Virus record (IMG/VR): IMGVR_UViG_3300030390_000232
Span: 1 to 64,000 of that record
From: a virus
DNA length: 64,000 nt
Reading direction: 5' to 3' (one strand)
The position numbers and the translations under genes are program-made. Below, in pieces: positions 1 through 64,000 of this stretch (position 1 is the stretch's first letter; every line of letters begins with the position of its first letter). The notes below the pieces were generated by a model. The model ran no database searches and had not been told where the DNA came from. It saw nothing but the letters and a program-made list of their open reading frames with translations.

Positions 1-21
1 TGCGTTGCGCGCAGCCTGACT

Positions 22-40
22 TGTTACCACAGTGGTAACA
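22..40. repeat. 19-bp palindrome, copy 1
   Basis: TGTTACCACAGTGGTAACA: two perfect 9-base arms around one central base. The same element recurs at 579-597, 842-860, 2075-2093 and 63970-63988. The size and perfect dyad suit a site for a dimeric DNA-binding protein. Confidence 0.85.
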
Positions 41-105
41 CACCCTGACTTGTTTTGACGTATCATGTGACAACACCCCAAACGTGTGTTACACAACGTA
101 ATACC

Positions 106-467
106 AAATGTTCTGCACGTTGGCATCAAATGTTCCAAATGTTCTGCAAATGTTCGTTTTTCGAGGTACAAAAAAGAACATTTACCTGAGAGTATCTAAT
201 GACATCCAACGGTAACCATGACAAGCTAGGGCAAACAATACTATCTAATCTGGTTATATATTATACTTTTATCAAATGTTCGTTTGTTCTTTTAGTACAA
301 GCCAACATTTTATATTACTTCGATACGTGGAGGCCCTCTCGCACATGTTCCACCCTCCAACCCTAAACGCTCCGACCCTCTCAATTTCAGGATTTTGGTA
401 ACAAAAGAACATTCCTTTATATTCAACAACTTACACACCACCATGTTAGAACAATTACGGAACATTT
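106..467. repeat. AAATGTTC octamer cluster (iteron-like)
   Basis: AAATGTTC occurs on the + strand at 106-113, 128-135, 137-144, 148-155 and 274-281. The inverted form GAACATT(T/C) is at 176-183, 407-414 and 460-467. The copies at 106 and 137 extend to AAATGTTCTGCA. Such a cluster of direct and inverted octamers in noncoding DNA resembles initiator iterons or a multi-site operator. The binding protein is unknown. Confidence 0.6.
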
Positions 468-578
468 CAGTACATACAACCATACACCACAATATACCAT
501 CACTTGACACCAACTGATAAGTATGACATAATGTCTCTTCAGGTGGGGGATCACTTGAGATTTACACACACACCAACT

Positions 579-597
579 TGTTACCACTGTGGTAACA
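579..597. repeat. 19-bp palindrome, copy 2
   Basis: TGTTACCACTGTGGTAACA, ending 25 bases before the ATG at 623. The central base is T instead of A, which is simply the same element read from the other strand. Confidence 0.85.
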
Positions 598-607
598 CCA
601 ACAGCAC

Positions 608-622
608 TACATGGAGCAACAT
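608..622 (+). promoter_or_regulatory. Ribosome site with CsrA-site-like core (TACATGGAG)
   Basis: TACATGGAG at 608-616 supplies the GGAG Shine-Dalgarno six bases before the ATG at 623. It resembles the core of the CsrA RNA consensus (RUACARGGAUGU). The same leader is found at 861-868 and, inside the second gene, at 977-985; a variant AAATGGAG is at 2107-2114. CsrA control is a hypothesis, based on the phage's own csrA at 10336. Confidence 0.4.
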
Positions 623-832
623 ATGAAAGACAAATACGACAACGCCACCATCGACTGGGTAGACACACCAACACGCAGTCAGTTCAAGCAGCAAGCCAAG
701 CAACTGAATGCACTTAGCTATGCCGAATGCGAACGCCTAGTAGAAGTGCTGGAGCAGCAGCTAGCCGAGAGCAACCGCACACTAAGTAACAAGCTAGCAC
801 GCATCACTAACAAGACCCTTGCACATTCGTAA
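623..832 (+). CDS. Small hypothetical early protein (69 aa)
   Basis: First gene of the rightward arm. The product is hydrophilic; residues about 18-65 look helical and may form a coiled coil (KQQAKQLNALSYAE, then RLVEVLEQQLAESN). No catalytic motif and no family was recognised. The ATG at 623 is preferred over the in-frame ATG at 611 because GGAG (613-616) then lies at normal spacing; the 611 codon overlaps that ribosome site. A copy of the 19-bp palindrome ends 25 bases upstream and another follows the stop, so the gene is bracketed by putative operators. It probably belongs with the downstream AAA+/VWA cassette, by position only. Confidence 0.6.
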   Translation: MKDKYDNATIDWVDTPTRSQFKQQAKQLNALSYAECERLVEVLEQQLAESNRTLSNKLARITNKTLAHS

Positions 833-841
833 TCAACTAAC

Positions 842-860
842 TGTTACCACAGTGGTAACA
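842..860. repeat. 19-bp palindrome, copy 3
   Basis: TGTTACCACAGTGGTAACA in the short gap between the first and second genes, ending 14 bases before the ATG at 875 and two bases before the alternative ATG at 863. In RNA it could fold as an 8-bp hairpin right beside the ribosome site, so control at either DNA or RNA level is possible. Confidence 0.85.
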
Positions 861-874
861 ACATGGAGCAACAC

Positions 875-1897
875 ATGGAATACAACACTTGCGACAAGCA
901 ACTATTTACCCCAGCAGAACAAGCAGCAATAGCAGAGCACGAAGCCACACACGCTAGGTATCAAGCCAAACAACAATACATGGAGAACAACATGAACAAT
1001 GCAATCGCAGCACCTCAAGTAGAAGTACCAACACTGGCCGCACGCACACTGGCCATCGACCTCAACATATCAGTGTGGACAGCACGCAAGAAAGACAAAC
1101 GCGCATCGGCCAAGGTCAACAGCGACAACAATGCTATATCTGACGCGGCCACCGTGGACAAGAACCTACTCGCAGGTTGTGACCTACTCACTGAGATCAA
1201 GACCCTAGCAGGCAAGATACGCTCCGAGCATTACGCTTGCACACTACCATGGACTGACAACGGCACGCGCATCATTATGACCGCAGGCTATCCCGATTAC
1301 GTTACCAATATGACTGGCTTGCAAGATGACTTCAATTGCCTAGTGGATGAATTCATTGATCAGTATGACTTCGAGGTTATATCAGCCCGAGCACGCCTAG
1401 GTGATATGTTCGACGAAGCCGAGTACCCACCGTCGTGGAAAGTACGCAACAAGTTCGACGTCAAGCTGGTATGTTCACCCGTGGCTGACATGCACGACTG
1501 GCGGCTCGACGTAGACCAAGACGTACAAACATGTTTCGACGAGGCTATGTCCACATACGGCAACGCTATGGAGCAGCGCATCAATGGCGCCATGACTGAC
1601 ATACACCAACGCTTGCACAAGGTACTGTCCAACATGTCCGAACGACTCGACTACGTAGGTGACAACGACAAGAAGACGTTTCGCAATACACTGCTCGACA
1701 ACGTACTCGACATCGTAGACCTCATGCGCAAGTGTAACCTGACCGACGACACCCAACTGACCGCGCAGGCTGACACGTTAGAACGTGCGTTACGTGGTGT
1801 ATCACCCGAGGCATTGCGTGACAGTTCACAACTACGCGCCGAAACCAAGCGCACGGTGGATGAAGTTATCGCATCCCTACCATCAATCGACCTGTAA
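875..1897 (+). CDS. DUF3150-like protein, partner of AAA+/VWA cassette (340 aa)
   Basis: Acidic, mostly helical protein without an obvious enzymatic motif. Residues about 75-290 (from DLLTEIKTLAGKIR through LPWTDNGTRII to a long helical stretch ending near SLPSIDL) resemble the DUF3150 type of protein, which I recall as a neighbour of MoxR-like ATPases and VWA proteins; this rests on memory and layout, without an alignment. The order here (this gene, then AAA+ ATPase at 2122, then HExxH/VWA protein at 3220) fits. Starts: the ATG at 875 has GGAG six bases upstream; 863 and 992 (the latter with its own GGAG) are alternatives. It may be an adaptor or substrate-binding partner of the ATPase. Confidence 0.5.
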   Translation: MEYNTCDKQLFTPAEQAAIAEHEATHARYQAKQQYMENNMNNAIAAPQVEVPTLAARTLAIDLNISVWTARKKDKRASAKVNSDNNAISDAATVDKNLLAGCDLLTEIKTLAGKIRSEHYACTLPWTDNGTRIIMTAGYPDYVTNMTGLQDDFNCLVDEFIDQYDFEVISARARLGDMFDEAEYPPSWKVRNKFDVKLVCSPVADMHDWRLDVDQDVQTCFDEAMSTYGNAMEQRINGAMTDIHQRLHKVLSNMSERLDYVGDNDKKTFRNTLLDNVLDIVDLMRKCNLTDDTQLTAQADTLERALRGVSPEALRDSSQLRAETKRTVDEVIASLPSIDL

Positions 1898-1916
1898 ATT
1901 GGGGGGAAGACGTACC

Positions 1917-2108
1917 ATGGATTACTATTCGTGCCATAGCTGTAACACCGTAGAAATTGTCGCCGTACATGGCGAACCCACTAGCATTGGTGGGTACGAG
2001 AAAGTATGTGAGATATGTGCAATACAGATCGAGTGCGAGCTTGATGACGGCACACTAAACAACCACCGACAACTTGTTACCACAGTGGTAACACAACCAA
2101 ACAACTAA
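1917..2108 (+). CDS. Small zinc-ribbon-like protein (63 aa)
   Basis: Two CxxC pairs near the N-terminal half (CHSC at residues 6-9 and CEIC at about 33-36) suggest one bound zinc and a small DNA-, RNA- or protein-binding ribbon. The start at 1917 follows a strong GGGGGGAAG ribosome site; a longer reading frame upstream is ignored because it overlaps the preceding gene. The last codons contain the fourth 19-bp palindrome (2075-2093), so an operator-like element is embedded in coding sequence just ahead of the ATPase gene. The product could be an accessory factor of the AAA+/VWA cassette; no named family was recognised. Confidence 0.6.
   Translation: MDYYSCHSCNTVEIVAVHGEPTSIGGYEKVCEICAIQIECELDDGTLNNHRQLVTTVVTQPNN
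2075..2093. repeat. 19-bp palindrome, copy 4 (inside a coding region)
   Basis: TGTTACCACAGTGGTAACA within the 3' end of the zinc-ribbon gene, ending 28 bases before the ATPase start at 2122. Perfect conservation of the DNA inside coding sequence argues for selection on the DNA or RNA element itself. Confidence 0.85.
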
Positions 2109-2121
2109 ATGGAGTAACACA

Positions 2122-3210
2122 ATGAACACACCACAACGTACGTACGCACTTGATCGTAAACAAGCCGTGACTTTCATCGACAACACCGCCGACATGGTTA
2201 CCGTGTGTGCGCTAGGTCACACTGGCACAGGCAAGACTTGGATGTTTGAAGAGCTATGCGCTCTCAACCCTGACCACATACCATGCTTCTTTGACGGTGC
2301 TAACAAAGACCAAGGCGATATGTCTATCCCTGACATCAAGGGCAGCACTGACGCGCTCAAGTTCATACCCAATATCGAGCTGGGTGTACACCACAACAAG
2401 CCTATCTTGCTAATGGTTGACGAGTACCCCAAGTGTAACCGCTCAATCAAGCTAATGCTCAACAGCTTAATACACGAGCGCAAGTTCGCAGGTTATACGT
2501 TAGCAGAGGGTAGCAAGATTGTACTCACTGGTAACCTTGGCGCTGAGGGATTGGGTGACCTAGTGGAGGCACACACCGCTAACCGTATGACTGTGTTTGA
2601 ACTCAAGAAGCCCGACCACATGGAGTGGATAGCATGGGGTATCAACAACGGCATCGACCCTACTATCCTTGGCTGGGTGAAAGACAACCCGTCTGTATTC
2701 GCTGACTTCCGTGACGTCAAGAACCCTGACGAGAATCATTACATACACCATCCGCAGGCCGTAGGACGTACAGCATTCTGTACCCCGCGTTCGTTTCACA
2801 AGCTGTCTAATATATTCAGCAAGCGCGAACACCTTGACGAACACACACTAACGTGTGCTGCTATTGGTACTATCGGCGCAGCCGCCGCGCTTGACCTTAT
2901 GGCATTCGTAAAGCTGGCCAACCAACTACCATCGGCTGAGTCTATCAAGACTGACCCCGACAACGCGATAGTACCTACCAGTGCAAGTGCTGTATGTATG
3001 GTTGTGTATCGTACGCTCGCAAGTATGGACAGCACGTTCGTTACGCCGTGGCTCAAGTACCTCAATCGTTTACCCGTCGAGGCACAAGGTATGTTCGCCA
3101 ACGGTGTAATGGTAGATAAGTATCACGCACAGAAAGCTGTCACCACCAACGCAGGTTGGGGTGCGTGGTGTATGACTAACACTCACTTATTCTCAGCAGA
3201 CAAAGTATAG
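2122..3210 (+). CDS. MoxR/CobS-type AAA+ ATPase (362 aa)
   Basis: AAA+ chaperone-like ATPase. Visible motifs: Walker A GHTGTGKT (residues about 32-39), Walker B with acidic pair LLMVDEYP (about 94-101), a sensor-1 stretch IVLTGNLG (about 133-140) and an arginine after an AAA-type helix (ANRMTVFEL). The short core, the helical C-terminus and the adjacent VWA gene are typical of the MoxR branch, whose members work with VWA-domain proteins to remodel or insert cofactors in partner proteins. The start at 2122 follows ATGGAGTAACACA, where GGAG is the ribosome site. The gene is nine bases ahead of the HExxH/VWA gene, so the two are surely co-expressed. The substrate is unknown. Confidence 0.85.
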   Translation: MNTPQRTYALDRKQAVTFIDNTADMVTVCALGHTGTGKTWMFEELCALNPDHIPCFFDGANKDQGDMSIPDIKGSTDALKFIPNIELGVHHNKPILLMVDEYPKCNRSIKLMLNSLIHERKFAGYTLAEGSKIVLTGNLGAEGLGDLVEAHTANRMTVFELKKPDHMEWIAWGINNGIDPTILGWVKDNPSVFADFRDVKNPDENHYIHHPQAVGRTAFCTPRSFHKLSNIFSKREHLDEHTLTCAAIGTIGAAAALDLMAFVKLANQLPSAESIKTDPDNAIVPTSASAVCMVVYRTLASMDSTFVTPWLKYLNRLPVEAQGMFANGVMVDKYHAQKAVTTNAGWGAWCMTNTHLFSADKV

Positions 3211-3219
3211 GAGACTGAC

Positions 3220-4476
3220 ATGTTATCAATAGGTAAAGAACTAACCGCAGACCAACGACTACCCAAGGCGCTGGTATCACTAATGCAAGCCGACAGGTAC
3301 GTGGCGCTGGCCAGCATATTGATGTTAGGTGACCGCGTGATCGACAACGGCATGACTAACACCGCCGCTACTGACGGGCGTGACGAGTGGTACAACTCTG
3401 ACTTCGTTGACACGCTGACTGACCCCGAGTTACGTGCGCTTATTATTCACGAGTGTAAGCACAAGATGTATCGGCACTTGCTAACGTGGGGATGGGTGGC
3501 TGACAAGTACGGACACGACCTGACCAACCAAGCTATGGACTACGTTATCAACCTAGAGATCGTTGACGAGAACCCCGATGGATTCTGTAAGCTACCCGCT
3601 TGTGCATTGCTTGACGATAAGTACCGTGGCATGACTACCGCACAGGTGGCCAAGGCATTACACCAAGACCAACAGCAACAACCGCCCAATCCTTCAGGCA
3701 GTGGTAATGGTACACCTGACAACACGCCACCCGAAGAGGGGCAGAGTGCAGGTAGTAACAAGTCTGGCGGTGGTATGGACGATCACGACTGGGACGGTGC
3801 CAAGGAAATGACAGCCGACGAGCAAGCCGAGCTAACCAAGGAGATTGGCGAGGCTATACGACAGGGTGCGCTTGCTGCAAGCAAGATGGGTAAGGGTGGC
3901 AACACTGACTTCGGTGACCTACTCAAGCCGCAGGTTGACTGGCGCGAGGCATTGCGTGAGTTCGTAAGTGCAACGTGTGCAGGTAACGACTACCAAACGT
4001 GGAGAAGCCCGAACCGCAAGTACCTAGGCCATGAGATATACATGCCAACGGGGTACAGTGAGACGGTTGACGAGTTGACTATCGCCATTGATACGTCTGG
4101 CTCTATAGGCCAACGTGTTCTCACCAAGTTTATGTCTGAGGTCAAGGGCGTGTGCGATGTAGTCAAGCCCAATACTGTACGCATACTGTACTGGGGTAGT
4201 AGCGTAGTAGCTGACGAGGTATACGAGACACACGAGATACCCGACATACTCAACGCGACCAAGCCCGTGGGTGGTGGTGGCACTGACGCAGCGTGTGTAC
4301 CTGAGTATATGCGGGCTACTGGTATCAAGAGTCAAGCCACTATCATGTTGACTGACGGTTGCATATACGGTGACTGGGGTACATGGGACAACCCACTACT
4401 GTGGTGCATCATTGACAACAAACGAGCCGTGCCATCAACAGGCAAGGTATTACATATAAATGGAGGTGACGTATGA
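3220..4476 (+). CDS. HExxH metallopeptidase-like/VWA-domain protein (418 aa)
   Basis: Two-part protein of the DUF2201/VWA-like kind. N-terminal part: HECKH (residues 77-81), a zinc-metallopeptidase-type HExxH motif, within a helix after a pro-peptidase-like region. Middle: low-complexity linker rich in Q, P, G and S (about 148-185). C-terminal part: VWA-like domain with a MIDAS motif DTSGS (291-295) and further Asp/Thr residues (GGGGTDA; MLTDG). Such proteins are the usual partners of MoxR ATPases, and the gene directly follows one. The VWA domain should bind a divalent cation and a ligand protein. Whether the HExxH part cleaves protein is not known. It overlaps the next gene by 4 bases (ATGA). 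Confidence 0.8.
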   Translation: MLSIGKELTADQRLPKALVSLMQADRYVALASILMLGDRVIDNGMTNTAATDGRDEWYNSDFVDTLTDPELRALIIHECKHKMYRHLLTWGWVADKYGHDLTNQAMDYVINLEIVDENPDGFCKLPACALLDDKYRGMTTAQVAKALHQDQQQQPPNPSGSGNGTPDNTPPEEGQSAGSNKSGGGMDDHDWDGAKEMTADEQAELTKEIGEAIRQGALAASKMGKGGNTDFGDLLKPQVDWREALREFVSATCAGNDYQTWRSPNRKYLGHEIYMPTGYSETVDELTIAIDTSGSIGQRVLTKFMSEVKGVCDVVKPNTVRILYWGSSVVADEVYETHEIPDILNATKPVGGGGTDAACVPEYMRATGIKSQATIMLTDGCIYGDWGTWDNPLLWCIIDNKRAVPSTGKVLHINGGDV

Positions 4477-4706
4477 GCAACTATCCGTATGACAACAGGG
4501 CGATAGATGTGATATTTATTGCTGATGTGTTCGAGCTTGCATTCGGTGATGATGCAATCGACAAGGGGTATAGCTACGCTGACGTGTTGACACAACTACG
4601 TGAGTTCAGTGACAAAGCACTGGTGACCGATGGTCATGGCTTGACGCAAGAAGAAGTTGACACACTACTATCAAGTAAGACAGGAGGTATGTTCCATGAG
4701 CTTTGA
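4473..4706 (+). CDS. Small acidic hypothetical protein (77 aa)
   Basis: Acidic small protein, translationally coupled to the VWA gene through an ATGA overlap, with AATGGAGG as ribosome site. The C-terminal half (LTQEEVDTLLSS) looks helical. No motif or family was recognised. Coupling suggests a role with the AAA+/VWA cassette. It overlaps the next gene by 11 bases. Confidence 0.6.
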   Translation: MSNYPYDNRAIDVIFIADVFELAFGDDAIDKGYSYADVLTQLREFSDKALVTDGHGLTQEEVDTLLSSKTGGMFHEL

Positions 4707-5616
4707 TAAATTTACACACCAACAAGTATCCGAGTTAGTAAAACTAGCCGTGACTGACACAGACCTTTTTTCTAGTTACCAGCCATATGAGTTGGCTAAC
4801 TTCATGGAGGAGATACAGAAAAAACTGCGGGGTATACAGTTTGGCCGTATATCAAACAGAATATACGCGTACTACCCTGACGAGGTGTTTGCACGTGGTT
4901 ACGTTAGCTACAGGGATATACGGTACGTCCGTTCAGAACCCCAAAAGTATACGTACAACGTGTCATCACCGAATATCGAGAACAATAAGACCGACATGTA
5001 CAATACTGACAGGTTCTTTCGATTTTCGTCTGCTAACTTAAATACGGCGGTACGTAATGCAGTCAAGTACCTACGTGCGTATACACCTACGGACATTATA
5101 CGGGTGACAACACAGAGCGTTATAGATGGCCGCAACACAATATCGGGGGAGGAGGGGTATGAGATACGTAAACTATCTAATGACATAGCGGGCACGAATG
5201 TCATATCGAAAGGACTATTTAACGAGCTGATGCACCTGAACAACTCAGGCCATGTATTCATTGAACCTACGTACGGTAAAAATGTTGCTGAGTACTTTAA
5301 GCTCTATGACGAACACATGCGTAACGAAAAGTCTGGGAGAGATTATACCTTTGTATTAGTCAAGACAGTCGATGGGCAGCACGAGTTTACATGTATAGAT
5401 ATAAAAGCCCTAGCTATGCAACATAGCAGAATCAACTACGCTATGAGCGATGCCGAAAGGTTGATAGATGCCATGATAGCTACGGCGCGTGTATCAACTG
5501 AGTTACCTGATGACGTGTTGTCAAAGGTATCTGTTCTTACCCTAGGTGAAGACGATACGTTCCTTGATGGTGTTGGCTACAAGTATTGTGACGAGGTGTA
5601 CTATGTCTATAAGTAG
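4696..5616 (+). CDS. Hypothetical protein downstream of the AAA+/VWA cassette (306 aa)
   Basis: Unrecognised soluble protein with no signal peptide, membrane segment or evident nucleotide motif. It is rich in Tyr, Asn and Asp; a central part (TTQSVIDGRN, then GEEGYEIRKL) might be an alpha/beta domain. The ATG at 4696 is chosen because AGGAGGT lies seven bases before it; the longer frame opening at 4657 would overlap the previous gene by 50 bases. The sequence here becomes more AT-rich than 0.6-4.5 kb, so this and the following small genes may have a different history. By position it may be another member of the early cassette. Confidence 0.6.
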   Translation: MSFDKFTHQQVSELVKLAVTDTDLFSSYQPYELANFMEEIQKKLRGIQFGRISNRIYAYYPDEVFARGYVSYRDIRYVRSEPQKYTYNVSSPNIENNKTDMYNTDRFFRFSSANLNTAVRNAVKYLRAYTPTDIIRVTTQSVIDGRNTISGEEGYEIRKLSNDIAGTNVISKGLFNELMHLNNSGHVFIEPTYGKNVAEYFKLYDEHMRNEKSGRDYTFVLVKTVDGQHEFTCIDIKALAMQHSRINYAMSDAERLIDAMIATARVSTELPDDVLSKVSVLTLGEDDTFLDGVGYKYCDEVYYVYK

Positions 5617-5884
5617 GTTGTTCGCCAACAGTGATGTTTTCCCGCCCACCGCTTCGTTTAATGGTGTCATGATTAATAAAGGACGAGTCGATGTAACGTG
5701 TATTGGTATGGGATGTGTTGATTCCACACTATATGACGTATATGATACCGTCGATGACATGCCAGTATGGGCGCAAGAACGAATCGCTATGCTTATGGTA
5801 TGTGAAGATGGGCAGACCATAGACCATATTGGTAGGCGCGTTGACGCTAGTACGTTTTGGCTATTCTCAATGGGGGGAGAATGA
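5603..5884 (+). CDS. Hypothetical phage protein (93 aa)
   Basis: Small alpha/beta-looking protein; the C-terminal half (VWAQERIAMLMVCED, then IGRRVDASTFWLF) resembles a small protein seen in several phages, from memory, with no known function. It starts inside the end of the previous gene, with GAGGTG as a modest ribosome site. It ends in an ATGA overlap with the next gene. Confidence 0.55.
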   Translation: MSISRLFANSDVFPPTASFNGVMINKGRVDVTCIGMGCVDSTLYDVYDTVDDMPVWAQERIAMLMVCEDGQTIDHIGRRVDASTFWLFSMGGE

Positions 5885-6048
5885 ATAAAATAATAATACC
5901 TGATGCCGCTCTAAAAGAGTGGCACGACAAGTACGACCAATACCTACCCAAACCTGTTAGTACAATGCCGCCTCCGATTGATGAGGACGCTATGTATATG
6001 CAAGCTATGGGGCTAACACAATCAAACCAAGGAGAAGAAGATGTTTAA
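5881..6048 (+). CDS. Small hypothetical protein (55 aa)
   Basis: Short product, coupled to the preceding gene by ATGA with a GGGGGGAG ribosome site. It has a charged, Trp-containing N-terminal half and a Pro-rich middle (PKPVSTMPPPIDED). No family was recognised. Confidence 0.5.
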   Translation: MNKIIIPDAALKEWHDKYDQYLPKPVSTMPPPIDEDAMYMQAMGLTQSNQGEEDV

Positions 6049-6364
6049 GAAATTACTATTGTCACTACTTGTGGGGACTGGTATCAACAGCACCGCGCAC
6101 GCACTTACCGCAGAACAATTTAAACAGTTAGCAGACGGGACTTACCGAAACGCTACTACCATGTACCTTGGTGGGGTGAACGATGCCGTAAGGATTTTTA
6201 GTATGTGGTCGAACGAAGACTGCGCAAAGTGGAAGACGTTATCACCAAACCAAATCTTGGCAGCGTTTGAAGCACACTATGATGATATAGAAGACAAACA
6301 GACGCTTATATCTTATTGGGCGTTCGAGTACTCGTTTAAAAACGGTGGATGCGCCGATGAATGA
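6041..6364 (+). CDS. Exported Rap1a/Tai-like protein (107 aa)
   Basis: The N-terminus is a clear Sec signal peptide (lysines at 3-4, hydrophobic core LLLSLLVG, cleavage likely after AHA near residue 22). The mature part has YLGGVNDA, a Cys (NEDCAKW), a Gln-led helix (SPNQILAAFEAHY) and a final Cys (NGGC). This order resembles the Rap1a/Tai fold, a small periplasmic family that includes immunity proteins of type VI effectors; the two cysteines would form a disulphide. The match is by eye. A periplasmic phage early protein could act in superinfection exclusion or envelope modification. GGAG sits just ahead of the start; two tiny membrane proteins follow. Confidence 0.55.
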   Translation: MFKKLLLSLLVGTGINSTAHALTAEQFKQLADGTYRNATTMYLGGVNDAVRIFSMWSNEDCAKWKTLSPNQILAAFEAHYDDIEDKQTLISYWAFEYSFKNGGCADE

Positions 6365-6449
6365 AGAATGGGATTGGTTGGAGTTTGCATTGTTCGTAAT
6401 TATATTGTTTGGGGCGAGCCAAGTAATGCGCCACATAATGGGGGTATAG
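6357..6449 (+). CDS. Tiny single-span membrane protein (30 aa)
   Basis: Thirty residues: an acidic, Trp-rich head (MNEEWDWLEF), a hydrophobic span (ALFVIILFGA) and a short basic tail (MRHIMG). The start overlaps the end of the exported-protein gene (GATGAATGA), and the next tiny gene starts one base after the stop. Tight packing and a clean hydrophobic span favour a real gene. The role is unknown. Confidence 0.45.
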   Translation: MNEEWDWLEFALFVIILFGASQVMRHIMGV

Positions 6450-6450
6450 C

Positions 6451-6549
6451 ATGTTAGATAAATTTATTCATTTGCTTTGGGGTTGTTTTATAGGGACATG
6501 GGCAGTGCTAACAGTTATGTTATTTATAAAAGTGATAGGAGAATTGTAA
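6451..6549 (+). CDS. Tiny single-span membrane protein (32 aa)
   Basis: Thirty-two residues dominated by one hydrophobic segment (GCFIGTWAVLTVMLFI). The stop codon overlaps the next start (TAATG). It directly follows another tiny membrane protein, so the two might work as a pair, for example in the inner membrane, but no function can be assigned. Confidence 0.45.
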   Translation: MLDKFIHLLWGCFIGTWAVLTVMLFIKVIGEL

Positions 6550-6947
6550 TGGATAAATTAGTAGCAGTAACAGGTAAATGTAAACTAAAACGCTTTAACT
6601 ATCCAGTGAGAATCTATGCTACTGATGGTGGACAATCAAGAGATATGATTCACGGAGCTTATCAAGATAAGGATGGATGGCATGGCTGTGCTTGGGATGC
6701 TGACGGAGCGCCAAGATTCGCAACGATTAACAACGATAAAGCACTAATCAACATACCGCCGCCTAAGTTTTTTAACATTTACACTAACTGTGTAACGAAA
6801 CATCAGAGTATTGGTATGCTTTATGACACCTTACCGGAGGCTAAAGACGCATGGAAGATTTGGCGGGACAGCGATGCCGAGCTGTACAGAAAAGACGATG
6901 ATCAAATTAAACTTATAGCTGTTTACACAAACCCAAGAAACTGGTGA
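6549..6947 (+). CDS. Hypothetical protein (132 aa)
   Basis: Soluble protein with many aromatic residues (DKDGWHGCAWDADG, then PKFFNIYTN). No motif was recognised. The ATG at 6549 has GGAG eight bases upstream and overlaps the preceding stop; the longer frame from 6477 would overlap that gene out of frame. Confidence 0.55.
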   Translation: MDKLVAVTGKCKLKRFNYPVRIYATDGGQSRDMIHGAYQDKDGWHGCAWDADGAPRFATINNDKALINIPPPKFFNIYTNCVTKHQSIGMLYDTLPEAKDAWKIWRDSDAELYRKDDDQIKLIAVYTNPRNW

Positions 6948-6951
6948 CAAC

Positions 6952-7122
6952 ATGAAAATCTACGGAGTGTATGACGTTTACGGTGGTGCCAACTACGGTG
7001 AGACTGTAGAGATAGACCGATACTATCTATCAAGAGAAAAAGCTCTAGAGTTTATACTCGATGAAGGTGGCCACGAGGCGCATATAGATGATTGGTTAGT
7101 TGAAATTGAGGTTATAGAATGA
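6952..7122 (+). CDS. Small acidic hypothetical protein (56 aa)
   Basis: Acidic protein with a GVYDVYGGANYG opening, which resembles small phage proteins that start with a beta-hairpin. It is closely packed, overlapping the next start by four bases (ATGA). No function can be assigned. Confidence 0.5.
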   Translation: MKIYGVYDVYGGANYGETVEIDRYYLSREKALEFILDEGGHEAHIDDWLVEIEVIE

Positions 7123-7262
7123 CAGACGTAGTAAAAATGAAAAAGGTAGACCAACTAGCGCGTGCAGCAACCGCCGCAGAGCGTATAGCTGACGCGGTAG
7201 AAAAATTACTTAGGATGATAGAGGAGGAACGTAATGGCGATGACCCCAGAGAAGAAAGTTAA
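7119..7262 (+). CDS. Small helical protein (47 aa)
   Basis: Ala/Glu/Arg-rich and likely one long amphipathic helix (ARAATAAERIADAVEKLL). It overlaps the preceding gene by ATGA and runs 29 bases into the VRR-NUC gene, whose ribosome site GAGGAGG lies within it. No family was recognised. Confidence 0.45.
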   Translation: MTDVVKMKKVDQLARAATAAERIADAVEKLLRMIEEERNGDDPREES

Positions 7263-7557
7263 GATGACTATAACTAAGCAGCTAGACTCGTTAGGGTGTT
7301 ACTACTTTTTCCCAGCCACAGGTGGCTACGGTTCAAGTGGTGTGCCGGATATAGTCGGGTGCTACAAAGGCAAGTTCTTTGGCATAGAATGTAAAGCGGG
7401 TAAGGGTAAGACAACCGCACTGCAAGACATGCACCTGAGTAGGATAGCTATTGCAGGTGGGATAGCTGAGGTAGTAAATGAGGAGAACATGCACGACATT
7501 GTGAACATACTTAATGGGGCAGCTAGTGACCCAAGACAACTAGTTTTAGACTTATAA
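7234..7557 (+). CDS. VRR-NUC domain nuclease (107 aa)
   Basis: Stand-alone VRR-NUC protein of the PD-(D/E)xK nuclease fold. The catalytic pattern is visible: GVPDIVG with Asp39, then GIECKAG with Glu52 and Lys54, followed by the family-typical Gln (TALQ, residue 64). Stand-alone VRR-NUC proteins are common in phages and act as structure-specific endonucleases, probably resolving branched replication or recombination intermediates before packaging. The length is normal for the phage form. The start at 7234 has GAGGAGG six bases upstream. It opens the DNA-metabolism block. Confidence 0.85.
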   Translation: MAMTPEKKVKMTITKQLDSLGCYYFFPATGGYGSSGVPDIVGCYKGKFFGIECKAGKGKTTALQDMHLSRIAIAGGIAEVVNEENMHDIVNILNGAASDPRQLVLDL

Positions 7558-7575
7558 AATCCTGTGGAGGGAATT

Positions 7576-8385
7576 ATGGCTAAGAACAAGAAATCTCGTA
7601 AGCGTATTAAAGGTACAGAAGTTTGGGCAGACTGTAAGGCAACACCTAGTGATTCGTCCGTGGCACTGCAACACTTAAAAGGTAGTGGGGTGTTTCCGGT
7701 GGAGCTAGCCGAGCACATTACTAACCTCGGCCCGAAAACCCTAGCCAATGTTATGCAGAGACATAAGACTATGGGTAAGCTACACATGTTGTTACTGGCT
7801 AATAACAAGACAGCGTTCGCTGGTGTTGGTGGTTTTGGCCCAGTTGCGTATCACGATATGTTCCACCTTGTGCCGGATTATTTTAGGCATGTACAGTCAT
7901 CCGCCGGTACTCAATGCCCATACGTGCCCAGTGATTTTCCAACTAACCCTTGGTCTGGTAGGTCGGAGACGCCGGAAAAGAAAGCAAAGTACGCTATAGA
8001 AAAGAAAAGTTTTTACCCGTACAAACCTACTGGTAGGGGTAAGAACAAGGATAAGGATAAGGATGTGCCTATCGTAGACGTCGCAGTGCCCACTTATTTG
8101 AAGTCACCACCACCTGTTGTGGTAGAACAAACAACAGGGCTTCCCCCGGAATCCATAAAGGTTGGCGTTAGTGATGGCAGCACAGCGAGTTACTACGAGT
8201 TACCCGACAAGGCTACTGAGCTGCAACACCTTATCATGTACAAAGATATGAACTCTCAAATGGGTGAGATATTCCGTTCGTGTTACAGATACGGAGAAGC
8301 GTCACACAGTGGCAAGCTGCGTGATGCCAAGAAGATTAAATTTTACATTGAGGCTGAAATCGAGAGGTTAGAGAAATGGACTTAA
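7576..8385 (+). CDS. Protein with DUF3310/gp1.7-like C-terminus (269 aa)
   Basis: Basic N-terminal region (KNKKSRKRIKG), a middle part of unknown fold with a Lys/Asp-rich linker (about 155-165), and a C-terminal domain (about 213-265) that begins YYELP and continues with paired helices (FRSCYRYGEA, then LRDAKKIKFYIEAEIERL). That C-terminal pattern resembles DUF3310, the family of T7 gp1.7, a nucleotide kinase-like protein. If right, it acts on deoxynucleotides next to the polymerase. The ATG at 7576 follows GGAGGG; a GTG at 7564 is less likely. It overlaps the polymerase gene by 10 bases. Confidence 0.5.
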   Translation: MAKNKKSRKRIKGTEVWADCKATPSDSSVALQHLKGSGVFPVELAEHITNLGPKTLANVMQRHKTMGKLHMLLLANNKTAFAGVGGFGPVAYHDMFHLVPDYFRHVQSSAGTQCPYVPSDFPTNPWSGRSETPEKKAKYAIEKKSFYPYKPTGRGKNKDKDKDVPIVDVAVPTYLKSPPPVVVEQTTGLPPESIKVGVSDGSTASYYELPDKATELQHLIMYKDMNSQMGEIFRSCYRYGEASHSGKLRDAKKIKFYIEAEIERLEKWT

Positions 8386-10211
8386 TCACCGTAGACTTTG
8401 AAACATACTACGATAAGGATTACTCACTACGCAAAATTACTACAGAAGAATACATCCGTGACGACAGGTTCGAGGTTATTGGAGTCGCGGTCAAAGTTAA
8501 TAATGATATTACAGAGTGGGCAAGCGGCTCACACGAGGAGATATATGAATACTTACATACGTTCGATTGGGCGAATAGCATGGTTGTTGCTCACAATAAC
8601 CTGTTCGACGGTGCTATTCTCGGCTGGCATTTTGATATTCATCCCAAGTTGTTTGGCTGTACTTTGTGTATTGCCCGTGCCCTTCACGGGGTTGAAGTTG
8701 GTGGTTCTCTCGCGGCAGTTGCTAAAAGGTATAGTATTGGGGCCAAGGGAACCGAAGTTCTCGACGCAATCGGAAAGAGACGCGAAGACTTTTCTGCACA
8801 GGAGTTAGACGCTTACAGTGACTACTGTATCAATGACGTAGACTTGTGCTATGAGTTGTTCAAGTTGATGGGTAAGTCGTTTCCCAAGAAAGAGATACAC
8901 CTGATAGACCGTACGCTGCGTATGTTTATAGAGCCTATCTTAGAATTAGACAAGGAGTTGTTAGCAGACCACCTTGTTGATGTAAAGAGACGCAAACAAT
9001 CTTTGCTGGATGCCACTGGTGTAGATAAGAAAGACCTGATGAGTAACCCTAAGTTCGCCGCATTGCTTGAGGCGGAGGGGGTTGATGTACCCATGAAAGA
9101 AAGTCTCACCACTGGCAAGCAGACGTATGCGTTCGCCAAGACCGATGCAGGGTTTAAGGCGTTAGGGCAGCACGAAAACCTACACGTACAGGCGCTTGTA
9201 GCTGCACGGTTGGGCACAAAATCTACGTTAGAAGAAACACGCACGCAAAGGTTTATAGACATAGCAGGGCGTGGCGCACTGCCAGTACCTATCAGGTACT
9301 ACGCGGCACACACAGGTAGGTGGGGTGGTGATGACAAGATCAACATGCAGAACCTACCTAGCCGTGGTGTCGATGGTAAGAAGCTAAAGAAAAGTATTAC
9401 CGCACCGGAGGGCTACATGCTGGTCGATTGTGATTCGTCACAGATTGAGGCACGTGTACTTGCATGGCTAGCGAATCAGCAAGACTTAGTAGATGCGTTC
9501 ACCAAGGGCGAAGATGTTTACAAACAGATGGCGTCTGACATATACGGTGTAGCAGTAGAAGACGTTACCAAGGAACAACGGTTCGTCGGCAAGACAGCTA
9601 TCCTTGGCGCAGGCTATGGCATGGGGGCGGTGCGTTTTGCAGAACAGCTCAAGGCACAGTCAGGTGTTGTCATAGCACTTGAGGAGTCGCGCCGTATCAT
9701 AAACGTATACCGAGATAAGAATTGGAATATCACACACTTCTGGCGAGCATGTCAGAACATGTTGGTAGAGATGTCTCGTAATTCACGCGGGTCTTTCGGG
9801 TTCTTAAACACAGTAAAATTTACTACCACAGGTTTAGATGGGCGGGTACACCTACCCAACGGGCTATACATGAGGTACGACAATTTGGATTACGAACAGG
9901 GTGAGCGTGGGCCAGAGTTTAACTACATGACACGTAAAGGCCGAAACCGTATCTATGGTGGAAAGGTAACAGAGAACATATGCCAAGCCTTAGCGCGTAT
10001 AATTATAGGCGAGCAGTTGTTGCTTATATCTAAGAAGTATAAGGTGACCATGACAGTACATGATAGTATTGTGTGCGCTGTACCGAAGAAAGAAGTTAAG
10101 CAGGGACAAGCATACATAGAGCAGTGTATGCGGTACGTGCCTACGTGGTGCAAAGGTATGCCGCTTGATTGCGAGAGTGGTTTTGATAAAACGTATGGAG
10201 GGTGTGAGTGA
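8376..10211 (+). CDS. polA: Family A DNA polymerase with 3'-5' exonuclease (611 aa)
   Basis: Replicative polymerase of the phage. N-terminal DnaQ-like exonuclease: DFET with Asp7/Glu9, HNNLFDGAIL, and YSDYCINDVD. C-terminal polymerase: motif A DSSQIEARVL (about residue 351), motif B RFVGKTAILGAGYG (about 401-414) and motif C VHDS (about 560), where Ser replaces the usual Glu after the catalytic Asp. In motif B the residue equal to E. coli Phe762 is Leu; Leu762 variants are common in marine virus PolA and have been linked in the literature to slower or temperate life styles. There is no 5'-3' exonuclease domain. It ends in a TGATG overlap with the next gene. Confidence 0.95.
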   Translation: MDLITVDFETYYDKDYSLRKITTEEYIRDDRFEVIGVAVKVNNDITEWASGSHEEIYEYLHTFDWANSMVVAHNNLFDGAILGWHFDIHPKLFGCTLCIARALHGVEVGGSLAAVAKRYSIGAKGTEVLDAIGKRREDFSAQELDAYSDYCINDVDLCYELFKLMGKSFPKKEIHLIDRTLRMFIEPILELDKELLADHLVDVKRRKQSLLDATGVDKKDLMSNPKFAALLEAEGVDVPMKESLTTGKQTYAFAKTDAGFKALGQHENLHVQALVAARLGTKSTLEETRTQRFIDIAGRGALPVPIRYYAAHTGRWGGDDKINMQNLPSRGVDGKKLKKSITAPEGYMLVDCDSSQIEARVLAWLANQQDLVDAFTKGEDVYKQMASDIYGVAVEDVTKEQRFVGKTAILGAGYGMGAVRFAEQLKAQSGVVIALEESRRIINVYRDKNWNITHFWRACQNMLVEMSRNSRGSFGFLNTVKFTTTGLDGRVHLPNGLYMRYDNLDYEQGERGPEFNYMTRKGRNRIYGGKVTENICQALARIIIGEQLLLISKKYKVTMTVHDSIVCAVPKKEVKQGQAYIEQCMRYVPTWCKGMPLDCESGFDKTYGGCE

Positions 10212-10342
10212 TGGAAGATTATTTTAACTGTGGGTATTGTGAGGAGCTGGTATCAGATGAGCCGCTACCATACGAACCAACGTGTAACCTTTGTCAAAAA
10301 GAAATAGACGCAGACGATCAACAAGGAGAGCAGCAATGCTGA
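10211..10342 (+). CDS. Tiny zinc-ribbon protein (43 aa)
   Basis: CGYC (residues 7-10) and CNLC (about 25-28) give a four-cysteine zinc ribbon, followed by an acidic tail. It starts in the polymerase stop (TGATG) and overlaps csrA by seven bases. It is likely a small nucleic-acid or polymerase accessory factor, by context only. Confidence 0.55.
10321..10335 (+). promoter_or_regulatory. Putative CsrA autoregulatory site over the csrA ribosome site
   Basis: ACAAGGAGAG at 10321-10330, six bases before the csrA ATG, contains the exact core ACARGGA of the CsrA RNA consensus, and this is also the Shine-Dalgarno. In bacteria CsrA represses its own translation through such overlapping sites. Binding here is inferred from sequence only. 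Confidence 0.45.
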
Positions 10343-10521
10343 TACTAACAAGAAAGAAAGACCAAGCAATTATCATAGACGGTGACATCGAAGTACGGGT
10401 GTTAGAAATAAACAAGTATGGGCAGGTAAAGTTAGGCATCAACGCACCTAACGAGATTACCGTACACCGCGAGGAAATTCACGATAAGATACAAGCTAGT
10501 GGGGTGGAACGTGAAAGATAA
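10336..10521 (+). CDS. csrA: CsrA/RsmA-like translational regulator (61 aa)
   Basis: Full-length CsrA homologue. Typical features are MLILTRK with Leu4 and Arg6, the beta-strand pattern [24 protein letters not shown], and the VHREEI motif with Arg45 that contacts RNA. The host protein is also about 61 residues, so this is complete and should form the usual strand-swapped dimer that binds GGA in mRNA leaders. The start at 10336 has AGGAGAG six bases upstream; a longer frame overlaps the zinc-ribbon gene. Inside the cell it could redirect host mRNAs or control phage mRNAs; several early phage leaders carry ACATGGAG, close to the CsrA core. Confidence 0.92.
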
Positions 10522-10840
10522 AGTGTTTAAGCCCGTAGATTTTTCTGATAGGGGGAAAACGTACCTCTCCCACTACGACACGATAATAGGTAAAAGTAAT
10601 AGGTTCACGACTAACACGCCGTGCCCTAAATGTGGTGAATGTACTCGCGTTATTGTTAAAGCTAGAAAAGACAGGTCTAGCCATGATGAGAATACTTCTC
10701 GGTGTACTGTCTGTGAGCGCGAAGCACAGAGGAAAAGGTTTCACAAGACAGCCGCATACAAAAAGTCTGCCCTTACGATAGAACAACGGCGAGCAATAGA
10801 AGACCACCAACACCGGAACGATGAGGATTACTTTTTGTGA
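10511..10840 (+). CDS. Basic zinc-binding hypothetical protein (109 aa)
   Basis: Contains CPKCGEC near residue 36 and CTVCERE near residue 65, four or five cysteines spaced for one zinc ribbon, with many Lys/Arg/His residues around it. Nucleic-acid binding is likely. The start is uncertain: GTG 10511 has GGGGTGG just upstream, while GTG 10499 has none. It overlaps csrA by about 11 bases and the nuclease gene by four. An HNH-like fold is possible but the catalytic His-Asn pattern is not clear. Confidence 0.55.
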
Positions 10841-11511
10841 GCATAGCCCCTTGGTCATTTAGTAAACTAAAGGCATTCGAGACATGCCCTAAGCAGTTTT
10901 ACCATGTGAAGATTCTTAAAGAATATCCGCAGGAAGAAACTGACGCTATGCGCTACGGCACCGACGTACACCTTGCATGTGAGGAGTACATACGTGACAA
11001 CAAGCCACTACCTAAGAAGTACGACTACTGCAAACCCTCACTCGATGCGCTTAACCGTATCCAAGGGGAGAAGCTGTGCGAGTATGAGCTAGGGCTAACA
11101 GCTAACCTAGAGCCATGTGGGTTCAGAGATGACGATGTATGGTTCAGAGGTATAGCCGATCTAATTATAGTAGACCATGATAAGAAGTTAGCGTGGGTTG
11201 TGGACTACAAGACAGGTAAGTCGGCACGGTACGCAGACAAGGGGCAGCTAGAACTTATGGCTTTAGCAGTGTGGAAACACTTTCCAGAAATAGAGGTAGT
11301 GAAGGGCGGCCTGTTGTTCGTAGTGTCTAAAGACCTTATCAAGAGTAGGTATACACGCACTGACGACCAGCGGGCGTTAACCGAGAAGTACATAGGTAAG
11401 TATAAACAAATGGTGATCGCATCTGATAACAACGTGTGGAACGCTAACCCAAGTGGGTTGTGTCGAGCATGGTGTGACGTATTAGAGTGCGCACATAACG
11501 GGAGAGGGTAA
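10837..11511 (+). CDS. Cas4/RecB-like PD-(D/E)xK nuclease with Fe-S staple (224 aa)
   Basis: Single-strand-type exonuclease of the RecB/Cas4 superfamily. Active-site features: an early His (YGTDVHLACEEY), FRGIADLIIVD with the catalytic Asp, and VVDYKTGK with Asp and Lys. Cys17 (ETCPKQF) plus Cys209, Cys213 and Cys218 (LCRAWCDVLEC) match the one-plus-three cysteine arrangement that holds a 4Fe-4S cluster in Cas4 and AddB. No Cas1/Cas2 or CRISPR array is nearby, so it serves replication, recombination or host DNA breakdown. The start is GTG 10837 in a GTGA overlap with the previous gene, with GAGG upstream. Confidence 0.85.
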   Translation: MSIAPWSFSKLKAFETCPKQFYHVKILKEYPQEETDAMRYGTDVHLACEEYIRDNKPLPKKYDYCKPSLDALNRIQGEKLCEYELGLTANLEPCGFRDDDVWFRGIADLIIVDHDKKLAWVVDYKTGKSARYADKGQLELMALAVWKHFPEIEVVKGGLLFVVSKDLIKSRYTRTDDQRALTEKYIGKYKQMVIASDNNVWNANPSGLCRAWCDVLECAHNGRG

Positions 11512-11666
11512 TGGGAAAAGGTAGTAGAAGACGCCCAGCAGCAGACGTAGCGCGGTTCAACTCAGAGTTCGACCGTATCTTTAACAAACCAAAAGAGGAT
11601 AAGGCAGATGCCGTACAAGAATCCGAAAGACCGAAAGAAGCAAGTAAACGCCCCAGTAGGGAGTAA
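11511..11666 (+). CDS. Small basic hypothetical protein (51 aa)
   Basis: Highly charged (MGKGSRRRPAADVARFNSEF, then a Lys/Glu-rich tail); probably disordered or helical. It starts one base into the nuclease stop (TAATG) with GGAGAGGG as ribosome site, and overlaps the next gene by 59 bases in another frame. Both products look real from their ribosome sites and composition, but this one is less certain. Confidence 0.45.
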   Translation: MGKGSRRRPAADVARFNSEFDRIFNKPKEDKADAVQESERPKEASKRPSRE

Positions 11667-11856
11667 AGAGCACGAGGCGCGCATGGAACGACAGCGTGCT
11701 AGACGTGAGTTCGATAGAAAGAAAGGCTACGCCAAACGTAAAGGCAAAGACATATCGCACAACAAGTCGTTAGCCAATGGCGGGACGAATGCCGATGGGT
11801 ATAAGGTAGAGTGTAGCAGTAAGAACCGAGCACGTAATGGCAAAAGCCCAAAGTAA
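11608..11856 (+). CDS. HNH-like small protein (82 aa)
   Basis: Basic N-terminal half (RMERQRARREFDRKKGYAKR), then GKDISHNKSLANGGTNADGY and SSKNRARNGK. The DISH...GG...NR pattern is that of small phage HNH-type endonucleases, where the His is the general base and a downstream Asn/His binds metal; the classic second His is absent. Such proteins act as nicking or homing nucleases or as packaging helpers. It lies between a Cas4-like nuclease and a helicase. The ribosome site is weak, and the start lies within the previous gene. Confidence 0.55.
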   Translation: MPYKNPKDRKKQVNAPVGSKEHEARMERQRARREFDRKKGYAKRKGKDISHNKSLANGGTNADGYKVECSSKNRARNGKSPK

Positions 11857-11876
11857 TAACATCACCGGAGGGGTGA

Positions 11877-13412
11877 ATGAAGATTTTAGATAACAAAGCC
11901 ATACTGCTTAAACTGCGTAATCCTAAGCAAGTTACAGAGGTTATACCTAGGAGTAAGGAAGTCGCGCCTAACACAGTGGCGGTTAGTTGGGGACTAGACG
12001 AGGCCAAGGCTTTGCGTAACATGAAGATCAACGCACCGTCACCTATCGAGGGTAGGTACGAATGGACAGGTAAGTACGAGCCGTTCGAGCACCAGAAGAA
12101 GACGGCAGGGTTCTTGACTATGAACCGCCGTGCGTTCTGTTTCAATGAGCAGGGCACAGGTAAGACAGCCAGCGCAATATGGGCGGCTGACTACTTAATG
12201 GAGAAAGGTAAGATTAACCGCGTGTTAGTTATATGCCCACTGTCAATTATGGATAGCGCGTGGCGTGCTGACTTGTTTACCTTTGCTATGCACCGAACCG
12301 TTGACGTAGCGCATGGCGCGAAAGCAAAACGCCGAAAGATAATCGAGGGTGGCGCTGAGTTCGTTATCATTAACTACGATGGTGTGAAGATAGTACAAGA
12401 CGTCATAGCTGATGGGGGCTTCGACTGCATCATTATAGATGAGGCTACTCACTACAAGAACGTACAGACCGACCGTTGGAAAACTCTAAACAAGATAGTC
12501 AAACCAGACACGTGGTTGTGGCTTATGACGGGTACGCCCGCCGCACAAAGCCCAATAGATGCGTATGGCCTAGCTAAACTTGTTAACCCCAAAGCTGTAC
12601 CTAAGTTCTTTAGTGCATTCCGAGATCAAGTATTGGTTCGCGTTACGCAGTTTAAGTGGGCACCGAAAGAGTCAGCTACTGATACAGTATTCAACGCGCT
12701 ACAACCTGCTGTACGCTATACCAAAGATGAATGCTTAGACCTGCCGCCGATGATATACGTTAAGCGCGGTGTTGAGCTAACAAGTCAGCAGAAGAAGTAC
12801 TACAAGGCTTTGAAGGATCAGCTCGTTATGCGCGTGGCAGGCGAGCAAGTTACCGCAGTAAACGCAGCGGTTACCATGAACAAGCTACTACAGATAAGCG
12901 CAGGCGCAGTGTACACCGATGACAAAGAGACGCTAGAGTTTGATATTAAGAACCGATACAAAGTACTACGTGAAGTAATTGATGAGTCGAGTAAGAAGAT
13001 ACTCGTGTTCGTGCCGTTCAAGCATGTCATTGACATACTAACTGACAGGCTACGTGGTGACGGTATAGCCACTGAGGTTATACGTGGGGATGTACCAGCT
13101 AGTAAACGTACTGAGATATTCAAACGGTTCCAAGAGACTGACGACCCCAAGGTGTTAGTCATACAACCGCAGTCCGCTGCACATGGTGTGACCCTAACCG
13201 CTGCTAACACTGTCGTATGGTGGGGGCCAACTTCTTCACTAGAAACATACGCTCAAGCCAACGCACGTGTACACAGGTCAGGGCAAGACCAGAAATGTAC
13301 CATCGTACAGTTACAAGGTTCTAACGTAGAAAAACGTGTTTACTCATTATTAGATAATAGAATAGACGTACACACAAAAATGATTGATCTTTACAACGAA
13401 CTACTTGACTAA
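11877..13412 (+). CDS. SNF2/DEAD-like superfamily 2 helicase (511 aa)
   Basis: Superfamily 2 ATPase of the SNF2-like phage type. Motif I NEQGTGKT (residues 90-97), motif II DEAT, motif III MTGTP, and motif VI QANARVHRSGQ with both arginines are all present, with the two RecA-like lobes in order. A Q-like FEHQ sits ahead of motif I. Phage homologues of this length usually lie in replication blocks, where they probably translocate on double-stranded DNA or remodel forks. The ATG at 11877 follows GGAGGGG. It is followed by a promoter and a new transcription unit. Confidence 0.9.
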   Translation: MKILDNKAILLKLRNPKQVTEVIPRSKEVAPNTVAVSWGLDEAKALRNMKINAPSPIEGRYEWTGKYEPFEHQKKTAGFLTMNRRAFCFNEQGTGKTASAIWAADYLMEKGKINRVLVICPLSIMDSAWRADLFTFAMHRTVDVAHGAKAKRRKIIEGGAEFVIINYDGVKIVQDVIADGGFDCIIIDEATHYKNVQTDRWKTLNKIVKPDTWLWLMTGTPAAQSPIDAYGLAKLVNPKAVPKFFSAFRDQVLVRVTQFKWAPKESATDTVFNALQPAVRYTKDECLDLPPMIYVKRGVELTSQQKKYYKALKDQLVMRVAGEQVTAVNAAVTMNKLLQISAGAVYTDDKETLEFDIKNRYKVLREVIDESSKKILVFVPFKHVIDILTDRLRGDGIATEVIRGDVPASKRTEIFKRFQETDDPKVLVIQPQSAAHGVTLTAANTVVWWGPTSSLETYAQANARVHRSGQDQKCTIVQLQGSNVEKRVYSLLDNRIDVHTKMIDLYNELLD

Positions 13413-13433
13413 GGTATTATATACCACTATATT
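13405..13433 (+). promoter_or_regulatory. Sigma70-type promoter with operator palindrome in the spacer
   Basis: TTGACT (13405-13410), a 17-base spacer, and TATATT (13428-13433), each five of six to the sigma70 consensus. The spacer holds a perfect palindrome GGTATTATATACC (13413-13425), a natural operator position. The gene at 13460 begins about 20 bases after the expected transcript start. The -35 overlaps the helicase stop region. The HTH protein encoded two genes on (13855) is a candidate binder, by inference. Confidence 0.6.
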
Positions 13434-13459
13434 ACTCGACCACTAACTAGGAGGTAGTT

Positions 13460-13855
13460 ATGACAGAAGAAATAGAAGTAGCAAAGATGGTGCGGGTGTA
13501 CCAAAAGATACGTAGTAAACGCGCAGAATTGTCGGCTAACTTTAAAGAAGAAGACAAAGCATTGTCTGAGAAGTTAGACGCAGTGAAAGCCGCGCTACTT
13601 AAATACTGTGATGAGCAGGGTGTTGAAAGTGTACGTACCGCCGAGGGCTTGTTCTACCGTAGCACTAAGACACGGTACTGGACTAGCGATTGGGAATCCA
13701 TGCACAAGTTTATATTAGAAGAGGGAGTGCCGGAGCTGCTAGACAAACGCGTTAACCAAACTAACATGCGCCAGTACTTAGAAGAGAATCCCGATGTAGT
13801 TCCTATGGGACTTAACGTAGATTCAGAATACACATTATCAGTGAGGAAGAAGTAA
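13460..13855 (+). CDS. Conserved phage protein with N-terminal coiled coil (131 aa)
   Basis: Residues 1-50 form a charged coiled coil (KIRSKRAELSANFKEEDKAL). A globular part with TRYWTSDWESMHKFI, LLDKRVNQTNMRQYL and a final beta strand (EYTLSVRKK) follows. I recognise the pattern from many marine and other phages, always near replication genes, but no function is established. A role around the single-strand binding protein or primase is a guess from context. AGGAGGT precedes the ATG, and the gene is the first of the unit driven by the promoter at 13405. Confidence 0.7.
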   Translation: MTEEIEVAKMVRVYQKIRSKRAELSANFKEEDKALSEKLDAVKAALLKYCDEQGVESVRTAEGLFYRSTKTRYWTSDWESMHKFILEEGVPELLDKRVNQTNMRQYLEENPDVVPMGLNVDSEYTLSVRKK

Positions 13856-14091
13856 TGGAACAACTAGCAACAATAGAAGAGTTAGCCAAACACTTTAGGG
13901 TGTCTGTGTCTACTACTCGCGCATGGCTACGCAATGGCCACATACCTGAGCGCACCTATGTAAGTGTAGGTCATACCTATAGGTTTAAGATACCTTTAGT
14001 TGAAGCGGCTATGCTAAGCCGAACCGCTACCGATGACTGGCAAGGTAACACGCTTGAGGACTTAGGGCTTAGCGTGGACGAGGACGGTTAG
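13855..14091 (+). CDS. Helix-turn-helix (MerR/excisionase-like) DNA-binding protein (78 aa)
   Basis: Residues 4-45 read as a winged helix-turn-helix of the excisionase/HTH_17 kind: a first helix IEELAKHFRVS, a recognition helix STTRAWLRNG, and a wing with HIPERTYVSVGHTYRFK. The tail is acidic. Proteins like this act as recombination directionality factors or small transcription regulators; with no integrase in sight, regulation is more likely. The start overlaps the preceding stop (TAATG). It might bind the palindrome in the promoter upstream (13413-13425) or the 19-bp palindrome, but neither is shown. Confidence 0.75.
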   Translation: MEQLATIEELAKHFRVSVSTTRAWLRNGHIPERTYVSVGHTYRFKIPLVEAAMLSRTATDDWQGNTLEDLGLSVDEDG

Positions 14092-14745
14092 ATGCGCCGA
14101 ATCAGCTTGCGGGGTGGGAACTTCATGGGGCAACCATTTGCTTATGACAACAGTATGGACGTCGTTATACTAGACGCAGCACCTGTATCACGTTCATACT
14201 ACGCCGCAGATTTTGACCCTAGTAAAACTGTAGCGCCAACGTGTTGGTCGTCTACAACACAAACACCTGATGCGGACGTGCCAGAAGAACAGGTACAGAG
14301 TCGTCGGTGTATGGACTGCAAGCAAAATGTACGCGGTTCATCTGGAAGTAATGGTAGGGCTTGCAGGTTTTCTCAACGATTGGCAGTAGCACCGGCTCAA
14401 AAGTTAGATGAAGTTTATCAAATTCAGTTGCCAGCTACTTCTATTTTTGGTAAAACTGTAAAGGGCAACATGCCGATGCAAGAGTACGCTCGTTTGCTAG
14501 CACAAAATAATACGCAAGCAGCGTCTATCGTTACAAAAATGTACTTCGATGAGTACAGCGCCGTATCAAAACTTTACTTCAAGCCAGTCCGTTCCTTAGA
14601 CAAGCAAGAGGTAACCGTAGTAAGTCAGACTAAAGATCACCCTGACACTAAAGAAGCAATAACTTTGATCATTATTGATCAGAGCGCAGGATCGTCACCC
14701 TTTGGAATTACCGAGGGGTACGAACATAACCCAAACCATTCTTAG
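14092..14745 (+). CDS. Conserved phage protein paired with the single-strand binding protein (217 aa)
   Basis: Begins MRRISLRGGNFMGQ, followed by VVILDAAPVSRSYYA and a cysteine region CWSSTT, CMDCKQN, ACRFSQ that could bind zinc. Then come a TSIFGKTVKGNMPMQEYARLL segment and a hydrophobic tail. I know this arrangement from several marine phages, where it sits beside the single-strand binding protein; no function has been assigned. It may be a second ssDNA-binding or recombination factor. The gene starts directly after the HTH gene stop, with GAGG about eight bases before. Eleven bases separate it from the next start. Confidence 0.65.
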   Translation: MRRISLRGGNFMGQPFAYDNSMDVVILDAAPVSRSYYAADFDPSKTVAPTCWSSTTQTPDADVPEEQVQSRRCMDCKQNVRGSSGSNGRACRFSQRLAVAPAQKLDEVYQIQLPATSIFGKTVKGNMPMQEYARLLAQNNTQAASIVTKMYFDEYSAVSKLYFKPVRSLDKQEVTVVSQTKDHPDTKEAITLIIIDQSAGSSPFGITEGYEHNPNHS

Positions 14746-14755
14746 GAGAATGAGC

Positions 14756-15472
14756 ATGTACTTAGTAAACAATGTAGAAGCACTATACCCACGTATCAAC
14801 AAGACGTACCGTTTTGATAACGCCGAGAACCGTTCAGTACCTTGTGACGCAAGTGAAGACGGCGCATCTTACGAGATGTCATTTCGTATGACCAAAGACC
14901 AAGCCAAGGCGTTGTTCCTTGAGATGTCTAAAGCGTACCAAGAAAAGAAAGAAGCTAAGTGGCCCGCCAAGTTGGAGATGCCATTTATTAAAGACGAAGA
15001 CGGTTCCTACGTAGGTAAAGCTAAACTGAAAGGCGCGTACGGCGCGGAGCTAACTGCCAAACCTATGCAATGTGACGCTAGAGGAACTGAACTGCCAGAC
15101 GACTTCATGCTGACTACAGGTAGCACGGTTAACGTAGCGGTGGTGTTCGTACCGTACAACATGCGTGACCACGGTGTATCACTACGCTTGAAAGCTGTAC
15201 AGGTTATCAAGTATGTAGAGGTGCAGAAGTCTAACCCATTCAGCGCAGTTGAGGGCTTCACACAAGGGGAAGACGACAACCCGTTTGCCCCTATTGTAGA
15301 ACCAGTTAGCCAAGAGTCTATGGAAGAAACAACCGCTGACGTGTTTGGTGATGACGATAGTGCTGAGCCAGAAGCTACGCCAAAGAAAGTAGCTAAGAAG
15401 AAAGCTGCGGCGAAGCCAAAGGCCAAAGATGAAGACCTTAGTTCTATCATTGATGACTGGGACGACGAATAA
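14756..15472 (+). CDS. Single-stranded DNA-binding protein, gp2.5/DUF2815-like (238 aa)
   Basis: The core (about 1-165) has the alternating strands and the LEMPFIKDEDGSYVGKAKLKG / VNVAVVFVPYNM stretches seen in phage DUF2815/T7 gp2.5-type OB-fold ssDNA-binding proteins. The C-terminal third is disordered: acidic and Lys/Ala-rich, ending SSIIDDWDDE, an acidic-aromatic tail like those SSBs use to recruit polymerase and primase. It acts at the fork with the polymerase (8376) and primase-helicase (15550). The ATG at 14756 has TAGGAG seven bases upstream; the ATG at 14750 is too close. A terminator follows. Confidence 0.8.
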   Translation: MYLVNNVEALYPRINKTYRFDNAENRSVPCDASEDGASYEMSFRMTKDQAKALFLEMSKAYQEKKEAKWPAKLEMPFIKDEDGSYVGKAKLKGAYGAELTAKPMQCDARGTELPDDFMLTTGSTVNVAVVFVPYNMRDHGVSLRLKAVQVIKYVEVQKSNPFSAVEGFTQGEDDNPFAPIVEPVSQESMEETTADVFGDDDSAEPEATPKKVAKKKAAAKPKAKDEDLSSIIDDWDDE

Positions 15473-15495
15473 CCTTTAACCGTTTGTTAACTTAG

Positions 15496-15534
15496 CTACA
15501 GGGCGGCTTACACTAGCGCCTTGTAGTATTTTTT
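15496..15534 (+). terminator. Intrinsic terminator after the single-strand binding protein gene
   Basis: Stem CTACAGGGCG (15496-15505) pairs with CGCCTTGTAG (15517-15526), ten pairs including one G-T, with an 11-base loop, followed by TATTTTTTC. It lies only 15 bases before the primase start, so it likely attenuates rather than fully stops transcription, which would make SSB more abundant than primase. Confidence 0.8.
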
Positions 15535-15549
15535 CGGTTGGGGGGCTAT

Positions 15550-18390
15550 ATGAATGCGAGTGAATTTTTAGAAAAGGTATTAGCGGAGGGGAACTTCTAC
15601 TGTCTATTGGCTTTACGCAATGGTGGCAAACAGTGGGAAGACCGCAAACAGATATTCTTCAAAGATAAAGAATCCTTGGTAGCCAGTGCTACCGACTACG
15701 ATGCTGATGGGTGGGATACGTTCTACGCGCTAGGATCGTTTGCCGGTAAAGGCTCGCGCAGTGCAGACCTAGTAGAGAATGTGCAAGCGTTCTTTCTTGA
15801 TCTGGACATAGGGGATGACGTTAAGAAGTACGCTACTAGGCCAGAAGCTATGGCCGCATTAAAGACTTTCTGTAAAGAAGTTTCTCTACCAAAACCTATT
15901 ATAGTGGACTCTGGTTACGGCTTACACGTGTACTGGCCATTGTCTGAGCCTGTGCCTGTACGTAAGTGGCAAGTAGTTGCTGCTAAGTTCAAGGAGCTGG
16001 TATCAAGTATGGGGCTACGCGCTGATTCAGCGGTAACATCTGACGCAGCTAGAGTTCTACGTATACCATCCATGCACAATTGGAAAGGCGATTCCAAGGT
16101 ACAGGTAAACGTGTTGTGTGGTGGCGACTCTATATCAGTAGAAGACTTCGCCGAAGTAATCGGTATGGCGGATATTGTAGTACCCACCGAAGACGATGGG
16201 GCGATGAGCGCGTTTACCGAGGCTATGATACGTAACAACGAGAATAGCTTTAAAGATATAATGAAGAAGACCATTGCTGGCAGAGGTTGCGAGCAGCTAA
16301 AGATAATTGCTACCGACCAAGACAGCACTAGCGAACCTATGTGGCGAGCAGGATTGTCTATCGCTAAGTTCTGCAACGATGGCGAGACGGCAGCACACAA
16401 AATATCTAAAGGTCACGAGGGTTATAGTCCAGACCTAACACAGGCCAAGTTCGACCTAATTAAAGGGCCGTACACTTGTACTACGTTCGACGAGAACAAC
16501 GAGGGCGTATGCCCTGACTGTCCCAACTGGGGCAAGATAAAATCACCAGTGACACTAGGTAGGAAGTTCAAAGAAGCCACAGAAGAAGAGGTGGTGTACG
16601 AACCGTCAACAGAATTACCCAATGCGCCGGTACTAGAATACGTCATACCGACATACCCTAAACCTTACTTCCGTGGGGCTAATGGTGGTGTTTACATGCG
16701 CCTTAAAAACGCTGACGGAGATACGGATGAAAAAACTATATACCACAACGACCTGTACGTTGTTCGCAGGTTAAAGGATGTAGAGTTAGGTGAGGCCATC
16801 GTAATGCGCTTGCACCTACCTATGGATGGGGTATCAGAATTTACCGTGCCGCTCACTTCGGTGACGTCAAGAGAAGAGTTTAGAAAACAAATGTCTATGC
16901 GAGGAGTCGCAGTAACCAAGGTGGAGGAACTCATGCAATACACAACTACGTGGATAAACGAGCTACAGGCTACGAGTGCAGCCGATGAAGCTCACAAACA
17001 GTTTGGCTGGACAGATAAGAAGATGGATAAGTTTATCTTGGGTAACCAAGAGATACACGCCGACAAGGTGAAGTTTAACCCGCCATCATCGCAGACCGCA
17101 GGGTTGTTCCCAGCGTTTGAGCCTAAAGGCGATCTACAGGGCTGGATAGATACGATCAACTTCTATAACCGCGATGGTATGGAGTTACACCAATACATAG
17201 TAGGTACGGGGTTCGGCTCTGTACTCATGCCGTTCTCGTCGCTGCACTGCGCCGCTATGCACATACACAGTAAAGATTCTGGGCTAGGTAAGACGACTGC
17301 TATGATTGCGGGGGCATCTATATGGGGTAACCCAGAAGACCTGATAGTCCAAGAGCGGGACACTTACGCTACCAAAATGAATAGGGGGGAGATGTACCAT
17401 AACTTACCCTTATACATGGACGAGCTAACTAACTCACACGGTGCAGAGTTGTCAGACCTAGCGTATCAATTAACGTCGGGTAGGCAACGTGGGCGTATGA
17501 CTAGTGGAGCTAACCAAGAACGCCACAGGGGTGATGCTTGGCAGTTACTATCAGTTACCACAGGCAACACTAGCCTTATCGAGCGTATTAGTATGATAAA
17601 GAATATGCCGAAAGCTGAGGCACAAAGGGTACTCGAATGTCACGTTAAGAAAGTACACTTTAGCACCAAGGAAGAAACAGATGTATTTAGTAAGGCGTTA
17701 ACAGAGAACTACGGGTGGGCGGGCGTACCATTCGTACAGTACGTAATGAACAATGTGGAAGAAGTACGACAGATATGCGCGGACATGCAGGCTCGTGTCG
17801 ATAGGTTAGCAGGGCTGACAGCGGAAAACCGATTCTGGTCGGTACATGCCGCTATGACTCTAGCAGGGCTACATATATCAAATAACTTAAAGCTGACCAG
17901 CTTCGACCTACCATCGGTGGAGAAGTGGATAATAGGGCAGCTACGATTAAACAAAGCTACGGTAGAAGATATGTCTGTATCTATAGAGCAAATGTTGAAC
18001 GATTACATGAGCGAGCACTTCAACAGCATGATTTGGATTAAGAGTACTGCCAGATCAGGTGGAGAACAAAACAATGGGTTAGATTCTCTAGTCATCCCTG
18101 ACATGATGCCACGTGCTAACAAGTTGGTTGGTAGGTACGAGACTGACTTGAAGCGGGCGTACCTGTTACCTAAGCCGTTAAAGGAATGGTGCGGTAAGCA
18201 ACAAATAAACTACACGCAGTTAGTGCAAGACTTGAAAGACAAGCTAGGCGCTAAGAAGAAAAAGGTACGCATCACGAAAGGTACGCAGATGCAGCTACCA
18301 CCGGCAGATTGTATTGTTGTCGATTGTGACGCTAATGTACCTGAAGAGGTTATGCTCAGTGAACTACATCCTGCGAACGTACGATCTTAA
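15550..18390 (+). CDS. PrimPol-DUF927 primase-helicase (946 aa)
   Basis: Fusion of a primase-polymerase and a helicase. The N-terminal archaeo-eukaryotic primase fold is shown by FLDLD (Asp84, Asp86), SGYGLHVYW with His126, and AARVLRIPSMHNWK. A Cys-rich stretch (YTCTTFDENNEGVCPDC, about 311-327) may bind zinc. The C-terminal half is a DUF927-like superfamily 3-type helicase with Walker A KDSGLGKT near residue 580, a Walker B region MYMDELTN and a sensor region SVTTGNTS. It should prime and unwind DNA for the family A polymerase. The ATG at 15550 follows GGGGGG. The gene is long but ordinary for this architecture. Confidence 0.85.
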   Translation: MNASEFLEKVLAEGNFYCLLALRNGGKQWEDRKQIFFKDKESLVASATDYDADGWDTFYALGSFAGKGSRSADLVENVQAFFLDLDIGDDVKKYATRPEAMAALKTFCKEVSLPKPIIVDSGYGLHVYWPLSEPVPVRKWQVVAAKFKELVSSMGLRADSAVTSDAARVLRIPSMHNWKGDSKVQVNVLCGGDSISVEDFAEVIGMADIVVPTEDDGAMSAFTEAMIRNNENSFKDIMKKTIAGRGCEQLKIIATDQDSTSEPMWRAGLSIAKFCNDGETAAHKISKGHEGYSPDLTQAKFDLIKGPYTCTTFDENNEGVCPDCPNWGKIKSPVTLGRKFKEATEEEVVYEPSTELPNAPVLEYVIPTYPKPYFRGANGGVYMRLKNADGDTDEKTIYHNDLYVVRRLKDVELGEAIVMRLHLPMDGVSEFTVPLTSVTSREEFRKQMSMRGVAVTKVEELMQYTTTWINELQATSAADEAHKQFGWTDKKMDKFILGNQEIHADKVKFNPPSSQTAGLFPAFEPKGDLQGWIDTINFYNRDGMELHQYIVGTGFGSVLMPFSSLHCAAMHIHSKDSGLGKTTAMIAGASIWGNPEDLIVQERDTYATKMNRGEMYHNLPLYMDELTNSHGAELSDLAYQLTSGRQRGRMTSGANQERHRGDAWQLLSVTTGNTSLIERISMIKNMPKAEAQRVLECHVKKVHFSTKEETDVFSKALTENYGWAGVPFVQYVMNNVEEVRQICADMQARVDRLAGLTAENRFWSVHAAMTLAGLHISNNLKLTSFDLPSVEKWIIGQLRLNKATVEDMSVSIEQMLNDYMSEHFNSMIWIKSTARSGGEQNNGLDSLVIPDMMPRANKLVGRYETDLKRAYLLPKPLKEWCGKQQINYTQLVQDLKDKLGAKKKKVRITKGTQMQLPPADCIVVDCDANVPEEVMLSELHPANVRS

Positions 18391-18406
18391 CCCTGACGGG
18401 GTAAAG

Positions 18407-18583
18407 GTGGAGATAAACTGGGATGCCTTTGTAGTAGGGTCATCCTTTTTTATCCCCTGTATAAATACTACCCTAGCCAAACGCCAACTAACTACAATAA
18501 CTGACAATAGCTCACAACAAGTTACAACCAAAATTAGGGTAGAAAACGGGCGTTTAGGGGTACGAATTTGGCGGACTTTATGA
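18407..18583 (+). CDS. Small conserved phage protein of the WD-GSSFFIP type (58 aa)
   Basis: Last gene of the rightward arm. It reads EINWDAFVVGSSFFIPCIN and ends in KIRVENGRLGVRIWRTL. The pattern W-D-x-F-x-x-G-x-S-F-F-x-P, a helix, then R-x-E-x-G-x-x-G-x-R-x-W-R is one I recognise from many small phage proteins of unknown function, which is why this short frame is believed. The start is taken as GTG 18407 with GGGG five bases before; in-frame ATGs at 18314 and 18335 lie inside the primase gene. Confidence 0.6.
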   Translation: MEINWDAFVVGSSFFIPCINTTLAKRQLTTITDNSSQQVTTKIRVENGRLGVRIWRTL

Positions 18584-18600
18584 TACATTGGCGGTGATTT

Positions 18601-18640
18601 TGGTGTTCATTGGTGTTCACTGGCGTTCACTGGCGTCCAG
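18601..18640. repeat. Four tandem 10-bp repeats, TGGYGTTCAY
   Basis: Units TGGTGTTCAT, TGGTGTTCAC, TGGCGTTCAC and TGGCGTCCAG lie head to tail without gaps. A 10-bp period is close to one helical turn, so bound proteins would sit on one face of the DNA. The repeats lie in the gap where the two transcription arms converge. Confidence 0.7.
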
Positions 18641-18661
18641 AATCATTCTCCTAGAAGTGTG

Positions 18662-18704
18662 CTACGTTACACTAGTCCCCCTCCACTGGTGTAACGTAGT
18701 TTTT
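18662..18704 (+). terminator. Strong rightward terminator at the convergent junction
   Basis: Fourteen-pair stem: CTACGTTACACTAG (18662-18675) with CTGGTGTAACGTAG (18686-18699), a 10-base loop, then TTTTT. The one non-Watson-Crick pair is U-G in the rightward RNA but A-C in the leftward RNA, and a T run follows only on the + strand, so it is directional. It ends the early arm at the stop codon of the last late gene. Confidence 0.85.
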
Positions 18705-21700
18705 AAAACAACTGCCAACCTTTATCCCACTCGTTCTGCTGCATTCGTAGCCCAATTTCTAATGAAGGGTTTAAAGTTACCCCGTTGTGCATTTTGCCCG
18801 ACTGCTTCATATGCTGGCTCATAGACTTGTCGATAGTCTCGGGGCTGATGTACACCTTAGAACCGTACGTAGGGCCGTGGCGTTTATTGAACGCAGTTAT
18901 ATCTCTAACCACATCTGCACGCCCCTCCCAATCACCACTGCGGCTGGCTATATAATACTTTTTAAGTAGGGCGGAACGTTTCTCGCCTATACTACGTTCA
19001 ATGCCTTTACTCATCATGTTTTGTTCTTGCTTAAACGCGTAGTCACGAGGGGCAAAGCCTAGTACCTGTCCAGTAAGCTCTCCCGCGCTAAAGTCATCGT
19101 ATATAACGTCGCCCCTACGTGTTTTCGCACCCTCGCGGTTGTATCTAACAAGACCTCTCCAACCATTACGGAATGCCGCAGGGACAAGTCCTTCAGCGCC
19201 ACGCTCTATGTTACCCCGATTAAAGTCTTCAAGGCCGCGTTTTACTCCTGATAACGTGCTCCATGCAGGGCCACCAAGGTAAAAGAATATATCTTCTTCT
19301 ACTGAAGCATCTGGGTTATAGCGGTTAGTCTGGAACAACAACTGCCCAAGAGAAACACGTTTAGACACGTCCGCAGCTGAGTACTTAGTGACCGCACCTT
19401 TGTACCAACCCTCGCCTATGTTCCTACGTACGTACGAATCCCAATCTTCCTCTTCGTCATCCATAAACATGTTAGCTACTAGTTTAATTGCACCGTATAT
19501 CGGTATGCCCTGAACACCTGCAAAGAACAACGAGGTAAGATGCACGCCAGCCAACTGCTTCATTGCTATCTTCCGTTCTTCTTTGGTGTAGCTATTGTCC
19601 CTGTCTAGTGCAACTTTAAAAGACTTAAACATGTTGTAGTACATCTGTATACCAAAGTTCTTATACATCAACGCAACACTACCAAGGTCAGTCTGCGCTA
19701 GTCTAGCGCCTGTCTCTTTTACTGAGCCTCCATTAAGTTCCTGCGTTTTAGTCAGTGACTTAGCCGCTAGGTCTTGCTTTTCCTCTACCGAAGCAGGTCT
19801 TCCTTTGTCCGTCTCTAACTTACGTAGCGCCAATAAGTAGGTGGTAGCTAACGTAATCTGTCGGTTATAGTTCTCCACATTATGGAAGCCCCACGCACCT
19901 AGCCTAGTCGCACTGTCCGTAATACCACGTTGTTGCCCCGACTGATCGACGTTAATCTCTGAGCCTATAACAGACTGATCTAATTGGTTAGCGTCTGCCG
20001 CAGCCTGTACTAACGGCTGTATTGATTCCACCATCGCTTTAACTTCGGCATTGGGGAACTCTATGTCGTCACGGAGGTCGTACACATGCGAGTTAGTAGC
20101 TTTATCGTACCTAGCAATAAAGTAGTTCTCTAAGCTAGCTTTACCTTCAAACTCTATATCTTCTGTAACGTCATCTTTACGGTTGATTCTACGCTTTAGA
20201 GACTTAGCTAACTTCTTACCGTCTTTAGTTGACACCCCAAACAGCGAACTACTCGCAGTAATAAGTTTACCTGCGTCTTTTAAAGCCCTGCCTGTGCTAC
20301 CCATACCATACTCTGCACTCAGGTAAGGCATAATAAACAGCGGTATCTGAGACATGTTGACAATAGCAGACGAGGCGTTAAACCCTATGGTGTACATAAA
20401 CGCAAGGCGGTTAACTGCTTGCGCTTGCGTTTGGTACTCAGTCTTAGGGTTTCTAGCGTAGTTAGCACGCAGGTTAAGCTGGTTCACGATGTCGTTAAAC
20501 GCGTTTACCTTACCCTTACGTTTAGGGTCTTCCTGCATGGTCGATTCTTCTAGCTTAGCGAACTCGTTTATTTCACCTTGTATAGCCGATAGGTTAGAGG
20601 CGTTACTTAGGCGAGCAATTTGTCTGCCTATGTCGTACGCTTTCCTATTAAAGGTATACAGGGCATCGGGTATGTAACCCTCAATGTTCTTACGTTTACG
20701 GATAGTCTTAGCGAAAGCTGATTCTGGTAGGGAATCTATGTACAGCTCAAGTATGTTCGAGGATACTTCTTTGTCTACCCCAGCCGCATCTAACTGTACA
20801 AGTATAGTGTTAACGAAAGACGTAGGAGGCACTACAGCCCCACCACTAATAGACTTCTTACCTGTTTCATAGGTATATACCTTACCCTTAATTACTTCAG
20901 GGTCGTTTTCTACTTCTACCATTCTACGTTTCATGGCTCTTCTAGTAGTAAACATCTCTACCTGTGTCTGGTCTTCGTCACTCTCTCTGTCAGTCTTTAG
21001 CTGGTACACTAGCTTATACTCACCCTCACGCAACAACGGGAAGTAAACCGACAACTCAGTCTTCTCGAATAGTCGTTTGGTCAGCAAGTTCTTTACTTGC
21101 GTCGCCGATTTCGCATCGGTACTAGCTTTATCTATGTCACCGAAGATAGCTTCTTTTAGTCTAGCGAATTGGTTTCTATAAGCCTGACGCATGTCGTTGT
21201 AAACTTTCTGCCCATCTGGGCCAAGAGCGTCCCACTCTTTCTTTAGCCGGTTAAACTCGATAAGGTCGTCACCTGTATAGTCACTCGCTTTCTTTTCAGC
21301 AACATCAATCTGCTTAGTCGTGGAGCTGTACACTACATCGTTGAAGCGCGTTATCGTGGCGTCGTCTTGTTTATCCGCCCACTTAGCAAACTCGCCTTTT
21401 ATTACGTTAAGGTCGTTATCCGACTCTCTTATGTCCGCACGTTGTTTTAAGAAAGCATCGTTTAATGACTTGGCCATCTTACCTAGTTTAGCGTTAGCAC
21501 TGGTGGCTATATCTACCATAGCTAGCATGGGGGCAAGTTCTAGCAATGCGCCTCCCAACTTACGGGGAGAACCCGTAACAAAATCTACAGCACTGTCTCC
21601 AAACTTGGAACCATCTGCCTTAGTCATAGGCTTAAAGGCTTTCTGTATCTTACCTAGGTTACCCATTGTCGCCTGCACGCCTTCTTTAGTAGACATGTGC

Positions 21701-24700
21701 GCGAGAGTTACTCCAGTGCCAGAATTTTTGGAGGGTTGTAGTATCTGTAAGATAAGGGCATCAGTTGTATTTAAAGCGTTTTCGCTGTCACTTAACTTGC
21801 CTCTATATATAGCGCTAGTAGACCGCCCAAGAATACTATCTAAAAGTCTTTTTACTGCATTAGCAAAACGTTGCCACGCGCTAAGCGTTAAGTCTTTCTT
21901 AGTGTATATCTTAGACAGGTCACTCTGGAAACTCGGGTTGCTAAATGCCTCGGCTACAAACTCAAGTAGGCTTTCACTGCCGTAAGCTGTAGGTAGTTTG
22001 TCCTTAACTTCTTTATACAACGCCTCCAATTGCTTAATCGCTGGACTACCTTTCTTGTTTATAATTGCTTCGTATGTTGCAGCGTGGGTCATTTCATGGA
22101 GCAACGTATGGACAGTAAGTCCCTCTGGGTCAAGAATAATAGTGTTGTCTATTCCCCCAAACGAGTCAGTATTTACAAACAGCCCTAAAGTTTTAGCGCC
22201 TTCGCCATACCTTTCAACGTCTACTTTTTGTCTGGCTTTGAATGCCTTGTATAAGTTGTTCCTAACGCGGCCATCTGCAACAAATACTTTAGTGTCCCCT
22301 ATGTTCTCGGCTAACTTTTTGGCAGTTTGCCTTACTCGCGGGGTCACTTTAGGTAGCGCCGTTATTTTTTCCAATGCTTCTTTTAACTTGCCCGACCTAA
22401 GTAGCGTAAGTATCTCAGGACTCAAGTCTATGCCAAGCGCTTCGATGTCTTTACCTATATAAGGAAGGCCGTCTATGTTTAGGTCTATACCTAACTCAGC
22501 CGCAGCAACATCGTTTATCGCATCGTAGACTTCTATTTCTTCTAGCGTCTCTACTACTTCATCTACTTCTTTTTGCGCCTTACTTTTCTTAGGCTTAGGA
22601 GGTAGGGTAGCAAACTTCTTAAAGCCTTCAGTAACACGCATGTAGTCTACGACTTTTTTCGCCGCTACGGTCTTCTGTTGCTTATCCTCGTCTACATCTT
22701 CGTTTAGCTGCTTGAGTAGCTGCTTCTCTGCTTTTTCAAACTGTGCTTGGTCAAGCACTTCTTCTTGCGCTTCTTGTTGCTCTAGCTTACGTTTACGGTT
22801 TCTCCTCCGTTCCTTGAGGTCTGCATCTACTAACAGTTTATCAACAGGAGGCTTTTCTTCTAACTCTTTCTTTTTCTCCGCTAGCTTCTTGTCGATAAAC
22901 TTACCGACTTCTGGGGACATATTTTTCTTAGCCCACGCTAGCGTTTTCTCAGCCGAAGCTACATCTCTAGCCTCTCGTAACCCCGCAACAGTAGGGTCTA
23001 GGGCTTCTAGCTCTTCCCTTGCAGGTCTTGTAGTTTCTATCGCTACATCGTTTATAGCGTTCATAATCCCGTCTATGGGGTCAGGAACATCTTTTAAGTA
23101 TTCCTGTACTACTTCAGGTAGCTTACGAGCGGGTGGTTTAGCAGCGGTACTTTTTTTCCTTCTGGTCTTAGCGACCTTGCCTTTAGCAACTATATCTTTA
23201 ACCGCCTGCCTATCGGCATCAGTGACAGGGTTCTGGCTGTCAGGCACTTCATCTCTGTAGCCAGTCTTACGGATTTCTTCCATCCGCCCTGCGGCACCCA
23301 TACGCTCACTAACAAGTTTAGGTGTGGTAGTAGTTGTGGCTAGCCCCGGGGCGGGTACGTTTCTACCCATACGAGGACGTGTTAGTGTAGCCTGTTTTGT
23401 TTTTGCTCCCACTGTAGTTCCGTAAGGGCTAAGATCAACACTTTCCAATCGTCCAGTTCTAGGTGTTGCAGTTCCGGCGGGCGCTTGAATGTTTTGTTTT
23501 TTGTCACCCACGCCTGCTGTATCACTCTGAACGCTAGCTCTATCTCTTGTTGTTCCAGTTGCATCTTGTGTGCCTCCTGTAGCTCTGGCCTGTATAGCTT
23601 CTCGCTCTTTCTTACTAGGGGAAGTAGATTTAAAGCCCGCCCCTGTTAGCGCCTTCCTAAACAACTGGCGCAAAGGTTTTTCGTCAACAACGGTAGGGTT
23701 ATCTTCTATTACTTTCGCTAAGACATCTGCACGCTTAGGTTTTCCCTTAGTCTTTGGTGATACTTGTCCCTTCGCTTGGAACCGGATAGCGGCTTTAATT
23801 TTGGCGTTAGCTTCAGCAGGGATTTCTAATTTAGGCTTTGCTTTAGGCACTACTTCCGCTTCTGCCTCTGGCTCGCTAAACAGGTCACCTTGTACTGGCG
23901 CTGCTTTCGGAGCTTCTTCTTTCTTCTCTTCTTTAGTTTCTACTACTGGGGCTGTAGTTTCTGGTATGGGTGCGGCTTCGTCGTCGAACAGTTCGCCTTG
24001 GGCGGCAAGTATTTCTTCTTCGCTAAATTCTCCTTCGACAGCTTCATCTTGTACGTCCGTCTCTGGCTCTGGACTTGTCTCATCACGTTGTGACGTAGCA
24101 CCTCTTCTTCTCCCCGGGAGTACATCTATAAATAGTTGGAAGATAGCACCTGTAGCTCCACCATATCCGGCAGACGCAGCGGCACCTTCAGTAAGTTCTC
24201 TGTCTGGGTTGTAGCCTTGTTCGACTAAGTTTTGCGCGGTGTTCTGGGCAAGTTCCTGTACAGCTTCTATACCACCAGTGGTTGCGGCACTTCTAGCTCG
24301 GTCAAGTAGACCTTTGAGTTCTTTGTCGCCACCAAGCATTGTGTTTAACTTGTTGGCAGTAGGTTTACTAAATTTGCCGACAGCTTTTAGGTAGGGGATG
24401 GTTTCTAGTAAACCCGCACCAAGGATCATCGGGTTAGTTATTGCGCGGTTACGTTGTTCTTGTGTGGCACCTGCGGCACGGGCACGTTCACTCGCTTCAC
24501 CTACTTGGGTTCCAACACCTGCGGCGGTACCTGCTGCAATAGCACCTCTAGCTCCACCAACTGCCCCGCCTGCTAACGTAGCTGCACCTGTACCAAGAAT
24601 AGAGCCAAGCCCTGAACCTAAGTTATAGGCTTTAGAGTCTTTATCTCCACCTTCGGGGGTAAACTTATCCGCTACGGACTGTATCTTCTCACGGGCTTTA

Positions 24701-24951
24701 AGCTCGGCCTCTTCATCCAGCATGGTAGCTGCGCCGAGGGCAGCGGATTCAATAACCCCAACAGCACCTGAGCCGATACCTTTTAGGGTATTACCAATAA
24801 CGCCGGACTTCTCAGGTATAGGTTCAAACTTCTTAGGGGGACTAACACCCATCCCCTTATACAGAATAGTTTGTAACCGATCTGCGGCTTCAACATTGCC
24901 CGCAAGTTTAGCGTTTTCGTACGCCTTATGTACTTGTTCTAGTGAAGCCAT
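18703..24951 (-). CDS. Large polyvalent/internal virion protein with HExxH domain (2082 aa)
   Basis: Last gene of the late operon. The N-terminus has a short helical A..AY..A..AG..EAA-type repeat (EQVHKAYENAKLAGNVEAAD), then Gly/Ala-rich hydrophobic stretches (about 50-160). Residues 280-400 are acidic and low-complexity. A zinc-peptidase motif HEMTH lies near residue 949, followed about 45 residues on by ESLLEFVAEAF, whose Glu could be a third ligand. The C-terminal third has Gly/Ala hydrophobic segments and a terminal region resembling domains of phage 'large polyvalent proteins'. Such proteins are packaged and ejected into the host; the peptidase part may cleave cell wall or host protein. 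The exact role is unknown. Confidence 0.7.
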   Translation of the reverse strand: MASLEQVHKAYENAKLAGNVEAADRLQTILYKGMGVSPPKKFEPIPEKSGVIGNTLKGIGSGAVGVIESAALGAATMLDEEAELKAREKIQSVADKFTPEGGDKDSKAYNLGSGLGSILGTGAATLAGGAVGGARGAIAAGTAAGVGTQVGEASERARAAGATQEQRNRAITNPMILGAGLLETIPYLKAVGKFSKPTANKLNTMLGGDKELKGLLDRARSAATTGGIEAVQELAQNTAQNLVEQGYNPDRELTEGAAASAGYGGATGAIFQLFIDVLPGRRRGATSQRDETSPEPETDVQDEAVEGEFSEEEILAAQGELFDDEAAPIPETTAPVVETKEEKKEEAPKAAPVQGDLFSEPEAEAEVVPKAKPKLEIPAEANAKIKAAIRFQAKGQVSPKTKGKPKRADVLAKVIEDNPTVVDEKPLRQLFRKALTGAGFKSTSPSKKEREAIQARATGGTQDATGTTRDRASVQSDTAGVGDKKQNIQAPAGTATPRTGRLESVDLSPYGTTVGAKTKQATLTRPRMGRNVPAPGLATTTTTPKLVSERMGAAGRMEEIRKTGYRDEVPDSQNPVTDADRQAVKDIVAKGKVAKTRRKKSTAAKPPARKLPEVVQEYLKDVPDPIDGIMNAINDVAIETTRPAREELEALDPTVAGLREARDVASAEKTLAWAKKNMSPEVGKFIDKKLAEKKKELEEKPPVDKLLVDADLKERRRNRKRKLEQQEAQEEVLDQAQFEKAEKQLLKQLNEDVDEDKQQKTVAAKKVVDYMRVTEGFKKFATLPPKPKKSKAQKEVDEVVETLEEIEVYDAINDVAAAELGIDLNIDGLPYIGKDIEALGIDLSPEILTLLRSGKLKEALEKITALPKVTPRVRQTAKKLAENIGDTKVFVADGRVRNNLYKAFKARQKVDVERYGEGAKTLGLFVNTDSFGGIDNTIILDPEGLTVHTLLHEMTHAATYEAIINKKGSPAIKQLEALYKEVKDKLPTAYGSESLLEFVAEAFSNPSFQSDLSKIYTKKDLTLSAWQRFANAVKRLLDSILGRSTSAIYRGKLSDSENALNTTDALILQILQPSKNSGTGVTLAHMSTKEGVQATMGNLGKIQKAFKPMTKADGSKFGDSAVDFVTGSPRKLGGALLELAPMLAMVDIATSANAKLGKMAKSLNDAFLKQRADIRESDNDLNVIKGEFAKWADKQDDATITRFNDVVYSSTTKQIDVAEKKASDYTGDDLIEFNRLKKEWDALGPDGQKVYNDMRQAYRNQFARLKEAIFGDIDKASTDAKSATQVKNLLTKRLFEKTELSVYFPLLREGEYKLVYQLKTDRESDEDQTQVEMFTTRRAMKRRMVEVENDPEVIKGKVYTYETGKKSISGGAVVPPTSFVNTILVQLDAAGVDKEVSSNILELYIDSLPESAFAKTIRKRKNIEGYIPDALYTFNRKAYDIGRQIARLSNASNLSAIQGEINEFAKLEESTMQEDPKRKGKVNAFNDIVNQLNLRANYARNPKTEYQTQAQAVNRLAFMYTIGFNASSAIVNMSQIPLFIMPYLSAEYGMGSTGRALKDAGKLITASSSLFGVSTKDGKKLAKSLKRRINRKDDVTEDIEFEGKASLENYFIARYDKATNSHVYDLRDDIEFPNAEVKAMVESIQPLVQAAADANQLDQSVIGSEINVDQSGQQRGITDSATRLGAWGFHNVENYNRQITLATTYLLALRKLETDKGRPASVEEKQDLAAKSLTKTQELNGGSVKETGARLAQTDLGSVALMYKNFGIQMYYNMFKSFKVALDRDNSYTKEERKIAMKQLAGVHLTSLFFAGVQGIPIYGAIKLVANMFMDDEEEDWDSYVRRNIGEGWYKGAVTKYSAADVSKRVSLGQLLFQTNRYNPDASVEEDIFFYLGGPAWSTLSGVKRGLEDFNRGNIERGAEGLVPAAFRNGWRGLVRYNREGAKTRRGDVIYDDFSAGELTGQVLGFAPRDYAFKQEQNMMSKGIERSIGEKRSALLKKYYIASRSGDWEGRADVVRDITAFNKRHGPTYGSKVYISPETIDKSMSQHMKQSGKMHNGVTLNPSLEIGLRMQQNEWDKGWQLF

Positions 24952-24965
24952 TGGGTACTAACCTG

Positions 24966-26489
24966 TTATGAGAAGTTTGCTACTAGCTGTTCATCTTCAG
25001 CGCTCAAGTTTATCCCACCTTGGCCGGATATACCAAGGGAGTCTTTCAACGCTTCGTTTACTTCTCGTATTTTATCCGCTAGGCCATTCATTTGTAACGC
25101 ACCCATAATACCTTCTCTTAACTCTTCCTGCGCCTTAGCTAGTTGAGCTTGTAGTTCCTTGTTATCAGGGTCTTGCATTGCCATCATGCGTAGGCCATCA
25201 ATACCTGAACCTTTGGTTAACGCCTCAGATATACCCGCTGCTGTCGTTTGAAGTTTAACCGCGTAGTCTTTTAGGTTACCAACTCTAGCTATGTCTTGTT
25301 GTGTCAACGTCTGTAGCTCTATCGCCCACGTTTCTCGTTCTGATAGTGCCCTTGCAAATTCCTGTTTAGCCATCTCAGCACTTTCTGCACGTACCGCTTT
25401 TGCCGCCCTAGACATAGGAGTATCGGCTAGGTTCATAGCGAAGGTATTAAACCGCTTGGTAAAGTTCGCTTCTTCCTGTTGCGGTAGCTCAGGTTTATTC
25501 TGGCGGTGTTGTTCTAGCGCAGATAGCTGCGGCGGTTTAGGTTTAGCACCTACAGACCCAATACCCTTATCTTTTGCTTCTACGTTTGGAGCTGCTTCTG
25601 GAGCTGGAGCTGGAGCTTCTTCTCCGCCCATTAAGGCATCAGCGCCGAATAGTCCTGCACTGGCTGTACCTGCGATTCTGCTAGGAGACACAACTCGATC
25701 AGGTGATAGCGGCGTACCTTTACGTGTTGCGCCTTGTAGGATGTTAGGGTTAGGTTTACTAACCGCTTTGCTGCCTAGGCTACGTAACCCTTGTATTGCT
25801 TTTGGTGCGATTTTCATTGCACCTTTACCAAGAAAACCTACACCCCTACCTATTGGGGTTGCCATAGCTATTCCACCCGCGATAGTTCCTGCGGTTGCTA
25901 ATGGGTTCTCTTTAGCTCTGTCGATAAAACTTTTCTTTTTCTTCTCTTCCTCTACCGAACCACCTTCGGCGTAGCGCATTAAACCGCCAGTAGCAGCCCT
26001 TCGCGTTGGCATACCTTGTGGTGCTGGCATACCTTGTGGTCTTTGTGGCATACCTTGTGGCATACCTTGTTGTTGAGCTATACCTTGTGGGGGTCTTTGT
26101 TGCGGCATGGGTTGTGGCACAGCTCGTTGCTGTTGTTGGGCCACAGCGTTTTTCAACATACCTTTCTGAGCCTTGCCCTGCGCTCTCTGGTTTACTTCTT
26201 GCCCAGTCTTAGCGTCACCCATAACTTGTTGCATGGCGAGATTCATTACTTCTTCTTCGCGCTGCTGCATTATATTCTTAGGGGACTGCTCCATCTGCAT
26301 TTGAGTATTTCTTTGCGCAGCCTCGTAGTCAGACTTAACTTGCTGTAAAGCAATAGCCTTAACCATGTCCGTGGGTTGCTTCTTACCCCCACCAAGTTCG
26401 CCCTCTAGTCTTTTAGGGTTACCCGCATTTACACCAGCGGTCTTATCAACTGCCCCTAAAAAGTTACCTATACCACCTGTCATCGCCAT
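24966..26489 (-). CDS. Virion-associated protein with Gln/Pro/Met repeats and GG motif (507 aa)
   Basis: The N-terminal third is helical. Residues about 115-165 are a low-complexity run of Q, P, M and G (GMPQGMPQRPQGMPAPQ is typical), directly followed by AATGGLMRYAEGGSV, a GG-x-x-x-[YF]-x-x-GG motif also found in neighbouring virion proteins. A Gly/Ala-rich hydrophobic segment (about 195-235) and a long C-terminal coiled coil (about 350-480) follow. No enzyme motif was seen. Its place between two other giant proteins suggests an internal or ejection protein. Start MAMTGG; it is spaced 14 bases from the downstream gene. Confidence 0.65.
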   Translation of the reverse strand: MAMTGGIGNFLGAVDKTAGVNAGNPKRLEGELGGGKKQPTDMVKAIALQQVKSDYEAAQRNTQMQMEQSPKNIMQQREEEVMNLAMQQVMGDAKTGQEVNQRAQGKAQKGMLKNAVAQQQQRAVPQPMPQQRPPQGIAQQQGMPQGMPQRPQGMPAPQGMPTRRAATGGLMRYAEGGSVEEEKKKKSFIDRAKENPLATAGTIAGGIAMATPIGRGVGFLGKGAMKIAPKAIQGLRSLGSKAVSKPNPNILQGATRKGTPLSPDRVVSPSRIAGTASAGLFGADALMGGEEAPAPAPEAAPNVEAKDKGIGSVGAKPKPPQLSALEQHRQNKPELPQQEEANFTKRFNTFAMNLADTPMSRAAKAVRAESAEMAKQEFARALSERETWAIELQTLTQQDIARVGNLKDYAVKLQTTAAGISEALTKGSGIDGLRMMAMQDPDNKELQAQLAKAQEELREGIMGALQMNGLADKIREVNEALKDSLGISGQGGINLSAEDEQLVANFS

Positions 26490-26524
26490 AATATGTGCTC
26501 TGTTCTTAAATTTTAATTAAGTAG

Positions 26525-28807
26525 TTATTCTGAACCACCAACGCCACCAAACAACTCATTAATAGACCCCGTATTAGCCAGTAGTGTCGCTAGGTCACTG
26601 TCTGAACTAGCTTGCTGAGCTGTAGAGCCAAGTGGTAAATACTGCAACATGTCGTTTAAGTACTGAGGAACCTTAGCTTCATAGTCACGCTCATCTTCAA
26701 ACGCGGTTCTGTCGGCATCAATGTTTCGTTGGAGTATATCCGTCTGAGTCTGCCCTAGATCAGCCTGTTGCTGTATGGTGTCTAAACCGAACTGACGGTC
26801 TTCGCCGAACTGATTACGTGCATTCTCGTAGGCTGTGTTGTAGCCTTTTGCTACAATGTCTGCTTGGTTCTGCGCCGAATCTCGTGCCAGCATAGCACTC
26901 ATAATCGCGTTTCGAGAACCACCGAATGACCCTGATTGCGCCATGCGTACGTTCTGTTCAGCCTCCTGCCTAGCTGCTTCTTCTCGTGCTGCACGAAGCT
27001 GCGGGTTAAGAGAACCTTGGATGTAAGGGTTCATTAAACCCCCCTCAGTAATAGGGTTACCATACTGATCTGTTCCACCAGTAGCGGTGCCCATTAGTTC
27101 TTCATTACTAAGCTCACCAAACCCGCGAGTATCAATGTTACCTGCGGAAGTAAACGCTTGGTCTTGTAGCGCAGAAGAACCGGCAGTCAATATGCCCGCT
27201 TCGTCTAGCTCTGAACCAGTTACTTCACCAGTATCGGGGTCAACTATGTCTGTATAAGTAGCACCGTAGCCATCATAGGCTTCATACGGGCTATCCCCCA
27301 CAGCTTCTGCTTTACCTAACATGTTAGTTAAGTAGTCGCCCATTATAGGGCTAAACGTACTGTCTACACCCGAAACTGGGCCGCCTTCTTGAAACTTCTT
27401 AACTTGACCGCCATTTGCAAAGCCAATACCTTGTGCATTGAGTCCTGCTACTTCTTTCTTAGCGTTAATTTCTTTACCTTGATTTTCAGTGCCCGTACGC
27501 TTTTTACGAATATCACGCATGAAGCCTTCTAAAATTTTAGCACCCGCTTCAGAATTACCATTACCTAAGTGAGATACAACGTCAGCAGTTATAACAAACT
27601 CGCCATCACTTAGCGCAGCGGGTTGGTCACCTCCTATAGTAGCGGGCACTTCGTCGGCCATACCATCGGTAGACCCATTTAGGTACCCTATGCCTTGCAT
27701 ACTAGGATTACTTACATTCTTAGCGAATTTCTTTAGTCTACCACCGACACCACCGCCGTTATTATATTTCATAACTTTACCACCCGTTGCTAATCCTGCT
27801 TGGCCAGCTACACCACCTAGCGTGTTGGCCTGATTCCTAGCCTGAGCTTGCGCGACTTCTAAGTTTGTGAAGTACTCAGCATCACTTGCAAGTTCCCGCC
27901 CTGTATCGTCGTACGACTTGTCTTCCTGCTGTGTACCTAACTCCGTAATCAAGTACCCGTCATCATTAAATATAGCACCTTCGTTAGCAAGTTCGGTCGC
28001 ATAACCTTCGTCATCGTAAACAGCGTCAGCATCATAAGCACTAATCGCTGCTTGATCTACTTGTCGCCCAGTATTGGGGTCAATAAAAGTTAAAGTGCCG
28101 TTGTCGTCGTAGTAATCGAGTCCGTATATATTTCGGCCCGCGAAAGTACTATAAGCAGGGTCGTCTACCATCTCGCCAAACGTTGGAGAGTCAGGGTCTA
28201 CGTCTTCCACCTGTGGGATTTGGTAAGCGTCACCTAATATTTGGTTGCCGCCTGCCACGCGTTCTCTTTGCCCTAAGAATGCAGCTTTCTCATCAGGGAT
28301 GAATATCCTACGCCCGTCCGCTGTGTAGCCATATTGTGAGGGGTTAACTGCTTGTTCGGCAGGAGTGTAAACTTTATCGCCCGCTACCAAGTCTCTGTAC
28401 TGTGCACCAAGGGTATCTTTTGTGTAGATTGTTGGGTCGTCAGCTAGTACGGCAGCTCTCTTCTCTCTACCACTAAGGCCGCCAGCGTCCTCTATATATT
28501 TAGCATCGGAGAAGAATCGACGTGCTTTAGCGCCGCCTAAACCCGGTCTGCCTGCCGCATCTTTTGGTATGTTACGTGCCGCTACGGGGTTCACACGTTC
28601 ACGTACCATGGTGTAGTCTGGGATAGACCCTTGGTACCCTACCTTAGCAGGATTACGGGCAAGCTCATCACCAAAAGCAGAGGACAGGCCCAAAGAAAGT
28701 AGTGTCTGTGCTCCTTCTTTACTGGTACCCCAACTATAAAAATCCCCGCCTAACTCTCTGACACTGCCGCCAAAGTCATCGTACGCTTGCTTTAAACTAA
28801 AACCCAT
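26525..28807 (-). CDS. Putative internal virion protein with GG motifs (760 aa)
   Basis: Contains two GG-motif segments, ATGGKVMKYNNGGG (near residue 345) and FANGGQVKKFQEGGPV (near 480). Between them is a conserved block with ALSDGEFVITADVVSHLGNG and EAGAKILEGFMRDIRKKRTG that I recognise from many marine phage structural proteins of unknown function. The N-terminal part is Asp/Tyr-rich with short repeats (DDDG, DDNG, DDEG) that could bind calcium. The C-terminal 150 residues are a long helix (AAREEAARQEAEQNVRMAQ). It is probably part of the ejected inner complex with the two giant neighbours, from which it is six bases and 35 bases apart. Confidence 0.65.
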   Translation of the reverse strand: MGFSLKQAYDDFGGSVRELGGDFYSWGTSKEGAQTLLSLGLSSAFGDELARNPAKVGYQGSIPDYTMVRERVNPVAARNIPKDAAGRPGLGGAKARRFFSDAKYIEDAGGLSGREKRAAVLADDPTIYTKDTLGAQYRDLVAGDKVYTPAEQAVNPSQYGYTADGRRIFIPDEKAAFLGQRERVAGGNQILGDAYQIPQVEDVDPDSPTFGEMVDDPAYSTFAGRNIYGLDYYDDNGTLTFIDPNTGRQVDQAAISAYDADAVYDDEGYATELANEGAIFNDDGYLITELGTQQEDKSYDDTGRELASDAEYFTNLEVAQAQARNQANTLGGVAGQAGLATGGKVMKYNNGGGVGGRLKKFAKNVSNPSMQGIGYLNGSTDGMADEVPATIGGDQPAALSDGEFVITADVVSHLGNGNSEAGAKILEGFMRDIRKKRTGTENQGKEINAKKEVAGLNAQGIGFANGGQVKKFQEGGPVSGVDSTFSPIMGDYLTNMLGKAEAVGDSPYEAYDGYGATYTDIVDPDTGEVTGSELDEAGILTAGSSALQDQAFTSAGNIDTRGFGELSNEELMGTATGGTDQYGNPITEGGLMNPYIQGSLNPQLRAAREEAARQEAEQNVRMAQSGSFGGSRNAIMSAMLARDSAQNQADIVAKGYNTAYENARNQFGEDRQFGLDTIQQQADLGQTQTDILQRNIDADRTAFEDERDYEAKVPQYLNDMLQYLPLGSTAQQASSDSDLATLLANTGSINELFGGVGGSE

Positions 28808-28813
28808 AATTTC

Positions 28814-31800
28814 TTACTCCAACCCTAGCAAAGCTAGTAGCTCATCTGATTCATCTGTTATAAGGCCACCAGTTGCGGCTGCTTTAGTACTTTGTTCCGG
28901 CTCTGGACTGTACCCACCGTAAGGAGATATTTTCTCGCGGTCGGCTTCTTCTTGTTCGCTTGAGAAAATAGATTCCCAGTTGTATCTTTGTTTAAACGGC
29001 GCTACATGTGGCTCTACAGCAGCCTGTTGTGGTTGACTAGCTGCTAAAGAGTACAATAGAGAACGTTTTTCTGCATCTTGCTGCGCTTGTATTTGCGCTT
29101 GTATTTGCGTATTAGTCTGCGTATTAATGTCCGCTTGTGTTTGCGCGTCAATCGCAGCTTGGTCTATAATCGCTTGGTTAGCCGCAGCTTGGTTACGATT
29201 TTGTTGGTCGAGTATACCAAAAACGCCAGTACTAGCAAACCTAGAACCTTCTGACAACCCCTCAACAACATTATTATATGCAGCATCTACACCACCGTAT
29301 AATTCGGTCAATAAATCAACATCTGCTTGGTCTATATACCCGTCGTTGTTTACATCATAACTATCGACTTGCCCCTCTGCATATGTAGGAGCAGGGTCAG
29401 CTAGAGGTAGGTACGTACCCTCAAATTCGCCGAATATAGACGTTGCCATGTCTATGTCATCTTGAGTTACCAAGTCGGCAGGCTTACCTAAGAGGTCAGC
29501 TACTTGTTGTACCGTAGTGTCAGACGCAAAGTCAGCTTGGCCTACGTATTCGTATACAGCATCTATTGCTTGTAATACTTCAGCGTTGACGCCCGTTCCT
29601 GACTGAGCGTATATCCCAGTTGCAGGTGTAAGAACAGTAACGCCGTCTCCGGCATACGTAGCGGGCACACCAACTGCCCCTTGTAACGCAGCAATCGCTT
29701 CTTCGTTGGTTAAAACACCTTGAGCGACTTGGTCGATAATACCGTAGATACCAGTTGCCGATACGACTACATCGTCTTCGGTTCCAAGTATCCCATCTTC
29801 CCCTGCGGTAGTGGTGCCCTGCGTACCGAACGCGTCTTGTATATCTCCTACTTCATCTTGTAGGTCGCCTACATCCCCTTCTAAATCGGCTATGTTAGCC
29901 CAGATACCAGTTGCTTCTTGGTCACCTGTTGCTTGCGTACCAAACGCTGCCTCTAGGTCATCGAACTTGTTAGAGTTATCACCGATTAGTTTGAGTAACG
30001 CATCTTCGGCTATACCAAGGTCGTCAGCTACCTTAGATACTGCTTGGTCTAACGAACCACCGTCGGCCAACGCACCGTTTAATTGGTCTTGTAACTGACT
30101 AACAGTAAGGGATAAGTCACCTACGTCACTTACTAGCGTGTCCATTCGGCCAGCTACGTATGCTGGTATAGTAGTACCTATGTCACCATCAGGCAGAAGA
30201 CCCATGTAACGTGCTATCTCTGCATCTGTAGGGTTGTAGTTCTCCCCAAAGGCTGCTATCACCTCTTCCTCTGTAGTAGTAGCAGCGTCTACTTTAGTAC
30301 CTAGGGTTGTTGGGTCGTACTGCCCAGCAAGTCCCATACCAAGGAGTTGGTCGTCAGTTATTACGTAATTGCCATCAAGGTCTTGCTCGTATGCGTCTAC
30401 ACCAGCTATACCATTTAGCGCCTCACGTGCTGCATCTGCTTGTACGTAGTTGTCCTCTACGTGAGTTTGTACTAGACCTCCTAACGTGGTGTCGTCCGCA
30501 ACACCCGGCGTTACGCCCAAAGGTGTTTGGGCAAAGTCAAAGTAAGAGTACCCGCCCATCTCAGCGTCTATCTCAGCTTGCGTGATTATGTACCGATCTA
30601 TTAGCTCGTCTTCTGGGTTGTCTACTAATTCACCCTGCGTAGTAGGTGTGCCTGCGTCGCCTTTGTCTACTACTAGCTGGTCAACTAAACTCTGAAACTG
30701 CGGGTGGTCTGCGGTTATACCTTGCGCAGCTAACGCATCAATGGCTTGCTGCTCAGTAAACTGTCTTTCAGCTATCCACGCGTCACGTCCGGCGGAGTCT
30801 AAGCCCTGTACCTCGGCTATATCGGCATTAGAAGCATCTGCCCACCCTTTAGTGCCTAAGTCTGCCGCAATCTGATTCTGTGCCGTGGTTCTATTACTAG
30901 CCTTAAAGCCACCTAACGCGTCGTCTAAATCAACATCTAAACCTGTTAAGCCATCAAAGCTAAAGTCTTCACCTAGTGTGTAGTCTGATAAGTAGTCTCG
31001 TACCTCCTGCTCGCTAGTTATGTCGGTTTCTACTTGGGTTTTACCCGTTGCATCAGCGTCTGTATTACCGTCTAACTGTACTACCCCGTCTAGGTAAGTA
31101 CCGTAAACCTCTTCGTCTATTTCGCCAACACTTATACCTAACTCAGCAGCTAAATCAGCTTTAGCCTCTGCACGTGTGTACTGCCTAGATTTTTTATACG
31201 CGTCTACTGCGTAGGGTATTGCCGTTTCCCAAGAAAAATCAGACTGTCCCTCTCCTCTAGGTAAGAACCCAGCATAGTCAAAACCCGCAGGCATTGTTAA
31301 GCCTGTAGCTGCTAACGCATCTTTTATAGTTTGTGTATCGGCTGCTGTTTGACGCTCTGCATCTACCCCACTACGATACTCAGCCGTAGTTGTACCTAGG
31401 TCAATACCTAAACCTGTACCCGCAAATGCAGATATTTCTTCTTCTGTAGGTGTATAACCTAAACCTTCTAAATACGATCTAACATCAGCGTCGTTAGTTA
31501 TATCGGTTTCTACTTGGGTTCTACCCGTTGCATCAGCGTCTGTATCACCGTCTAACTGTACTACCCCGTCTAAGAAAGAGTCGTAAACCCCATTGTCTAT
31601 TTCTTCTTGGGTGAGTGATCTACCTAATTCAGTTTCTAAATCAGCTATAGCTTCTGTACGTGTGTACTGCCTAGATTTTTTATACGCATTTACTGCGTAG
31701 GGTATTGCCGTTTCCCAAGAAAAATCAGACTGTCCCTCTCCTCTAGGTAAGAACCCAGCATAGTCAAAACCCGCAGGCATTGTTAAGCCTGTAGCTGCTA

Positions 31801-34800
31801 ACGCATCTTTTATAGTTTGTGTATCGGCTGCTGTTTGACGATCTGCGTCTACACCACTACGATAAGTGCCCGTAGCTGCACCAAGGTCGGTATTTAAACC
31901 TGTACCCGCAAATGCAAGTAACTGTTCGTCGGTCAAAACACCATCGTAACCTAACCCGTCTAGGTACGATCTAACATCGGCAGTGTTAGTTATATCGGTT
32001 TCTACTTTACCTTTACCCTGTACATCAGTTCTAGCGCCGGTCATATCTACTAGGCTGTCTAGGTAAACACCGTAAGTTTCTTCGTCTATATCACCAACAC
32101 TTATACCTAACTCAGCAGCTAAATCAGCTTTAGCCTCTTCACGTGTGTACTGCTTAGGTTCTAAGTATGCAGCTACACCTTCGTTGTTGTTTAGGTAATT
32201 GGTAATCTCTGCTTCGCTAGGGTTGTAGTCCCCAAACGCAGTTATAGTGTCGGCACGTTTTGTTACCTCTTGCCCGACTAATGTCCCTACATATGATTCA
32301 AACGCGGCGGTTGTATACCCTTCTTCCTCGCGCCCTTCCCTAGCGTTCTCTATACCAAGCAAGGTGCTCGTGTAGGAATCTATTAACTCCTGACGTTTAG
32401 CAGGCGTAAGTGTGGTACCTAAAGCGTTAACTTGATTAGTTACTAGATCACGTATGGTGCTTTCGCTAAGATACGTAAATTCCGGTGGGGGTGTATAGGT
32501 TGTGTCAATATAGCCGTTTTCATCGACGCCTGCCGCTGCTACATATGCTTCAAACGCGGCTATGTTATCAGCTTGGCTTGTTCTACCAAAAGTAAAGAGG
32601 TCGTTAACGTCTTCTTCGGCTATTTTATTAGTCGTAACCACTGTACCGTCTTCACGAACTTGACCAGTGGGTTTAGCGTATACATATACCCTAGGTTGCA
32701 CATTAGCTAGATGGTATTTTTCATACCCAAGGGATCTCATGAGGATTACAACATCTTCCTCATCGGTAAATGATCTTAGGAGTTCCTGTATTGACCTATC
32801 GTTTACTCTATTGTTGTCTTCATCTAAGGTAAATGAAGTACCAACGTATGCAGCTAATTCTCCTGCGGTAGGGTTATAGTTGGCCCCAAGTTTTTCTCTA
32901 TACGCGGCGGTTACTTCCTCTGTTGTATTTATTACGCCGTCTAAGTACGTGCTTAGTAACTCAGAATTAAATGAATATCTTTCTGCTGTAAAAGCAGCCT
33001 CTAGGTTGGCATCTATATCCTGTCTTGTCGCACCATAAGCATCGCCCATAGAAGCGTAGAACTCATCTTCTGTGAGTCCATAGTCGTTTATCATTGCCGA
33101 CTTAAACTCGTTGTAAGTTAAAGCCGAGTCGCCTGTGTCTCCACCAGTATCGCCGCCTGTGTCTCCACCAGTATCGCCGCCTGTGTCTCCACCAGTATCT
33201 CCACCAGTATCTCCACCAGTATCGCCGCCTGTGTCTCCACCAGTATCTCCACCAGTATCGCCGCCTGTGTCTCCACCAGTATCATCAATTGATTCGTCGC
33301 GGTCAGCTTGCTCTTGCGCTATGCGGGCTATCTCGGCTTCTACTCTAGCTCTGTTAGTGCCTGAGTTTAGCGTAGCAGTCATAGCAGCTTCAGAGCTAGC
33401 GCTGGTCGCGTTCGCTCCCGTAATTATTGCTTGTATGTCTGCGGCTGTAGGGTTGTAGTTTGGGTAAAGTCTAGCGTACTCAGCGGCTGCTTCTTCCGCA
33501 GATATAACCATACCGTCAAATAGGGTAGCGTACTGTTGTTTAAACTGCGCCTGAGTCTTATTGTTGTAGTCTAAAGAGGCTTGTAGTTGTGTAGCATAGT
33601 CTTGCGCGTAGTTGTAGGCTTGCTCTTCTGTCCACCCTAGGTCGTCTTGGACAAACTGCTTCCACTCGTCAATAGTCATCTTACTATCAGCGGAGTCTGG
33701 AGTGACAATTTGTGTGGCCTCTCGCAATGCCGTAGCCTGTATGTCAGCAGCACTTGTAGTTATCAAATCATCTGCCGACATGCTAGTCGTTAGCAGTGCT
33801 TGTAAATCTGCATCGGTAGGTTCGTAGTCGGGGAAGTTGGTGCTAAAAAAGTCTACGGCGTCTTGTAGACTAATAGCGTTGCTAAATTTATTGTTTTCGT
33901 TATTTAGTATTTCCCAGTTATTTCCATACTCAAAAAACTCCCCGTTATCAATTTTAGTGGCAAGCTCTTCAGGGGTCATACTGTATATAAGTTCATCAGC
34001 TTGTTCCCGCGTCCAACCGTTTTTAGTCAACTCGGCACGCATAAAAAGGTCTACAAGCGCAAAGTCTTCCGGGTTACTGCCTAGGTCGGTAGTGCCACCA
34101 CTAAATTCTTCCTGTATTGGTGGGGGGTTGTCTCCATAAGCTGACCGTGACCCATAAATACTATCGGCGGGGTTTGCCCACGCATTGTCACTTGCAATAC
34201 CTGCCCAAACTATTTCTTCATCGAGGCTAGGGTTATACTTAAAGTTAGAAGTTCCTTTCACCCACGCACGGAAGAAACCTACCTCTCTCCCATCGTCGTT
34301 ATATTCTCTACCCGGTACTTGGTCTTCTGGAGCGGTAACATACGGTGATACATATAAACTGTTGCGGGCCATTCGTGAACCCGTTTTATTGTATATAGCG
34401 TCTACGTAGGTTAGCCAACCATGCACGGGGCTATAGTAGTGTAATTGGCCTGTGGTAGGTTCGCGCACGCTATTATTGCCTGCAATTATAACTCGATCTA
34501 AGTCTTCCCACGCTTCCTCGGGTATGTTTTGTGCCCGCCAGACTACTTCTGAAACGTCCAAGTTAATCGAACTTGTGGTGCCCTGAAACTGTACTTGCTC
34601 TAAAAAAGTTCGGCTAGGAGTAAAACTAGCTCCGTATTTAGCGGCTATTAAGTCCCTAGCGGACGCCTCACTTATCCTAAAGGTGTTATCACCGTTTGCA
34701 TCAAGTAAGTTCGCTTGCGTAACGGAGTAAAACGGATTTTCTGTCCAATTAGCGTACGTTCTAAACCCGTCCTTAGCCTCGGGATAAGTAATATGCGCTT

Positions 34801-37800
34801 GCCGTAGGAGTGACGGAAATACCCGCGCTAGCAGGTCGGGGCCGGGGAGGTAGGCGGTTTCTCTTTGTTCCGCATCAAAGTCTGGGTGAGCGGTAAAACT
34901 ACCGTTAATGTTATTAGAGTACCCTAGTTCTCGGCCTTTTTCTCGCCCACGTGTATCTGAGTAGATAAGATCATATATACGCCAACCATACTGGGTCCTA
35001 GTAACAAGGTTACCATCCTGATCGTAATATCGAAGGTTCTTTTGAGATTGCTGTACGAGGTATTTCTGGCCTGAGCCGGGGTCTGTAATCTCCCACCCGA
35101 AGCCCTCATCATTCGCGTATTGAGGACCTGTATAGTCACTTATATAAGCGGAATCGGCACCAAAAGTAAGCCCTTGCTTCTCTAAGTCTGCAATGTGCTT
35201 GTTCGTAAATGCGCTTACAGAAAGTATTTGGTCGCCGTTTTCAAGTTCTTCAAACTCATTAGCAAAATACCCCGGCGTATTCTTCGCCATATCTTCAAGG
35301 GTGACATCTTTTATAAAGTTAACGCCATCAAACAGTGTGTCGTTATGTACGGAACGTAGCCCTCCCGCGACAGAAGCATCACCATTGGCAAACGTGTACA
35401 CCTCTGAAACTCCCCCATCAGGGTTAGTTAAAGTTAGAGATAATATGTTGTTAAGGTTTTCTACGTGTTTATTATACTTCGCTTCAAACGCAGTTTCTGA
35501 TAGGCGTACACCTTCGTAATCTAGTAACCCCGGTGCCGCAGTTGGCCCTCGTGTACCGTAAGATTTGTAACGTCGCCAGTTGTCTATAACTTCGCGGTCA
35601 ATATTTAGTTGGGCGCGGGTAACAAGTTCTCCGGGATTTACCTTACTATCAAACGCTTGTTTAAAGGTACCGTTTTTCCCTACTAAAAATTTACTGCCTG
35701 TTAAATTATCAGTAAATGAGTCCCCTACACTAAGCTGTCTTTGACTCCCGCCCGTGATTGATATATCTACCGGAGACACACCTACCCACCTACCGCCTGA
35801 CGCACTAGGGAGATACTGATATGAAGTCCTAGAAGCGGGGTCGTAATGTACGACGTCTACCGCGTTTGCATCTTGAGCTACAGTAGGGAAGTTGTCAAAG
35901 TTAGGGGGTGGTAACTCCCCAAAGCTAGTATCTGAGTTGTCATTTGGAGTTTGTACAACACTACCTGAGTAGTTAGCGTCATTAGCGGCACCTATTAATG
36001 CGCTTGCAGTATCAAAGTCTAGCCCAATGTCTGAAAAAGCGTCATACAGGTCGCGCTCCCCACCATCGTACATCGACATCCCACCTACAGCCCGCACAGT
36101 ATCCGCGTTAATGTTGAGGAGCAAGTTAGCCATTGGGTTGCCAGTATCGTACTGGTCTTGCCTACCTGTAAGCGTTCCAAAAGAAGGTAACTCGTTATCT
36201 AAAAGCGAGCCTATACCTTCTAGCGTACCTGTAACTGGGCCAGCTATAACCGCACCCATAAAACCGTTAAACAGGACATTACCTGTAACATTACGGTCGG
36301 GGTCCCACTTTAATAACATACCCTCTAAGTTGTTGGTTATAAATGCTTCTTCAGCGAACTCTGCTATGGTTTCTTTACCTGCTACCTTGCCAGTTTTTGT
36401 TATCCAAGCGTCAAACTGGGTAGCTAATTTAGTCGCGTACGCATCGTATGCTTTTATAGTTTCAGTAATCGACGCGGCGTCATCAAACTTATTACCAAGT
36501 CTAGCCCTTTCAAGTGCAAGTCCCCCCACACCCATTAAAGCGGCGGTAGTCATAGCAGCAAAATAGCCATTTCTCTGGGCTATATCCATGGCGTAAGCGT
36601 CAGCCATTTCGGTGATCCGCTGGTTGGTATAGTCGTAGTACCCGGCGTCTCGACGTTCTGTAATTATGTCCTTTATTAGGGCGAACGACTCGTCGTATGC
36701 CCCTCCTGCTGTGCCGCCAGCACTTTCGGCAATGTCTAATGCAGCTGCGGTAGTTAAACCTGTACGGGCGGCCCACACCTCCGCTTGATCTTTAGCGTAT
36801 TTTTTAGCTGCTGCCTTACCAACTACTGCACCTAGCCCGCCCGCAGCTAGTGTTACTGACTCTTCTACAAGCTCGCTATATAGTATTTCACCTAAAAACG
36901 CTGCGGGTTGTTCGTCGTATGCCCCTCCGATTATCTGCATAGTGCCCCACACAGCCTCATTAACATAGGGAGTACTAGGGTCGTCTTCGGCGCGAACAGC
37001 CATCAATTCGTTTAATTCTTTAGCTTTTGCTTTCCACTCTTCTGTTTTAGCGCCTTCAGCTAGGGTCATAACATCTTTGGCCCATTGGTTTAGGCGTGTG
37101 TTCTCTATATATGCACTGTCTATATCGTGGTCAATTCCAGAAGCGTCAAGGCCGCCAGCTACTACGTATAACATACCGTTAAAGGATTGAGATATATTAG
37201 CTATCGCTCCGTCTGTAATCGCTAACATGTTAACGACGCCGTCTGAAATGTTTTCGTATACTTGAGCGCCACGTGTATCTTCAAAATCTAACGGGACTTC
37301 GGCTCTTGTAGCTATATTAGCCTCATAAAAACTATTTATATCCTCGATGAGATCACTGGTGGTGTAGTTCCTAAACGCTGCTATATTTTCAGCGCTTTTT
37401 TCTTTGTGCGACTCAATAATCTTGCCAAAAGTGTACGCTGACGTACCAACAAACCTTTTACTGCCTTCTATTGTTGCGTCAATTTTTGCTTCAACGTACG
37501 CATTCCTATCGGCTAACGCCACTTCAGACTCATCTAAGTCCGCTAGAAAATCATTCTTTAAGTTTGTGCCTATACTACCCATGAACCCCCAAAAAGTTTC
37601 TGGGTTTTCTCTTTGTAGCTCTGCTAGGGTTACTCCCCCTTCAACGACAGTAGTTGGTCTACCAGAGAATACGTCCCACATAGTGACGTCTTTACCTTCG
37701 TCATTAGTTAGCTTAGATACGTACTCTTTACGTCCGGTAACTGGGTTGTACCCTATGCCACCGCCTGTTATTACATCTACCCAATCTACACCTTCGGCAA

Positions 37801-40078
37801 GCTCTATGTCCGCTGGACGTAAGGTACCGTTATTAATAAGGACTTCTGCATCGGGTATATTAAAGTCTCGTGATAAGTAGTTGTCGAACTGGGCGGCTGC
37901 GCTACCTACAGCATCCGCGTATACGTCCGGTATGGTTACAGTATACCCAGCCGATTCCTTTCTAGTTGTTGGGTTTCCGTCCGCGTCAATATAGGTATAC
38001 GTAAATAATTTAGACGGGTCTACGTTGCCAAGGTCGTCTATAAAGTTTTCTTCTATAATGGCGTCAACAATCTCGTTAAATCTATCGAGTTTGGTGGTAT
38101 CTTGCCCATCTTCACTAATTAAATGTTGTACAGTCGCGTTCTTACCCCCCACTGACTGCATAACCTGATCTCTAAACAAAGCTAGTGCTTTATCGTTAGC
38201 GGCTTGCGCTTGTATGTCAGAAGTAAACGCGCCTGTGTGCAGCCCAACCTGCATAAAATCAACGAACGCATCTTCAGTAGGGGCTAAACCGTTTAATGCG
38301 CGGTACTCTTCAACGTCGAAATCTGGAGATATATTTCTAACGATAAACTCGTTAGTTAAGGCTACCAATGGTTCAGACTCTACAGCCAAGTCGTCTAGGC
38401 TAGAAAATAGTAGTTCCTGTATGTCATTTAGGGTGGTGTTTTCTGATCTTATACGAAGTTCTAATTGACCTAACTCAGCGTCTAACGCTTCTAGTTCTGG
38501 TTGGTACCGGCGGTTAAACTCGTTTACGTCTGAACCTAGCCTGACTAATTCTTCTTCTTGGCGGCGTATTACTTCGTACGGTATTACTGTAAACCCACCC
38601 TGCTCTGCGGTGTATTCATACAACTCTTGAGGATTCTTAAAGGTTTTACCTGCCAGATTATAGCCTTTTATAGACCCATCCTCGTTTAATATGGGTGGCC
38701 CAAGGCTGCTTAAAAAAGTTTCAGTGGCCTGTAGGTACTCTGGGTATTTTTCCGTAAACTCGGCTTCCTTTTGTCTAAAGGCGTCTAACTTTTCCGTAAA
38801 CTCTCTGTATATAGCATCCCTATCGTTATACGCGGAGGCGTACTCACCTTGAGTTGCCGCCATGAGAGCTAGGTGGTTGTTAACGTCATCGTACTTACCA
38901 GTCATGGTATCTATGGTTAATTTTAATTTGTTAGCTGCGGAATTTACTGTATCAATACTTCCAATAAAGTCTACAAGTGCTGAAATACCACCTTTTTGTC
39001 CGTACTCATCCATAGAAGCCATTACATATTCAACAGTAGCCATCCCAGATTCTTCGTTAACACCGTTAACTAGCATGTTTGCAACGGATCTATGTACAGC
39101 GGGTATTAGTATTTCTGTAGCAGCTACCCCTAAGTCACTGCCCCAATCAATACCGGGGATTTTGTTAAGTGTCTTAGATACTACCTTAGCGGTTAGTAGA
39201 GATTGTGTGGCGGTGCTCGCTAACAGCTCAGGTGTTATTTCCTGCCCCGCTAACTCAGCGCCTACAGATACCGCTATTAAATCTTGTGCTACTTGTGGTA
39301 TTGTTTTTAGTTGGCTTACATTCTCTAGGCTAAAGACAGTCTCTCCAGCGGCGTTTACTGATTCAACAACGTTCTGTGTGGGACTGCCATCGGCATTAAA
39401 CGATTGTTCTTGGAAATTAAACCCGCCTTTTTCTTCTATAAACCCCATGACTTTAGAGACGGCAACCGTAGCACCAGCAGTAAACGCACCTTGGAGAAAA
39501 CCCTCGCCAAAGTTCCCGCCAGTAGCAAAAGTAACTGTGCCCTGCCCAACACCCTCAGTAACCATCGCTTCTGTTAGGGCTTGCAGCCCCGCGCTACCAG
39601 TAGTGGTACCTATGTATTCCCCCGCTGCGCTGCCAAGGTTTCCCCCTACTTTACCGCCAATATAGGTTGATACGTAGGTTGTCACCCCAACCTTTACCGC
39701 TTCCTCAAGATCTCCAGTCGCGTGATATGCTATAGCGGCATCTGTAAAAGGCTTAACTTTTAGGTACGCACCACCAGTAATTATAGTCGCAAGAACGTCG
39801 AATATAAACTTCGCGGGGTTGGCTTTGTAGGCGTCGGCTATACCTTGAAATATACCTTTCTGAAATTCATAGACTGGGTTTATTATTTCGTCGTCTATCC
39901 ACGACGCAACGTCTCTTAGGTCTTCTTCAAGCCCACCATGAAACAAGAAATCATTAGTGTCTTCTATAAAATCGCCTACAAGACCACCTTTTCCGGGCAC
40001 TATACCAAAAAAGTCATCCCAGACTGCTTCGTAAATATTATCTAATCCTGTTACCTTGCCGACCCAACCACCGCACAT
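28814..40078 (-). CDS. Giant repeat-rich virion protein (3754 aa)
   Basis: One uninterrupted 11.3-kb gene, about 18% of the window. The N-terminal 1,300 residues have Gly/Ala-rich segments that could enter membranes (for example ATIITGGAYL) and helical stretches. The middle (about 1,350-2,200) is Asn/Tyr/Asp-rich. Then follow a (GGDT)n spacer, a series of short modules with the pattern Y-x-P-T-x-A-[ED]-[IL], three tandem 162-residue repeats (around 2,640-3,040), and near residue 3,573 an EF-hand/dockerin-like loop DVNNDGYIDQAD. The C-terminus ends in KAAATGGLITDESDELLALL, again with a GG motif. Its size and place suggest an ejected or tail-tube inner protein. No polymerase or wall hydrolase motif was recognised. 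Confidence 0.7.
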   Translation of the reverse strand: MCGGWVGKVTGLDNIYEAVWDDFFGIVPGKGGLVGDFIEDTNDFLFHGGLEEDLRDVASWIDDEIINPVYEFQKGIFQGIADAYKANPAKFIFDVLATIITGGAYLKVKPFTDAAIAYHATGDLEEAVKVGVTTYVSTYIGGKVGGNLGSAAGEYIGTTTGSAGLQALTEAMVTEGVGQGTVTFATGGNFGEGFLQGAFTAGATVAVSKVMGFIEEKGGFNFQEQSFNADGSPTQNVVESVNAAGETVFSLENVSQLKTIPQVAQDLIAVSVGAELAGQEITPELLASTATQSLLTAKVVSKTLNKIPGIDWGSDLGVAATEILIPAVHRSVANMLVNGVNEESGMATVEYVMASMDEYGQKGGISALVDFIGSIDTVNSAANKLKLTIDTMTGKYDDVNNHLALMAATQGEYASAYNDRDAIYREFTEKLDAFRQKEAEFTEKYPEYLQATETFLSSLGPPILNEDGSIKGYNLAGKTFKNPQELYEYTAEQGGFTVIPYEVIRRQEEELVRLGSDVNEFNRRYQPELEALDAELGQLELRIRSENTTLNDIQELLFSSLDDLAVESEPLVALTNEFIVRNISPDFDVEEYRALNGLAPTEDAFVDFMQVGLHTGAFTSDIQAQAANDKALALFRDQVMQSVGGKNATVQHLISEDGQDTTKLDRFNEIVDAIIEENFIDDLGNVDPSKLFTYTYIDADGNPTTRKESAGYTVTIPDVYADAVGSAAAQFDNYLSRDFNIPDAEVLINNGTLRPADIELAEGVDWVDVITGGGIGYNPVTGRKEYVSKLTNDEGKDVTMWDVFSGRPTTVVEGGVTLAELQRENPETFWGFMGSIGTNLKNDFLADLDESEVALADRNAYVEAKIDATIEGSKRFVGTSAYTFGKIIESHKEKSAENIAAFRNYTTSDLIEDINSFYEANIATRAEVPLDFEDTRGAQVYENISDGVVNMLAITDGAIANISQSFNGMLYVVAGGLDASGIDHDIDSAYIENTRLNQWAKDVMTLAEGAKTEEWKAKAKELNELMAVRAEDDPSTPYVNEAVWGTMQIIGGAYDEQPAAFLGEILYSELVEESVTLAAGGLGAVVGKAAAKKYAKDQAEVWAARTGLTTAAALDIAESAGGTAGGAYDESFALIKDIITERRDAGYYDYTNQRITEMADAYAMDIAQRNGYFAAMTTAALMGVGGLALERARLGNKFDDAASITETIKAYDAYATKLATQFDAWITKTGKVAGKETIAEFAEEAFITNNLEGMLLKWDPDRNVTGNVLFNGFMGAVIAGPVTGTLEGIGSLLDNELPSFGTLTGRQDQYDTGNPMANLLLNINADTVRAVGGMSMYDGGERDLYDAFSDIGLDFDTASALIGAANDANYSGSVVQTPNDNSDTSFGELPPPNFDNFPTVAQDANAVDVVHYDPASRTSYQYLPSASGGRWVGVSPVDISITGGSQRQLSVGDSFTDNLTGSKFLVGKNGTFKQAFDSKVNPGELVTRAQLNIDREVIDNWRRYKSYGTRGPTAAPGLLDYEGVRLSETAFEAKYNKHVENLNNILSLTLTNPDGGVSEVYTFANGDASVAGGLRSVHNDTLFDGVNFIKDVTLEDMAKNTPGYFANEFEELENGDQILSVSAFTNKHIADLEKQGLTFGADSAYISDYTGPQYANDEGFGWEITDPGSGQKYLVQQSQKNLRYYDQDGNLVTRTQYGWRIYDLIYSDTRGREKGRELGYSNNINGSFTAHPDFDAEQRETAYLPGPDLLARVFPSLLRQAHITYPEAKDGFRTYANWTENPFYSVTQANLLDANGDNTFRISEASARDLIAAKYGASFTPSRTFLEQVQFQGTTSSINLDVSEVVWRAQNIPEEAWEDLDRVIIAGNNSVREPTTGQLHYYSPVHGWLTYVDAIYNKTGSRMARNSLYVSPYVTAPEDQVPGREYNDDGREVGFFRAWVKGTSNFKYNPSLDEEIVWAGIASDNAWANPADSIYGSRSAYGDNPPPIQEEFSGGTTDLGSNPEDFALVDLFMRAELTKNGWTREQADELIYSMTPEELATKIDNGEFFEYGNNWEILNNENNKFSNAISLQDAVDFFSTNFPDYEPTDADLQALLTTSMSADDLITTSAADIQATALREATQIVTPDSADSKMTIDEWKQFVQDDLGWTEEQAYNYAQDYATQLQASLDYNNKTQAQFKQQYATLFDGMVISAEEAAAEYARLYPNYNPTAADIQAIITGANATSASSEAAMTATLNSGTNRARVEAEIARIAQEQADRDESIDDTGGDTGGDTGGDTGGDTGGDTGGDTGGDTGGDTGGDTGGDTGGDTGGDTGDSALTYNEFKSAMINDYGLTEDEFYASMGDAYGATRQDIDANLEAAFTAERYSFNSELLSTYLDGVINTTEEVTAAYREKLGANYNPTAGELAAYVGTSFTLDEDNNRVNDRSIQELLRSFTDEEDVVILMRSLGYEKYHLANVQPRVYVYAKPTGQVREDGTVVTTNKIAEEDVNDLFTFGRTSQADNIAAFEAYVAAAGVDENGYIDTTYTPPPEFTYLSESTIRDLVTNQVNALGTTLTPAKRQELIDSYTSTLLGIENAREGREEEGYTTAAFESYVGTLVGQEVTKRADTITAFGDYNPSEAEITNYLNNNEGVAAYLEPKQYTREEAKADLAAELGISVGDIDEETYGVYLDSLVDMTGARTDVQGKGKVETDITNTADVRSYLDGLGYDGVLTDEQLLAFAGTGLNTDLGAATGTYRSGVDADRQTAADTQTIKDALAATGLTMPAGFDYAGFLPRGEGQSDFSWETAIPYAVNAYKKSRQYTRTEAIADLETELGRSLTQEEIDNGVYDSFLDGVVQLDGDTDADATGRTQVETDITNDADVRSYLEGLGYTPTEEEISAFAGTGLGIDLGTTTAEYRSGVDAERQTAADTQTIKDALAATGLTMPAGFDYAGFLPRGEGQSDFSWETAIPYAVDAYKKSRQYTRAEAKADLAAELGISVGEIDEEVYGTYLDGVVQLDGNTDADATGKTQVETDITSEQEVRDYLSDYTLGEDFSFDGLTGLDVDLDDALGGFKASNRTTAQNQIAADLGTKGWADASNADIAEVQGLDSAGRDAWIAERQFTEQQAIDALAAQGITADHPQFQSLVDQLVVDKGDAGTPTTQGELVDNPEDELIDRYIITQAEIDAEMGGYSYFDFAQTPLGVTPGVADDTTLGGLVQTHVEDNYVQADAAREALNGIAGVDAYEQDLDGNYVITDDQLLGMGLAGQYDPTTLGTKVDAATTTEEEVIAAFGENYNPTDAEIARYMGLLPDGDIGTTIPAYVAGRMDTLVSDVGDLSLTVSQLQDQLNGALADGGSLDQAVSKVADDLGIAEDALLKLIGDNSNKFDDLEAAFGTQATGDQEATGIWANIADLEGDVGDLQDEVGDIQDAFGTQGTTTAGEDGILGTEDDVVVSATGIYGIIDQVAQGVLTNEEAIAALQGAVGVPATYAGDGVTVLTPATGIYAQSGTGVNAEVLQAIDAVYEYVGQADFASDTTVQQVADLLGKPADLVTQDDIDMATSIFGEFEGTYLPLADPAPTYAEGQVDSYDVNNDGYIDQADVDLLTELYGGVDAAYNNVVEGLSEGSRFASTGVFGILDQQNRNQAAANQAIIDQAAIDAQTQADINTQTNTQIQAQIQAQQDAEKRSLLYSLAASQPQQAAVEPHVAPFKQRYNWESIFSSEQEEADREKISPYGGYSPEPEQSTKAAATGGLITDESDELLALLGLE
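29321..29359 (-). other. EF-hand/dockerin-like calcium loop in the giant protein
   Basis: Codes DVNNDGYIDQAD followed by VDLL: acidic residues at loop positions 1, 3, 5 and 12 with Gly at 6 and Ile at 8, as in calcium-binding EF-hand and dockerin loops. It is a single copy. Confidence 0.6.
30960..32157 (-). repeat. Tandem 486-bp coding repeats (2.5 copies) in the giant protein gene
   Basis: Period 486 bp (162 codons): unit 1 about 32157-31672, unit 2 about 31671-31186, unit 3 partial to about 30960. Each unit starts QYTR.EA.ADL..ELG and contains TDITN.ADVRSYL.GLGY and RSGVDA.RQTAADTQTIKDA. Within units 1 and 2 a stretch of about 165 bases (31191-31356 against 31677-31842) is almost identical, so the duplication is recent or kept uniform by gene conversion. 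Confidence 0.85.
33132..33287 (-). repeat. 12-bp minisatellite coding (GGDT)n
   Basis: Twelve gap-free 12-bp units plus a diverging thirteenth. Three synonymous versions occur on the + strand: A cctgtgtctcca, B ccagtatcgccg, C ccagtatctcca, in the order A B A B A C C B A C B A. The alternating versions show growth by 24-bp or larger duplications while the protein stays GGDT. It probably forms a flexible spacer in the giant virion protein. Confidence 0.9.
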
Positions 40079-40081
40079 AAT

Positions 40082-40543
40082 CTAGTCCTGTACCTTGTAT
40101 TTGTATAAACCACCTAAGTGTTTATAACCTATATTTTCGAGTAGCGCGCCAGTTTTTTCTGCATCTAAACTTGTAGACACCCCAGAGTATATTTCCGATA
40201 CCCCTTTACTTTTAGCAAACTCAATTAGTTTGTCTATTAGTTTTACTGCCACAGGGCCACCACGATACTCTTTGGCAACGTACCATAAATGGTCGCACAC
40301 GCGTAACTCATCACTAAAAAAGTAAGGTACTACTTCAGCAATGACCATACCTACGGGTATGCCATTATCCTCAGCTACGTACACACAAAAAGAACTGTTC
40401 TGTGTGGCTAATATGCCAAAATCACGTACTTTTACTGGGTTCCATTCTATACCTGCGAATGCCGTCTCCTCGTGCATAATCTTACCTAGCTCAACAAAAG
40501 GCTCTACATCTGATAAACGCGCTTTTCTAACCGTTATACTCAC
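40082..40543 (-). CDS. GNAT-family N-acetyltransferase (153 aa)
   Basis: Typical GNAT layout: N-terminal VRKARLSDVEPFVEL, central strands (FCVYVAEDNGIPVGMVIAEV), the acetyl-CoA-binding turn after LWYVAKEYRGGPVAVKLIDKL (R-G-G-x-V-A, a variant of Q/R-x-x-G-x-G/A), and a C-terminal GALLENIGYKHLGGLYKY. It should transfer an acetyl group to an amine; the target may be a virion or host protein. The start is GTG 40543, coupled to the upstream gene by GTGA. Its site in a tail/ejection operon is unusual for a metabolic enzyme but is seen in marine phages. Confidence 0.8.
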   Translation of the reverse strand: MSITVRKARLSDVEPFVELGKIMHEETAFAGIEWNPVKVRDFGILATQNSSFCVYVAEDNGIPVGMVIAEVVPYFFSDELRVCDHLWYVAKEYRGGPVAVKLIDKLIEFAKSKGVSEIYSGVSTSLDAEKTGALLENIGYKHLGGLYKYKVQD

Positions 40544-40998
40544 ACTTTAGCCCCTATTATTTTGTTGTCGAACGTAACTCGCGCCAAGTAGGTCTGCCTA
40601 CTTTTTTTCTCTCCTATCCCTGCACGCACTTTATACTTCTTTAGTACAGGTAATATTTTTAAAAACGCACCTAAAAAGTCTGGATTTCTACATATCAAAT
40701 ACACTCCGGTTACCCCGCGTTTTTGTACAACTGTTAAGAACTTTAATATGTTACCGTGAAAATTGGCTTGTATATCCATATTATGTACATAAACGACTAT
40801 TTCTTTTTGTTTGTCTTTTTCACCACTTAAATAAGTAAACATAGTGTTATTTACTTGTACAGGTGTAGCGTCGTTACTAGTTTGAAGTGTCCCCAAAGCA
40901 AGCATGGAAAAATCATTACCAAGCCCTAAGTTGTCTACCGCACCCATAAGTATTTCCGGGGGTACTAACTGATTCTTTTTACCGTCTACAAGTTCCAT
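40540..40998 (-). CDS. Hypothetical protein coupled to the GNAT gene (152 aa)
   Basis: Alpha/beta pattern in the second half (KEIVVYVHNMDIQANFHGNI, then GVTGVYLICRN and IGEKKSRQTYLARV), which might itself be a degenerate acyltransferase-like fold; no CoA-binding motif is visible. It overlaps the GNAT gene by four bases, so the two are translated together and may form a complex. Function unassigned. Confidence 0.5.
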   Translation of the reverse strand: MELVDGKKNQLVPPEILMGAVDNLGLGNDFSMLALGTLQTSNDATPVQVNNTMFTYLSGEKDKQKEIVVYVHNMDIQANFHGNILKFLTVVQKRGVTGVYLICRNPDFLGAFLKILPVLKKYKVRAGIGEKKSRQTYLARVTFDNKIIGAKV

Positions 40999-41011
40999 GC
41001 TGTGCTCCTAG

Positions 41012-41272
41012 TTAAGGTTTTTCAGGCCAAATAATTTCTTCGTATGTGGTTGCCGATGCGTTAGTTACCGGCATGTCGCGTAGAGCCTGTCTATAAGTAA
41101 CCCACTCTGCTTTCTTAGCGTCTGTAAGAGGTGCATCAGCCAGTTGGGTTATGTCGCTTTCTTGCAACAAGTCCTTTCTTATTCTTCGCATCTTACCTAC
41201 ATAAGTTTCTGCGGCAGCGGCTAAAGCGGCAGCAACATCGCCACTAGCTAGTAATTCTTCTATGCTAGGCAT
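41012..41272 (-). CDS. Phage tail assembly chaperone-like protein (86 aa)
   Basis: The C-terminal half holds the pattern DITQLADAPLTDAKKAEW, YRQALRDMP and IIWPEKP, which is that of the small tail-fibre/tail assembly chaperone family (Phage_tail_APC type). Such proteins help fibres fold and usually follow a fibre gene, as here (41265-42836). The start at 41272 has AGGA seven bases upstream and gives an 8-base overlap with the fibre gene; an ATG at 41308 would add 12 residues but lacks a good ribosome site. Confidence 0.75.
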   Translation of the reverse strand: MPSIEELLASGDVAAALAAAAETYVGKMRRIRKDLLQESDITQLADAPLTDAKKAEWVTYRQALRDMPVTNASATTYEEIIWPEKP

Positions 41273-42836
41273 CTGATAATCCTGAGTCGTTAAATACCAT
41301 CCAGACATTAGCTGCTACTGCTTGTAGCATCATAGTACCACCAACAGCTAACGTAGGGTTATTAGTAAACGCAGTTAGCGTTAAACTAGGAAAATAGTAT
41401 ATCGTTTGGGCTGTACCACTACCATCTCTGTCTATAGTTAAAGCGCCTCCAGCAGCGTTACTTATCTGAAAAATGTCGCCTATATTGCAAGTAGTTGTAC
41501 TAATATCTGAAGATGCTGCACAGGCGGGTAATTCAAATTCAAGTGCTCCGCCAGCCGCTATAACCATGTTCTGGCCTCGGTATTGTATCATCTGAGCTAC
41601 GGATTGGTTTCCAGTAATAAAGGCATCAAGCGGGCCTATGCCGCCTATCTGTATAACTTTAGCCCTGTAACTTTCAGGCATATGCAGGTCATAAGAGGTC
41701 TGAAGGGCGTTGCCGTTTAATGCGCTTGCTTTTATTGCGTTGTTAGCGCCTAACTTTAACTCCCCAGTATCTGAGCGTAAGTACCCAGTGGTTATAAAGT
41801 AGTCTGCATTAATGTTTAACGCTATTGAGTGGCCAGTAGCAAAACTATCATTAGTGTAATCAGTAAAAGGGTCAACTGCCCCGCTACCGTCAGCTACGGT
41901 AAATACTAAAGAGCCTTTGTGCTCACCATCATCTGATTTATTACTCCTGTTAACATAAAATGACCCGTAAGATACTTTTCTATCGTCTTCGTTTAACCCA
42001 GTAAAAACAAATGCACCACCAGAAGTTGTCGCGTCAGTTGAGTTAGCGAACAACTCAACAATAGGGCCGTGTTTATAGGCACTAATAGCTGAAGAGGTAA
42101 ACTGCGAGTATTGATTATTGGCAGTAAACGCGCCATTAACTGTAGTAGCGCCAGTAGCAGTAACGCCATCAGGGTCTAGTGTAAGTAGGGTGTTAGGTGT
42201 ACCAGCTTGCATAACACTAAAGGATAACTCACCGTCTTCGGTGCCGTCAGTAACATCTAAAATTTTGTTTAGGATACCCGCCGTACTGGTTTTTTGAGCT
42301 GCATCATTGTTAGCGTAGAACTCTATTCGGCCTGCGTGGTCGTTATCGGCAGGACTAGACGAGTTTCTATAGAACGATACACGAGGATCAGAATCAGTAT
42401 TACTAGAGTTAGTGTCTACAAGCTCTAAGTTATCATTGGAATTAAAGTTGTTTATTGTAAGGCCGCCATTAATGACGTTGTTGGGGGCGAACGTAGAGGA
42501 ACTACCCATAGTAAAGTAACCAGCCGTTAGATTACTACTACCTATGTCTATGTTGCCGAAGTTAGAGGTTATTGACCCGCCATCTAATGCGCCCACAGAC
42601 GTAATGTTAGTCTGGGCGGCTGTTTGTAGTGTGCCTGTCAACGTAGTAGCAGTAACCCCACCTGTAACAGTAAGGTCACCATTGATAGTAGTGTCGCCTA
42701 GGTCTTGGCGCAGGTGCTCGTCCAACTGGTTAAAGTATAAGCGTAGGACGCTAAACGTCCGTTGGAATAGGCTTTGGTTGTACTGTGTCGGCGGTATCGG
42801 CAGTGCAGGCGCTTTAAACTTGACGTTATTAGCCAT
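41265..42836 (-). CDS. Tail fibre-like protein (523 aa)
   Basis: The short N-terminal part (residues 1-50, with SVLRLYFNQLDEHLRQDL) probably binds the tail. A long Ser/Thr/Asn/Gly-rich beta region then begins with INGDLTVTGGVTATTLTG, the repeat pattern of trimeric fibre shafts. The C-terminal 150 residues, with several cysteines (ELPACAASSDISTTTCNIGD), form a head-like domain that may contact the host. No enzymatic motif was seen. The chaperone gene directly downstream supports the call. Confidence 0.75.
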   Translation of the reverse strand: MANNVKFKAPALPIPPTQYNQSLFQRTFSVLRLYFNQLDEHLRQDLGDTTINGDLTVTGGVTATTLTGTLQTAAQTNITSVGALDGGSITSNFGNIDIGSSNLTAGYFTMGSSSTFAPNNVINGGLTINNFNSNDNLELVDTNSSNTDSDPRVSFYRNSSSPADNDHAGRIEFYANNDAAQKTSTAGILNKILDVTDGTEDGELSFSVMQAGTPNTLLTLDPDGVTATGATTVNGAFTANNQYSQFTSSAISAYKHGPIVELFANSTDATTSGGAFVFTGLNEDDRKVSYGSFYVNRSNKSDDGEHKGSLVFTVADGSGAVDPFTDYTNDSFATGHSIALNINADYFITTGYLRSDTGELKLGANNAIKASALNGNALQTSYDLHMPESYRAKVIQIGGIGPLDAFITGNQSVAQMIQYRGQNMVIAAGGALEFELPACAASSDISTTTCNIGDIFQISNAAGGALTIDRDGSGTAQTIYYFPSLTLTAFTNNPTLAVGGTMMLQAVAANVWMVFNDSGLSDA

Positions 42837-45157
42837 TATCGTCTCCCGTCTGGGCGCATATCAATACGGGGGTACCCGAGCTGCCACTTAACTCCTAAGT
42901 CCGTAGACTCGACTTTTAACGACATTTGTCGGCCACGCAAGCGCGTGTTTATGTGTGTGGTGTAAGGTTCTACAGTAATTGTAGTCCCCTGCACTACTGT
43001 GCCTGTGTTACTGCCACCTTCTGACGTTGGGGTGTTGTACCCAGAACCTGAGCTATCTAACGGGTTTAACGTCATATCTACGCTAGGAGAGCCTTGTGTA
43101 GACCCTTGAAACGTAATATCCGGCAACATACGCCATACAAACGCAAATTGGTGTCCGTCTTGCAAATCAAATTCAGAAGACGTAATAGAAGCAGTTATAG
43201 GTAACGTAGTAGTTGTCTCGCTATCATCTACCCCAAGTTCGTGGTCTACTAGGTTTTTAGTGTATGTAGCAGCTAGCGGGTAGCTACGAATACCCGAGTT
43301 CTCCCACGCAGTACGCGCCATAGTGCCGTGATACCATATGTTTTCTAAGTAGTTATACACCACATATAGATCATTGGTTGTAGACTCTGCGCTAGGGTAG
43401 AACCACCAAACCTCGTTAAACCCCTCGTTAGTTCCCGATACGACTTGCTGGGACTGACTAATCTCAAAGTTATCGAATACGTGCCTGTGTAGAGTAGAAG
43501 GTAGGGGTTTTACGTTGCCGTCGTAAGTGTAGAACTTATCTTTACCCATCCAAAACGCTATACCATTAGCGTAAGCAACGGCATTAGGGCCGCATATAGA
43601 CACGTTTTCACCTACTAACTGCGCGCCCCAACCCTCTAAACCGAGTAGTTGTAGGGAGTATAGAGCTGCATCTGTCCAGACAAGTATCTCTTGGCGGGCT
43701 TGTACACCCGTTATAATCTCACCACCTCTTGATAGTTTTATACTACCCGCTACGTTTGTAGTAGTAGGTGCCCAGTCACCAGCGTCTTCTTGGTCTGACC
43801 AACGTACTAGTAACGGGTCTATAGTATTCGTTGTGTCTAAATATGCTGTCGAGCCTAAACAAAACACAAACCGACTAATGTCTGATACCAGTACCCTGTT
43901 AGCCTTAGCGGGTACACTAAGTGAGTTAGCTCTACTTGATAGCAAAGTAGCACGTGTGGATAGACTGCCGTCACCATCCCAATAGAATAGTGGCCCACCT
44001 CTATAGTTCATAATGAGGTCTTCGCCAAAATTAGCTTGGCTCCATAAACGTATGTTAGATTCGGTGGTAAGCCCCGTCCCCCATGCGCCGCCGCTCCATA
44101 TACCTCCACCCCAGCCTTCTTGTGCGGTTTGCACCTCATCACCTGAATTGGTTTGGAACGTAGCCACTAAAGCCCCACCACCAAATGAAGTAGACGAGCT
44201 GGTAGCGTTATCCGCTGCTCCGCTAGAATCCACTATTGATACTGTATATGTATCGGCAAAAGAAAACGCTACTGGCTGCCCATCAGCTATGGTAATTGCG
44301 TTGGCGATAGTTATTGATGTTTGGTCAGCTACCGCAGTCACTACCTCACTGAACGCCGATGTATCTGTGTTGTTGCCTGTGATGGTCATCCCAATAGCTA
44401 TTGTGCCATCTGTGGGTGCATCAATGGTTACAGTTTGGCTGGCACTAACAGATACATCTATTGTGGTAGAGACTTGTTGGGACGCGTTGTAGGATATTTG
44501 GTATTCTTTGTTTATGTTGGCCTCTACAAGCCCATTAAAGTCACCAGATTTACCTGAAAACGTCACAAAATCATTGTTTGTATACCCGCGATTAGTGTCC
44601 ACAATACGTAGTAAATTACTAGCATTGTAGCTAATAGCCTTGTTAGAGTACGTAATAACTGCTTTGAAGTGTAATATAGCCCCTACCGCAAGGGTTTCGG
44701 CAGTGCCCGCGAACGTTATTTGTGTTGTTGAGGCCGCTGTTACGATCTGTGTAAATGAGTTACTGTCTGTATCTGTACCAGTAACAGTCATACCTGTACG
44801 AATATCACCTACTAAATTTTCAATAAGTACCGTATTGGCTGCGCTTATGGCGGTTTTTACTGTCGCAGAGGCTTGGTCAAGTGGAGTAACGTCATTGTAC
44901 TCGCCACCAGACTCTACATAGAACTTAGTGTTCGTACCAACACCTACATACAGCTTACTAGCTAGAGTACGCCAGCTACGTATAGAGCGAGAGATGCCGT
45001 TAAACACGTTATTAGATAGGCGCACCCACCCACCGATCTTTTCCGGCAAGCCTTTACGGAACCGTACTTTGTCGGAGTCGTGCCAGCCACCTTCAGTGCT
45101 GTAGCGTGTACCTTCTTTGTTTACACCGGGTTTTAGTTCTAACTTGCTTAATGGCAT
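42836..45157 (-). CDS. P22 gp10-like tail hub/DNA stabilisation protein with inserted repeats (773 aa)
   Basis: The outer parts (start MPLSKLELKPGVNKEGTRY, then GGWHDSDKVRFRKGLPEKIGG, and SGVIG-type propeller strands later such as ITGVQARQEILVWTDAALYS) match the family of P22 gp10, the hub that closes the portal channel under the head. P22 gp10 is about 470 residues; here two similar beta repeats (98-168 and 235-310, each with TGMT[VI]TG and a DTDS/NTDT turn) enlarge it. The repeats look like Ig-like or carbohydrate-contact modules. It sits at the tail end of the structural block, one base beside the fibre gene. Confidence 0.75.
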   Translation of the reverse strand: MPLSKLELKPGVNKEGTRYSTEGGWHDSDKVRFRKGLPEKIGGWVRLSNNVFNGISRSIRSWRTLASKLYVGVGTNTKFYVESGGEYNDVTPLDQASATVKTAISAANTVLIENLVGDIRTGMTVTGTDTDSNSFTQIVTAASTTQITFAGTAETLAVGAILHFKAVITYSNKAISYNASNLLRIVDTNRGYTNNDFVTFSGKSGDFNGLVEANINKEYQISYNASQQVSTTIDVSVSASQTVTIDAPTDGTIAIGMTITGNNTDTSAFSEVVTAVADQTSITIANAITIADGQPVAFSFADTYTVSIVDSSGAADNATSSSTSFGGGALVATFQTNSGDEVQTAQEGWGGGIWSGGAWGTGLTTESNIRLWSQANFGEDLIMNYRGGPLFYWDGDGSLSTRATLLSSRANSLSVPAKANRVLVSDISRFVFCLGSTAYLDTTNTIDPLLVRWSDQEDAGDWAPTTTNVAGSIKLSRGGEIITGVQARQEILVWTDAALYSLQLLGLEGWGAQLVGENVSICGPNAVAYANGIAFWMGKDKFYTYDGNVKPLPSTLHRHVFDNFEISQSQQVVSGTNEGFNEVWWFYPSAESTTNDLYVVYNYLENIWYHGTMARTAWENSGIRSYPLAATYTKNLVDHELGVDDSETTTTLPITASITSSEFDLQDGHQFAFVWRMLPDITFQGSTQGSPSVDMTLNPLDSSGSGYNTPTSEGGSNTGTVVQGTTITVEPYTTHINTRLRGRQMSLKVESTDLGVKWQLGYPRIDMRPDGRR

Positions 45158-45166
45158 TGCTACCTC

Positions 45167-45517
45167 TTAGTAAGACCACATCACAGGTTCAGTCCTGCGT
45201 ATGTCTACGTGAACAAAAGTCTTAGCGATGCCAATACCACTAAACCCTAACTCGAACGCTTTTTTAGCTAACAAGAATCTTTGCGCCCCACCGCTAACAC
45301 GTATATCTGCGGCAATGCCTTTACTGTGCATCCCCGGTGCGGCTTTCTTAGCCTCAATGGAATGCTTAGGGCTTCTGTACCCAGAGGTAATCGTAAACGA
45401 AAACCCACACGCTTCGCGTAACGAATCTAGCGCATGAATAAATTCATCCTGCATGTCATTCTCGCCAGTCTCTTGGCAATCGAACTCTTCGATCTTAAAG
45501 TATTTAAAATTACTCAT
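45167..45517 (-). CDS. M15-family peptidase, endolysin (116 aa)
   Basis: Zinc D-Ala-D-Ala carboxypeptidase/L-Ala-D-Glu-type endopeptidase fold (Peptidase_M15_3). Zinc ligands are visible: His64 and Asp71 in HSKGIAADI, and His103 in FVHVD; SGYRSPKHS is the usual loop before them. The length is normal. It should cut peptidoglycan cross-links at lysis. The ATG at 45517 overlaps the holin gene by eight bases; a GTG at 45535 is an alternative. There is no signal peptide, so a holin is needed, and the gene directly upstream supplies it. Confidence 0.9.
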   Translation of the reverse strand: MSNFKYFKIEEFDCQETGENDMQDEFIHALDSLREACGFSFTITSGYRSPKHSIEAKKAAPGMHSKGIAADIRVSGGAQRFLLAKKAFELGFSGIGIAKTFVHVDIRRTEPVMWSY

Positions 45518-45986
45518 CTGGTTTGTGACTCGCACCGAAGTAAAAAGAAGTTATGGCGGATACTACACCACCCATGTAGCCTAGGATTAGGCTCACTATA
45601 GTGTCGCTATTAGCATCAGGTGGCTGGATAGTAACAAGAAAAATATACCCAACAAACCCCACCAGAGCGACAAGAGCAACGACTCTCGGCGTCCAATCAC
45701 CTTTGTGTGCCTGTCTCGCATCTTTGACATCTTGAGCCTCCAAAGCAAATACATCGACTTCTAACTCTGCCATCTTCTTCTCGAAGTCTAACTCGGCCTT
45801 TTTAATCTCAACAAGCTGCTCAGGTGTGGCGGATTGCATCGCCGTCTCGATAGACTTAGCGTCTGACTTACAACCTAATACAGATGCAATTGCAGACGCC
45901 GCAGTGCCCCCAAGAGGGCCAGCTAGTGCCGTACCAAGTGTAGGGGCAACCGCCCCAATTAAGCCTTTTATAGCTTTAAAATTCAT
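45510..45986 (-). CDS. Holin of the GTA/3TM type (158 aa)
   Basis: The N-terminal Gly/Ala-rich hydrophobic hairpin (LIGAVAPTLGTALAGPLG), a charged helical middle (TPEQLVEIKKAELDFEKKM) and two C-terminal spans (VVALVALVGFVGYIFLV and IVSLILGYMGGVVSAIT) follow the pattern of the three-span holins first named from gene transfer agents. It would open the inner membrane to let the M15 peptidase out. It overlaps that gene by eight bases. The tail GASHKPDE is charged, as expected. Confidence 0.85.
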   Translation of the reverse strand: MNFKAIKGLIGAVAPTLGTALAGPLGGTAASAIASVLGCKSDAKSIETAMQSATPEQLVEIKKAELDFEKKMAELEVDVFALEAQDVKDARQAHKGDWTPRVVALVALVGFVGYIFLVTIQPPDANSDTIVSLILGYMGGVVSAITSFYFGASHKPDE

Positions 45987-45987
45987 T

Positions 45988-46152
45988 CTACTTACCTACT
46001 TTTTGCATGGCTGATTTATGTGCAGCAGAAAAACTTTTGCCGTTCTTCATTTCTTTACGCATAAAAGCCATATGCTTCGCTGTATGGTGTTCTTTATGCT
46101 TTTCTAGCGTTGTTTTTTGTCGCTTGGTTAGCCCTGATGTACGTTTACGCAT
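45988..46152 (-). CDS. Small basic His/Lys-rich protein (54 aa)
   Basis: Reads TSGLTKRQKTTLEKHKEHHT, then KHMAFMRKEM and GKSFSAAHKSAMQKVGK. The layout 'basic helix, HHT..HM..MR, GKSF..AHK.A..KVG' is one I remember from small proteins of both marine phages and large algal viruses, with no known function; this is recall only. Strongly basic, it could bind DNA in the capsid or act after injection. It lies one base from the holin gene. Confidence 0.6.
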   Translation of the reverse strand: MRKRTSGLTKRQKTTLEKHKEHHTAKHMAFMRKEMKNGKSFSAAHKSAMQKVGK

Positions 46153-46157
46153 GACAC

Positions 46158-46601
46158 CTACCCCAGTGGATTACTGTTGCTTTTTAGTGCGTTTAGTCTC
46201 GAACCAAGGCGCGTAATTTGCCCTTCAAGCCTTTCAATCGTGCTTTGAAGATTGCTAATTCGGCTTTTATTAACGCTAACGCCGCTTTCGATTTTGCTTG
46301 TATCTTGGCTTTGAAGCCCGCTAATACTGCCTTCAAGTCGTTCAATAGTTTGGTTAGCATTTTTAATTTGCCCCTCTAAGGTCGCTATAGTTGCTGAAAT
46401 ACGTCCAACATCGCTATTAGACTGTGTAACTTCTAAAGTAGTCAATCTACGTTCCATAACGCGGATTTCCTCAACATTATACAGTTCTGACATAGAACCT
46501 TCTAGTTGAGCCACCTTCTCTTCCATTGTAGCAAAAGTCATAGCTACACCACCTAAAGCGCCTGCTATGCCTATCCACGTGCTTATCTGTTCTGCGTTCA
46601 T
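46158..46601 (-). CDS. Membrane-anchored coiled-coil protein (147 aa)
   Basis: One N-terminal span (TWIGIAGALGGVAMTFATM) followed by about 110 residues of heptad-patterned coiled coil, with the segment TIERLEG twice (near 83 and 118). An inner-membrane anchor with a long periplasmic coiled coil is the design of i-spanins (Rz), which fuse the membranes at the end of lysis, and the gene sits beside holin and endolysin. No matching lipoprotein o-spanin was seen, so this role is inferred. Confidence 0.6.
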   Translation of the reverse strand: MNAEQISTWIGIAGALGGVAMTFATMEEKVAQLEGSMSELYNVEEIRVMERRLTTLEVTQSNSDVGRISATIATLEGQIKNANQTIERLEGSISGLQSQDTSKIESGVSVNKSRISNLQSTIERLEGQITRLGSRLNALKSNSNPLG

Positions 46602-47383
46602 TATGGAAATACCTCAAGTCCGGGGTCAGGAAAGTACCCCTGCTCTATGTTTAGATTATCTGTCCAAAATTCATTCTCTACGCCTACAGTTATACCATTC
46701 CAAGCTAAGTTGAGTTGGTTTACGTATAGGTCGTCAATACTTACCGCAGCAGTATCATAAAATGCTTGGACAGTACCGGATGCCTGTGTGCTAAACGTAG
46801 TCGCTTCAATTATCGCACCTTCGTACTGTTCAAGCATATTCTTCGTTCGTGATGCTACTACCATACCTTCTATGCTTGCAGCGTAAGCATCTCGCGTTTC
46901 TTGCTTGATTTCGCGTAGGTCGTTATCAGTAGCGTACTTCTCCATTCCGATCTTAGTTGACTCGTCGGCAACTTCAATCTCTGCTGCAATAGCGGTAACA
47001 GCGGCCATCTCTCGCGCTTCGTCTACCATCGTATTTTTCTTATGGTCGAACTCTACCTGCTGTGCAAGTATTTGGTCTTGTATCAGCAAACCAGTGAGGT
47101 GCTCTTGAGTGGATTCGGCAAGGGCAGTAGCATAGGCAGCATTGAATGCGTCCAGTTGACCCTGTGTGACGTGGTACTCGTGCCCAGTGTCAGGGTCAAC
47201 AATAGTAGTGTTACCACTAACCATGTTAGCGGCCATTTGCGAAATAAAATTGTTTGCCTCCGGCCCTATAAGGCTATCTATGACGGCTGTATGGTTTTGG
47301 AGGTCTGTTTGACTTCTCACGGTAGATGAGAGGCTGATCAGGAACCCTATCAGGGCGATGTTTATAAAACGTGTACGCATCAT
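46601..47383 (-). CDS. Exported or membrane-anchored helical protein (260 aa)
   Basis: Hydrophobic signal or anchor near the N-terminus (FINIALIGFLISLSSTV) with possible cleavage after VRSQ. The rest is mostly long helices rich in Ala, Glu and Thr (TMVDEAREMAAVTAIAAEIE). It overlaps the previous gene by about 110 bases in a different frame, which suggests an old, fixed pair. Start at ATG 47383, with GGA nearby; 47380 is possible. The function is unknown; a role in the envelope at lysis or as a virion protein is suggested by its neighbours. Confidence 0.55.
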   Translation of the reverse strand: MMRTRFINIALIGFLISLSSTVRSQTDLQNHTAVIDSLIGPEANNFISQMAANMVSGNTTIVDPDTGHEYHVTQGQLDAFNAAYATALAESTQEHLTGLLIQDQILAQQVEFDHKKNTMVDEAREMAAVTAIAAEIEVADESTKIGMEKYATDNDLREIKQETRDAYAASIEGMVVASRTKNMLEQYEGAIIEATTFSTQASGTVQAFYDTAAVSIDDLYVNQLNLAWNGITVGVENEFWTDNLNIEQGYFPDPGLEVFP

Positions 47384-47816
47384 TTCCAATTAATCCTTGG
47401 TTAGTAGGACACGGAGTCCCAGATTCAAATAAAGCCCACCACACCCTATGATCTTGGCACATAACGCTAACGGCAGCAACCTTTAGACCTAGAGCTTGTA
47501 GCTGCTTAGACAGCTTTAATCGCTCACAATTCTCGTCTTTTATTGGGCTACCAATAGCTATACCAAACATCTGTGTTTGAACACCAGCACTACCAGAAAA
47601 CACACATACGTCTTGGTTGTAGCTTGGGCCACTCGGGGCAACAGCGGTATTGACCGGCGTACCCTCTTGAGTGACTGTTGTCGTTGTTCGATTGTCTATT
47701 GTTTCAGCAGATTGCTGGTTGTTAGAGCCAAAGTCCCCAACGCTAGCATCTTGGGCTTCTTGGGCGTTAGACGAGCTTGGTAATAATACTAATGCCGCCA
47801 GTAATAACAACCGCAT
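47274..47816 (-). CDS. Exported Cys-containing protein (180 aa)
   Basis: Sec signal peptide (MRLLLLAALVLLPSSSNAQE, cleavage after NAQ or SNA). The mature protein has a disordered Thr/Ser-rich start, then QDVCVFSGSAGVQTQMFGIA, DENCERLKLSKQLQALGLKV, VMCQDHRVWWALF and TPCP: four cysteines suited to two disulphides. I recall this pattern from other marine phages, next to the same helical partner gene, without a known function. The C-terminal end is basic. It overlaps the XhlA-like gene by 50 bases. Confidence 0.6.
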   Translation of the reverse strand: MRLLLLAALVLLPSSSNAQEAQDASVGDFGSNNQQSAETIDNRTTTTVTQEGTPVNTAVAPSGPSYNQDVCVFSGSAGVQTQMFGIAIGSPIKDENCERLKLSKQLQALGLKVAAVSVMCQDHRVWWALFESGTPCPTNQGLIGNDAYTFYKHRPDRVPDQPLIYREKSNRPPKPYSRHR

Positions 47817-47967
47817 ACAGCCCCCAAATCATATTCTCTAAACGTACAAACTTCTTAGACCCAGAAGCAAGTTCTTCCTTAATATACGCGTATTTTAAAT
47901 TACACTCTGCTTCGTGTTTTTCAATACCTGCTACTGCTTCTGCCAGCATTTCCTTCTGCGTTGCCAT
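47767..47967 (-). CDS. XhlA-like small membrane protein (66 aa)
   Basis: Charged helical N-terminal part (MLAEAVAGIEKHEAECNLKY, then SKKFVRLEN) and one C-terminal span (MIWGLYAVVITGGISIITKLV). This design matches haemolysin XhlA-type proteins, which help holins in phage lysis. It lies at the head of the exported/lysis block, eight bases after the preceding gene. Confidence 0.65.
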   Translation of the reverse strand: MATQKEMLAEAVAGIEKHEAECNLKYAYIKEELASGSKKFVRLENMIWGLYAVVITGGISIITKLV

Positions 47968-47975
47968 TACTACCT

Positions 47976-48425
47976 CTACAATATGTTTAAAGTTACGATA
48001 ATACCGTCATGCCCTTCGATAGGAAGGCCCACTTCGGCGTTAAATAAATCTTCTCTGCCAAAACTCGCAAGTAAGAAATCATACATTGGAGTGTTTGTTT
48101 TTACATGCCCTTTTATGGCTGTAATGTCTAAGTCCCGTAATACCTTACAAAAGGAATCACCAGACAGTATAAATGCTTTGTTGTCGCCCACTATCACGTT
48201 TGTGCAGTGGTACGCTCGGTTCTTAACTATACCTGTTGTGTAGCCCACAACTTCGCCGTCTTTAGTTATCTCTGCGGTAAGTTTATTTTCGCACGCGTGT
48301 ACGAACATACGCTTTATAGTGCCAAAGTCTGACTTTGTATTGGTATCTATAACGTCTTTGTTTTCGGCGTATAGCTGCTCTAACTTCACTAGGTCAACTG
48401 CGTTAACTATTGTAGTGCTAAACAT
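47976..48425 (-). CDS. Hypothetical, possibly acyltransferase-like protein (149 aa)
   Basis: An alpha/beta pattern with LTAEITKDGEVVGYTTGIV and a following NRAYHCTNVIVGD strand is reminiscent of GNAT-like folds, but no CoA-binding turn is clear. It starts in the end of the fibre-associated gene (8-base overlap). It may modify a fibre or be a structural accessory; function unassigned. Confidence 0.5.
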   Translation of the reverse strand: MFSTTIVNAVDLVKLEQLYAENKDVIDTNTKSDFGTIKRMFVHACENKLTAEITKDGEVVGYTTGIVKNRAYHCTNVIVGDNKAFILSGDSFCKVLRDLDITAIKGHVKTNTPMYDFLLASFGREDLFNAEVGLPIEGHDGIIVTLNIL

Positions 48426-48885
48426 TGAACGTCACCGTCAGGGAAGCGCCGTCTGTGCCGCCAAATAATGATACTGCGCCTACGGCATTACCTGACCATT
48501 GCGCATAGTTAACGGTGCCGAATACCACTTTTTGGAAGGTAAGGGCGCTCATATTAACACTGCCTAAAGGTGTTGCTACAGACGTTATTGATGTGGCTGA
48601 TAGATTTTCGTCTGGGTCGGCCACGGCGAATATAAATGAAGGATCGAGGTTCTGTGTGCGGAGGGTGTGTACAGTGTAGTTAGCGCCGTCAACTGTCACG
48701 TGGTTGGGGGATAGGCTACCTAAGAACTGAGCTGCCTCAAGCGATTCATCAGATAACACCTGAAATGGCACTCTAGCAAACCCATAGTAGAAACCCGATT
48801 TTGCGTTAGTAACACCCACAGTCATAGTGGAGACATTAGGCCCACTCGATGCGCCACCCACCATCATTATAGCGCCAGAAGACAT
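48418..48885 (-). CDS. Fibre-associated structural protein (155 aa)
   Basis: Ser/Gly/Thr-rich, beta-type protein (VGGASSGPNVSTMTVGVTNA, then DGASLTVTF at the end). It directly follows the fibre-like gene with a one-base overlap, and probably forms part of the same appendage or its tip. No motif was seen. Confidence 0.55.
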   Translation of the reverse strand: MSSGAIMMVGGASSGPNVSTMTVGVTNAKSGFYYGFARVPFQVLSDESLEAAQFLGSLSPNHVTVDGANYTVHTLRTQNLDPSFIFAVADPDENLSATSITSVATPLGSVNMSALTFQKVVFGTVNYAQWSGNAVGAVSLFGGTDGASLTVTFNV

Positions 48886-49832
48886 TAACTAACGCCTCCA
48901 CCAAAGATGACGTATAGGTTAGCTGCTACACATACGATCTCGGCTACGCCACCCTGTACAATGGTTCTGTCAGTGCTCGCGTCACCCGGAGTGTAAGCTG
49001 CACCTGAACACAGGGCTATAACATCGTCAGTACCGCCGGATTCGATAGTAATATCAGCCGTTGCATGGGCGTTAACAATAACCCAAGTAGAGCCAACAGG
49101 GATGGCCACTGTAGCTGCGTCAGGTAGAGTGTACGTAGTGTCTCCACTAGCTGTGGATATAATTCTTTGCCCGACAAGTGCTGTCATTGCCGTGGCATCT
49201 TTGTTACCACTAGCAGATACACTTACCGTAGGTGATCCTGTAATCCCACCAGTAGCAGTTGTAACACCTGTAACAGCTAACGTGCCCGCTATGGCTGTGT
49301 TGCCATCTGAACCAGCTACGGTAAACTTGTTTGTATTTACTGCTACATTTCCAGTAACACCTAATGTACTAGCCATGGTTACTGCACCAGTAACATCTAG
49401 TGTGCCGCCCATTGTGGCGTTACCTGCGGTGCTAGTACCTGCTTCTTTAACATCTGCGCCGTCACAATACAGGATAGCGGTTTTGCCGTTAGGTACAACT
49501 ACCCCTGCGTCATTAGCGGTCTTTACAGTTACCGTCTGTCCGCCGGTAGTAGCGTTGTTAATGACCCACATCTTGGCTAGGTCAGGAACGATTATGTTAG
49601 AGTTAGACCCTAAAGTACCAGAAGTTAGTCTGATTATCGCATGTCTTGACTGGCAGGAAGTACCCGTTGTATTGGTAGTTAGAGTAGTATCGCCGGTTAT
49701 AGCAATACTTACATAGCCCGCAATAGCTTCTTCTAACATGTCGGTTAATTGGGTATTTATAAGGTCACCCCAAGTACCGGACGCGTCACCTGCTGCTGGT
49801 TTTACAAGACCTAGCTTAGTTGTATGTGCCAT
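48885..49832 (-). CDS. Tail fibre-like protein (315 aa)
   Basis: The N-terminal region MAHTTKLGLVKPAAGDASGT followed by WGDLINTQLTDMLEEAI is a typical phage fibre base. The middle repeats TVAGSDGN/TLDVTGAVTMAST/TLAVTGVTTATGG form a beta-helical or trimeric shaft. The C-terminal part (TYTLPDAATVAIPVGSTWVI) resembles fibre tips. It lies between the adaptor genes and the lysis block, whereas the other fibre (41265) is near the tail hub. Confidence 0.75.
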   Translation of the reverse strand: MAHTTKLGLVKPAAGDASGTWGDLINTQLTDMLEEAIAGYVSIAITGDTTLTTNTTGTSCQSRHAIIRLTSGTLGSNSNIIVPDLAKMWVINNATTGGQTVTVKTANDAGVVVPNGKTAILYCDGADVKEAGTSTAGNATMGGTLDVTGAVTMASTLGVTGNVAVNTNKFTVAGSDGNTAIAGTLAVTGVTTATGGITGSPTVSVSASGNKDATAMTALVGQRIISTASGDTTYTLPDAATVAIPVGSTWVIVNAHATADITIESGGTDDVIALCSGAAYTPGDASTDRTIVQGGVAEIVCVAANLYVIFGGGVS

Positions 49833-50245
49833 TATTCAATCCTAATTATTGCTGTAGTCGCGCTCGCGGCAGGGAAATTAACCGCAAACGTGCTGTTAGA
49901 TGATGTTTTGTCTGAGCCGAAGTTTAACACAGCTACAGCTATACCGCCGTCCACGTATAGTAACGCCCCGTTTGCGGTTATAGAGGAACTAGCCCACTCT
50001 ACGTCTGTTAGGTCTACGTAGGCTGTAGTGCCACTTGAAGTGGGGGTACCTTTAGTTACTACCTTACCTGTAGCGTCGTACCCTGTGCCCGAGGCTTCGC
50101 CTGTAGCGGTGTACGCTGTAGTGGCGGCACCTAAATCAGCGGCGCTAGTGTATAAAGCTATCTTTAAAGTAACTGAATCAAAGTCTAAGTCACCTTTAAG
50201 AAGGGCTAACTTAGCTGATGTGGTCATTATTTGTGTAATAGCCAT
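49832..50245 (-). CDS. Hypothetical structural protein (137 aa)
   Basis: Beta-rich protein with LKIALYTSAADLGAATTAY, TATGEASGTGYDATGK and YVDLTDVEWASSS, a set of segments common in phage tail-region proteins of unknown role. One-base overlap with the fibre gene. It is likely a minor tail or fibre-base component. Confidence 0.6.
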   Translation of the reverse strand: MAITQIMTTSAKLALLKGDLDFDSVTLKIALYTSAADLGAATTAYTATGEASGTGYDATGKVVTKGTPTSSGTTAYVDLTDVEWASSSITANGALLYVDGGIAVAVLNFGSDKTSSNSTFAVNFPAASATTAIIRIE

Positions 50246-50246
50246 C

Positions 50247-50924
50247 TTACGCTGCTCCTACCGGCGCGGGTGCAGATGCAACGCGATACGCATCTTTGTT
50301 AACTTTACCTCGATATAGATCAAGCAGCTTTAATGACGTCATGTACTGCTTATCGTACATAGCTTGTATGTCTTGCTCCGCTTTCATAAATACGCCCGCT
50401 TCCACTAGCGCACCGTTAAGTAGAACGCTGTCAAAATTGCTAGACAACCACGTAGTACCGCTAGTAGCACCCGCTGTAAGGGACGCTGGGTAGGCTTTAT
50501 AGGTGTGTATTAGAGATAGGGCGTTACTCGGGGTAGGCGCTACGGCAAGAAATAGTGTATTGGCTGCGCCACCATAAGTATTTTCACCGTACTGCGCGTA
50601 GTATACAGGGTCGCCTGTAGTATCTTGGTCGGGGTATGCCTCTAATAAGAAACTATTGTCTTTCTCTATCAGGTACGTAATAACGTTGTTAGCATCTTTT
50701 GTAGCAAGGCTAACAGTACTTAAGTATCCGCTAGGCACTTCTTCTAGTGGGTTACCTACGGATAGGCTAGCTGAACTATCTGTAAACGTGCCAGAAGGTA
50801 GGTCAATAGCCGTGTATATAGCTTGCTCTGCTTTGGATATAAACAAATCTAGCTGAGTATCCGTAAACGTGTTCTCAGTAATATCAGCGATGTTATCCCT
50901 CACCTGCTGTAATGTCATACTCAT
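50247..50924 (-). CDS. Head-tail adaptor-like protein (225 aa)
   Basis: Mostly helical N-terminal and C-terminal parts (TLQQVRDNIADITENTF; FDSVLLNGALVEAGVFMKAE, then YDKQYMTSLKLLDLYRGK) around a beta region. This helical-beta-helical design and its place after the capsid block fit a connector or tail adaptor of the gp6/gp4-like kind. The identity is not certain. It overlaps the zinc-ribbon gene by four bases. Confidence 0.55.
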   Translation of the reverse strand: MSMTLQQVRDNIADITENTFTDTQLDLFISKAEQAIYTAIDLPSGTFTDSSASLSVGNPLEEVPSGYLSTVSLATKDANNVITYLIEKDNSFLLEAYPDQDTTGDPVYYAQYGENTYGGAANTLFLAVAPTPSNALSLIHTYKAYPASLTAGATSGTTWLSSNFDSVLLNGALVEAGVFMKAEQDIQAMYDKQYMTSLKLLDLYRGKVNKDAYRVASAPAPVGAA

Positions 50925-51262
50925 GTTGTCACCGTTACTGTGCCTATCTTGGCATTACCTACTAATGTATTGGGTATGTCTATGTTGTTGCCCCCACCTA
51001 CAGGTCTAAAGCCGTACTGTGTAACTCTACTCGCAGCCGTGGCGTTGTCTGGGCGTGGGTTACGTAGCGCCTGTGGGTCGTTTACTATAACCTCACCTAG
51101 CTTATTCTGTGGGTGATCCGGCTCCCAACAAGAGGGGCATACCATTAAATGTGTGTTCTTACTCTTAATGACAAGAGCTTTTAGCTTTTTAAGCCTGTAC
51201 TGAAACCCGCAACGGTCGCATATAGCGATAGCTCGTTTGGAGGAAGCAAATTTGTTTCCCAT
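50921..51262 (-). CDS. Zinc-ribbon protein in the adaptor block (113 aa)
   Basis: CDRC (residues 15-18) and CPSC (about 42-45) form a zinc ribbon with the basic stretch LKKLKALVIKSK between them. The C-terminal half is Asn/Thr/Val-rich and may be extended. Similar small zinc-ribbon proteins occur among head-tail genes of marine phages. It may be a minor structural or assembly protein. Confidence 0.6.
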   Translation of the reverse strand: MGNKFASSKRAIAICDRCGFQYRLKKLKALVIKSKNTHLMVCPSCWEPDHPQNKLGEVIVNDPQALRNPRPDNATAASRVTQYGFRPVGGGNNIDIPNTLVGNAKIGTVTVTT

Positions 51263-51265
51263 AAG

Positions 51266-52012
51266 TTAGCACCTGTAGTTACTAGGTACGAACCTAGCGG
51301 CTGTTTTTTCACGGTCTTCTTCCGAAGCTAACCTAAATTGATCTTCATATTCTTGTTTTAGCATCTGTACACGAGGCATAAGCTCGGGCACTTTCATAGC
51401 TATATAGTACGCCAGTCCTGCTACCGCGCACGGGAGGAACCTGAATGGCATATCTGCTGTCTGCGCTCCCGTACCCGCGTCTTGTATACGGCGCATACGG
51501 TAGTAATATATTTGATAAGTACTGCTTTTGTCCGGCACTGGCCATACGGTCAAGAACTGTACGTTTGTGCCTAGAGTAGTAGTGTTGTTAGAAAGAGAAC
51601 CACTTTGGTAAGTACCCGCTTGTCCTAGTCTATGGACTAATGCTTGTAGTGGTCTACCTGTAGATAGTTTGTTGGGTATAGCTGCGTACGTAGGTAAACT
51701 GATTCTGTTTAACGACAGGTCAGACTGTGATGACGCATCGCCCGCGTTTGTACGTATGTTCATCTCACATACGTCTATCGTGTCAGCGGGTAGACTATAC
51801 GTAGCATCGTCTTTTGTAAGGTCAATATAACCTTCATCTATCGTCCACAAGTTAATCCCACGATTAGCCCACTCAATGGTAAGCATGTTCATGGAACGTC
51901 TAGCCGTACGTAGGTCGTAACCCGTGCGCATCTCGCGCCCAGCGCGTTCCCACGCCTCCTCCGCTATCTCTGTAAATTGCGGATTAAATCCTGTAGTGCC
52001 TGAAGTAGTCAT
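51266..52012 (-). CDS. P22 gp4-like tail accessory/adaptor protein (248 aa)
   Basis: N-terminal helices with IAEEAWERAGREMRTGYDL and SMNMLTIEWANRGINLWTI, then a beta region with QIYYYRMRRIQDAG and a helical C-terminus (PCAVAGLAYYIAMKVPELM). This order is that of phage adaptors related to P22 gp4, which bind the portal ring; by eye the fit is fair. It goes with the gp10-like hub (42836). One-base overlap with the following small gene. Confidence 0.65.
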   Translation of the reverse strand: MTTSGTTGFNPQFTEIAEEAWERAGREMRTGYDLRTARRSMNMLTIEWANRGINLWTIDEGYIDLTKDDATYSLPADTIDVCEMNIRTNAGDASSQSDLSLNRISLPTYAAIPNKLSTGRPLQALVHRLGQAGTYQSGSLSNNTTTLGTNVQFLTVWPVPDKSSTYQIYYYRMRRIQDAGTGAQTADMPFRFLPCAVAGLAYYIAMKVPELMPRVQMLKQEYEDQFRLASEEDREKTAARFVPSNYRC

Positions 52013-52305
52013 TATTTAGTTCCACATCCGCATTTGTGTCGTCGTTTACGAGCTAAGCCACCGCCCCCAAACTTTACTGTCGCGGGTTTAGTGTTCTTAA
52101 CTACCGTTTTGCCCTTTGCGCCTTCCCGCTTCTTTTTCTTAGCAGTGGCTGCACGTTGGCCTTTAGTTAGCGAGTTCGCTTTGTTGCGCGGTAAGCAACG
52201 GTCTGGGTTTTTCTTGTCTTTTGATGTGCCACACTTACCTTTGACCTTACCATCAGTACCGACACGAACCCAGTCTTGGTCAACCCATTTCTTTAGATCG
52301 CCCAT
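52012..52305 (-). CDS. DUF5872-like small basic protein (97 aa)
   Basis: Opens WVDQDWVRVGTDGKVKGKCG, then NPDRCLPRNKANSLTKGQRA, then a Lys/Arg-rich tail with KFGGGGLARKRRHKCGCG. The pattern 'W-V-R-V, CG, P-x-C-x-P, kA, T-x-x-Q-R' corresponds, from memory, to DUF5872, a family without known function found in phages and in viruses of algae. The cysteines could bind zinc. It overlaps the adjacent tiny gene by one base (TAATG). Confidence 0.6.
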   Translation of the reverse strand: MGDLKKWVDQDWVRVGTDGKVKGKCGTSKDKKNPDRCLPRNKANSLTKGQRAATAKKKKREGAKGKTVVKNTKPATVKFGGGGLARKRRHKCGCGTK

Positions 52306-52466
52306 TATTTCTTCTTACCTTTAGAACCTTTAGCGTAATTAGGGTCTTTGCAATACTTAGAAGCTGCCATATTAGCATATGCGCTAGGGTAAGTATCGAA
52401 GGTACGTTTCGCCCACGACTTACCCTTAGAACATATTTTACCACCAGACTTATAGTATCTGCGCAT
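52305..52466 (-). CDS. Tiny conserved Lys/Cys-rich protein (53 aa)
   Basis: MRRYYKSGGKICSKGKSWAK, then RTFDTYPSAYANMAASKYCK and a Lys-rich end. The 'GGKIC..GK..AKR.F..YPSAYAN....K.C' pattern is one I have seen in many marine phage and some algal-virus proteins; the function is unknown. It shares the opening MR-x-YYK-x-GGK with the protein at 54093-54401. It is tightly packed between its neighbours. Confidence 0.65.
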   Translation of the reverse strand: MRRYYKSGGKICSKGKSWAKRTFDTYPSAYANMAASKYCKDPNYAKGSKGKKK

Positions 52467-52468
52467 CA

Positions 52469-52822
52469 CTACCTCATTTTACACTTACGGACGCCTTTCT
52501 TGGCCTTGCCCACACCGCGAACTTTACCGCCTTTTTTGAATTTAGGTTTTTTATCCTTAACAGTTACCACTTTACTGTCGCCTTCTTGCGTTTTTTTAGA
52601 CCCAAAACCACGTTTACTAAGTCCATCTTGTAAGTCTTCGGAAAGAGAACCCTCTCCACCCTGCTTACGCCCGTACGCTAACGCTGCATTAAAACTTGCG
52701 CGTTGTTCTTCCGTAAACCCAACTTCGTTTGCTTCCCTTTTTGTTAGGTTCTTACCAGTAGAAATATGATACCCGAAAGCATCTTTATCTTTAAGGCGTT
52801 CATACGTCTCTTTAGCACTCAT
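52469..52822 (-). CDS. Basic protein with C-terminal GGKVRG/CKMR tag (117 aa)
   Basis: The helical, charged body (SAKETYERLKDKDAFGYHIS, then EEQRASFNAALAYGRKQ) ends in a 20-residue basic tag KKGGKVRGVGKAKKGVRKCK plus MR. The same tag closes the next two proteins upstream. The body has no known fold. It may bind DNA or be carried into the capsid by the tag; see findings. Confidence 0.6.
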   Translation of the reverse strand: MSAKETYERLKDKDAFGYHISTGKNLTKREANEVGFTEEQRASFNAALAYGRKQGGEGSLSEDLQDGLSKRGFGSKKTQEGDSKVVTVKDKKPKFKKGGKVRGVGKAKKGVRKCKMR

Positions 52823-52824
52823 GG

Positions 52825-53562
52825 TTAGCGCATCTTACACTTACGGACGCCTTGCTTAGCAATACCTGCACCACGAACTTTACCACCATGCTTAAACGCT
52901 GGGGCTTCGCGGTTTTTCCTACGTCTAGCGCCAGCATTCATACCTTCTTGGCCAGAAATACCCGCACTCGAACCTGAGTCTGACTGCATTGCGTCTGCAC
53001 GGGTTTTAGCCGCTGCTAGTCGGTCAGCCGAACCTTGTTTTTTCTTACCAACATTGCTTGGACTGAAAAAATCGGCGTTAGCTGCTGCGTTAGACTTACG
53101 CTGGGCAGCTTTACCTGCGCCAACTTCGGTTGCTACAGTATTGTCAGCAGACCTATTCGCTTTGGAACCTACAGTGTCCTTTGCTCTAGTTACAGCATTT
53201 GAGCCTTTTGGTAGCGACGCTTCTAAATCCGCAGAACTTAAACCTTTAGGGTTCTTGCCCTTAGTAGGATTAGCCATAGCTGTAAAGTTAGGCTTCTTCT
53301 TAGTGCCACCAACTTTGGCTGTGCCTTCGCTAACATTAGTCTTAGTAGTGACTTTTTTCTTAGCGGGGGCTTTAGCTTTAGCTTCAGCTTTCTTTTTCTT
53401 AGGCGGACGATTAAAGATATACCCGTAAGTATCCTTATTACCGTCTAACCCACCACCGATAACTGATTTACCTTCGGCGATACGTTCCTTTCGTCGGGCC
53501 TTAAACTTCTCTTTAGAAGCCTTACTTTTCTCTATTGTTTTCTTTATGTCTCTTCTTGGCAT
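52825..53562 (-). CDS. Basic Lys/Ala-rich protein with C-terminal GGKVRG/CKMR tag (245 aa)
   Basis: Very rich in Lys, Ala, Ser and Gly, and largely disordered (AEAKAKAPAKKKVTTKTNVS is typical, like a histone tail). It ends KHGGKVRGAGIAKQGVRKCK plus MR, the tag shared with the proteins on either side. A DNA-condensing or capsid-inner role is plausible from composition. No domain was recognised. It is spaced two bases from each neighbour. Confidence 0.6.
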   Translation of the reverse strand: MPRRDIKKTIEKSKASKEKFKARRKERIAEGKSVIGGGLDGNKDTYGYIFNRPPKKKKAEAKAKAPAKKKVTTKTNVSEGTAKVGGTKKKPNFTAMANPTKGKNPKGLSSADLEASLPKGSNAVTRAKDTVGSKANRSADNTVATEVGAGKAAQRKSNAAANADFFSPSNVGKKKQGSADRLAAAKTRADAMQSDSGSSAGISGQEGMNAGARRRKNREAPAFKHGGKVRGAGIAKQGVRKCKMR

Positions 53563-53564
53563 GA

Positions 53565-54083
53565 CTACCTCATCTTACACTTACGTACGCCTTGTTTAGC
53601 AATGCCCGCACCGCGAACTTTACCGCCTTTTTTGTACGTCTTGACCTTACCGCCTTTCTTCATAGCAGGCATTTTAGGGGGCATAGCAGGAGCACCACCG
53701 CCCATACCGGGCATAGCGGAAGGAGCACCACCGCCACCAGCGGCACGCATCATACGTTTTTTACGCTCTTCTTCCGACTCCATAGGAGCAGGGCCGCCAG
53801 CACCGGGCATGATAGGTGGAGCACCACCAAGTGATTTGCCCATAGGAGGAGCAGCGCCAGCCATTCCGCCAGCCATATATTTTTTAGTTTTCACTTTACC
53901 ACCTTTTTTGTAGTCAGATTTTTTCATGTCTACCATCTTTCCTGTCTTAGGATCAGTACCCATGTCTAAATCTTGCTTACGTTTAGTTTCTTTGCGTTTA
54001 GGGTCTTCGTTGCCTAGGCTAGCGTTTGCGTTGGCTACGTTTACTTTTTTTGCCTTAGCGCGGTCTTTAGCGGTCATCTTCAT
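53565..54083 (-). CDS. Met/Pro/Gly-rich protein with GGKV repeats and C-terminal tag (172 aa)
   Basis: Basic N-terminal part, then YKKGGKVKTKKYMAGGMAG, a Pro/Gly/Met/Ala-rich middle, and two GGKV units at the end (KKGGKVKTYKKGGKVRG, then AGIAKQGVRKCKMR). It thus has both the internal GG motif found in the ejection-protein block and the C-terminal tag of its neighbours. No enzymatic features were seen. It is probably a virion component. Confidence 0.6.
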   Translation of the reverse strand: MKMTAKDRAKAKKVNVANANASLGNEDPKRKETKRKQDLDMGTDPKTGKMVDMKKSDYKKGGKVKTKKYMAGGMAGAAPPMGKSLGGAPPIMPGAGGPAPMESEEERKKRMMRAAGGGGAPSAMPGMGGGAPAMPPKMPAMKKGGKVKTYKKGGKVRGAGIAKQGVRKCKMR

Positions 54084-54092
54084 AGGGTATAC

Positions 54093-54401
54093 CTAACATT
54101 TCCAGCGTTTGCGAGCTTGGCGAAGCCTTGAATTAGGGTCTTTAGCCGCCTTCGGAAACTGTTTCATTTGTCCAGCAGAACGCGCACAGTACGACTTTCG
54201 ACGTGATGCGCGCTTGCCAGTTGGTTTGTCTTCAGTTACTGCTGTCTTTAACTTACTACCGGGGTTATCCCGACGATACTTAGCTACACCTTTGGCGGTC
54301 ATGCCAGCACCAGATTTGGTAGGGCGTTTCTGCCCGCCGCCTATGGTGTGGCCCTTCATAGAGCCTTTGACCTTACCGCCTTTCTTGTAGTAAGCGCGCA
54401 T
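54093..54401 (-). CDS. DUF6321-like small basic protein (102 aa)
   Basis: N-terminal MRAYYKKGGKVKG, then GMTAKGVAKYRRDNPGSKLK, KRASRRKSYCARSAGQMK and a final DPNSRLRQARKRWKC. The 'R-R-K-S-[FY]-C-A-R ... D-P-N-S-R ... R-K-W-x-C' pattern is that of DUF6321 as I remember it, a family of unknown function in phages and algal viruses. Two conserved cysteines may bind metal or cross-link. It overlaps the next structural gene by one base. Confidence 0.65.
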   Translation of the reverse strand: MRAYYKKGGKVKGSMKGHTIGGGQKRPTKSGAGMTAKGVAKYRRDNPGSKLKTAVTEDKPTGKRASRRKSYCARSAGQMKQFPKAAKDPNSRLRQARKRWKC

Positions 54402-54793
54402 TAGAATATCTTCCGCATCTCAACTATAATAGTTGTCTGCTCACCAGTGGTACCCATGCTAGCCGACTGCACAATTAGATCACCCGTTGGATTAGCGCCT
54501 TCTTGGGTTACGCCGCCCCAACCACCTAGAGTAAAATCAAAGCAGTAGTTCTGGCTGTCCAAGACGCCTGCGGCGATTAATACGTCTACATCAGCGTCCC
54601 ATTGTAGCCTGCACTGGGCATCGTGCGACGCAGATAGCCACACGCGTTCAACAGCAACGGCTGTGTAGTCCTTAGTGCTAATATCAACCAAAGTATCACT
54701 TTGCGAACCCGTATCGTTAAATGTCTGCGTATGTTTAAGAACTAACTTACGAGCAGTATCGGCTAGCGTTGTTGTAATCGTTGGATTAGCCAT
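54401..54793 (-). CDS. Hypothetical structural protein (130 aa)
   Basis: Beta-rich protein (LADTARKLVLKHTQTFNDTG, then VQSASMGTTGEQTTIIVEMR). Its place in the capsid block suggests a minor capsid or decoration protein. No family was recognised. One-base overlap with the DUF6321-like gene. Confidence 0.6.
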   Translation of the reverse strand: MANPTITTTLADTARKLVLKHTQTFNDTGSQSDTLVDISTKDYTAVAVERVWLSASHDAQCRLQWDADVDVLIAAGVLDSQNYCFDFTLGGWGGVTQEGANPTGDLIVQSASMGTTGEQTTIIVEMRKIF

Positions 54794-54812
54794 AATCTAT
54801 ACTCCCGAGTTA

Positions 54813-55355
54813 TTAGCTAAACGCCATTGTGCCAGTTTTACCTGTACCTAAGTGTTGTAAGTCCATAGTTACAGTCCATTTGCCTTCTGCATAGCAGACA
54901 AAATAGATGTAAGAACCAATACTTAGCAGGTTAGTAGCAGCAGATGCTGGGGTGAACGTAATTTTAGTGTCTGTGACAACAGAAGTATCGAAAGTCACTG
55001 CATTAGTTGCTCGGCTTTCAATTACTTGCCCTGCTTCAAACGTATCAGTACCAGCACAATCAAAACGTAACGTGTTAGTACCGCCGGTAGTGTCTACACT
55101 CTGCACGTGTACACAAATAGTACCTAGAGTAGCCGCTGGAAGCGTAGTAACCTGCGCCGCCGCCCCAGTAAATGGGTTTACATTAAGGCCAGCTACATAA
55201 GTTACAGTACCAGAAGTAGCTTTAGCAGTAACTGTTTGCCCTGCTAAAGAAGGTTTTTGTGGTCGGATAGTGATAGCGCCAGTAGTGCTATCTTTTGTAA
55301 TGCTAGTAAACCCATTTTCCGAGCGGACTGGGCCGTTAAAAGTTGTATTCGCCAT
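54813..55355 (-). CDS. Putative head decoration/structural protein (180 aa)
   Basis: Starts MANTTFNGPVRSENGFTSIT, followed by Thr/Ala/Val-rich beta segments with repeats (VTTLPAATLGTICVHVQSVD). This beginning is common in phage proteins that lie just after the capsid gene. It is the first gene after the terminator at 55431, with AGGAG six bases before the ATG, so its transcription depends on read-through or on an unseen promoter. Confidence 0.6.
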   Translation of the reverse strand: MANTTFNGPVRSENGFTSITKDSTTGAITIRPQKPSLAGQTVTAKATSGTVTYVAGLNVNPFTGAAAQVTTLPAATLGTICVHVQSVDTTGGTNTLRFDCAGTDTFEAGQVIESRATNAVTFDTSVVTDTKITFTPASAATNLLSIGSYIYFVCYAEGKWTVTMDLQHLGTGKTGTMAFS

Positions 55356-55430
55356 GAGAATCTCCTGTCGTGGCTAGTGTCTACCTGCGGTATTACGGGT
55401 AGTCAGGGATTAGAATCTTTAATGTATACC

Positions 55431-55457
55431 AAAAAGAAAGGGAGCGCAAGGCTCCCT
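55431..55457 (-). terminator. Intrinsic terminator after the capsid gene (leftward)
   Basis: Read on the minus strand: stem AGGGAGC / GCTCCCT with a 5-base loop, then TTCTTTTT. It lies about 25 bases after the capsid stop. It should shut off or thin transcription beyond the capsid gene, giving more capsid than tail mRNA. Confidence 0.85.
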
Positions 55458-55481
55458 CTCAGTCTTACTTTACTTGGTCGA

Positions 55482-56384
55482 TTAAGCACCACAGCCAAAG
55501 ATGGCTAATGGGTCAGAAACACCAAAAGAGTAACGCTCACGAGCTTTATAACGACTGTTACCAGTGTCAAAATCCGCGTCCATAGACGTAGACATTTTTG
55601 AACGAGTAAAGTGCTTTAAGCCATTAGGGATGTCAGTGGTTAGAAACCAGTTCCCTGTGTCAGTTAAGTAATGGTTAACTGCGTATCCGCCGGGAACCAC
55701 ACCATTGCTAACGATAGCATTGACGTCGTTATCAGCAGTACCCACTCGACCCTCAGTCTCCAACAAACGAGTTGCAACGAATTGCAAGTCAGATGGGATA
55801 ATGAGTTTCTTAGGACGTGCAGCGATTTTTAAGCCACGCTCGTCAGTCCACTTACCAATCTGAATAACTGCATTCTCAAGTGAAGTTTCGTTAAGGTCAA
55901 CGTCACCACCAGTGTTTGAGTTAGAACCACCACTTACTAAGTTATGGGCATTGCCTACTAGAGACTCGCCATCACCGTAAGTAACAGTAGATACAAACGC
56001 GTTATTCAAAATAGAAGCAGCTTTAACTTGCTTCGTGTACGCCATAGCGCGAGCTAATGCTTTAGTGTAACGACCCGATAAAGAATCGTACAGGTTATCT
56101 TCAATCGCTTCTTCAGTGATTGCGAAACCCATAGCAACAGTTTCGTGCGTGTAGCGTGCAGTGAATGCTTCTTGCGCTGTATCGTATTCGATAGATGCGC
56201 CTTCAGCTTTTGTGCCTGCTGCGCCGAAGCCAGACAATTTAGTTTCTTCCTCAAACGAGCGGTCAGAAGTCTCTGTTTCAAAGATTTCTTTATGCTCTTC
56301 ACCGTACTTGGCATATTCTAAACCAAATAAAGCGTTAAGGCCGGGTAATAACTCCTTGAGGAGCTGGGATCTTGAAATAGCCAT
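55482..56384 (-). CDS. Major capsid protein, Mu gpT-like (300 aa)
   Basis: The N-terminal helix (SRSQLLKELLPGLNALFGLE) and the later segments THETVAMGFAITEEAIEDNL, ARAMAYTKQVKAASILNNAF, KKLIIPSDLQFVATRLLETE and WFLTTDIPNGLKHFTRSKMS read as a Mu gpT-type HK97-fold shell protein. The size is right for an uncleaved or short-armed form. It follows scaffold and decoration genes, and a strong terminator is just downstream. A co-encoded GroES-like protein may help it fold. Confidence 0.85.
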   Translation of the reverse strand: MAISRSQLLKELLPGLNALFGLEYAKYGEEHKEIFETETSDRSFEEETKLSGFGAAGTKAEGASIEYDTAQEAFTARYTHETVAMGFAITEEAIEDNLYDSLSGRYTKALARAMAYTKQVKAASILNNAFVSTVTYGDGESLVGNAHNLVSGGSNSNTGGDVDLNETSLENAVIQIGKWTDERGLKIAARPKKLIIPSDLQFVATRLLETEGRVGTADNDVNAIVSNGVVPGGYAVNHYLTDTGNWFLTTDIPNGLKHFTRSKMSTSMDADFDTGNSRYKARERYSFGVSDPLAIFGCGA

Positions 56385-56398
56385 TGTTTAATATCCTC

Positions 56399-57028
56399 TT
56401 ATGACGTAACGTCGCCGTTAGCGAAGGCATGAAAATTGCCGTTAAATTTAACCAGTAAGTCAGTGAATTCATCACCAACTTCTGACTCACCACGATCGCT
56501 AAAACCAACAATCTTAAAGCCCGCAGTTGTATCTACTGCTGTAGCATCTACAGCTAGTGTTGATTTACCAGTAGTAGTACTTACGTCGTCAGTATCTGGA
56601 GTGGATGGGAAGAACGTATTACGCCCCAAGAAAGCCTGTGCAACAGTTCCGTCAGCTTGTGCTTGGAAAGTTACGCCCGGATCAACTACAACGTAGGCAA
56701 TAATATCAGTCCCAGTTGGAGCCACAGTGCCAGCAGGGTAGCGCTGGTCAAAAACCAACTGCCCTTGAGCATTAACATATTCACAACCAACAAAAACACC
56801 TAAAGCGCCGCCGTTAGCAACAGCAGCAAAGTTGTTAGTATCGTTTGCACTGCCTGTTTTAACAGACAATTGGACAAAGCCGTCTTTTAAGATAACAACA
56901 GAACCATAGCCCATTTGCACGGCGTAGCCAGCAGGGTTGATTTTAAATGCGTCCCGCGCACCACAGTATGGTGAGCCGTCAGCGTTCTTTACGGGAACTA
57001 GCCCGTATGGAGTAGCTGTAGAAGCCAT
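56399..57028 (-). CDS. Capsid-associated structural protein (209 aa)
   Basis: Opens MASTATPYGLVPVKNADGSP with beta segments (GSVVILKDGFVQLSVKTG, ALGVFVGCEYVNAQGQLVF) typical of proteins encoded next to the capsid in marine podovirus-like genomes. It is likely a decoration or pentamer-associated protein. No motif was seen. It is separated from the capsid gene by 14 bases. Confidence 0.65.
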   Translation of the reverse strand: MASTATPYGLVPVKNADGSPYCGARDAFKINPAGYAVQMGYGSVVILKDGFVQLSVKTGSANDTNNFAAVANGGALGVFVGCEYVNAQGQLVFDQRYPAGTVAPTGTDIIAYVVVDPGVTFQAQADGTVAQAFLGRNTFFPSTPDTDDVSTTTGKSTLAVDATAVDTTAGFKIVGFSDRGESEVGDEFTDLLVKFNGNFHAFANGDVTS

Positions 57029-57063
57029 TTTAGAATTCCTCTAAAAAATTAAGTTAAGTCTGT

Positions 57064-57510
57064 TTAGCCTTTGCCAAACGAGACTGACGTTTTCCTATCG
57101 TTAAAGATAGGCATTCGTGGATCATTTTCACGCATCAAGTTGTTATCCACCGCATTCATCTGATTTTTAGTTTCCTGAGCATAGTATTCTCTACGCTGCT
57201 GTAACATCTCATCAGGCATCTTGCATAGCATTAGACCGCCAATAACAATGTTGTCTTTGAACTTATCGCTCTCAGTAACAACCATTGTGATCTCGGGGTG
57301 GTCTTCTGCGCGTACGGGTACCCAACCTTCGCGTAATTTTGAGTTAATGTTACCGGCATCGGTAGCGCCTAACGTACTAATACGAACCCATTTGAACGCA
57401 TACCCCGGTTCTGGAGTTGGTTCAGGTAAGATGCTTGGGGCTTCCCATTGTCTAGGTGCCGCAGTTTTCTCACGGGTTTCTTGGTCGCGTTTGATTCTAT
57501 TATCAGCCAT
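57064..57510 (-). CDS. Conserved protein between scaffold and capsid genes (148 aa)
   Basis: Pattern with YAFKWVRISTLGATDAGNI, then REGWVPVRAEDHPE, FKDNIVIGGLMLCKMPDEML, and a charged helical tail ending SFGKG. I recall similar proteins in the same position in other marine phages; the function is unknown, possibly capsid assembly. The ATG at 57510 has GAGGA nine to ten bases upstream; an ATG at 57519 lies too near that site. Confidence 0.65.
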   Translation of the reverse strand: MADNRIKRDQETREKTAAPRQWEAPSILPEPTPEPGYAFKWVRISTLGATDAGNINSKLREGWVPVRAEDHPEITMVVTESDKFKDNIVIGGLMLCKMPDEMLQQRREYYAQETKNQMNAVDNNLMRENDPRMPIFNDRKTSVSFGKG

Positions 57511-57511
57511 G

Positions 57512-58510
57512 TTACACATTCCTCATATCTTGAACTAGTTGTTTGGCGTACTGCTCATTAGACAGTCCCAAACGTTTGGCAAGCCGTACTTGTGTTTGCG
57601 TTAAAGTGACCTTTTTAGGGGCCGTGCTCCGCGTAGCGGGGGCAACCACATTAGCTCGTTTCTTTTTCGGTGCATCCTCGAACTTGTCGGGGAAGATTTG
57701 TCGCATACGAGTATCAATCTTCTCGTAGTATTCATCACTGTCAGTACTCATACCTTCAGCAATGAGTTTGTTGTGTATGCCCATTGCTAGGCTGTTCATC
57801 TCTAGGTCTGTTTCAAACCAAGGATTTTTAGCTACCCATTCTTCAGCACGTTTGTTGTCTTGTGCTGAGGCGTTGTCAGGTATTGTTACACTAGAAGTAT
57901 CCTCTTGTAAAGGCTGGGGCTTAAAGTTTTGTAACTTATCAGCCTTTATCTTCGCAGTGGTTAACTTATCCTGCGCTTCTAGGACCTTATCCGCATCGCC
58001 TGCGTCATAAGCCGCTTTGTACGCTTTCTTAGCTGTTAGAACTTCGACAGCAGTGCTCCGCTTGGCCTGTTCTAACATAGCTTCACGGTTCTTATCCACA
58101 TCACTTTTTAAAGTTTTGTTTTCGTCAGCCAATTTCTTGGCGAACTCAACAGCTTCTTGGCGCTCGCGTTCTGCCGCTTCCTTAGCTCGACGCTCGTCGT
58201 GGTAGCCTTTCTGTATCTTGTTTATACGCTTCTTGACCTTAGAAGAGTAACCTTCAAGTTCTTGCTCAGTTACATCCTCTGGTGCTTCAGAAGCCTCACG
58301 CCCTTGATCTTCTTCAGGGGTATCATCAATGATTTCAATGTCATCATCATCATCATCTTCTTCTTCAATTTCGACTTCTTGCTCCTTTTTATAGTCGTCC
58401 TCGGTTTTCTTACCACTAAGGTCGATTTCTACGGAACCCGAGTCCTCGATTTCTGTTTCTTTGTCCTCACTCTCGTGAGGGAATTCAAACTTCACTTCTT
58501 CAAATGGCAT
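57512..58510 (-). CDS. Scaffold-like protein (332 aa)
   Basis: The strongly acidic first 90 residues (including a run of Asp), a central coiled coil (KRINKIQKGYHDERRAKEAA onwards to about 190) and a basic C-terminal end (RLAKRLGLSNEQYAKQL) follow the plan of phage scaffold proteins. The basic C-terminal helix would contact the shell. It lies between the GroES-like gene and the capsid genes, as in other podoviruses. Confidence 0.8.
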   Translation of the reverse strand: MPFEEVKFEFPHESEDKETEIEDSGSVEIDLSGKKTEDDYKKEQEVEIEEEDDDDDDIEIIDDTPEEDQGREASEAPEDVTEQELEGYSSKVKKRINKIQKGYHDERRAKEAAERERQEAVEFAKKLADENKTLKSDVDKNREAMLEQAKRSTAVEVLTAKKAYKAAYDAGDADKVLEAQDKLTTAKIKADKLQNFKPQPLQEDTSSVTIPDNASAQDNKRAEEWVAKNPWFETDLEMNSLAMGIHNKLIAEGMSTDSDEYYEKIDTRMRQIFPDKFEDAPKKKRANVVAPATRSTAPKKVTLTQTQVRLAKRLGLSNEQYAKQLVQDMRNV

Positions 58511-58522
58511 GATTATTTCCTC

Positions 58523-58918
58523 TTACGCGTGCGTGATACCACGAGGGTCGTCGATAACGGCCTCAATAGAATCATCGTTCATTAGGCGGTACTCTTTACC
58601 AGATACGGTAAATCGTGTTCCGGTGTTCATACGAAACATTACGTAGTCGCCGACTTTACACCACGGCTTCCCACTGAATCGCTCTTTGTCGGTATAGGCT
58701 TGGTCGCCCATATCTAGCACAATGCCCATGATGGACATAATGTATTCACGTTTAAGTACAGAGTCAGTCTTGATAAGACCACCTTCGTACTCTGTTTCCA
58801 CTTCAGGTAAGGCTACTAACACACGATAGCCCACAGGTTTTGGTAATTGCGCCTCAAAAGTAGCTTCTTGCTGCTCCTTTCGTATGTGCGGGGGCACGGC
58901 GAGGATTGAATCAGTCAT
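58523..58918 (-). CDS. GroES-like co-chaperonin (131 aa)
   Basis: Residues about 24-125 have the GroES pattern: PKPVGYRVLVALP, a mobile-loop-like part TEYEGGLIKTDSVL, IMGIVLDMGD, VGDYVMFRMNTG and EYRLMNDDSIEAVID. The N-terminal 20 residues are extra. Phage co-chaperonins such as T4 gp31 work with host GroEL to fold the capsid protein; its location among head genes fits. The start at 58918 or 58921 follows GGAAG, overlapping the previous gene by about eight bases. The mobile loop lacks a clear hydrophobic I-V-L tripeptide except the GGLI segment. Confidence 0.75.
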   Translation of the reverse strand: MTDSILAVPPHIRKEQQEATFEAQLPKPVGYRVLVALPEVETEYEGGLIKTDSVLKREYIMSIMGIVLDMGDQAYTDKERFSGKPWCKVGDYVMFRMNTGTRFTVSGKEYRLMNDDSIEAVIDDPRGITHA

Positions 58919-59108
58919 CATCTTCTTCCAAATAGTTTTTAGCGAGGTCTTCGATATGGTTTAGACAGGCATCGTATCCTCGGGTTTTACCTGTTAGTTC
59001 TCTATATTCAGCGTAGGTATTAGCCCCGCCTCCACAGAGAAATTCTTGCAAGGATTCTTTATCCTCGTTAACTTTGTCGCGCAGTACGTCAAATACTGTT
59101 TTAGCCAT
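58911..59108 (-). CDS. Small acidic hypothetical protein (65 aa)
   Basis: Helical acidic protein (VFDVLRDKVNEDKESLQEFL) with GGGANTYAEYRELTGKTRGY in the middle and an acidic end. Comparable small genes lie after portals in related phages. It starts in the portal stop (one-base overlap). The role is unknown. Confidence 0.6.
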   Translation of the reverse strand: MAKTVFDVLRDKVNEDKESLQEFLCGGGANTYAEYRELTGKTRGYDACLNHIEDLAKNYLEEDDD

Positions 59109-61597
59109 TACTTGTCACCCTTGGGTTTGTTGTTGGCGTTTCTCATGTTAAGTAAGTCCATATCTAGCTTAGTGGTGTCGCGGCGACGGTCTGCGGACAT
59201 CTTAGCTCCCGCTTTGCGCTCGTCTAACTCCAACTCAGCTTGTTCTATCTGCATCTTCATCTCAGCTAACTTGGCGTCTAACGCTAGTTTCTTCTGTGCG
59301 AGTTGTGCGTCAGTCTGATCTTTCATAGTCTTACGTTGAGCTTCAGCTTGTTTGGCTTGTGCGTCTGCCTGATCTTTCTGCATCTTACGCTGCACTTCTT
59401 GCTGCTTGGTTTGCTGCTCTTGTTGCTGTAGCTGGAACACAGGGTCTTTAGCTTGTTCTTCGCCTTTCTTCTGTGCGGCTTGGTTCTTGTGCCCTTCGGT
59501 TAACTGCTTACCTGCGTCCGCTACTAGGCGAGACAGGTTAACTTCAACTTCTTCTGGTAGCTCGCTGTTAGGTGCCGTTAAGGTAAAGCCCAACTTCTCT
59601 TCCATCTGCTGTCTATATAAGAAGGCTGTATGCTCTGCGATGTGGGCTTGGATAGCGCCCATGATCTGCTTGGCTTGTGGGTTTTGGCCAATCATTTGAG
59701 CAATCATCGGGTCTTCCATAAACGACTTGTGGGCGTCAATGTGAGCTTGATGATCTTGGTATATAAACGCTTGGACAGGCTTTCCAGTTAAGAAGCCCAT
59801 GTTTTCACTGATTGGGTCTGTAGGCTCTGCATCTTCCGATGTAGGTACTAACTTCTCCGCGTTCTTAATACCTAACACGTCAATCATCTGACGGTGTAAC
59901 TGGGGTAAATCATATATCTGTGGGGCTTGCGACGACATCTGGAGGACTGTCTGATACTGGACAACACGTTGTGCCATGGTTGTGTTGTTAGGATCGCTTA
60001 CAGGTATTACCTCTACCATCTCGTAGTCAGAACGTTTTGCGTTCAGCTCGCCACGATTAGGTTGGTACTCATATGAGGCGGGGGCGTGCTCAGCCATGAG
60101 AGACTTGAGTAGTTTGAACTCCTGCTTCATAGAGTAGTGTACACGTGCTTGTACTGCGGCCATTGGCTTGAGCGTGCGCTCTAGTATTGCAAGTGTTGTG
60201 CCAACTGGAGCATTAGCGGACATATCTGAGATGTCCATGTCACTAATAGCACCTAGACGGCGACCTTCAGTCGTAATCTTATCCAGTAGCGCAAGTAATG
60301 TTTGGCTTGGCTCTTTATAAGGTAGCGGCATGATGTTGTCGCGGATCGCACCAGACGGTACATCGACATCCTTCCACTCACCCGGCTCAATCGGCGTATC
60401 ATCACCCTTAATACGTAACCCGCGAGCCTTTAAACCGCCCGGTAGGTTAGATAATGTACCAGCATCAACCAACTGGCGAATGATAGACGTGCCTGCGCGT
60501 GCGTAGCCGCCAATGATATGGATTAGACCCATACCATAGAAGCCAAAACCCGGTACGTATGTGTAATGTACAAAGTGCTGACGCTTCATTGTGAGGTCGT
60601 CATCTTCGTCCCAATTGCGTCGGATGGCTAAAATTTCACCAGTACCACGTTCGATTGTGATGACATATGGCTTGGCAATTTCGTCAGGATCGTCATCTAG
60701 CGCTTCCATAAACATGTCAGCGTGTATTTCATAGAGTGTATAGCGGTCATCGTCACTTATTGAGTAACCACCTTCTTCTGCTTTACGCTCCTCGACATCG
60801 GTATGGAACGCTTGTGGTTCCCCTAATCTTACGTCTAAGTAAAACCCCATAGCTTGGAGTTTGCGCATCTCATTCTTAGTTTTGCGCATTACGTGAGTAA
60901 CACGTTCAGCCGTCTCAATAGTAGACGCGCCGTAAGGCACGATTACTTCTTCTGCTGGGATATAACTAGCGCAGACGCGACCCATGTTTGGTTCGTAGTA
61001 AACCTTCTTAAAAGCAGACCCCGATAGACCTAAAGAGTATAAGAGACGCTCATGCTCTGGACGATACTCAACCATGTTCTCAGTAAGCTCGTAGTTCATG
61101 TCAGCGCGTACGCGTTCTGCGGCTTCCGTCTTATCCTTACTCTCCTCCCCTAGAATCTTAGTTTTAACCGGGCCAGCGGCAGGGAACGTCTCAGACATAG
61201 CTTCGGCTTGGAACCGGATAGCTGCTTCAGCAAGTACCGTAGAGTACACGCCACATGCGCCTTCCCACGGTTGTGTACGTTCTTCGTACTTAAAGCCCAA
61301 TACATCAAGCCCTTCAACATAAGTATCCGCCCACTCCTTTCGGCTTTGTACGTCTGCGTCAACTAACTCCATAAGTTCACTGGATATTAACGCTAGCTCT
61401 TCTTCGTCAAGTTTCTCCGCTAGGTTGTCTTCAAACTTAGACTCAATATCGTCCTCGTCGTCTGGCATGAGTGATATTTCTACACTGCCATCACTTAACG
61501 TAACTTCTTTAGGATCGACGATCTCGATCTCTAATGCTTCTTCCAGCCCCTCATCTATGCCTAGCGGTGCCTGATATAAACCTTTTTCAATTGCCAT
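59108..61597 (-). CDS. Portal protein (829 aa)
   Basis: Large portal of the type found in marine podovirus-like genomes. The core around residues 95-500 includes ERTQPWEGACGVYSTVLAEA, IRFQAEAMSETFPAAGPVKT and NLPGGLKARGLRIKGDDTPI, and is followed by a helical C-terminal barrel region and a Gln/Lys/Glu-rich coiled coil (about 690-790). The N-terminal 60 residues are acidic. It lies directly after the terminase gene, as expected. Twelve copies should form the DNA channel at the vertex and bind the gp4-like adaptor. Confidence 0.85.
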   Translation of the reverse strand: MAIEKGLYQAPLGIDEGLEEALEIEIVDPKEVTLSDGSVEISLMPDDEDDIESKFEDNLAEKLDEEELALISSELMELVDADVQSRKEWADTYVEGLDVLGFKYEERTQPWEGACGVYSTVLAEAAIRFQAEAMSETFPAAGPVKTKILGEESKDKTEAAERVRADMNYELTENMVEYRPEHERLLYSLGLSGSAFKKVYYEPNMGRVCASYIPAEEVIVPYGASTIETAERVTHVMRKTKNEMRKLQAMGFYLDVRLGEPQAFHTDVEERKAEEGGYSISDDDRYTLYEIHADMFMEALDDDPDEIAKPYVITIERGTGEILAIRRNWDEDDDLTMKRQHFVHYTYVPGFGFYGMGLIHIIGGYARAGTSIIRQLVDAGTLSNLPGGLKARGLRIKGDDTPIEPGEWKDVDVPSGAIRDNIMPLPYKEPSQTLLALLDKITTEGRRLGAISDMDISDMSANAPVGTTLAILERTLKPMAAVQARVHYSMKQEFKLLKSLMAEHAPASYEYQPNRGELNAKRSDYEMVEVIPVSDPNNTTMAQRVVQYQTVLQMSSQAPQIYDLPQLHRQMIDVLGIKNAEKLVPTSEDAEPTDPISENMGFLTGKPVQAFIYQDHQAHIDAHKSFMEDPMIAQMIGQNPQAKQIMGAIQAHIAEHTAFLYRQQMEEKLGFTLTAPNSELPEEVEVNLSRLVADAGKQLTEGHKNQAAQKKGEEQAKDPVFQLQQQEQQTKQQEVQRKMQKDQADAQAKQAEAQRKTMKDQTDAQLAQKKLALDAKLAEMKMQIEQAELELDERKAGAKMSADRRRDTTKLDMDLLNMRNANNKPKGDK

Positions 61598-61608
61598 TGT
61601 ATTTACCC

Positions 61609-63159
61609 TTAGTAGTACCTGCCGCCCCTACGCGACTTGAATGTTGTTGGTTCGTCTCTTTCATCTGTGGGTAGTCGTATAAACCCACCTTGTCTAAATC
61701 GCATTAGCGCCATTACCATGGAGTCAACTAAGTCATCGTTACTAGCGAACGGGAAGCCCGCTACTTCATCTACAAGCTCTTCGGCCCAGCGCGTAGCTGG
61801 AACCCAGCACAGCCCCGAAGCCACAATATCTGTTACAGAATTCAAACGTGCTAACTTATCACCTGAACCCCTGTGTGGAGTAAACTCCGATACGGGTAGT
61901 CCCATACGGCGCATCTCTTGGTATATAGCTACACCGGAACTCTTCTTCTCCACGATAAACGCGTCAGGTTCCCAAGCATCGTACTCTTCCATGCACATCT
62001 CTTTCAGCTCTGGGAACTCCATCCTTCTCTTTATACTATTTAACAACATGAGGTTGTACGCGTCAGTCTCTTCATTCATAAAGACGCCCCATGTGGTCAG
62101 TGCCGTGTAATCCGCACGGTTGTGTTTCTCTGCCGCCGAATCCAACGACATGATTATAAATTCACATGCAGGGGGTCGTTCTCCGCCCCACATCTGCCAC
62201 CACTCACGTTTTACAAGTGCTGCTTCTTGCGATGTGGGCTGCTGCTGGTACTGAGCGTTCCACTGGAAGTTCGGCATTGACGCTTTGGTACGTAACAACG
62301 CTTCTAAGTTAAAGAACTCTGGCCACAGCGGTTTTTCCACTATTTGCCCAGTCTCTTTATCTTCTATTTCTAGTATTGCGGGAAATTCGATCACTTCAAA
62401 CTGGTCAGACCGCTCATTATTAACCATATCCTTAATTACACGGCCAGTCAGGTCATCCATATGCCATCTGGTCTGTATAATAGCCACTCGACCCCCCGGC
62501 ATAAGCCGAGTTCGGGCACCAAACGTGTACCATTCGTACGCTTTTTCAAAAACAGAGAAGTTACCGTTGATAACGTCCTGCTCCGAGTGCGGATCATCAA
62601 TTAATAGTAAGTCAGCACCCCGTCCCGCTAGTGCTGATCCCACACCACAGGCGTAATACTCGCCTCCGACGCTAGTGTTCCACCGTCCGGCTGATTTAGA
62701 GTCTTTGGACAGACCAACTGTAGGGAAGATGGCTGCAAATGCCTCGCTAGAGATCAAATTTCGCACTTTACGCCCAAAATCTACTGCTAAATCGGTGGTG
62801 TGGGATACCATCATGACTTTTTTGTCGGGATTTCGCCCTAAAAACCACGCTGGGTAGAAAATAGACACTAGTTGGGACTTACCATGACGTGGTGGTATGT
62901 TTACACACACCCTATCACGTGTCCCGGCTTCAATAGCCATAAGTTCGTCGGCCAAAATCCTGTGGTGCTTACCCACTAGGAAGTCAGGCATCATTAACTT
63001 AGCAAATTCTATAAGGTCATCGTACGCAGCAGCGTTAGCTTCGCGCCCATCAAGCTCATCCACAATAGTATTAATCTCAGTGACTTCATCATCTGAGTAA
63101 TTATCGAGGTTGTCCAACATTACTTGGACTTCTGCTCTTGTGAAGTTAGTCGTCGTCAT
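61609..63159 (-). CDS. terL: Terminase large subunit (516 aa)
   Basis: Packaging motor. ATPase: Walker A-like PPRHGKS (89-95) and Walker B LLLIDDPHS. Nuclease: SLDSAAEKHNRADYTAL with the first acidic residue and DDLVDSMVMALM at the C-terminal end. N-terminal helices and the HHRILADELMAIEAG segment are typical. The ATG at 63159 gives a 14-base overlap with the small subunit gene; a TTG at 63183 is less likely. It cuts and pumps DNA into the prohead through the portal encoded next. Confidence 0.92.
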   Translation of the reverse strand: MTTTNFTRAEVQVMLDNLDNYSDDEVTEINTIVDELDGREANAAAYDDLIEFAKLMMPDFLVGKHHRILADELMAIEAGTRDRVCVNIPPRHGKSQLVSIFYPAWFLGRNPDKKVMMVSHTTDLAVDFGRKVRNLISSEAFAAIFPTVGLSKDSKSAGRWNTSVGGEYYACGVGSALAGRGADLLLIDDPHSEQDVINGNFSVFEKAYEWYTFGARTRLMPGGRVAIIQTRWHMDDLTGRVIKDMVNNERSDQFEVIEFPAILEIEDKETGQIVEKPLWPEFFNLEALLRTKASMPNFQWNAQYQQQPTSQEAALVKREWWQMWGGERPPACEFIIMSLDSAAEKHNRADYTALTTWGVFMNEETDAYNLMLLNSIKRRMEFPELKEMCMEEYDAWEPDAFIVEKKSSGVAIYQEMRRMGLPVSEFTPHRGSGDKLARLNSVTDIVASGLCWVPATRWAEELVDEVAGFPFASNDDLVDSMVMALMRFRQGGFIRLPTDERDEPTTFKSRRGGRYY

Positions 63160-63754
63160 AGATTGTGTCGTCTTCTTCACCAAATGCTTCAGTTATACTG
63201 AGAGGTTTGCTTTCAACAACTACTGCGTCTTCTATTTCTTCTGGGTTTACGAGTTTTTCTAACTTACCACGCAGTTTCTCGCGTAGGTCGTCACTTGATT
63301 GGTGGGTAATCGTCACTTCTGACTTCTCTGCGAACAGTCCTACGTCCGATACCTTGCCTAGTAGCTCTAAAGCACGTAGCCGTATCTTGGCATCAGGGTT
63401 CTCCGTCTCCAGCACTAGCTTGTTGGTTACTAGGTGCCTTATATGCATGGAGTTTGTAACCACAGACTGGCCGAATTCGGCAAGTATACTGTCAGTTAAT
63501 ATAAGAGAAGCTGGGCGTAGTTTCGCCATATTCTTGGGGGTAGCCTTCTTGGATGTTTTTGTAGCGTCACCTGCGTAGGCAGTGGCTAATGCTGCGGATA
63601 TGTCTTTATCTTCCTTAGTGGGTTCTATGTCCAACCCATGCTCCGCTAGGAATAGCGCCGTATTAGCAGCCGCACTCGCCGAAAGCGTGAGGTCGGTAAA
63701 AGGATTGTCATCTGAAACAGGCACGCCTAGTTCAGGTTCAATAGATAAAGTCAT
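63146..63754 (-). CDS. terS: Terminase small subunit (202 aa)
   Basis: Its position directly before terL and the C-terminal pattern (KIRLRALELLGKVSDVGLFA, then EVTITHQSSDDLREKLRGKL) support a small terminase subunit; the acidic C-terminus fits motor contacts. The N-terminal third is Ala/Asp-rich. It recognises the packaging site, which may lie in the G-rich noncoding DNA next to it. It is the first gene of the late operon, about 25 bases after the predicted transcription start, with a weak ribosome site. Confidence 0.75.
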   Translation of the reverse strand: MTLSIEPELGVPVSDDNPFTDLTLSASAAANTALFLAEHGLDIEPTKEDKDISAALATAYAGDATKTSKKATPKNMAKLRPASLILTDSILAEFGQSVVTNSMHIRHLVTNKLVLETENPDAKIRLRALELLGKVSDVGLFAEKSEVTITHQSSDDLREKLRGKLEKLVNPEEIEDAVVVESKPLSITEAFGEEDDTIYDDD

Positions 63755-63780
63755 AATGTTTCGCAGGTGTTAACCAGTTG

Positions 63781-63813
63781 GGACAAATATACTACAAAAA
63801 ATTTTTTTGTCCA
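63781..63813 (-). promoter_or_regulatory. Late promoter inside a palindrome
   Basis: On the minus strand: TGGACA (63813-63808), a 16-base spacer, TATATT (63791-63786); both five of six to sigma70. The whole promoter lies within an inverted repeat whose arms are GGACAAA (63781-63787) and TTTGTCC (63806-63812), so a protein bound there would block or position polymerase. It drives the leftward late operon. Confidence 0.6.
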
Positions 63814-63969
63814 GCGAATTAAGTACATAGGGGGGCGGTTAAAAAGTAACCAGAAACGTATGGATTTGAGAAAAAACCAAATTATTCGTGGAAATTAGGA
63901 TTATACAGGCGCGAGGGACTTTGCTGTACAAAGCGGGGGTGGGGGGCGGGTACCCTTTCAATATGGCCA
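63814..63969. promoter_or_regulatory. Right noncoding region, G-rich (candidate packaging site)
   Basis: No gene is seen here. Features: GGTTA/TAACC inverted repeat (63837-63851), CTTTG/CAAAG inverted repeat (63919-63933) and G runs at 63935-63939, 63941-63946 and 63948-63950, followed by the palindrome GGGTACCC. The region is next to the small terminase gene, where packaging sites often lie. That role is inferred from position only. Confidence 0.4.
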
Positions 63970-63988
63970 TGTTACCACTGTGGTAACA
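63970..63988. repeat. 19-bp palindrome, copy 5 (right end)
   Basis: TGTTACCACTGTGGTAACA, the fifth perfect copy, 12 bases from the window end. If the molecule is circular or the ends are joined, it would lie 52 bases from copy 1. Confidence 0.85.
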
Positions 63989-64000
63989 CCTGATATATGT

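Follow-up and report, generated by a model that had tools for sequence, protein, structure and literature searches.

Three consecutive minus-strand genes in the window, i.e., the whole 64,000-nucleotide stretch of viral DNA that was analysed (within a virus record of 64,475 bases), encode proteins with unrelated bodies and the same terminal peptide. This peptide also ends hundreds of other proteins with mostly unrelated bodies, which are encoded at one place in the structural gene region of one phage lineage, and each locus uses a single form of it. We give slightly better than even chances to the reading, drawn from sequence comparison, that the peptide is a lineage-specific C-terminal address tag, which puts diverse cargo into the procapsid or head.

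Three neighbouring genes and their C-termini

The three genes are separated by gaps of 2 bases. Protein A (53565–54083, minus strand, 172 aa) has a low-complexity body rich in K, G, P and M with several GGKVK motifs; protein B (52825–53562, minus strand, 245 aa) is basic, and its predicted structure is mostly of low confidence, resembling disorder; the body of protein C (52469–52822, minus strand, 117 aa) shows no relation to A and B. The final 21 residues read KGGKVRGAGIAKQGVRKCKMR in protein A (codons at 53568–53630, minus strand), HGGKVRGAGIAKQGVRKCKMR in protein B (52828–52890, minus strand) and KGGKVRGVGKAKKGVRKCKMR in protein C (52472–52534, minus strand), and pairwise they are identical at 17, 18 and 20 of the 21 positions. 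The reading frames and shared C-termini are thus as the earlier note had claimed. Among the remaining 146 open reading frames of at least 50 aa in the window, the best pair has 7 of 21 terminal residues in common, and no further tagged reading frame was found in the window besides these three.

The tagged cluster is bordered upstream by the gene for the major capsid protein (55482–56384, minus strand), which matches Phage_capsid_4 and Mu-like gpT and presumably has the HK97 fold, and downstream by the gene for the SU10-type adaptor (51266–52012, minus strand). Three neighbours are basic and untagged. The DUF6321 protein (54093–54401, minus strand) carries an N-terminal KKGGKVKG; the DUF6321 domain matches several PHROG families that vary widely in length, each time at their C-terminal end, which suggests that it may be another recurring C-terminal basic module. 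The other two neighbours are small: one at 52305–52469 (minus strand) has a YPSAYAN module and belongs to phrog_27331, and one at 52012–52305 (minus strand) belongs to phrog_23735.

Further features of the window lie outside this cluster. The gene at 58523–58921 sits where the examined isolate relatives have an annotated co-chaperonin GroES. A reading frame of 3,754 aa without Pfam match (28814–40078) combines a GGDTGGDT repeat with an EF-hand-like DVNNDGYIDQADVDLL stretch, and a protein of 2,082 aa (18703–24951) contains the large polyvalent protein domain LPD39. Two larger proteins (26525–28807 and 24966–26489), both near the far end of the structural region, have GGxV/GGxM motifs (GGKVMKYNNGGGV, GGQVKKFQEGGPV, GGLMRYAEGGSV) that resemble those preceding the tag.

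Distribution of the tag and its phage lineage

The tag was searched for with degenerate DNA patterns on IMG/VR contigs; all counts are regular-expression matches, and some contig records overlap. Absence of the tag from C-termini elsewhere had been named as a point against it; instead, the tag was found in hundreds of IMG/VR contigs, and hundreds of other proteins end in it. Two forms were recognized: the first form, [KR]VRGxGxAxxGVRxxKM[RV], in at least 175 distinct proteins, and a sister form, SKRADGIAQRGKT[KR]GxM, in at least 259 distinct proteins. The strict core of the first form occurs at no fewer than 216 places and in at least 161 unique C-termini. Among the 216 matches listed, 203 stop exactly two residues past the last conserved K and read KM[R/V/Y/L/F/M], 12 are extended by five residues (mostly MKG[AS]), and one is extended by three. 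Since the pattern that retrieved first-form tags made no demand for a stop codon, the C-terminal position is a result of the search. As a control, contigs were fetched by the capsid protein only, and 58 of their 60 RGxGxAxxG sites lie at most 13 residues from the C-terminus; the same holds for 17 of 139 such sites in cellular control contigs.

The sister form occupies the same place in capsid-related contigs without the first form. A direct search retrieved at least 241 unique proteins in at least 117 loci, 77 of which hold two to four; among the 241 matches listed, 175 stop exactly three residues past the core, and in no case is the tag more than 52 residues away from the protein end. Across all fetched loci, which are partly non-independent because some contigs are present twice, 182 have the first form only, 135 the sister form only, and none is mixed, while two or more tags are present in 127 loci (both forms). 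Among the longer contigs fetched by capsid protein, 25 of 36 contain a tag, and most of the others have, by eye, off-consensus tags such as KVRGNGCCARPKKCKIR, KIRGAGIERKGLRKAKYI, VGIESKGKTKCKMR or KKADGCAIRGKTKGRMV, so that both forms seem to belong to a single continuum. The RGxGxAxxG core is also found in a small single-copy gene of locus L493 (760–1023) and of about 95 similar loci, which ends in RGTGAATKG..ARGPM[AG], is flanked by Zn-finger-like and 50247-like genes, and stops exactly 8 residues past the core in 91 of 96 cases; this gene is not in the window. In the structures predicted for protein B and for the RGTGAATKG family, which are shallow, low-confidence models consisting mostly of coil, the tag has no fold, as would be expected for a short linear motif.

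The bodies that precede the tag are diverse: 392 tagged proteins with distinct starts yield 232 body representatives at the BLAST level, a figure raised by low-complexity masking, and an alignment of 80 representatives has a mean column identity of 9%, with invariant residues confined to the GG-tag segment. Among first-form tagged proteins, there are bodies that are K/G-rich and of low complexity except for one loop of EF-hand or dockerin type (e.g., DLTGDGKVTQADILKG, KLDKNKDGKISGEDF). Of 80 tagged proteins, a few were matched by Pfam models of the EF-hand, and a scan of 80 tagged proteins for defence families gave no match.

Database and literature searches returned little that resembles the tag. 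With tblastn against 50,697 phage records, no match was obtained for the first-form tag peptides, for the RGTGAATKG and sister-form tags, or for a composed peptide, and this last result indicates that the sensitivity of tblastn for short peptides is low; the variant of the Planktothrix and Synechococcus phages retrieved that phage itself and one chance match. A looser sister pattern retrieved almost only chance frames from prokaryote genomes, with one genuine-looking C-terminal case (L316). The three tagged proteins of the window have no significant match in Pfam or PHROGs, profiles of three tag forms have no credible relative in the PDB, and a literature search for the tag string found no paper containing it. 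The tag is real, widespread and apparently undescribed.

The tagged genes have a defined place: 215 of 217 tagged reading frames are found in the interval from the major capsid gene to the gene for the SU10-type neck adaptor. Relatives of the head, neck or tail genes of this phage are present in each of the 162 contigs retrieved with the first form and in 118 of 120 retrieved with the sister form, the two exceptions being shorter than 1.7 kb. Judged by these genes, nearly all contigs retrieved by the tag belong to one lineage of uncultured aquatic phages, which is related to the HTVC023P-like pelagiphages; HTVC023P-type phages rank among the ocean's most abundant phages (PMC10149686). The capsid protein of the window has relatives in 21 phage records, the nearest being Synechococcus phage MinM2, and others include two Planktothrix phages, Pelagibacter phages HTVC023P and HTVC027P, phage DSL-LC04, and roseophages CRP-901 and CRP-902. 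Planktothrix phage Pag-Yong1 and MinM2 encode, at the same place, a protein of 308 aa ending in GGMIGRDGCAKRGRTKGRFI, and HTVC023P has two proteins, gp32 and gp51, ending in RGVGAAIRGHKFIGVK and RGGGAAVRGMGFKGVF (RGxGxAxxG type) elsewhere in its structural region. Basic tagged genes beside the capsid gene were not found in HTVC023P, HTVC027P, CRP-902 or the other isolates checked, and the tag is not universal across the wider capsid family.

A putative address tag for head assembly

In the proposed mechanism, head assembly in each phage of the lineage would be accompanied by the production of one to four small, lysine-rich proteins, unrelated to each other and mostly unfolded, whose final 18–22 residues would serve as a short linear C-terminal address tag. 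The free C-terminus would present this tag, usually after a flexible GGxV stretch, to a single partner from that phage's own head-assembly machinery (scaffold, capsid interior or portal), which would recognize it and bring the tagged proteins into or onto the procapsid. The tagged proteins would then reside beside the DNA in the head, from where ejection into the host could follow. We infer the partner, the packaging and any role of the tagged proteins after ejection. Candidate partners in the window are the major capsid protein, a putative scaffold protein (57512–58510, minus strand), which is encoded before the capsid gene and has a very acidic N-terminal part, and the SU10-type portal (59108–61597, minus strand). 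A broader proposal, to which we give somewhat less than even chances, is that an abundant aquatic lineage uses a near-fixed C-terminal address, in one form per genome, to load several unrelated and fast-changing proteins for delivery into the host, and that co-evolution of the address with its receptor has led to mutually exclusive forms.

A connection to the virion is provided by four tagged proteins of the sister or a variant form (L053:14340–14861, L420:683–1366, L025:5668–6255 and L464:2077–2631), which start with a “SKKQ” module of about 42 residues that includes SKKQHxFMxAVAHNPAFAKKxGIPQSVG. The N-termini of phrog_22033 and phrog_25121, both annotated as “virion structural protein” in the head and packaging class, match this module, which is also present in phiKZ 165.1, in a small gene from the head region of Stenotrophomonas phage BUCT555, and in gp322 of phage CBB (CBB_322). 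CBB_322 was detected in CBB virions by mass spectrometry with 30 unique peptides and 43.6% coverage (PMC5259590). The link is indirect, as it concerns the N-terminal module of a tagged subset and not the tag or the three proteins of the window.

The earlier note had proposed a sorting or docking signal in the capsid region, which might lead into the prohead, onto DNA or onto a host partner. The terminal signal itself is well supported by its position, the unrelated bodies, the gene place, the lineage and the unmixed forms, and the prohead is the best of these options; the other two are less likely, since uncharged residues prevail among the invariant positions and the tag was retrieved from one structural lineage only. 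If DNA were the target, the tag would be a DNA- or polyanion-binding tail of protamine-like condensing or counter-ion proteins, with the shared end contacting the DNA. This would suit the pI of the first-form cluster representatives (about 9.7–12) and the mean net charge of the tag (+8.2 for the first form, +5.1 for the sister form). However, the invariant positions are R, G, G, A, G and K in the first form and R, D, G, A, G, T and G in the sister form, the latter including an aspartate, and neither a fixed distance from the C-terminus nor the strict use of one form per locus would be expected of a general DNA contact. We consider such a tail unlikely.

Slightly less probable again is a role in the neck or tail, where the tag would act as a structural docking strand for adaptor, nozzle or ejection proteins; the tagged proteins would then be parts of the head–tail joint rather than cargo. 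In favour of this, the tagged genes precede the adaptor gene, and the single conserved RGTGAATKG..ARGPMA gene sits between neck genes. Moreover, when the tag form was mapped on FastTree trees of ten head and neck genes, the lowest number of changes, one each, was seen for the portal, the Zn-finger-like gene and g57064. The number of tagged proteins (one to four) and their bodies are hypervariable, though, which is unusual for fixed structural parts, and the tagged genes are missing in relatives whose neck genes are of the same kind. Over the ten trees, the tag form changes one to three times for nine genes, among them the scaffold gene, which fits an old split and singles out no partner. The tenth gene, g56399, is an unlikely tag partner in view of the 9 changes on its tree.

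Short cationic C-terminal peptides are possible sorting or degradation signals, and the tag might accordingly bind a host factor (a membrane, chaperone or protease) after expression or ejection. A tag of this kind would be expected in other phages and prophages as well, but the contigs it retrieves form one lineage by their structural genes, and its form follows the head and neck trees. Furthermore, the first-form pattern was not found when about 85,000 prokaryote species, each represented by a single genome, were searched. Binding to a host factor is therefore improbable.

At the DNA level, the three tags of the window differ at 8–14 of 63 nucleotides, with 4–7 synonymous codon differences among 17–20 identical residues. 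It had been claimed that many silent changes mark the peptide, not the DNA, as the target of selection. The silent differences are present, and constraint on the first form at the peptide level is real, with a pN/pS between orthologues of 0.19 for the tag vs. 0.33 for the body; in the sister form, pN/pS of the core is hardly lower than that of the body (0.26 vs. 0.27). The claim is partly right, but within a locus the codon identity at identical first-form tag residues is 0.625, compared to 0.423 expected from local codon usage. Together with the orthologue of gene 52825 in locus L001, whose tail resembles that of gene 53565 in a direct case of a tail swap, this suggests that tag ends are copied between neighbouring genes while the peptide persists. 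For the sister form, codon identity is close to the expectation from local codon usage (0.472 vs. 0.398), so its tags persist as peptides. Codon sharing and the tail swap might also be read as signs of a functionless remnant of repeated partial gene duplication or 3′-end recombination, but this is highly improbable given the hundreds of divergent bodies that keep a common end whose distance from the stop is fixed, the low first-form pN/pS and the sister tags' persistence.

Comparison with known systems

The preferred reading of the tag as an address for head cargo has a close counterpart in the T-even phages, whose internal proteins are highly diverse with the capsid targeting sequence (CTS) alone conserved (PMC3012670). 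In T4, the CTS is an N-terminal propeptide of about 10–20 residues, which is cut off by gp21 (PMC7411985). As in the T4 proteins IPI–III and Alt, diverse proteins have one short signal in common, but the phage tag is C-terminal and unrelated in sequence. Most of the tags have no nearby [LIV]xE site, the kind of site at which a prohead protease would cut; one was found near 27 of 175 first-form and 63 of 259 sister-form tags, and no match to a prohead protease family was found among the head genes scanned, a subset of the reading frames. In the giant phage SPN3US, a large number of head proteins is delivered into the cell along with the DNA, and propeptides were proposed to target them to the prohead (PMC7411985). 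The proposed route into the head and then, with the DNA, into the cell is similar, whereas the SPN3US propeptides are long, mostly N-terminal, removed by a protease and without a common short C-terminal consensus. DUF6321 (PF19846), encoded next door to the tagged genes, resembles the tag in recurring as a C-terminal basic module, but it comprises about 72 residues of other sequence and lacks the RGxGxAxxG core.

Encapsulin shells have the HK97 fold, as in phage capsids, and their cargo carries C-terminal targeting peptides (PMC8346489). As with the targeting peptide of Family 1, a short peptide sits at the C-terminus of unrelated proteins whose genes lie near the shell gene. However, the Family 1 consensus SDGSLGIGSLKRS is missing, and G[ST]L occurs in 0 of 434 phage tags; moreover, encapsulin cargo consists of enzymes, whereas the tag is carried by disordered basic phage proteins, for which binding would be putative. 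The tag belongs to neither system, as its position does not agree with the T4 CTS and its consensus does not agree with the encapsulin peptide. If the preferred reading is true, the tag would provide a sequence rule for head cargo in uncultured relatives of HTVC023P-type phages and place hundreds of unannotated proteins into one functional class, with the two exclusive forms as a built-in test of specificity. It would then represent an independent answer to the problem that is solved by the N-terminal signal of T4 and the C-terminal peptides of encapsulins.
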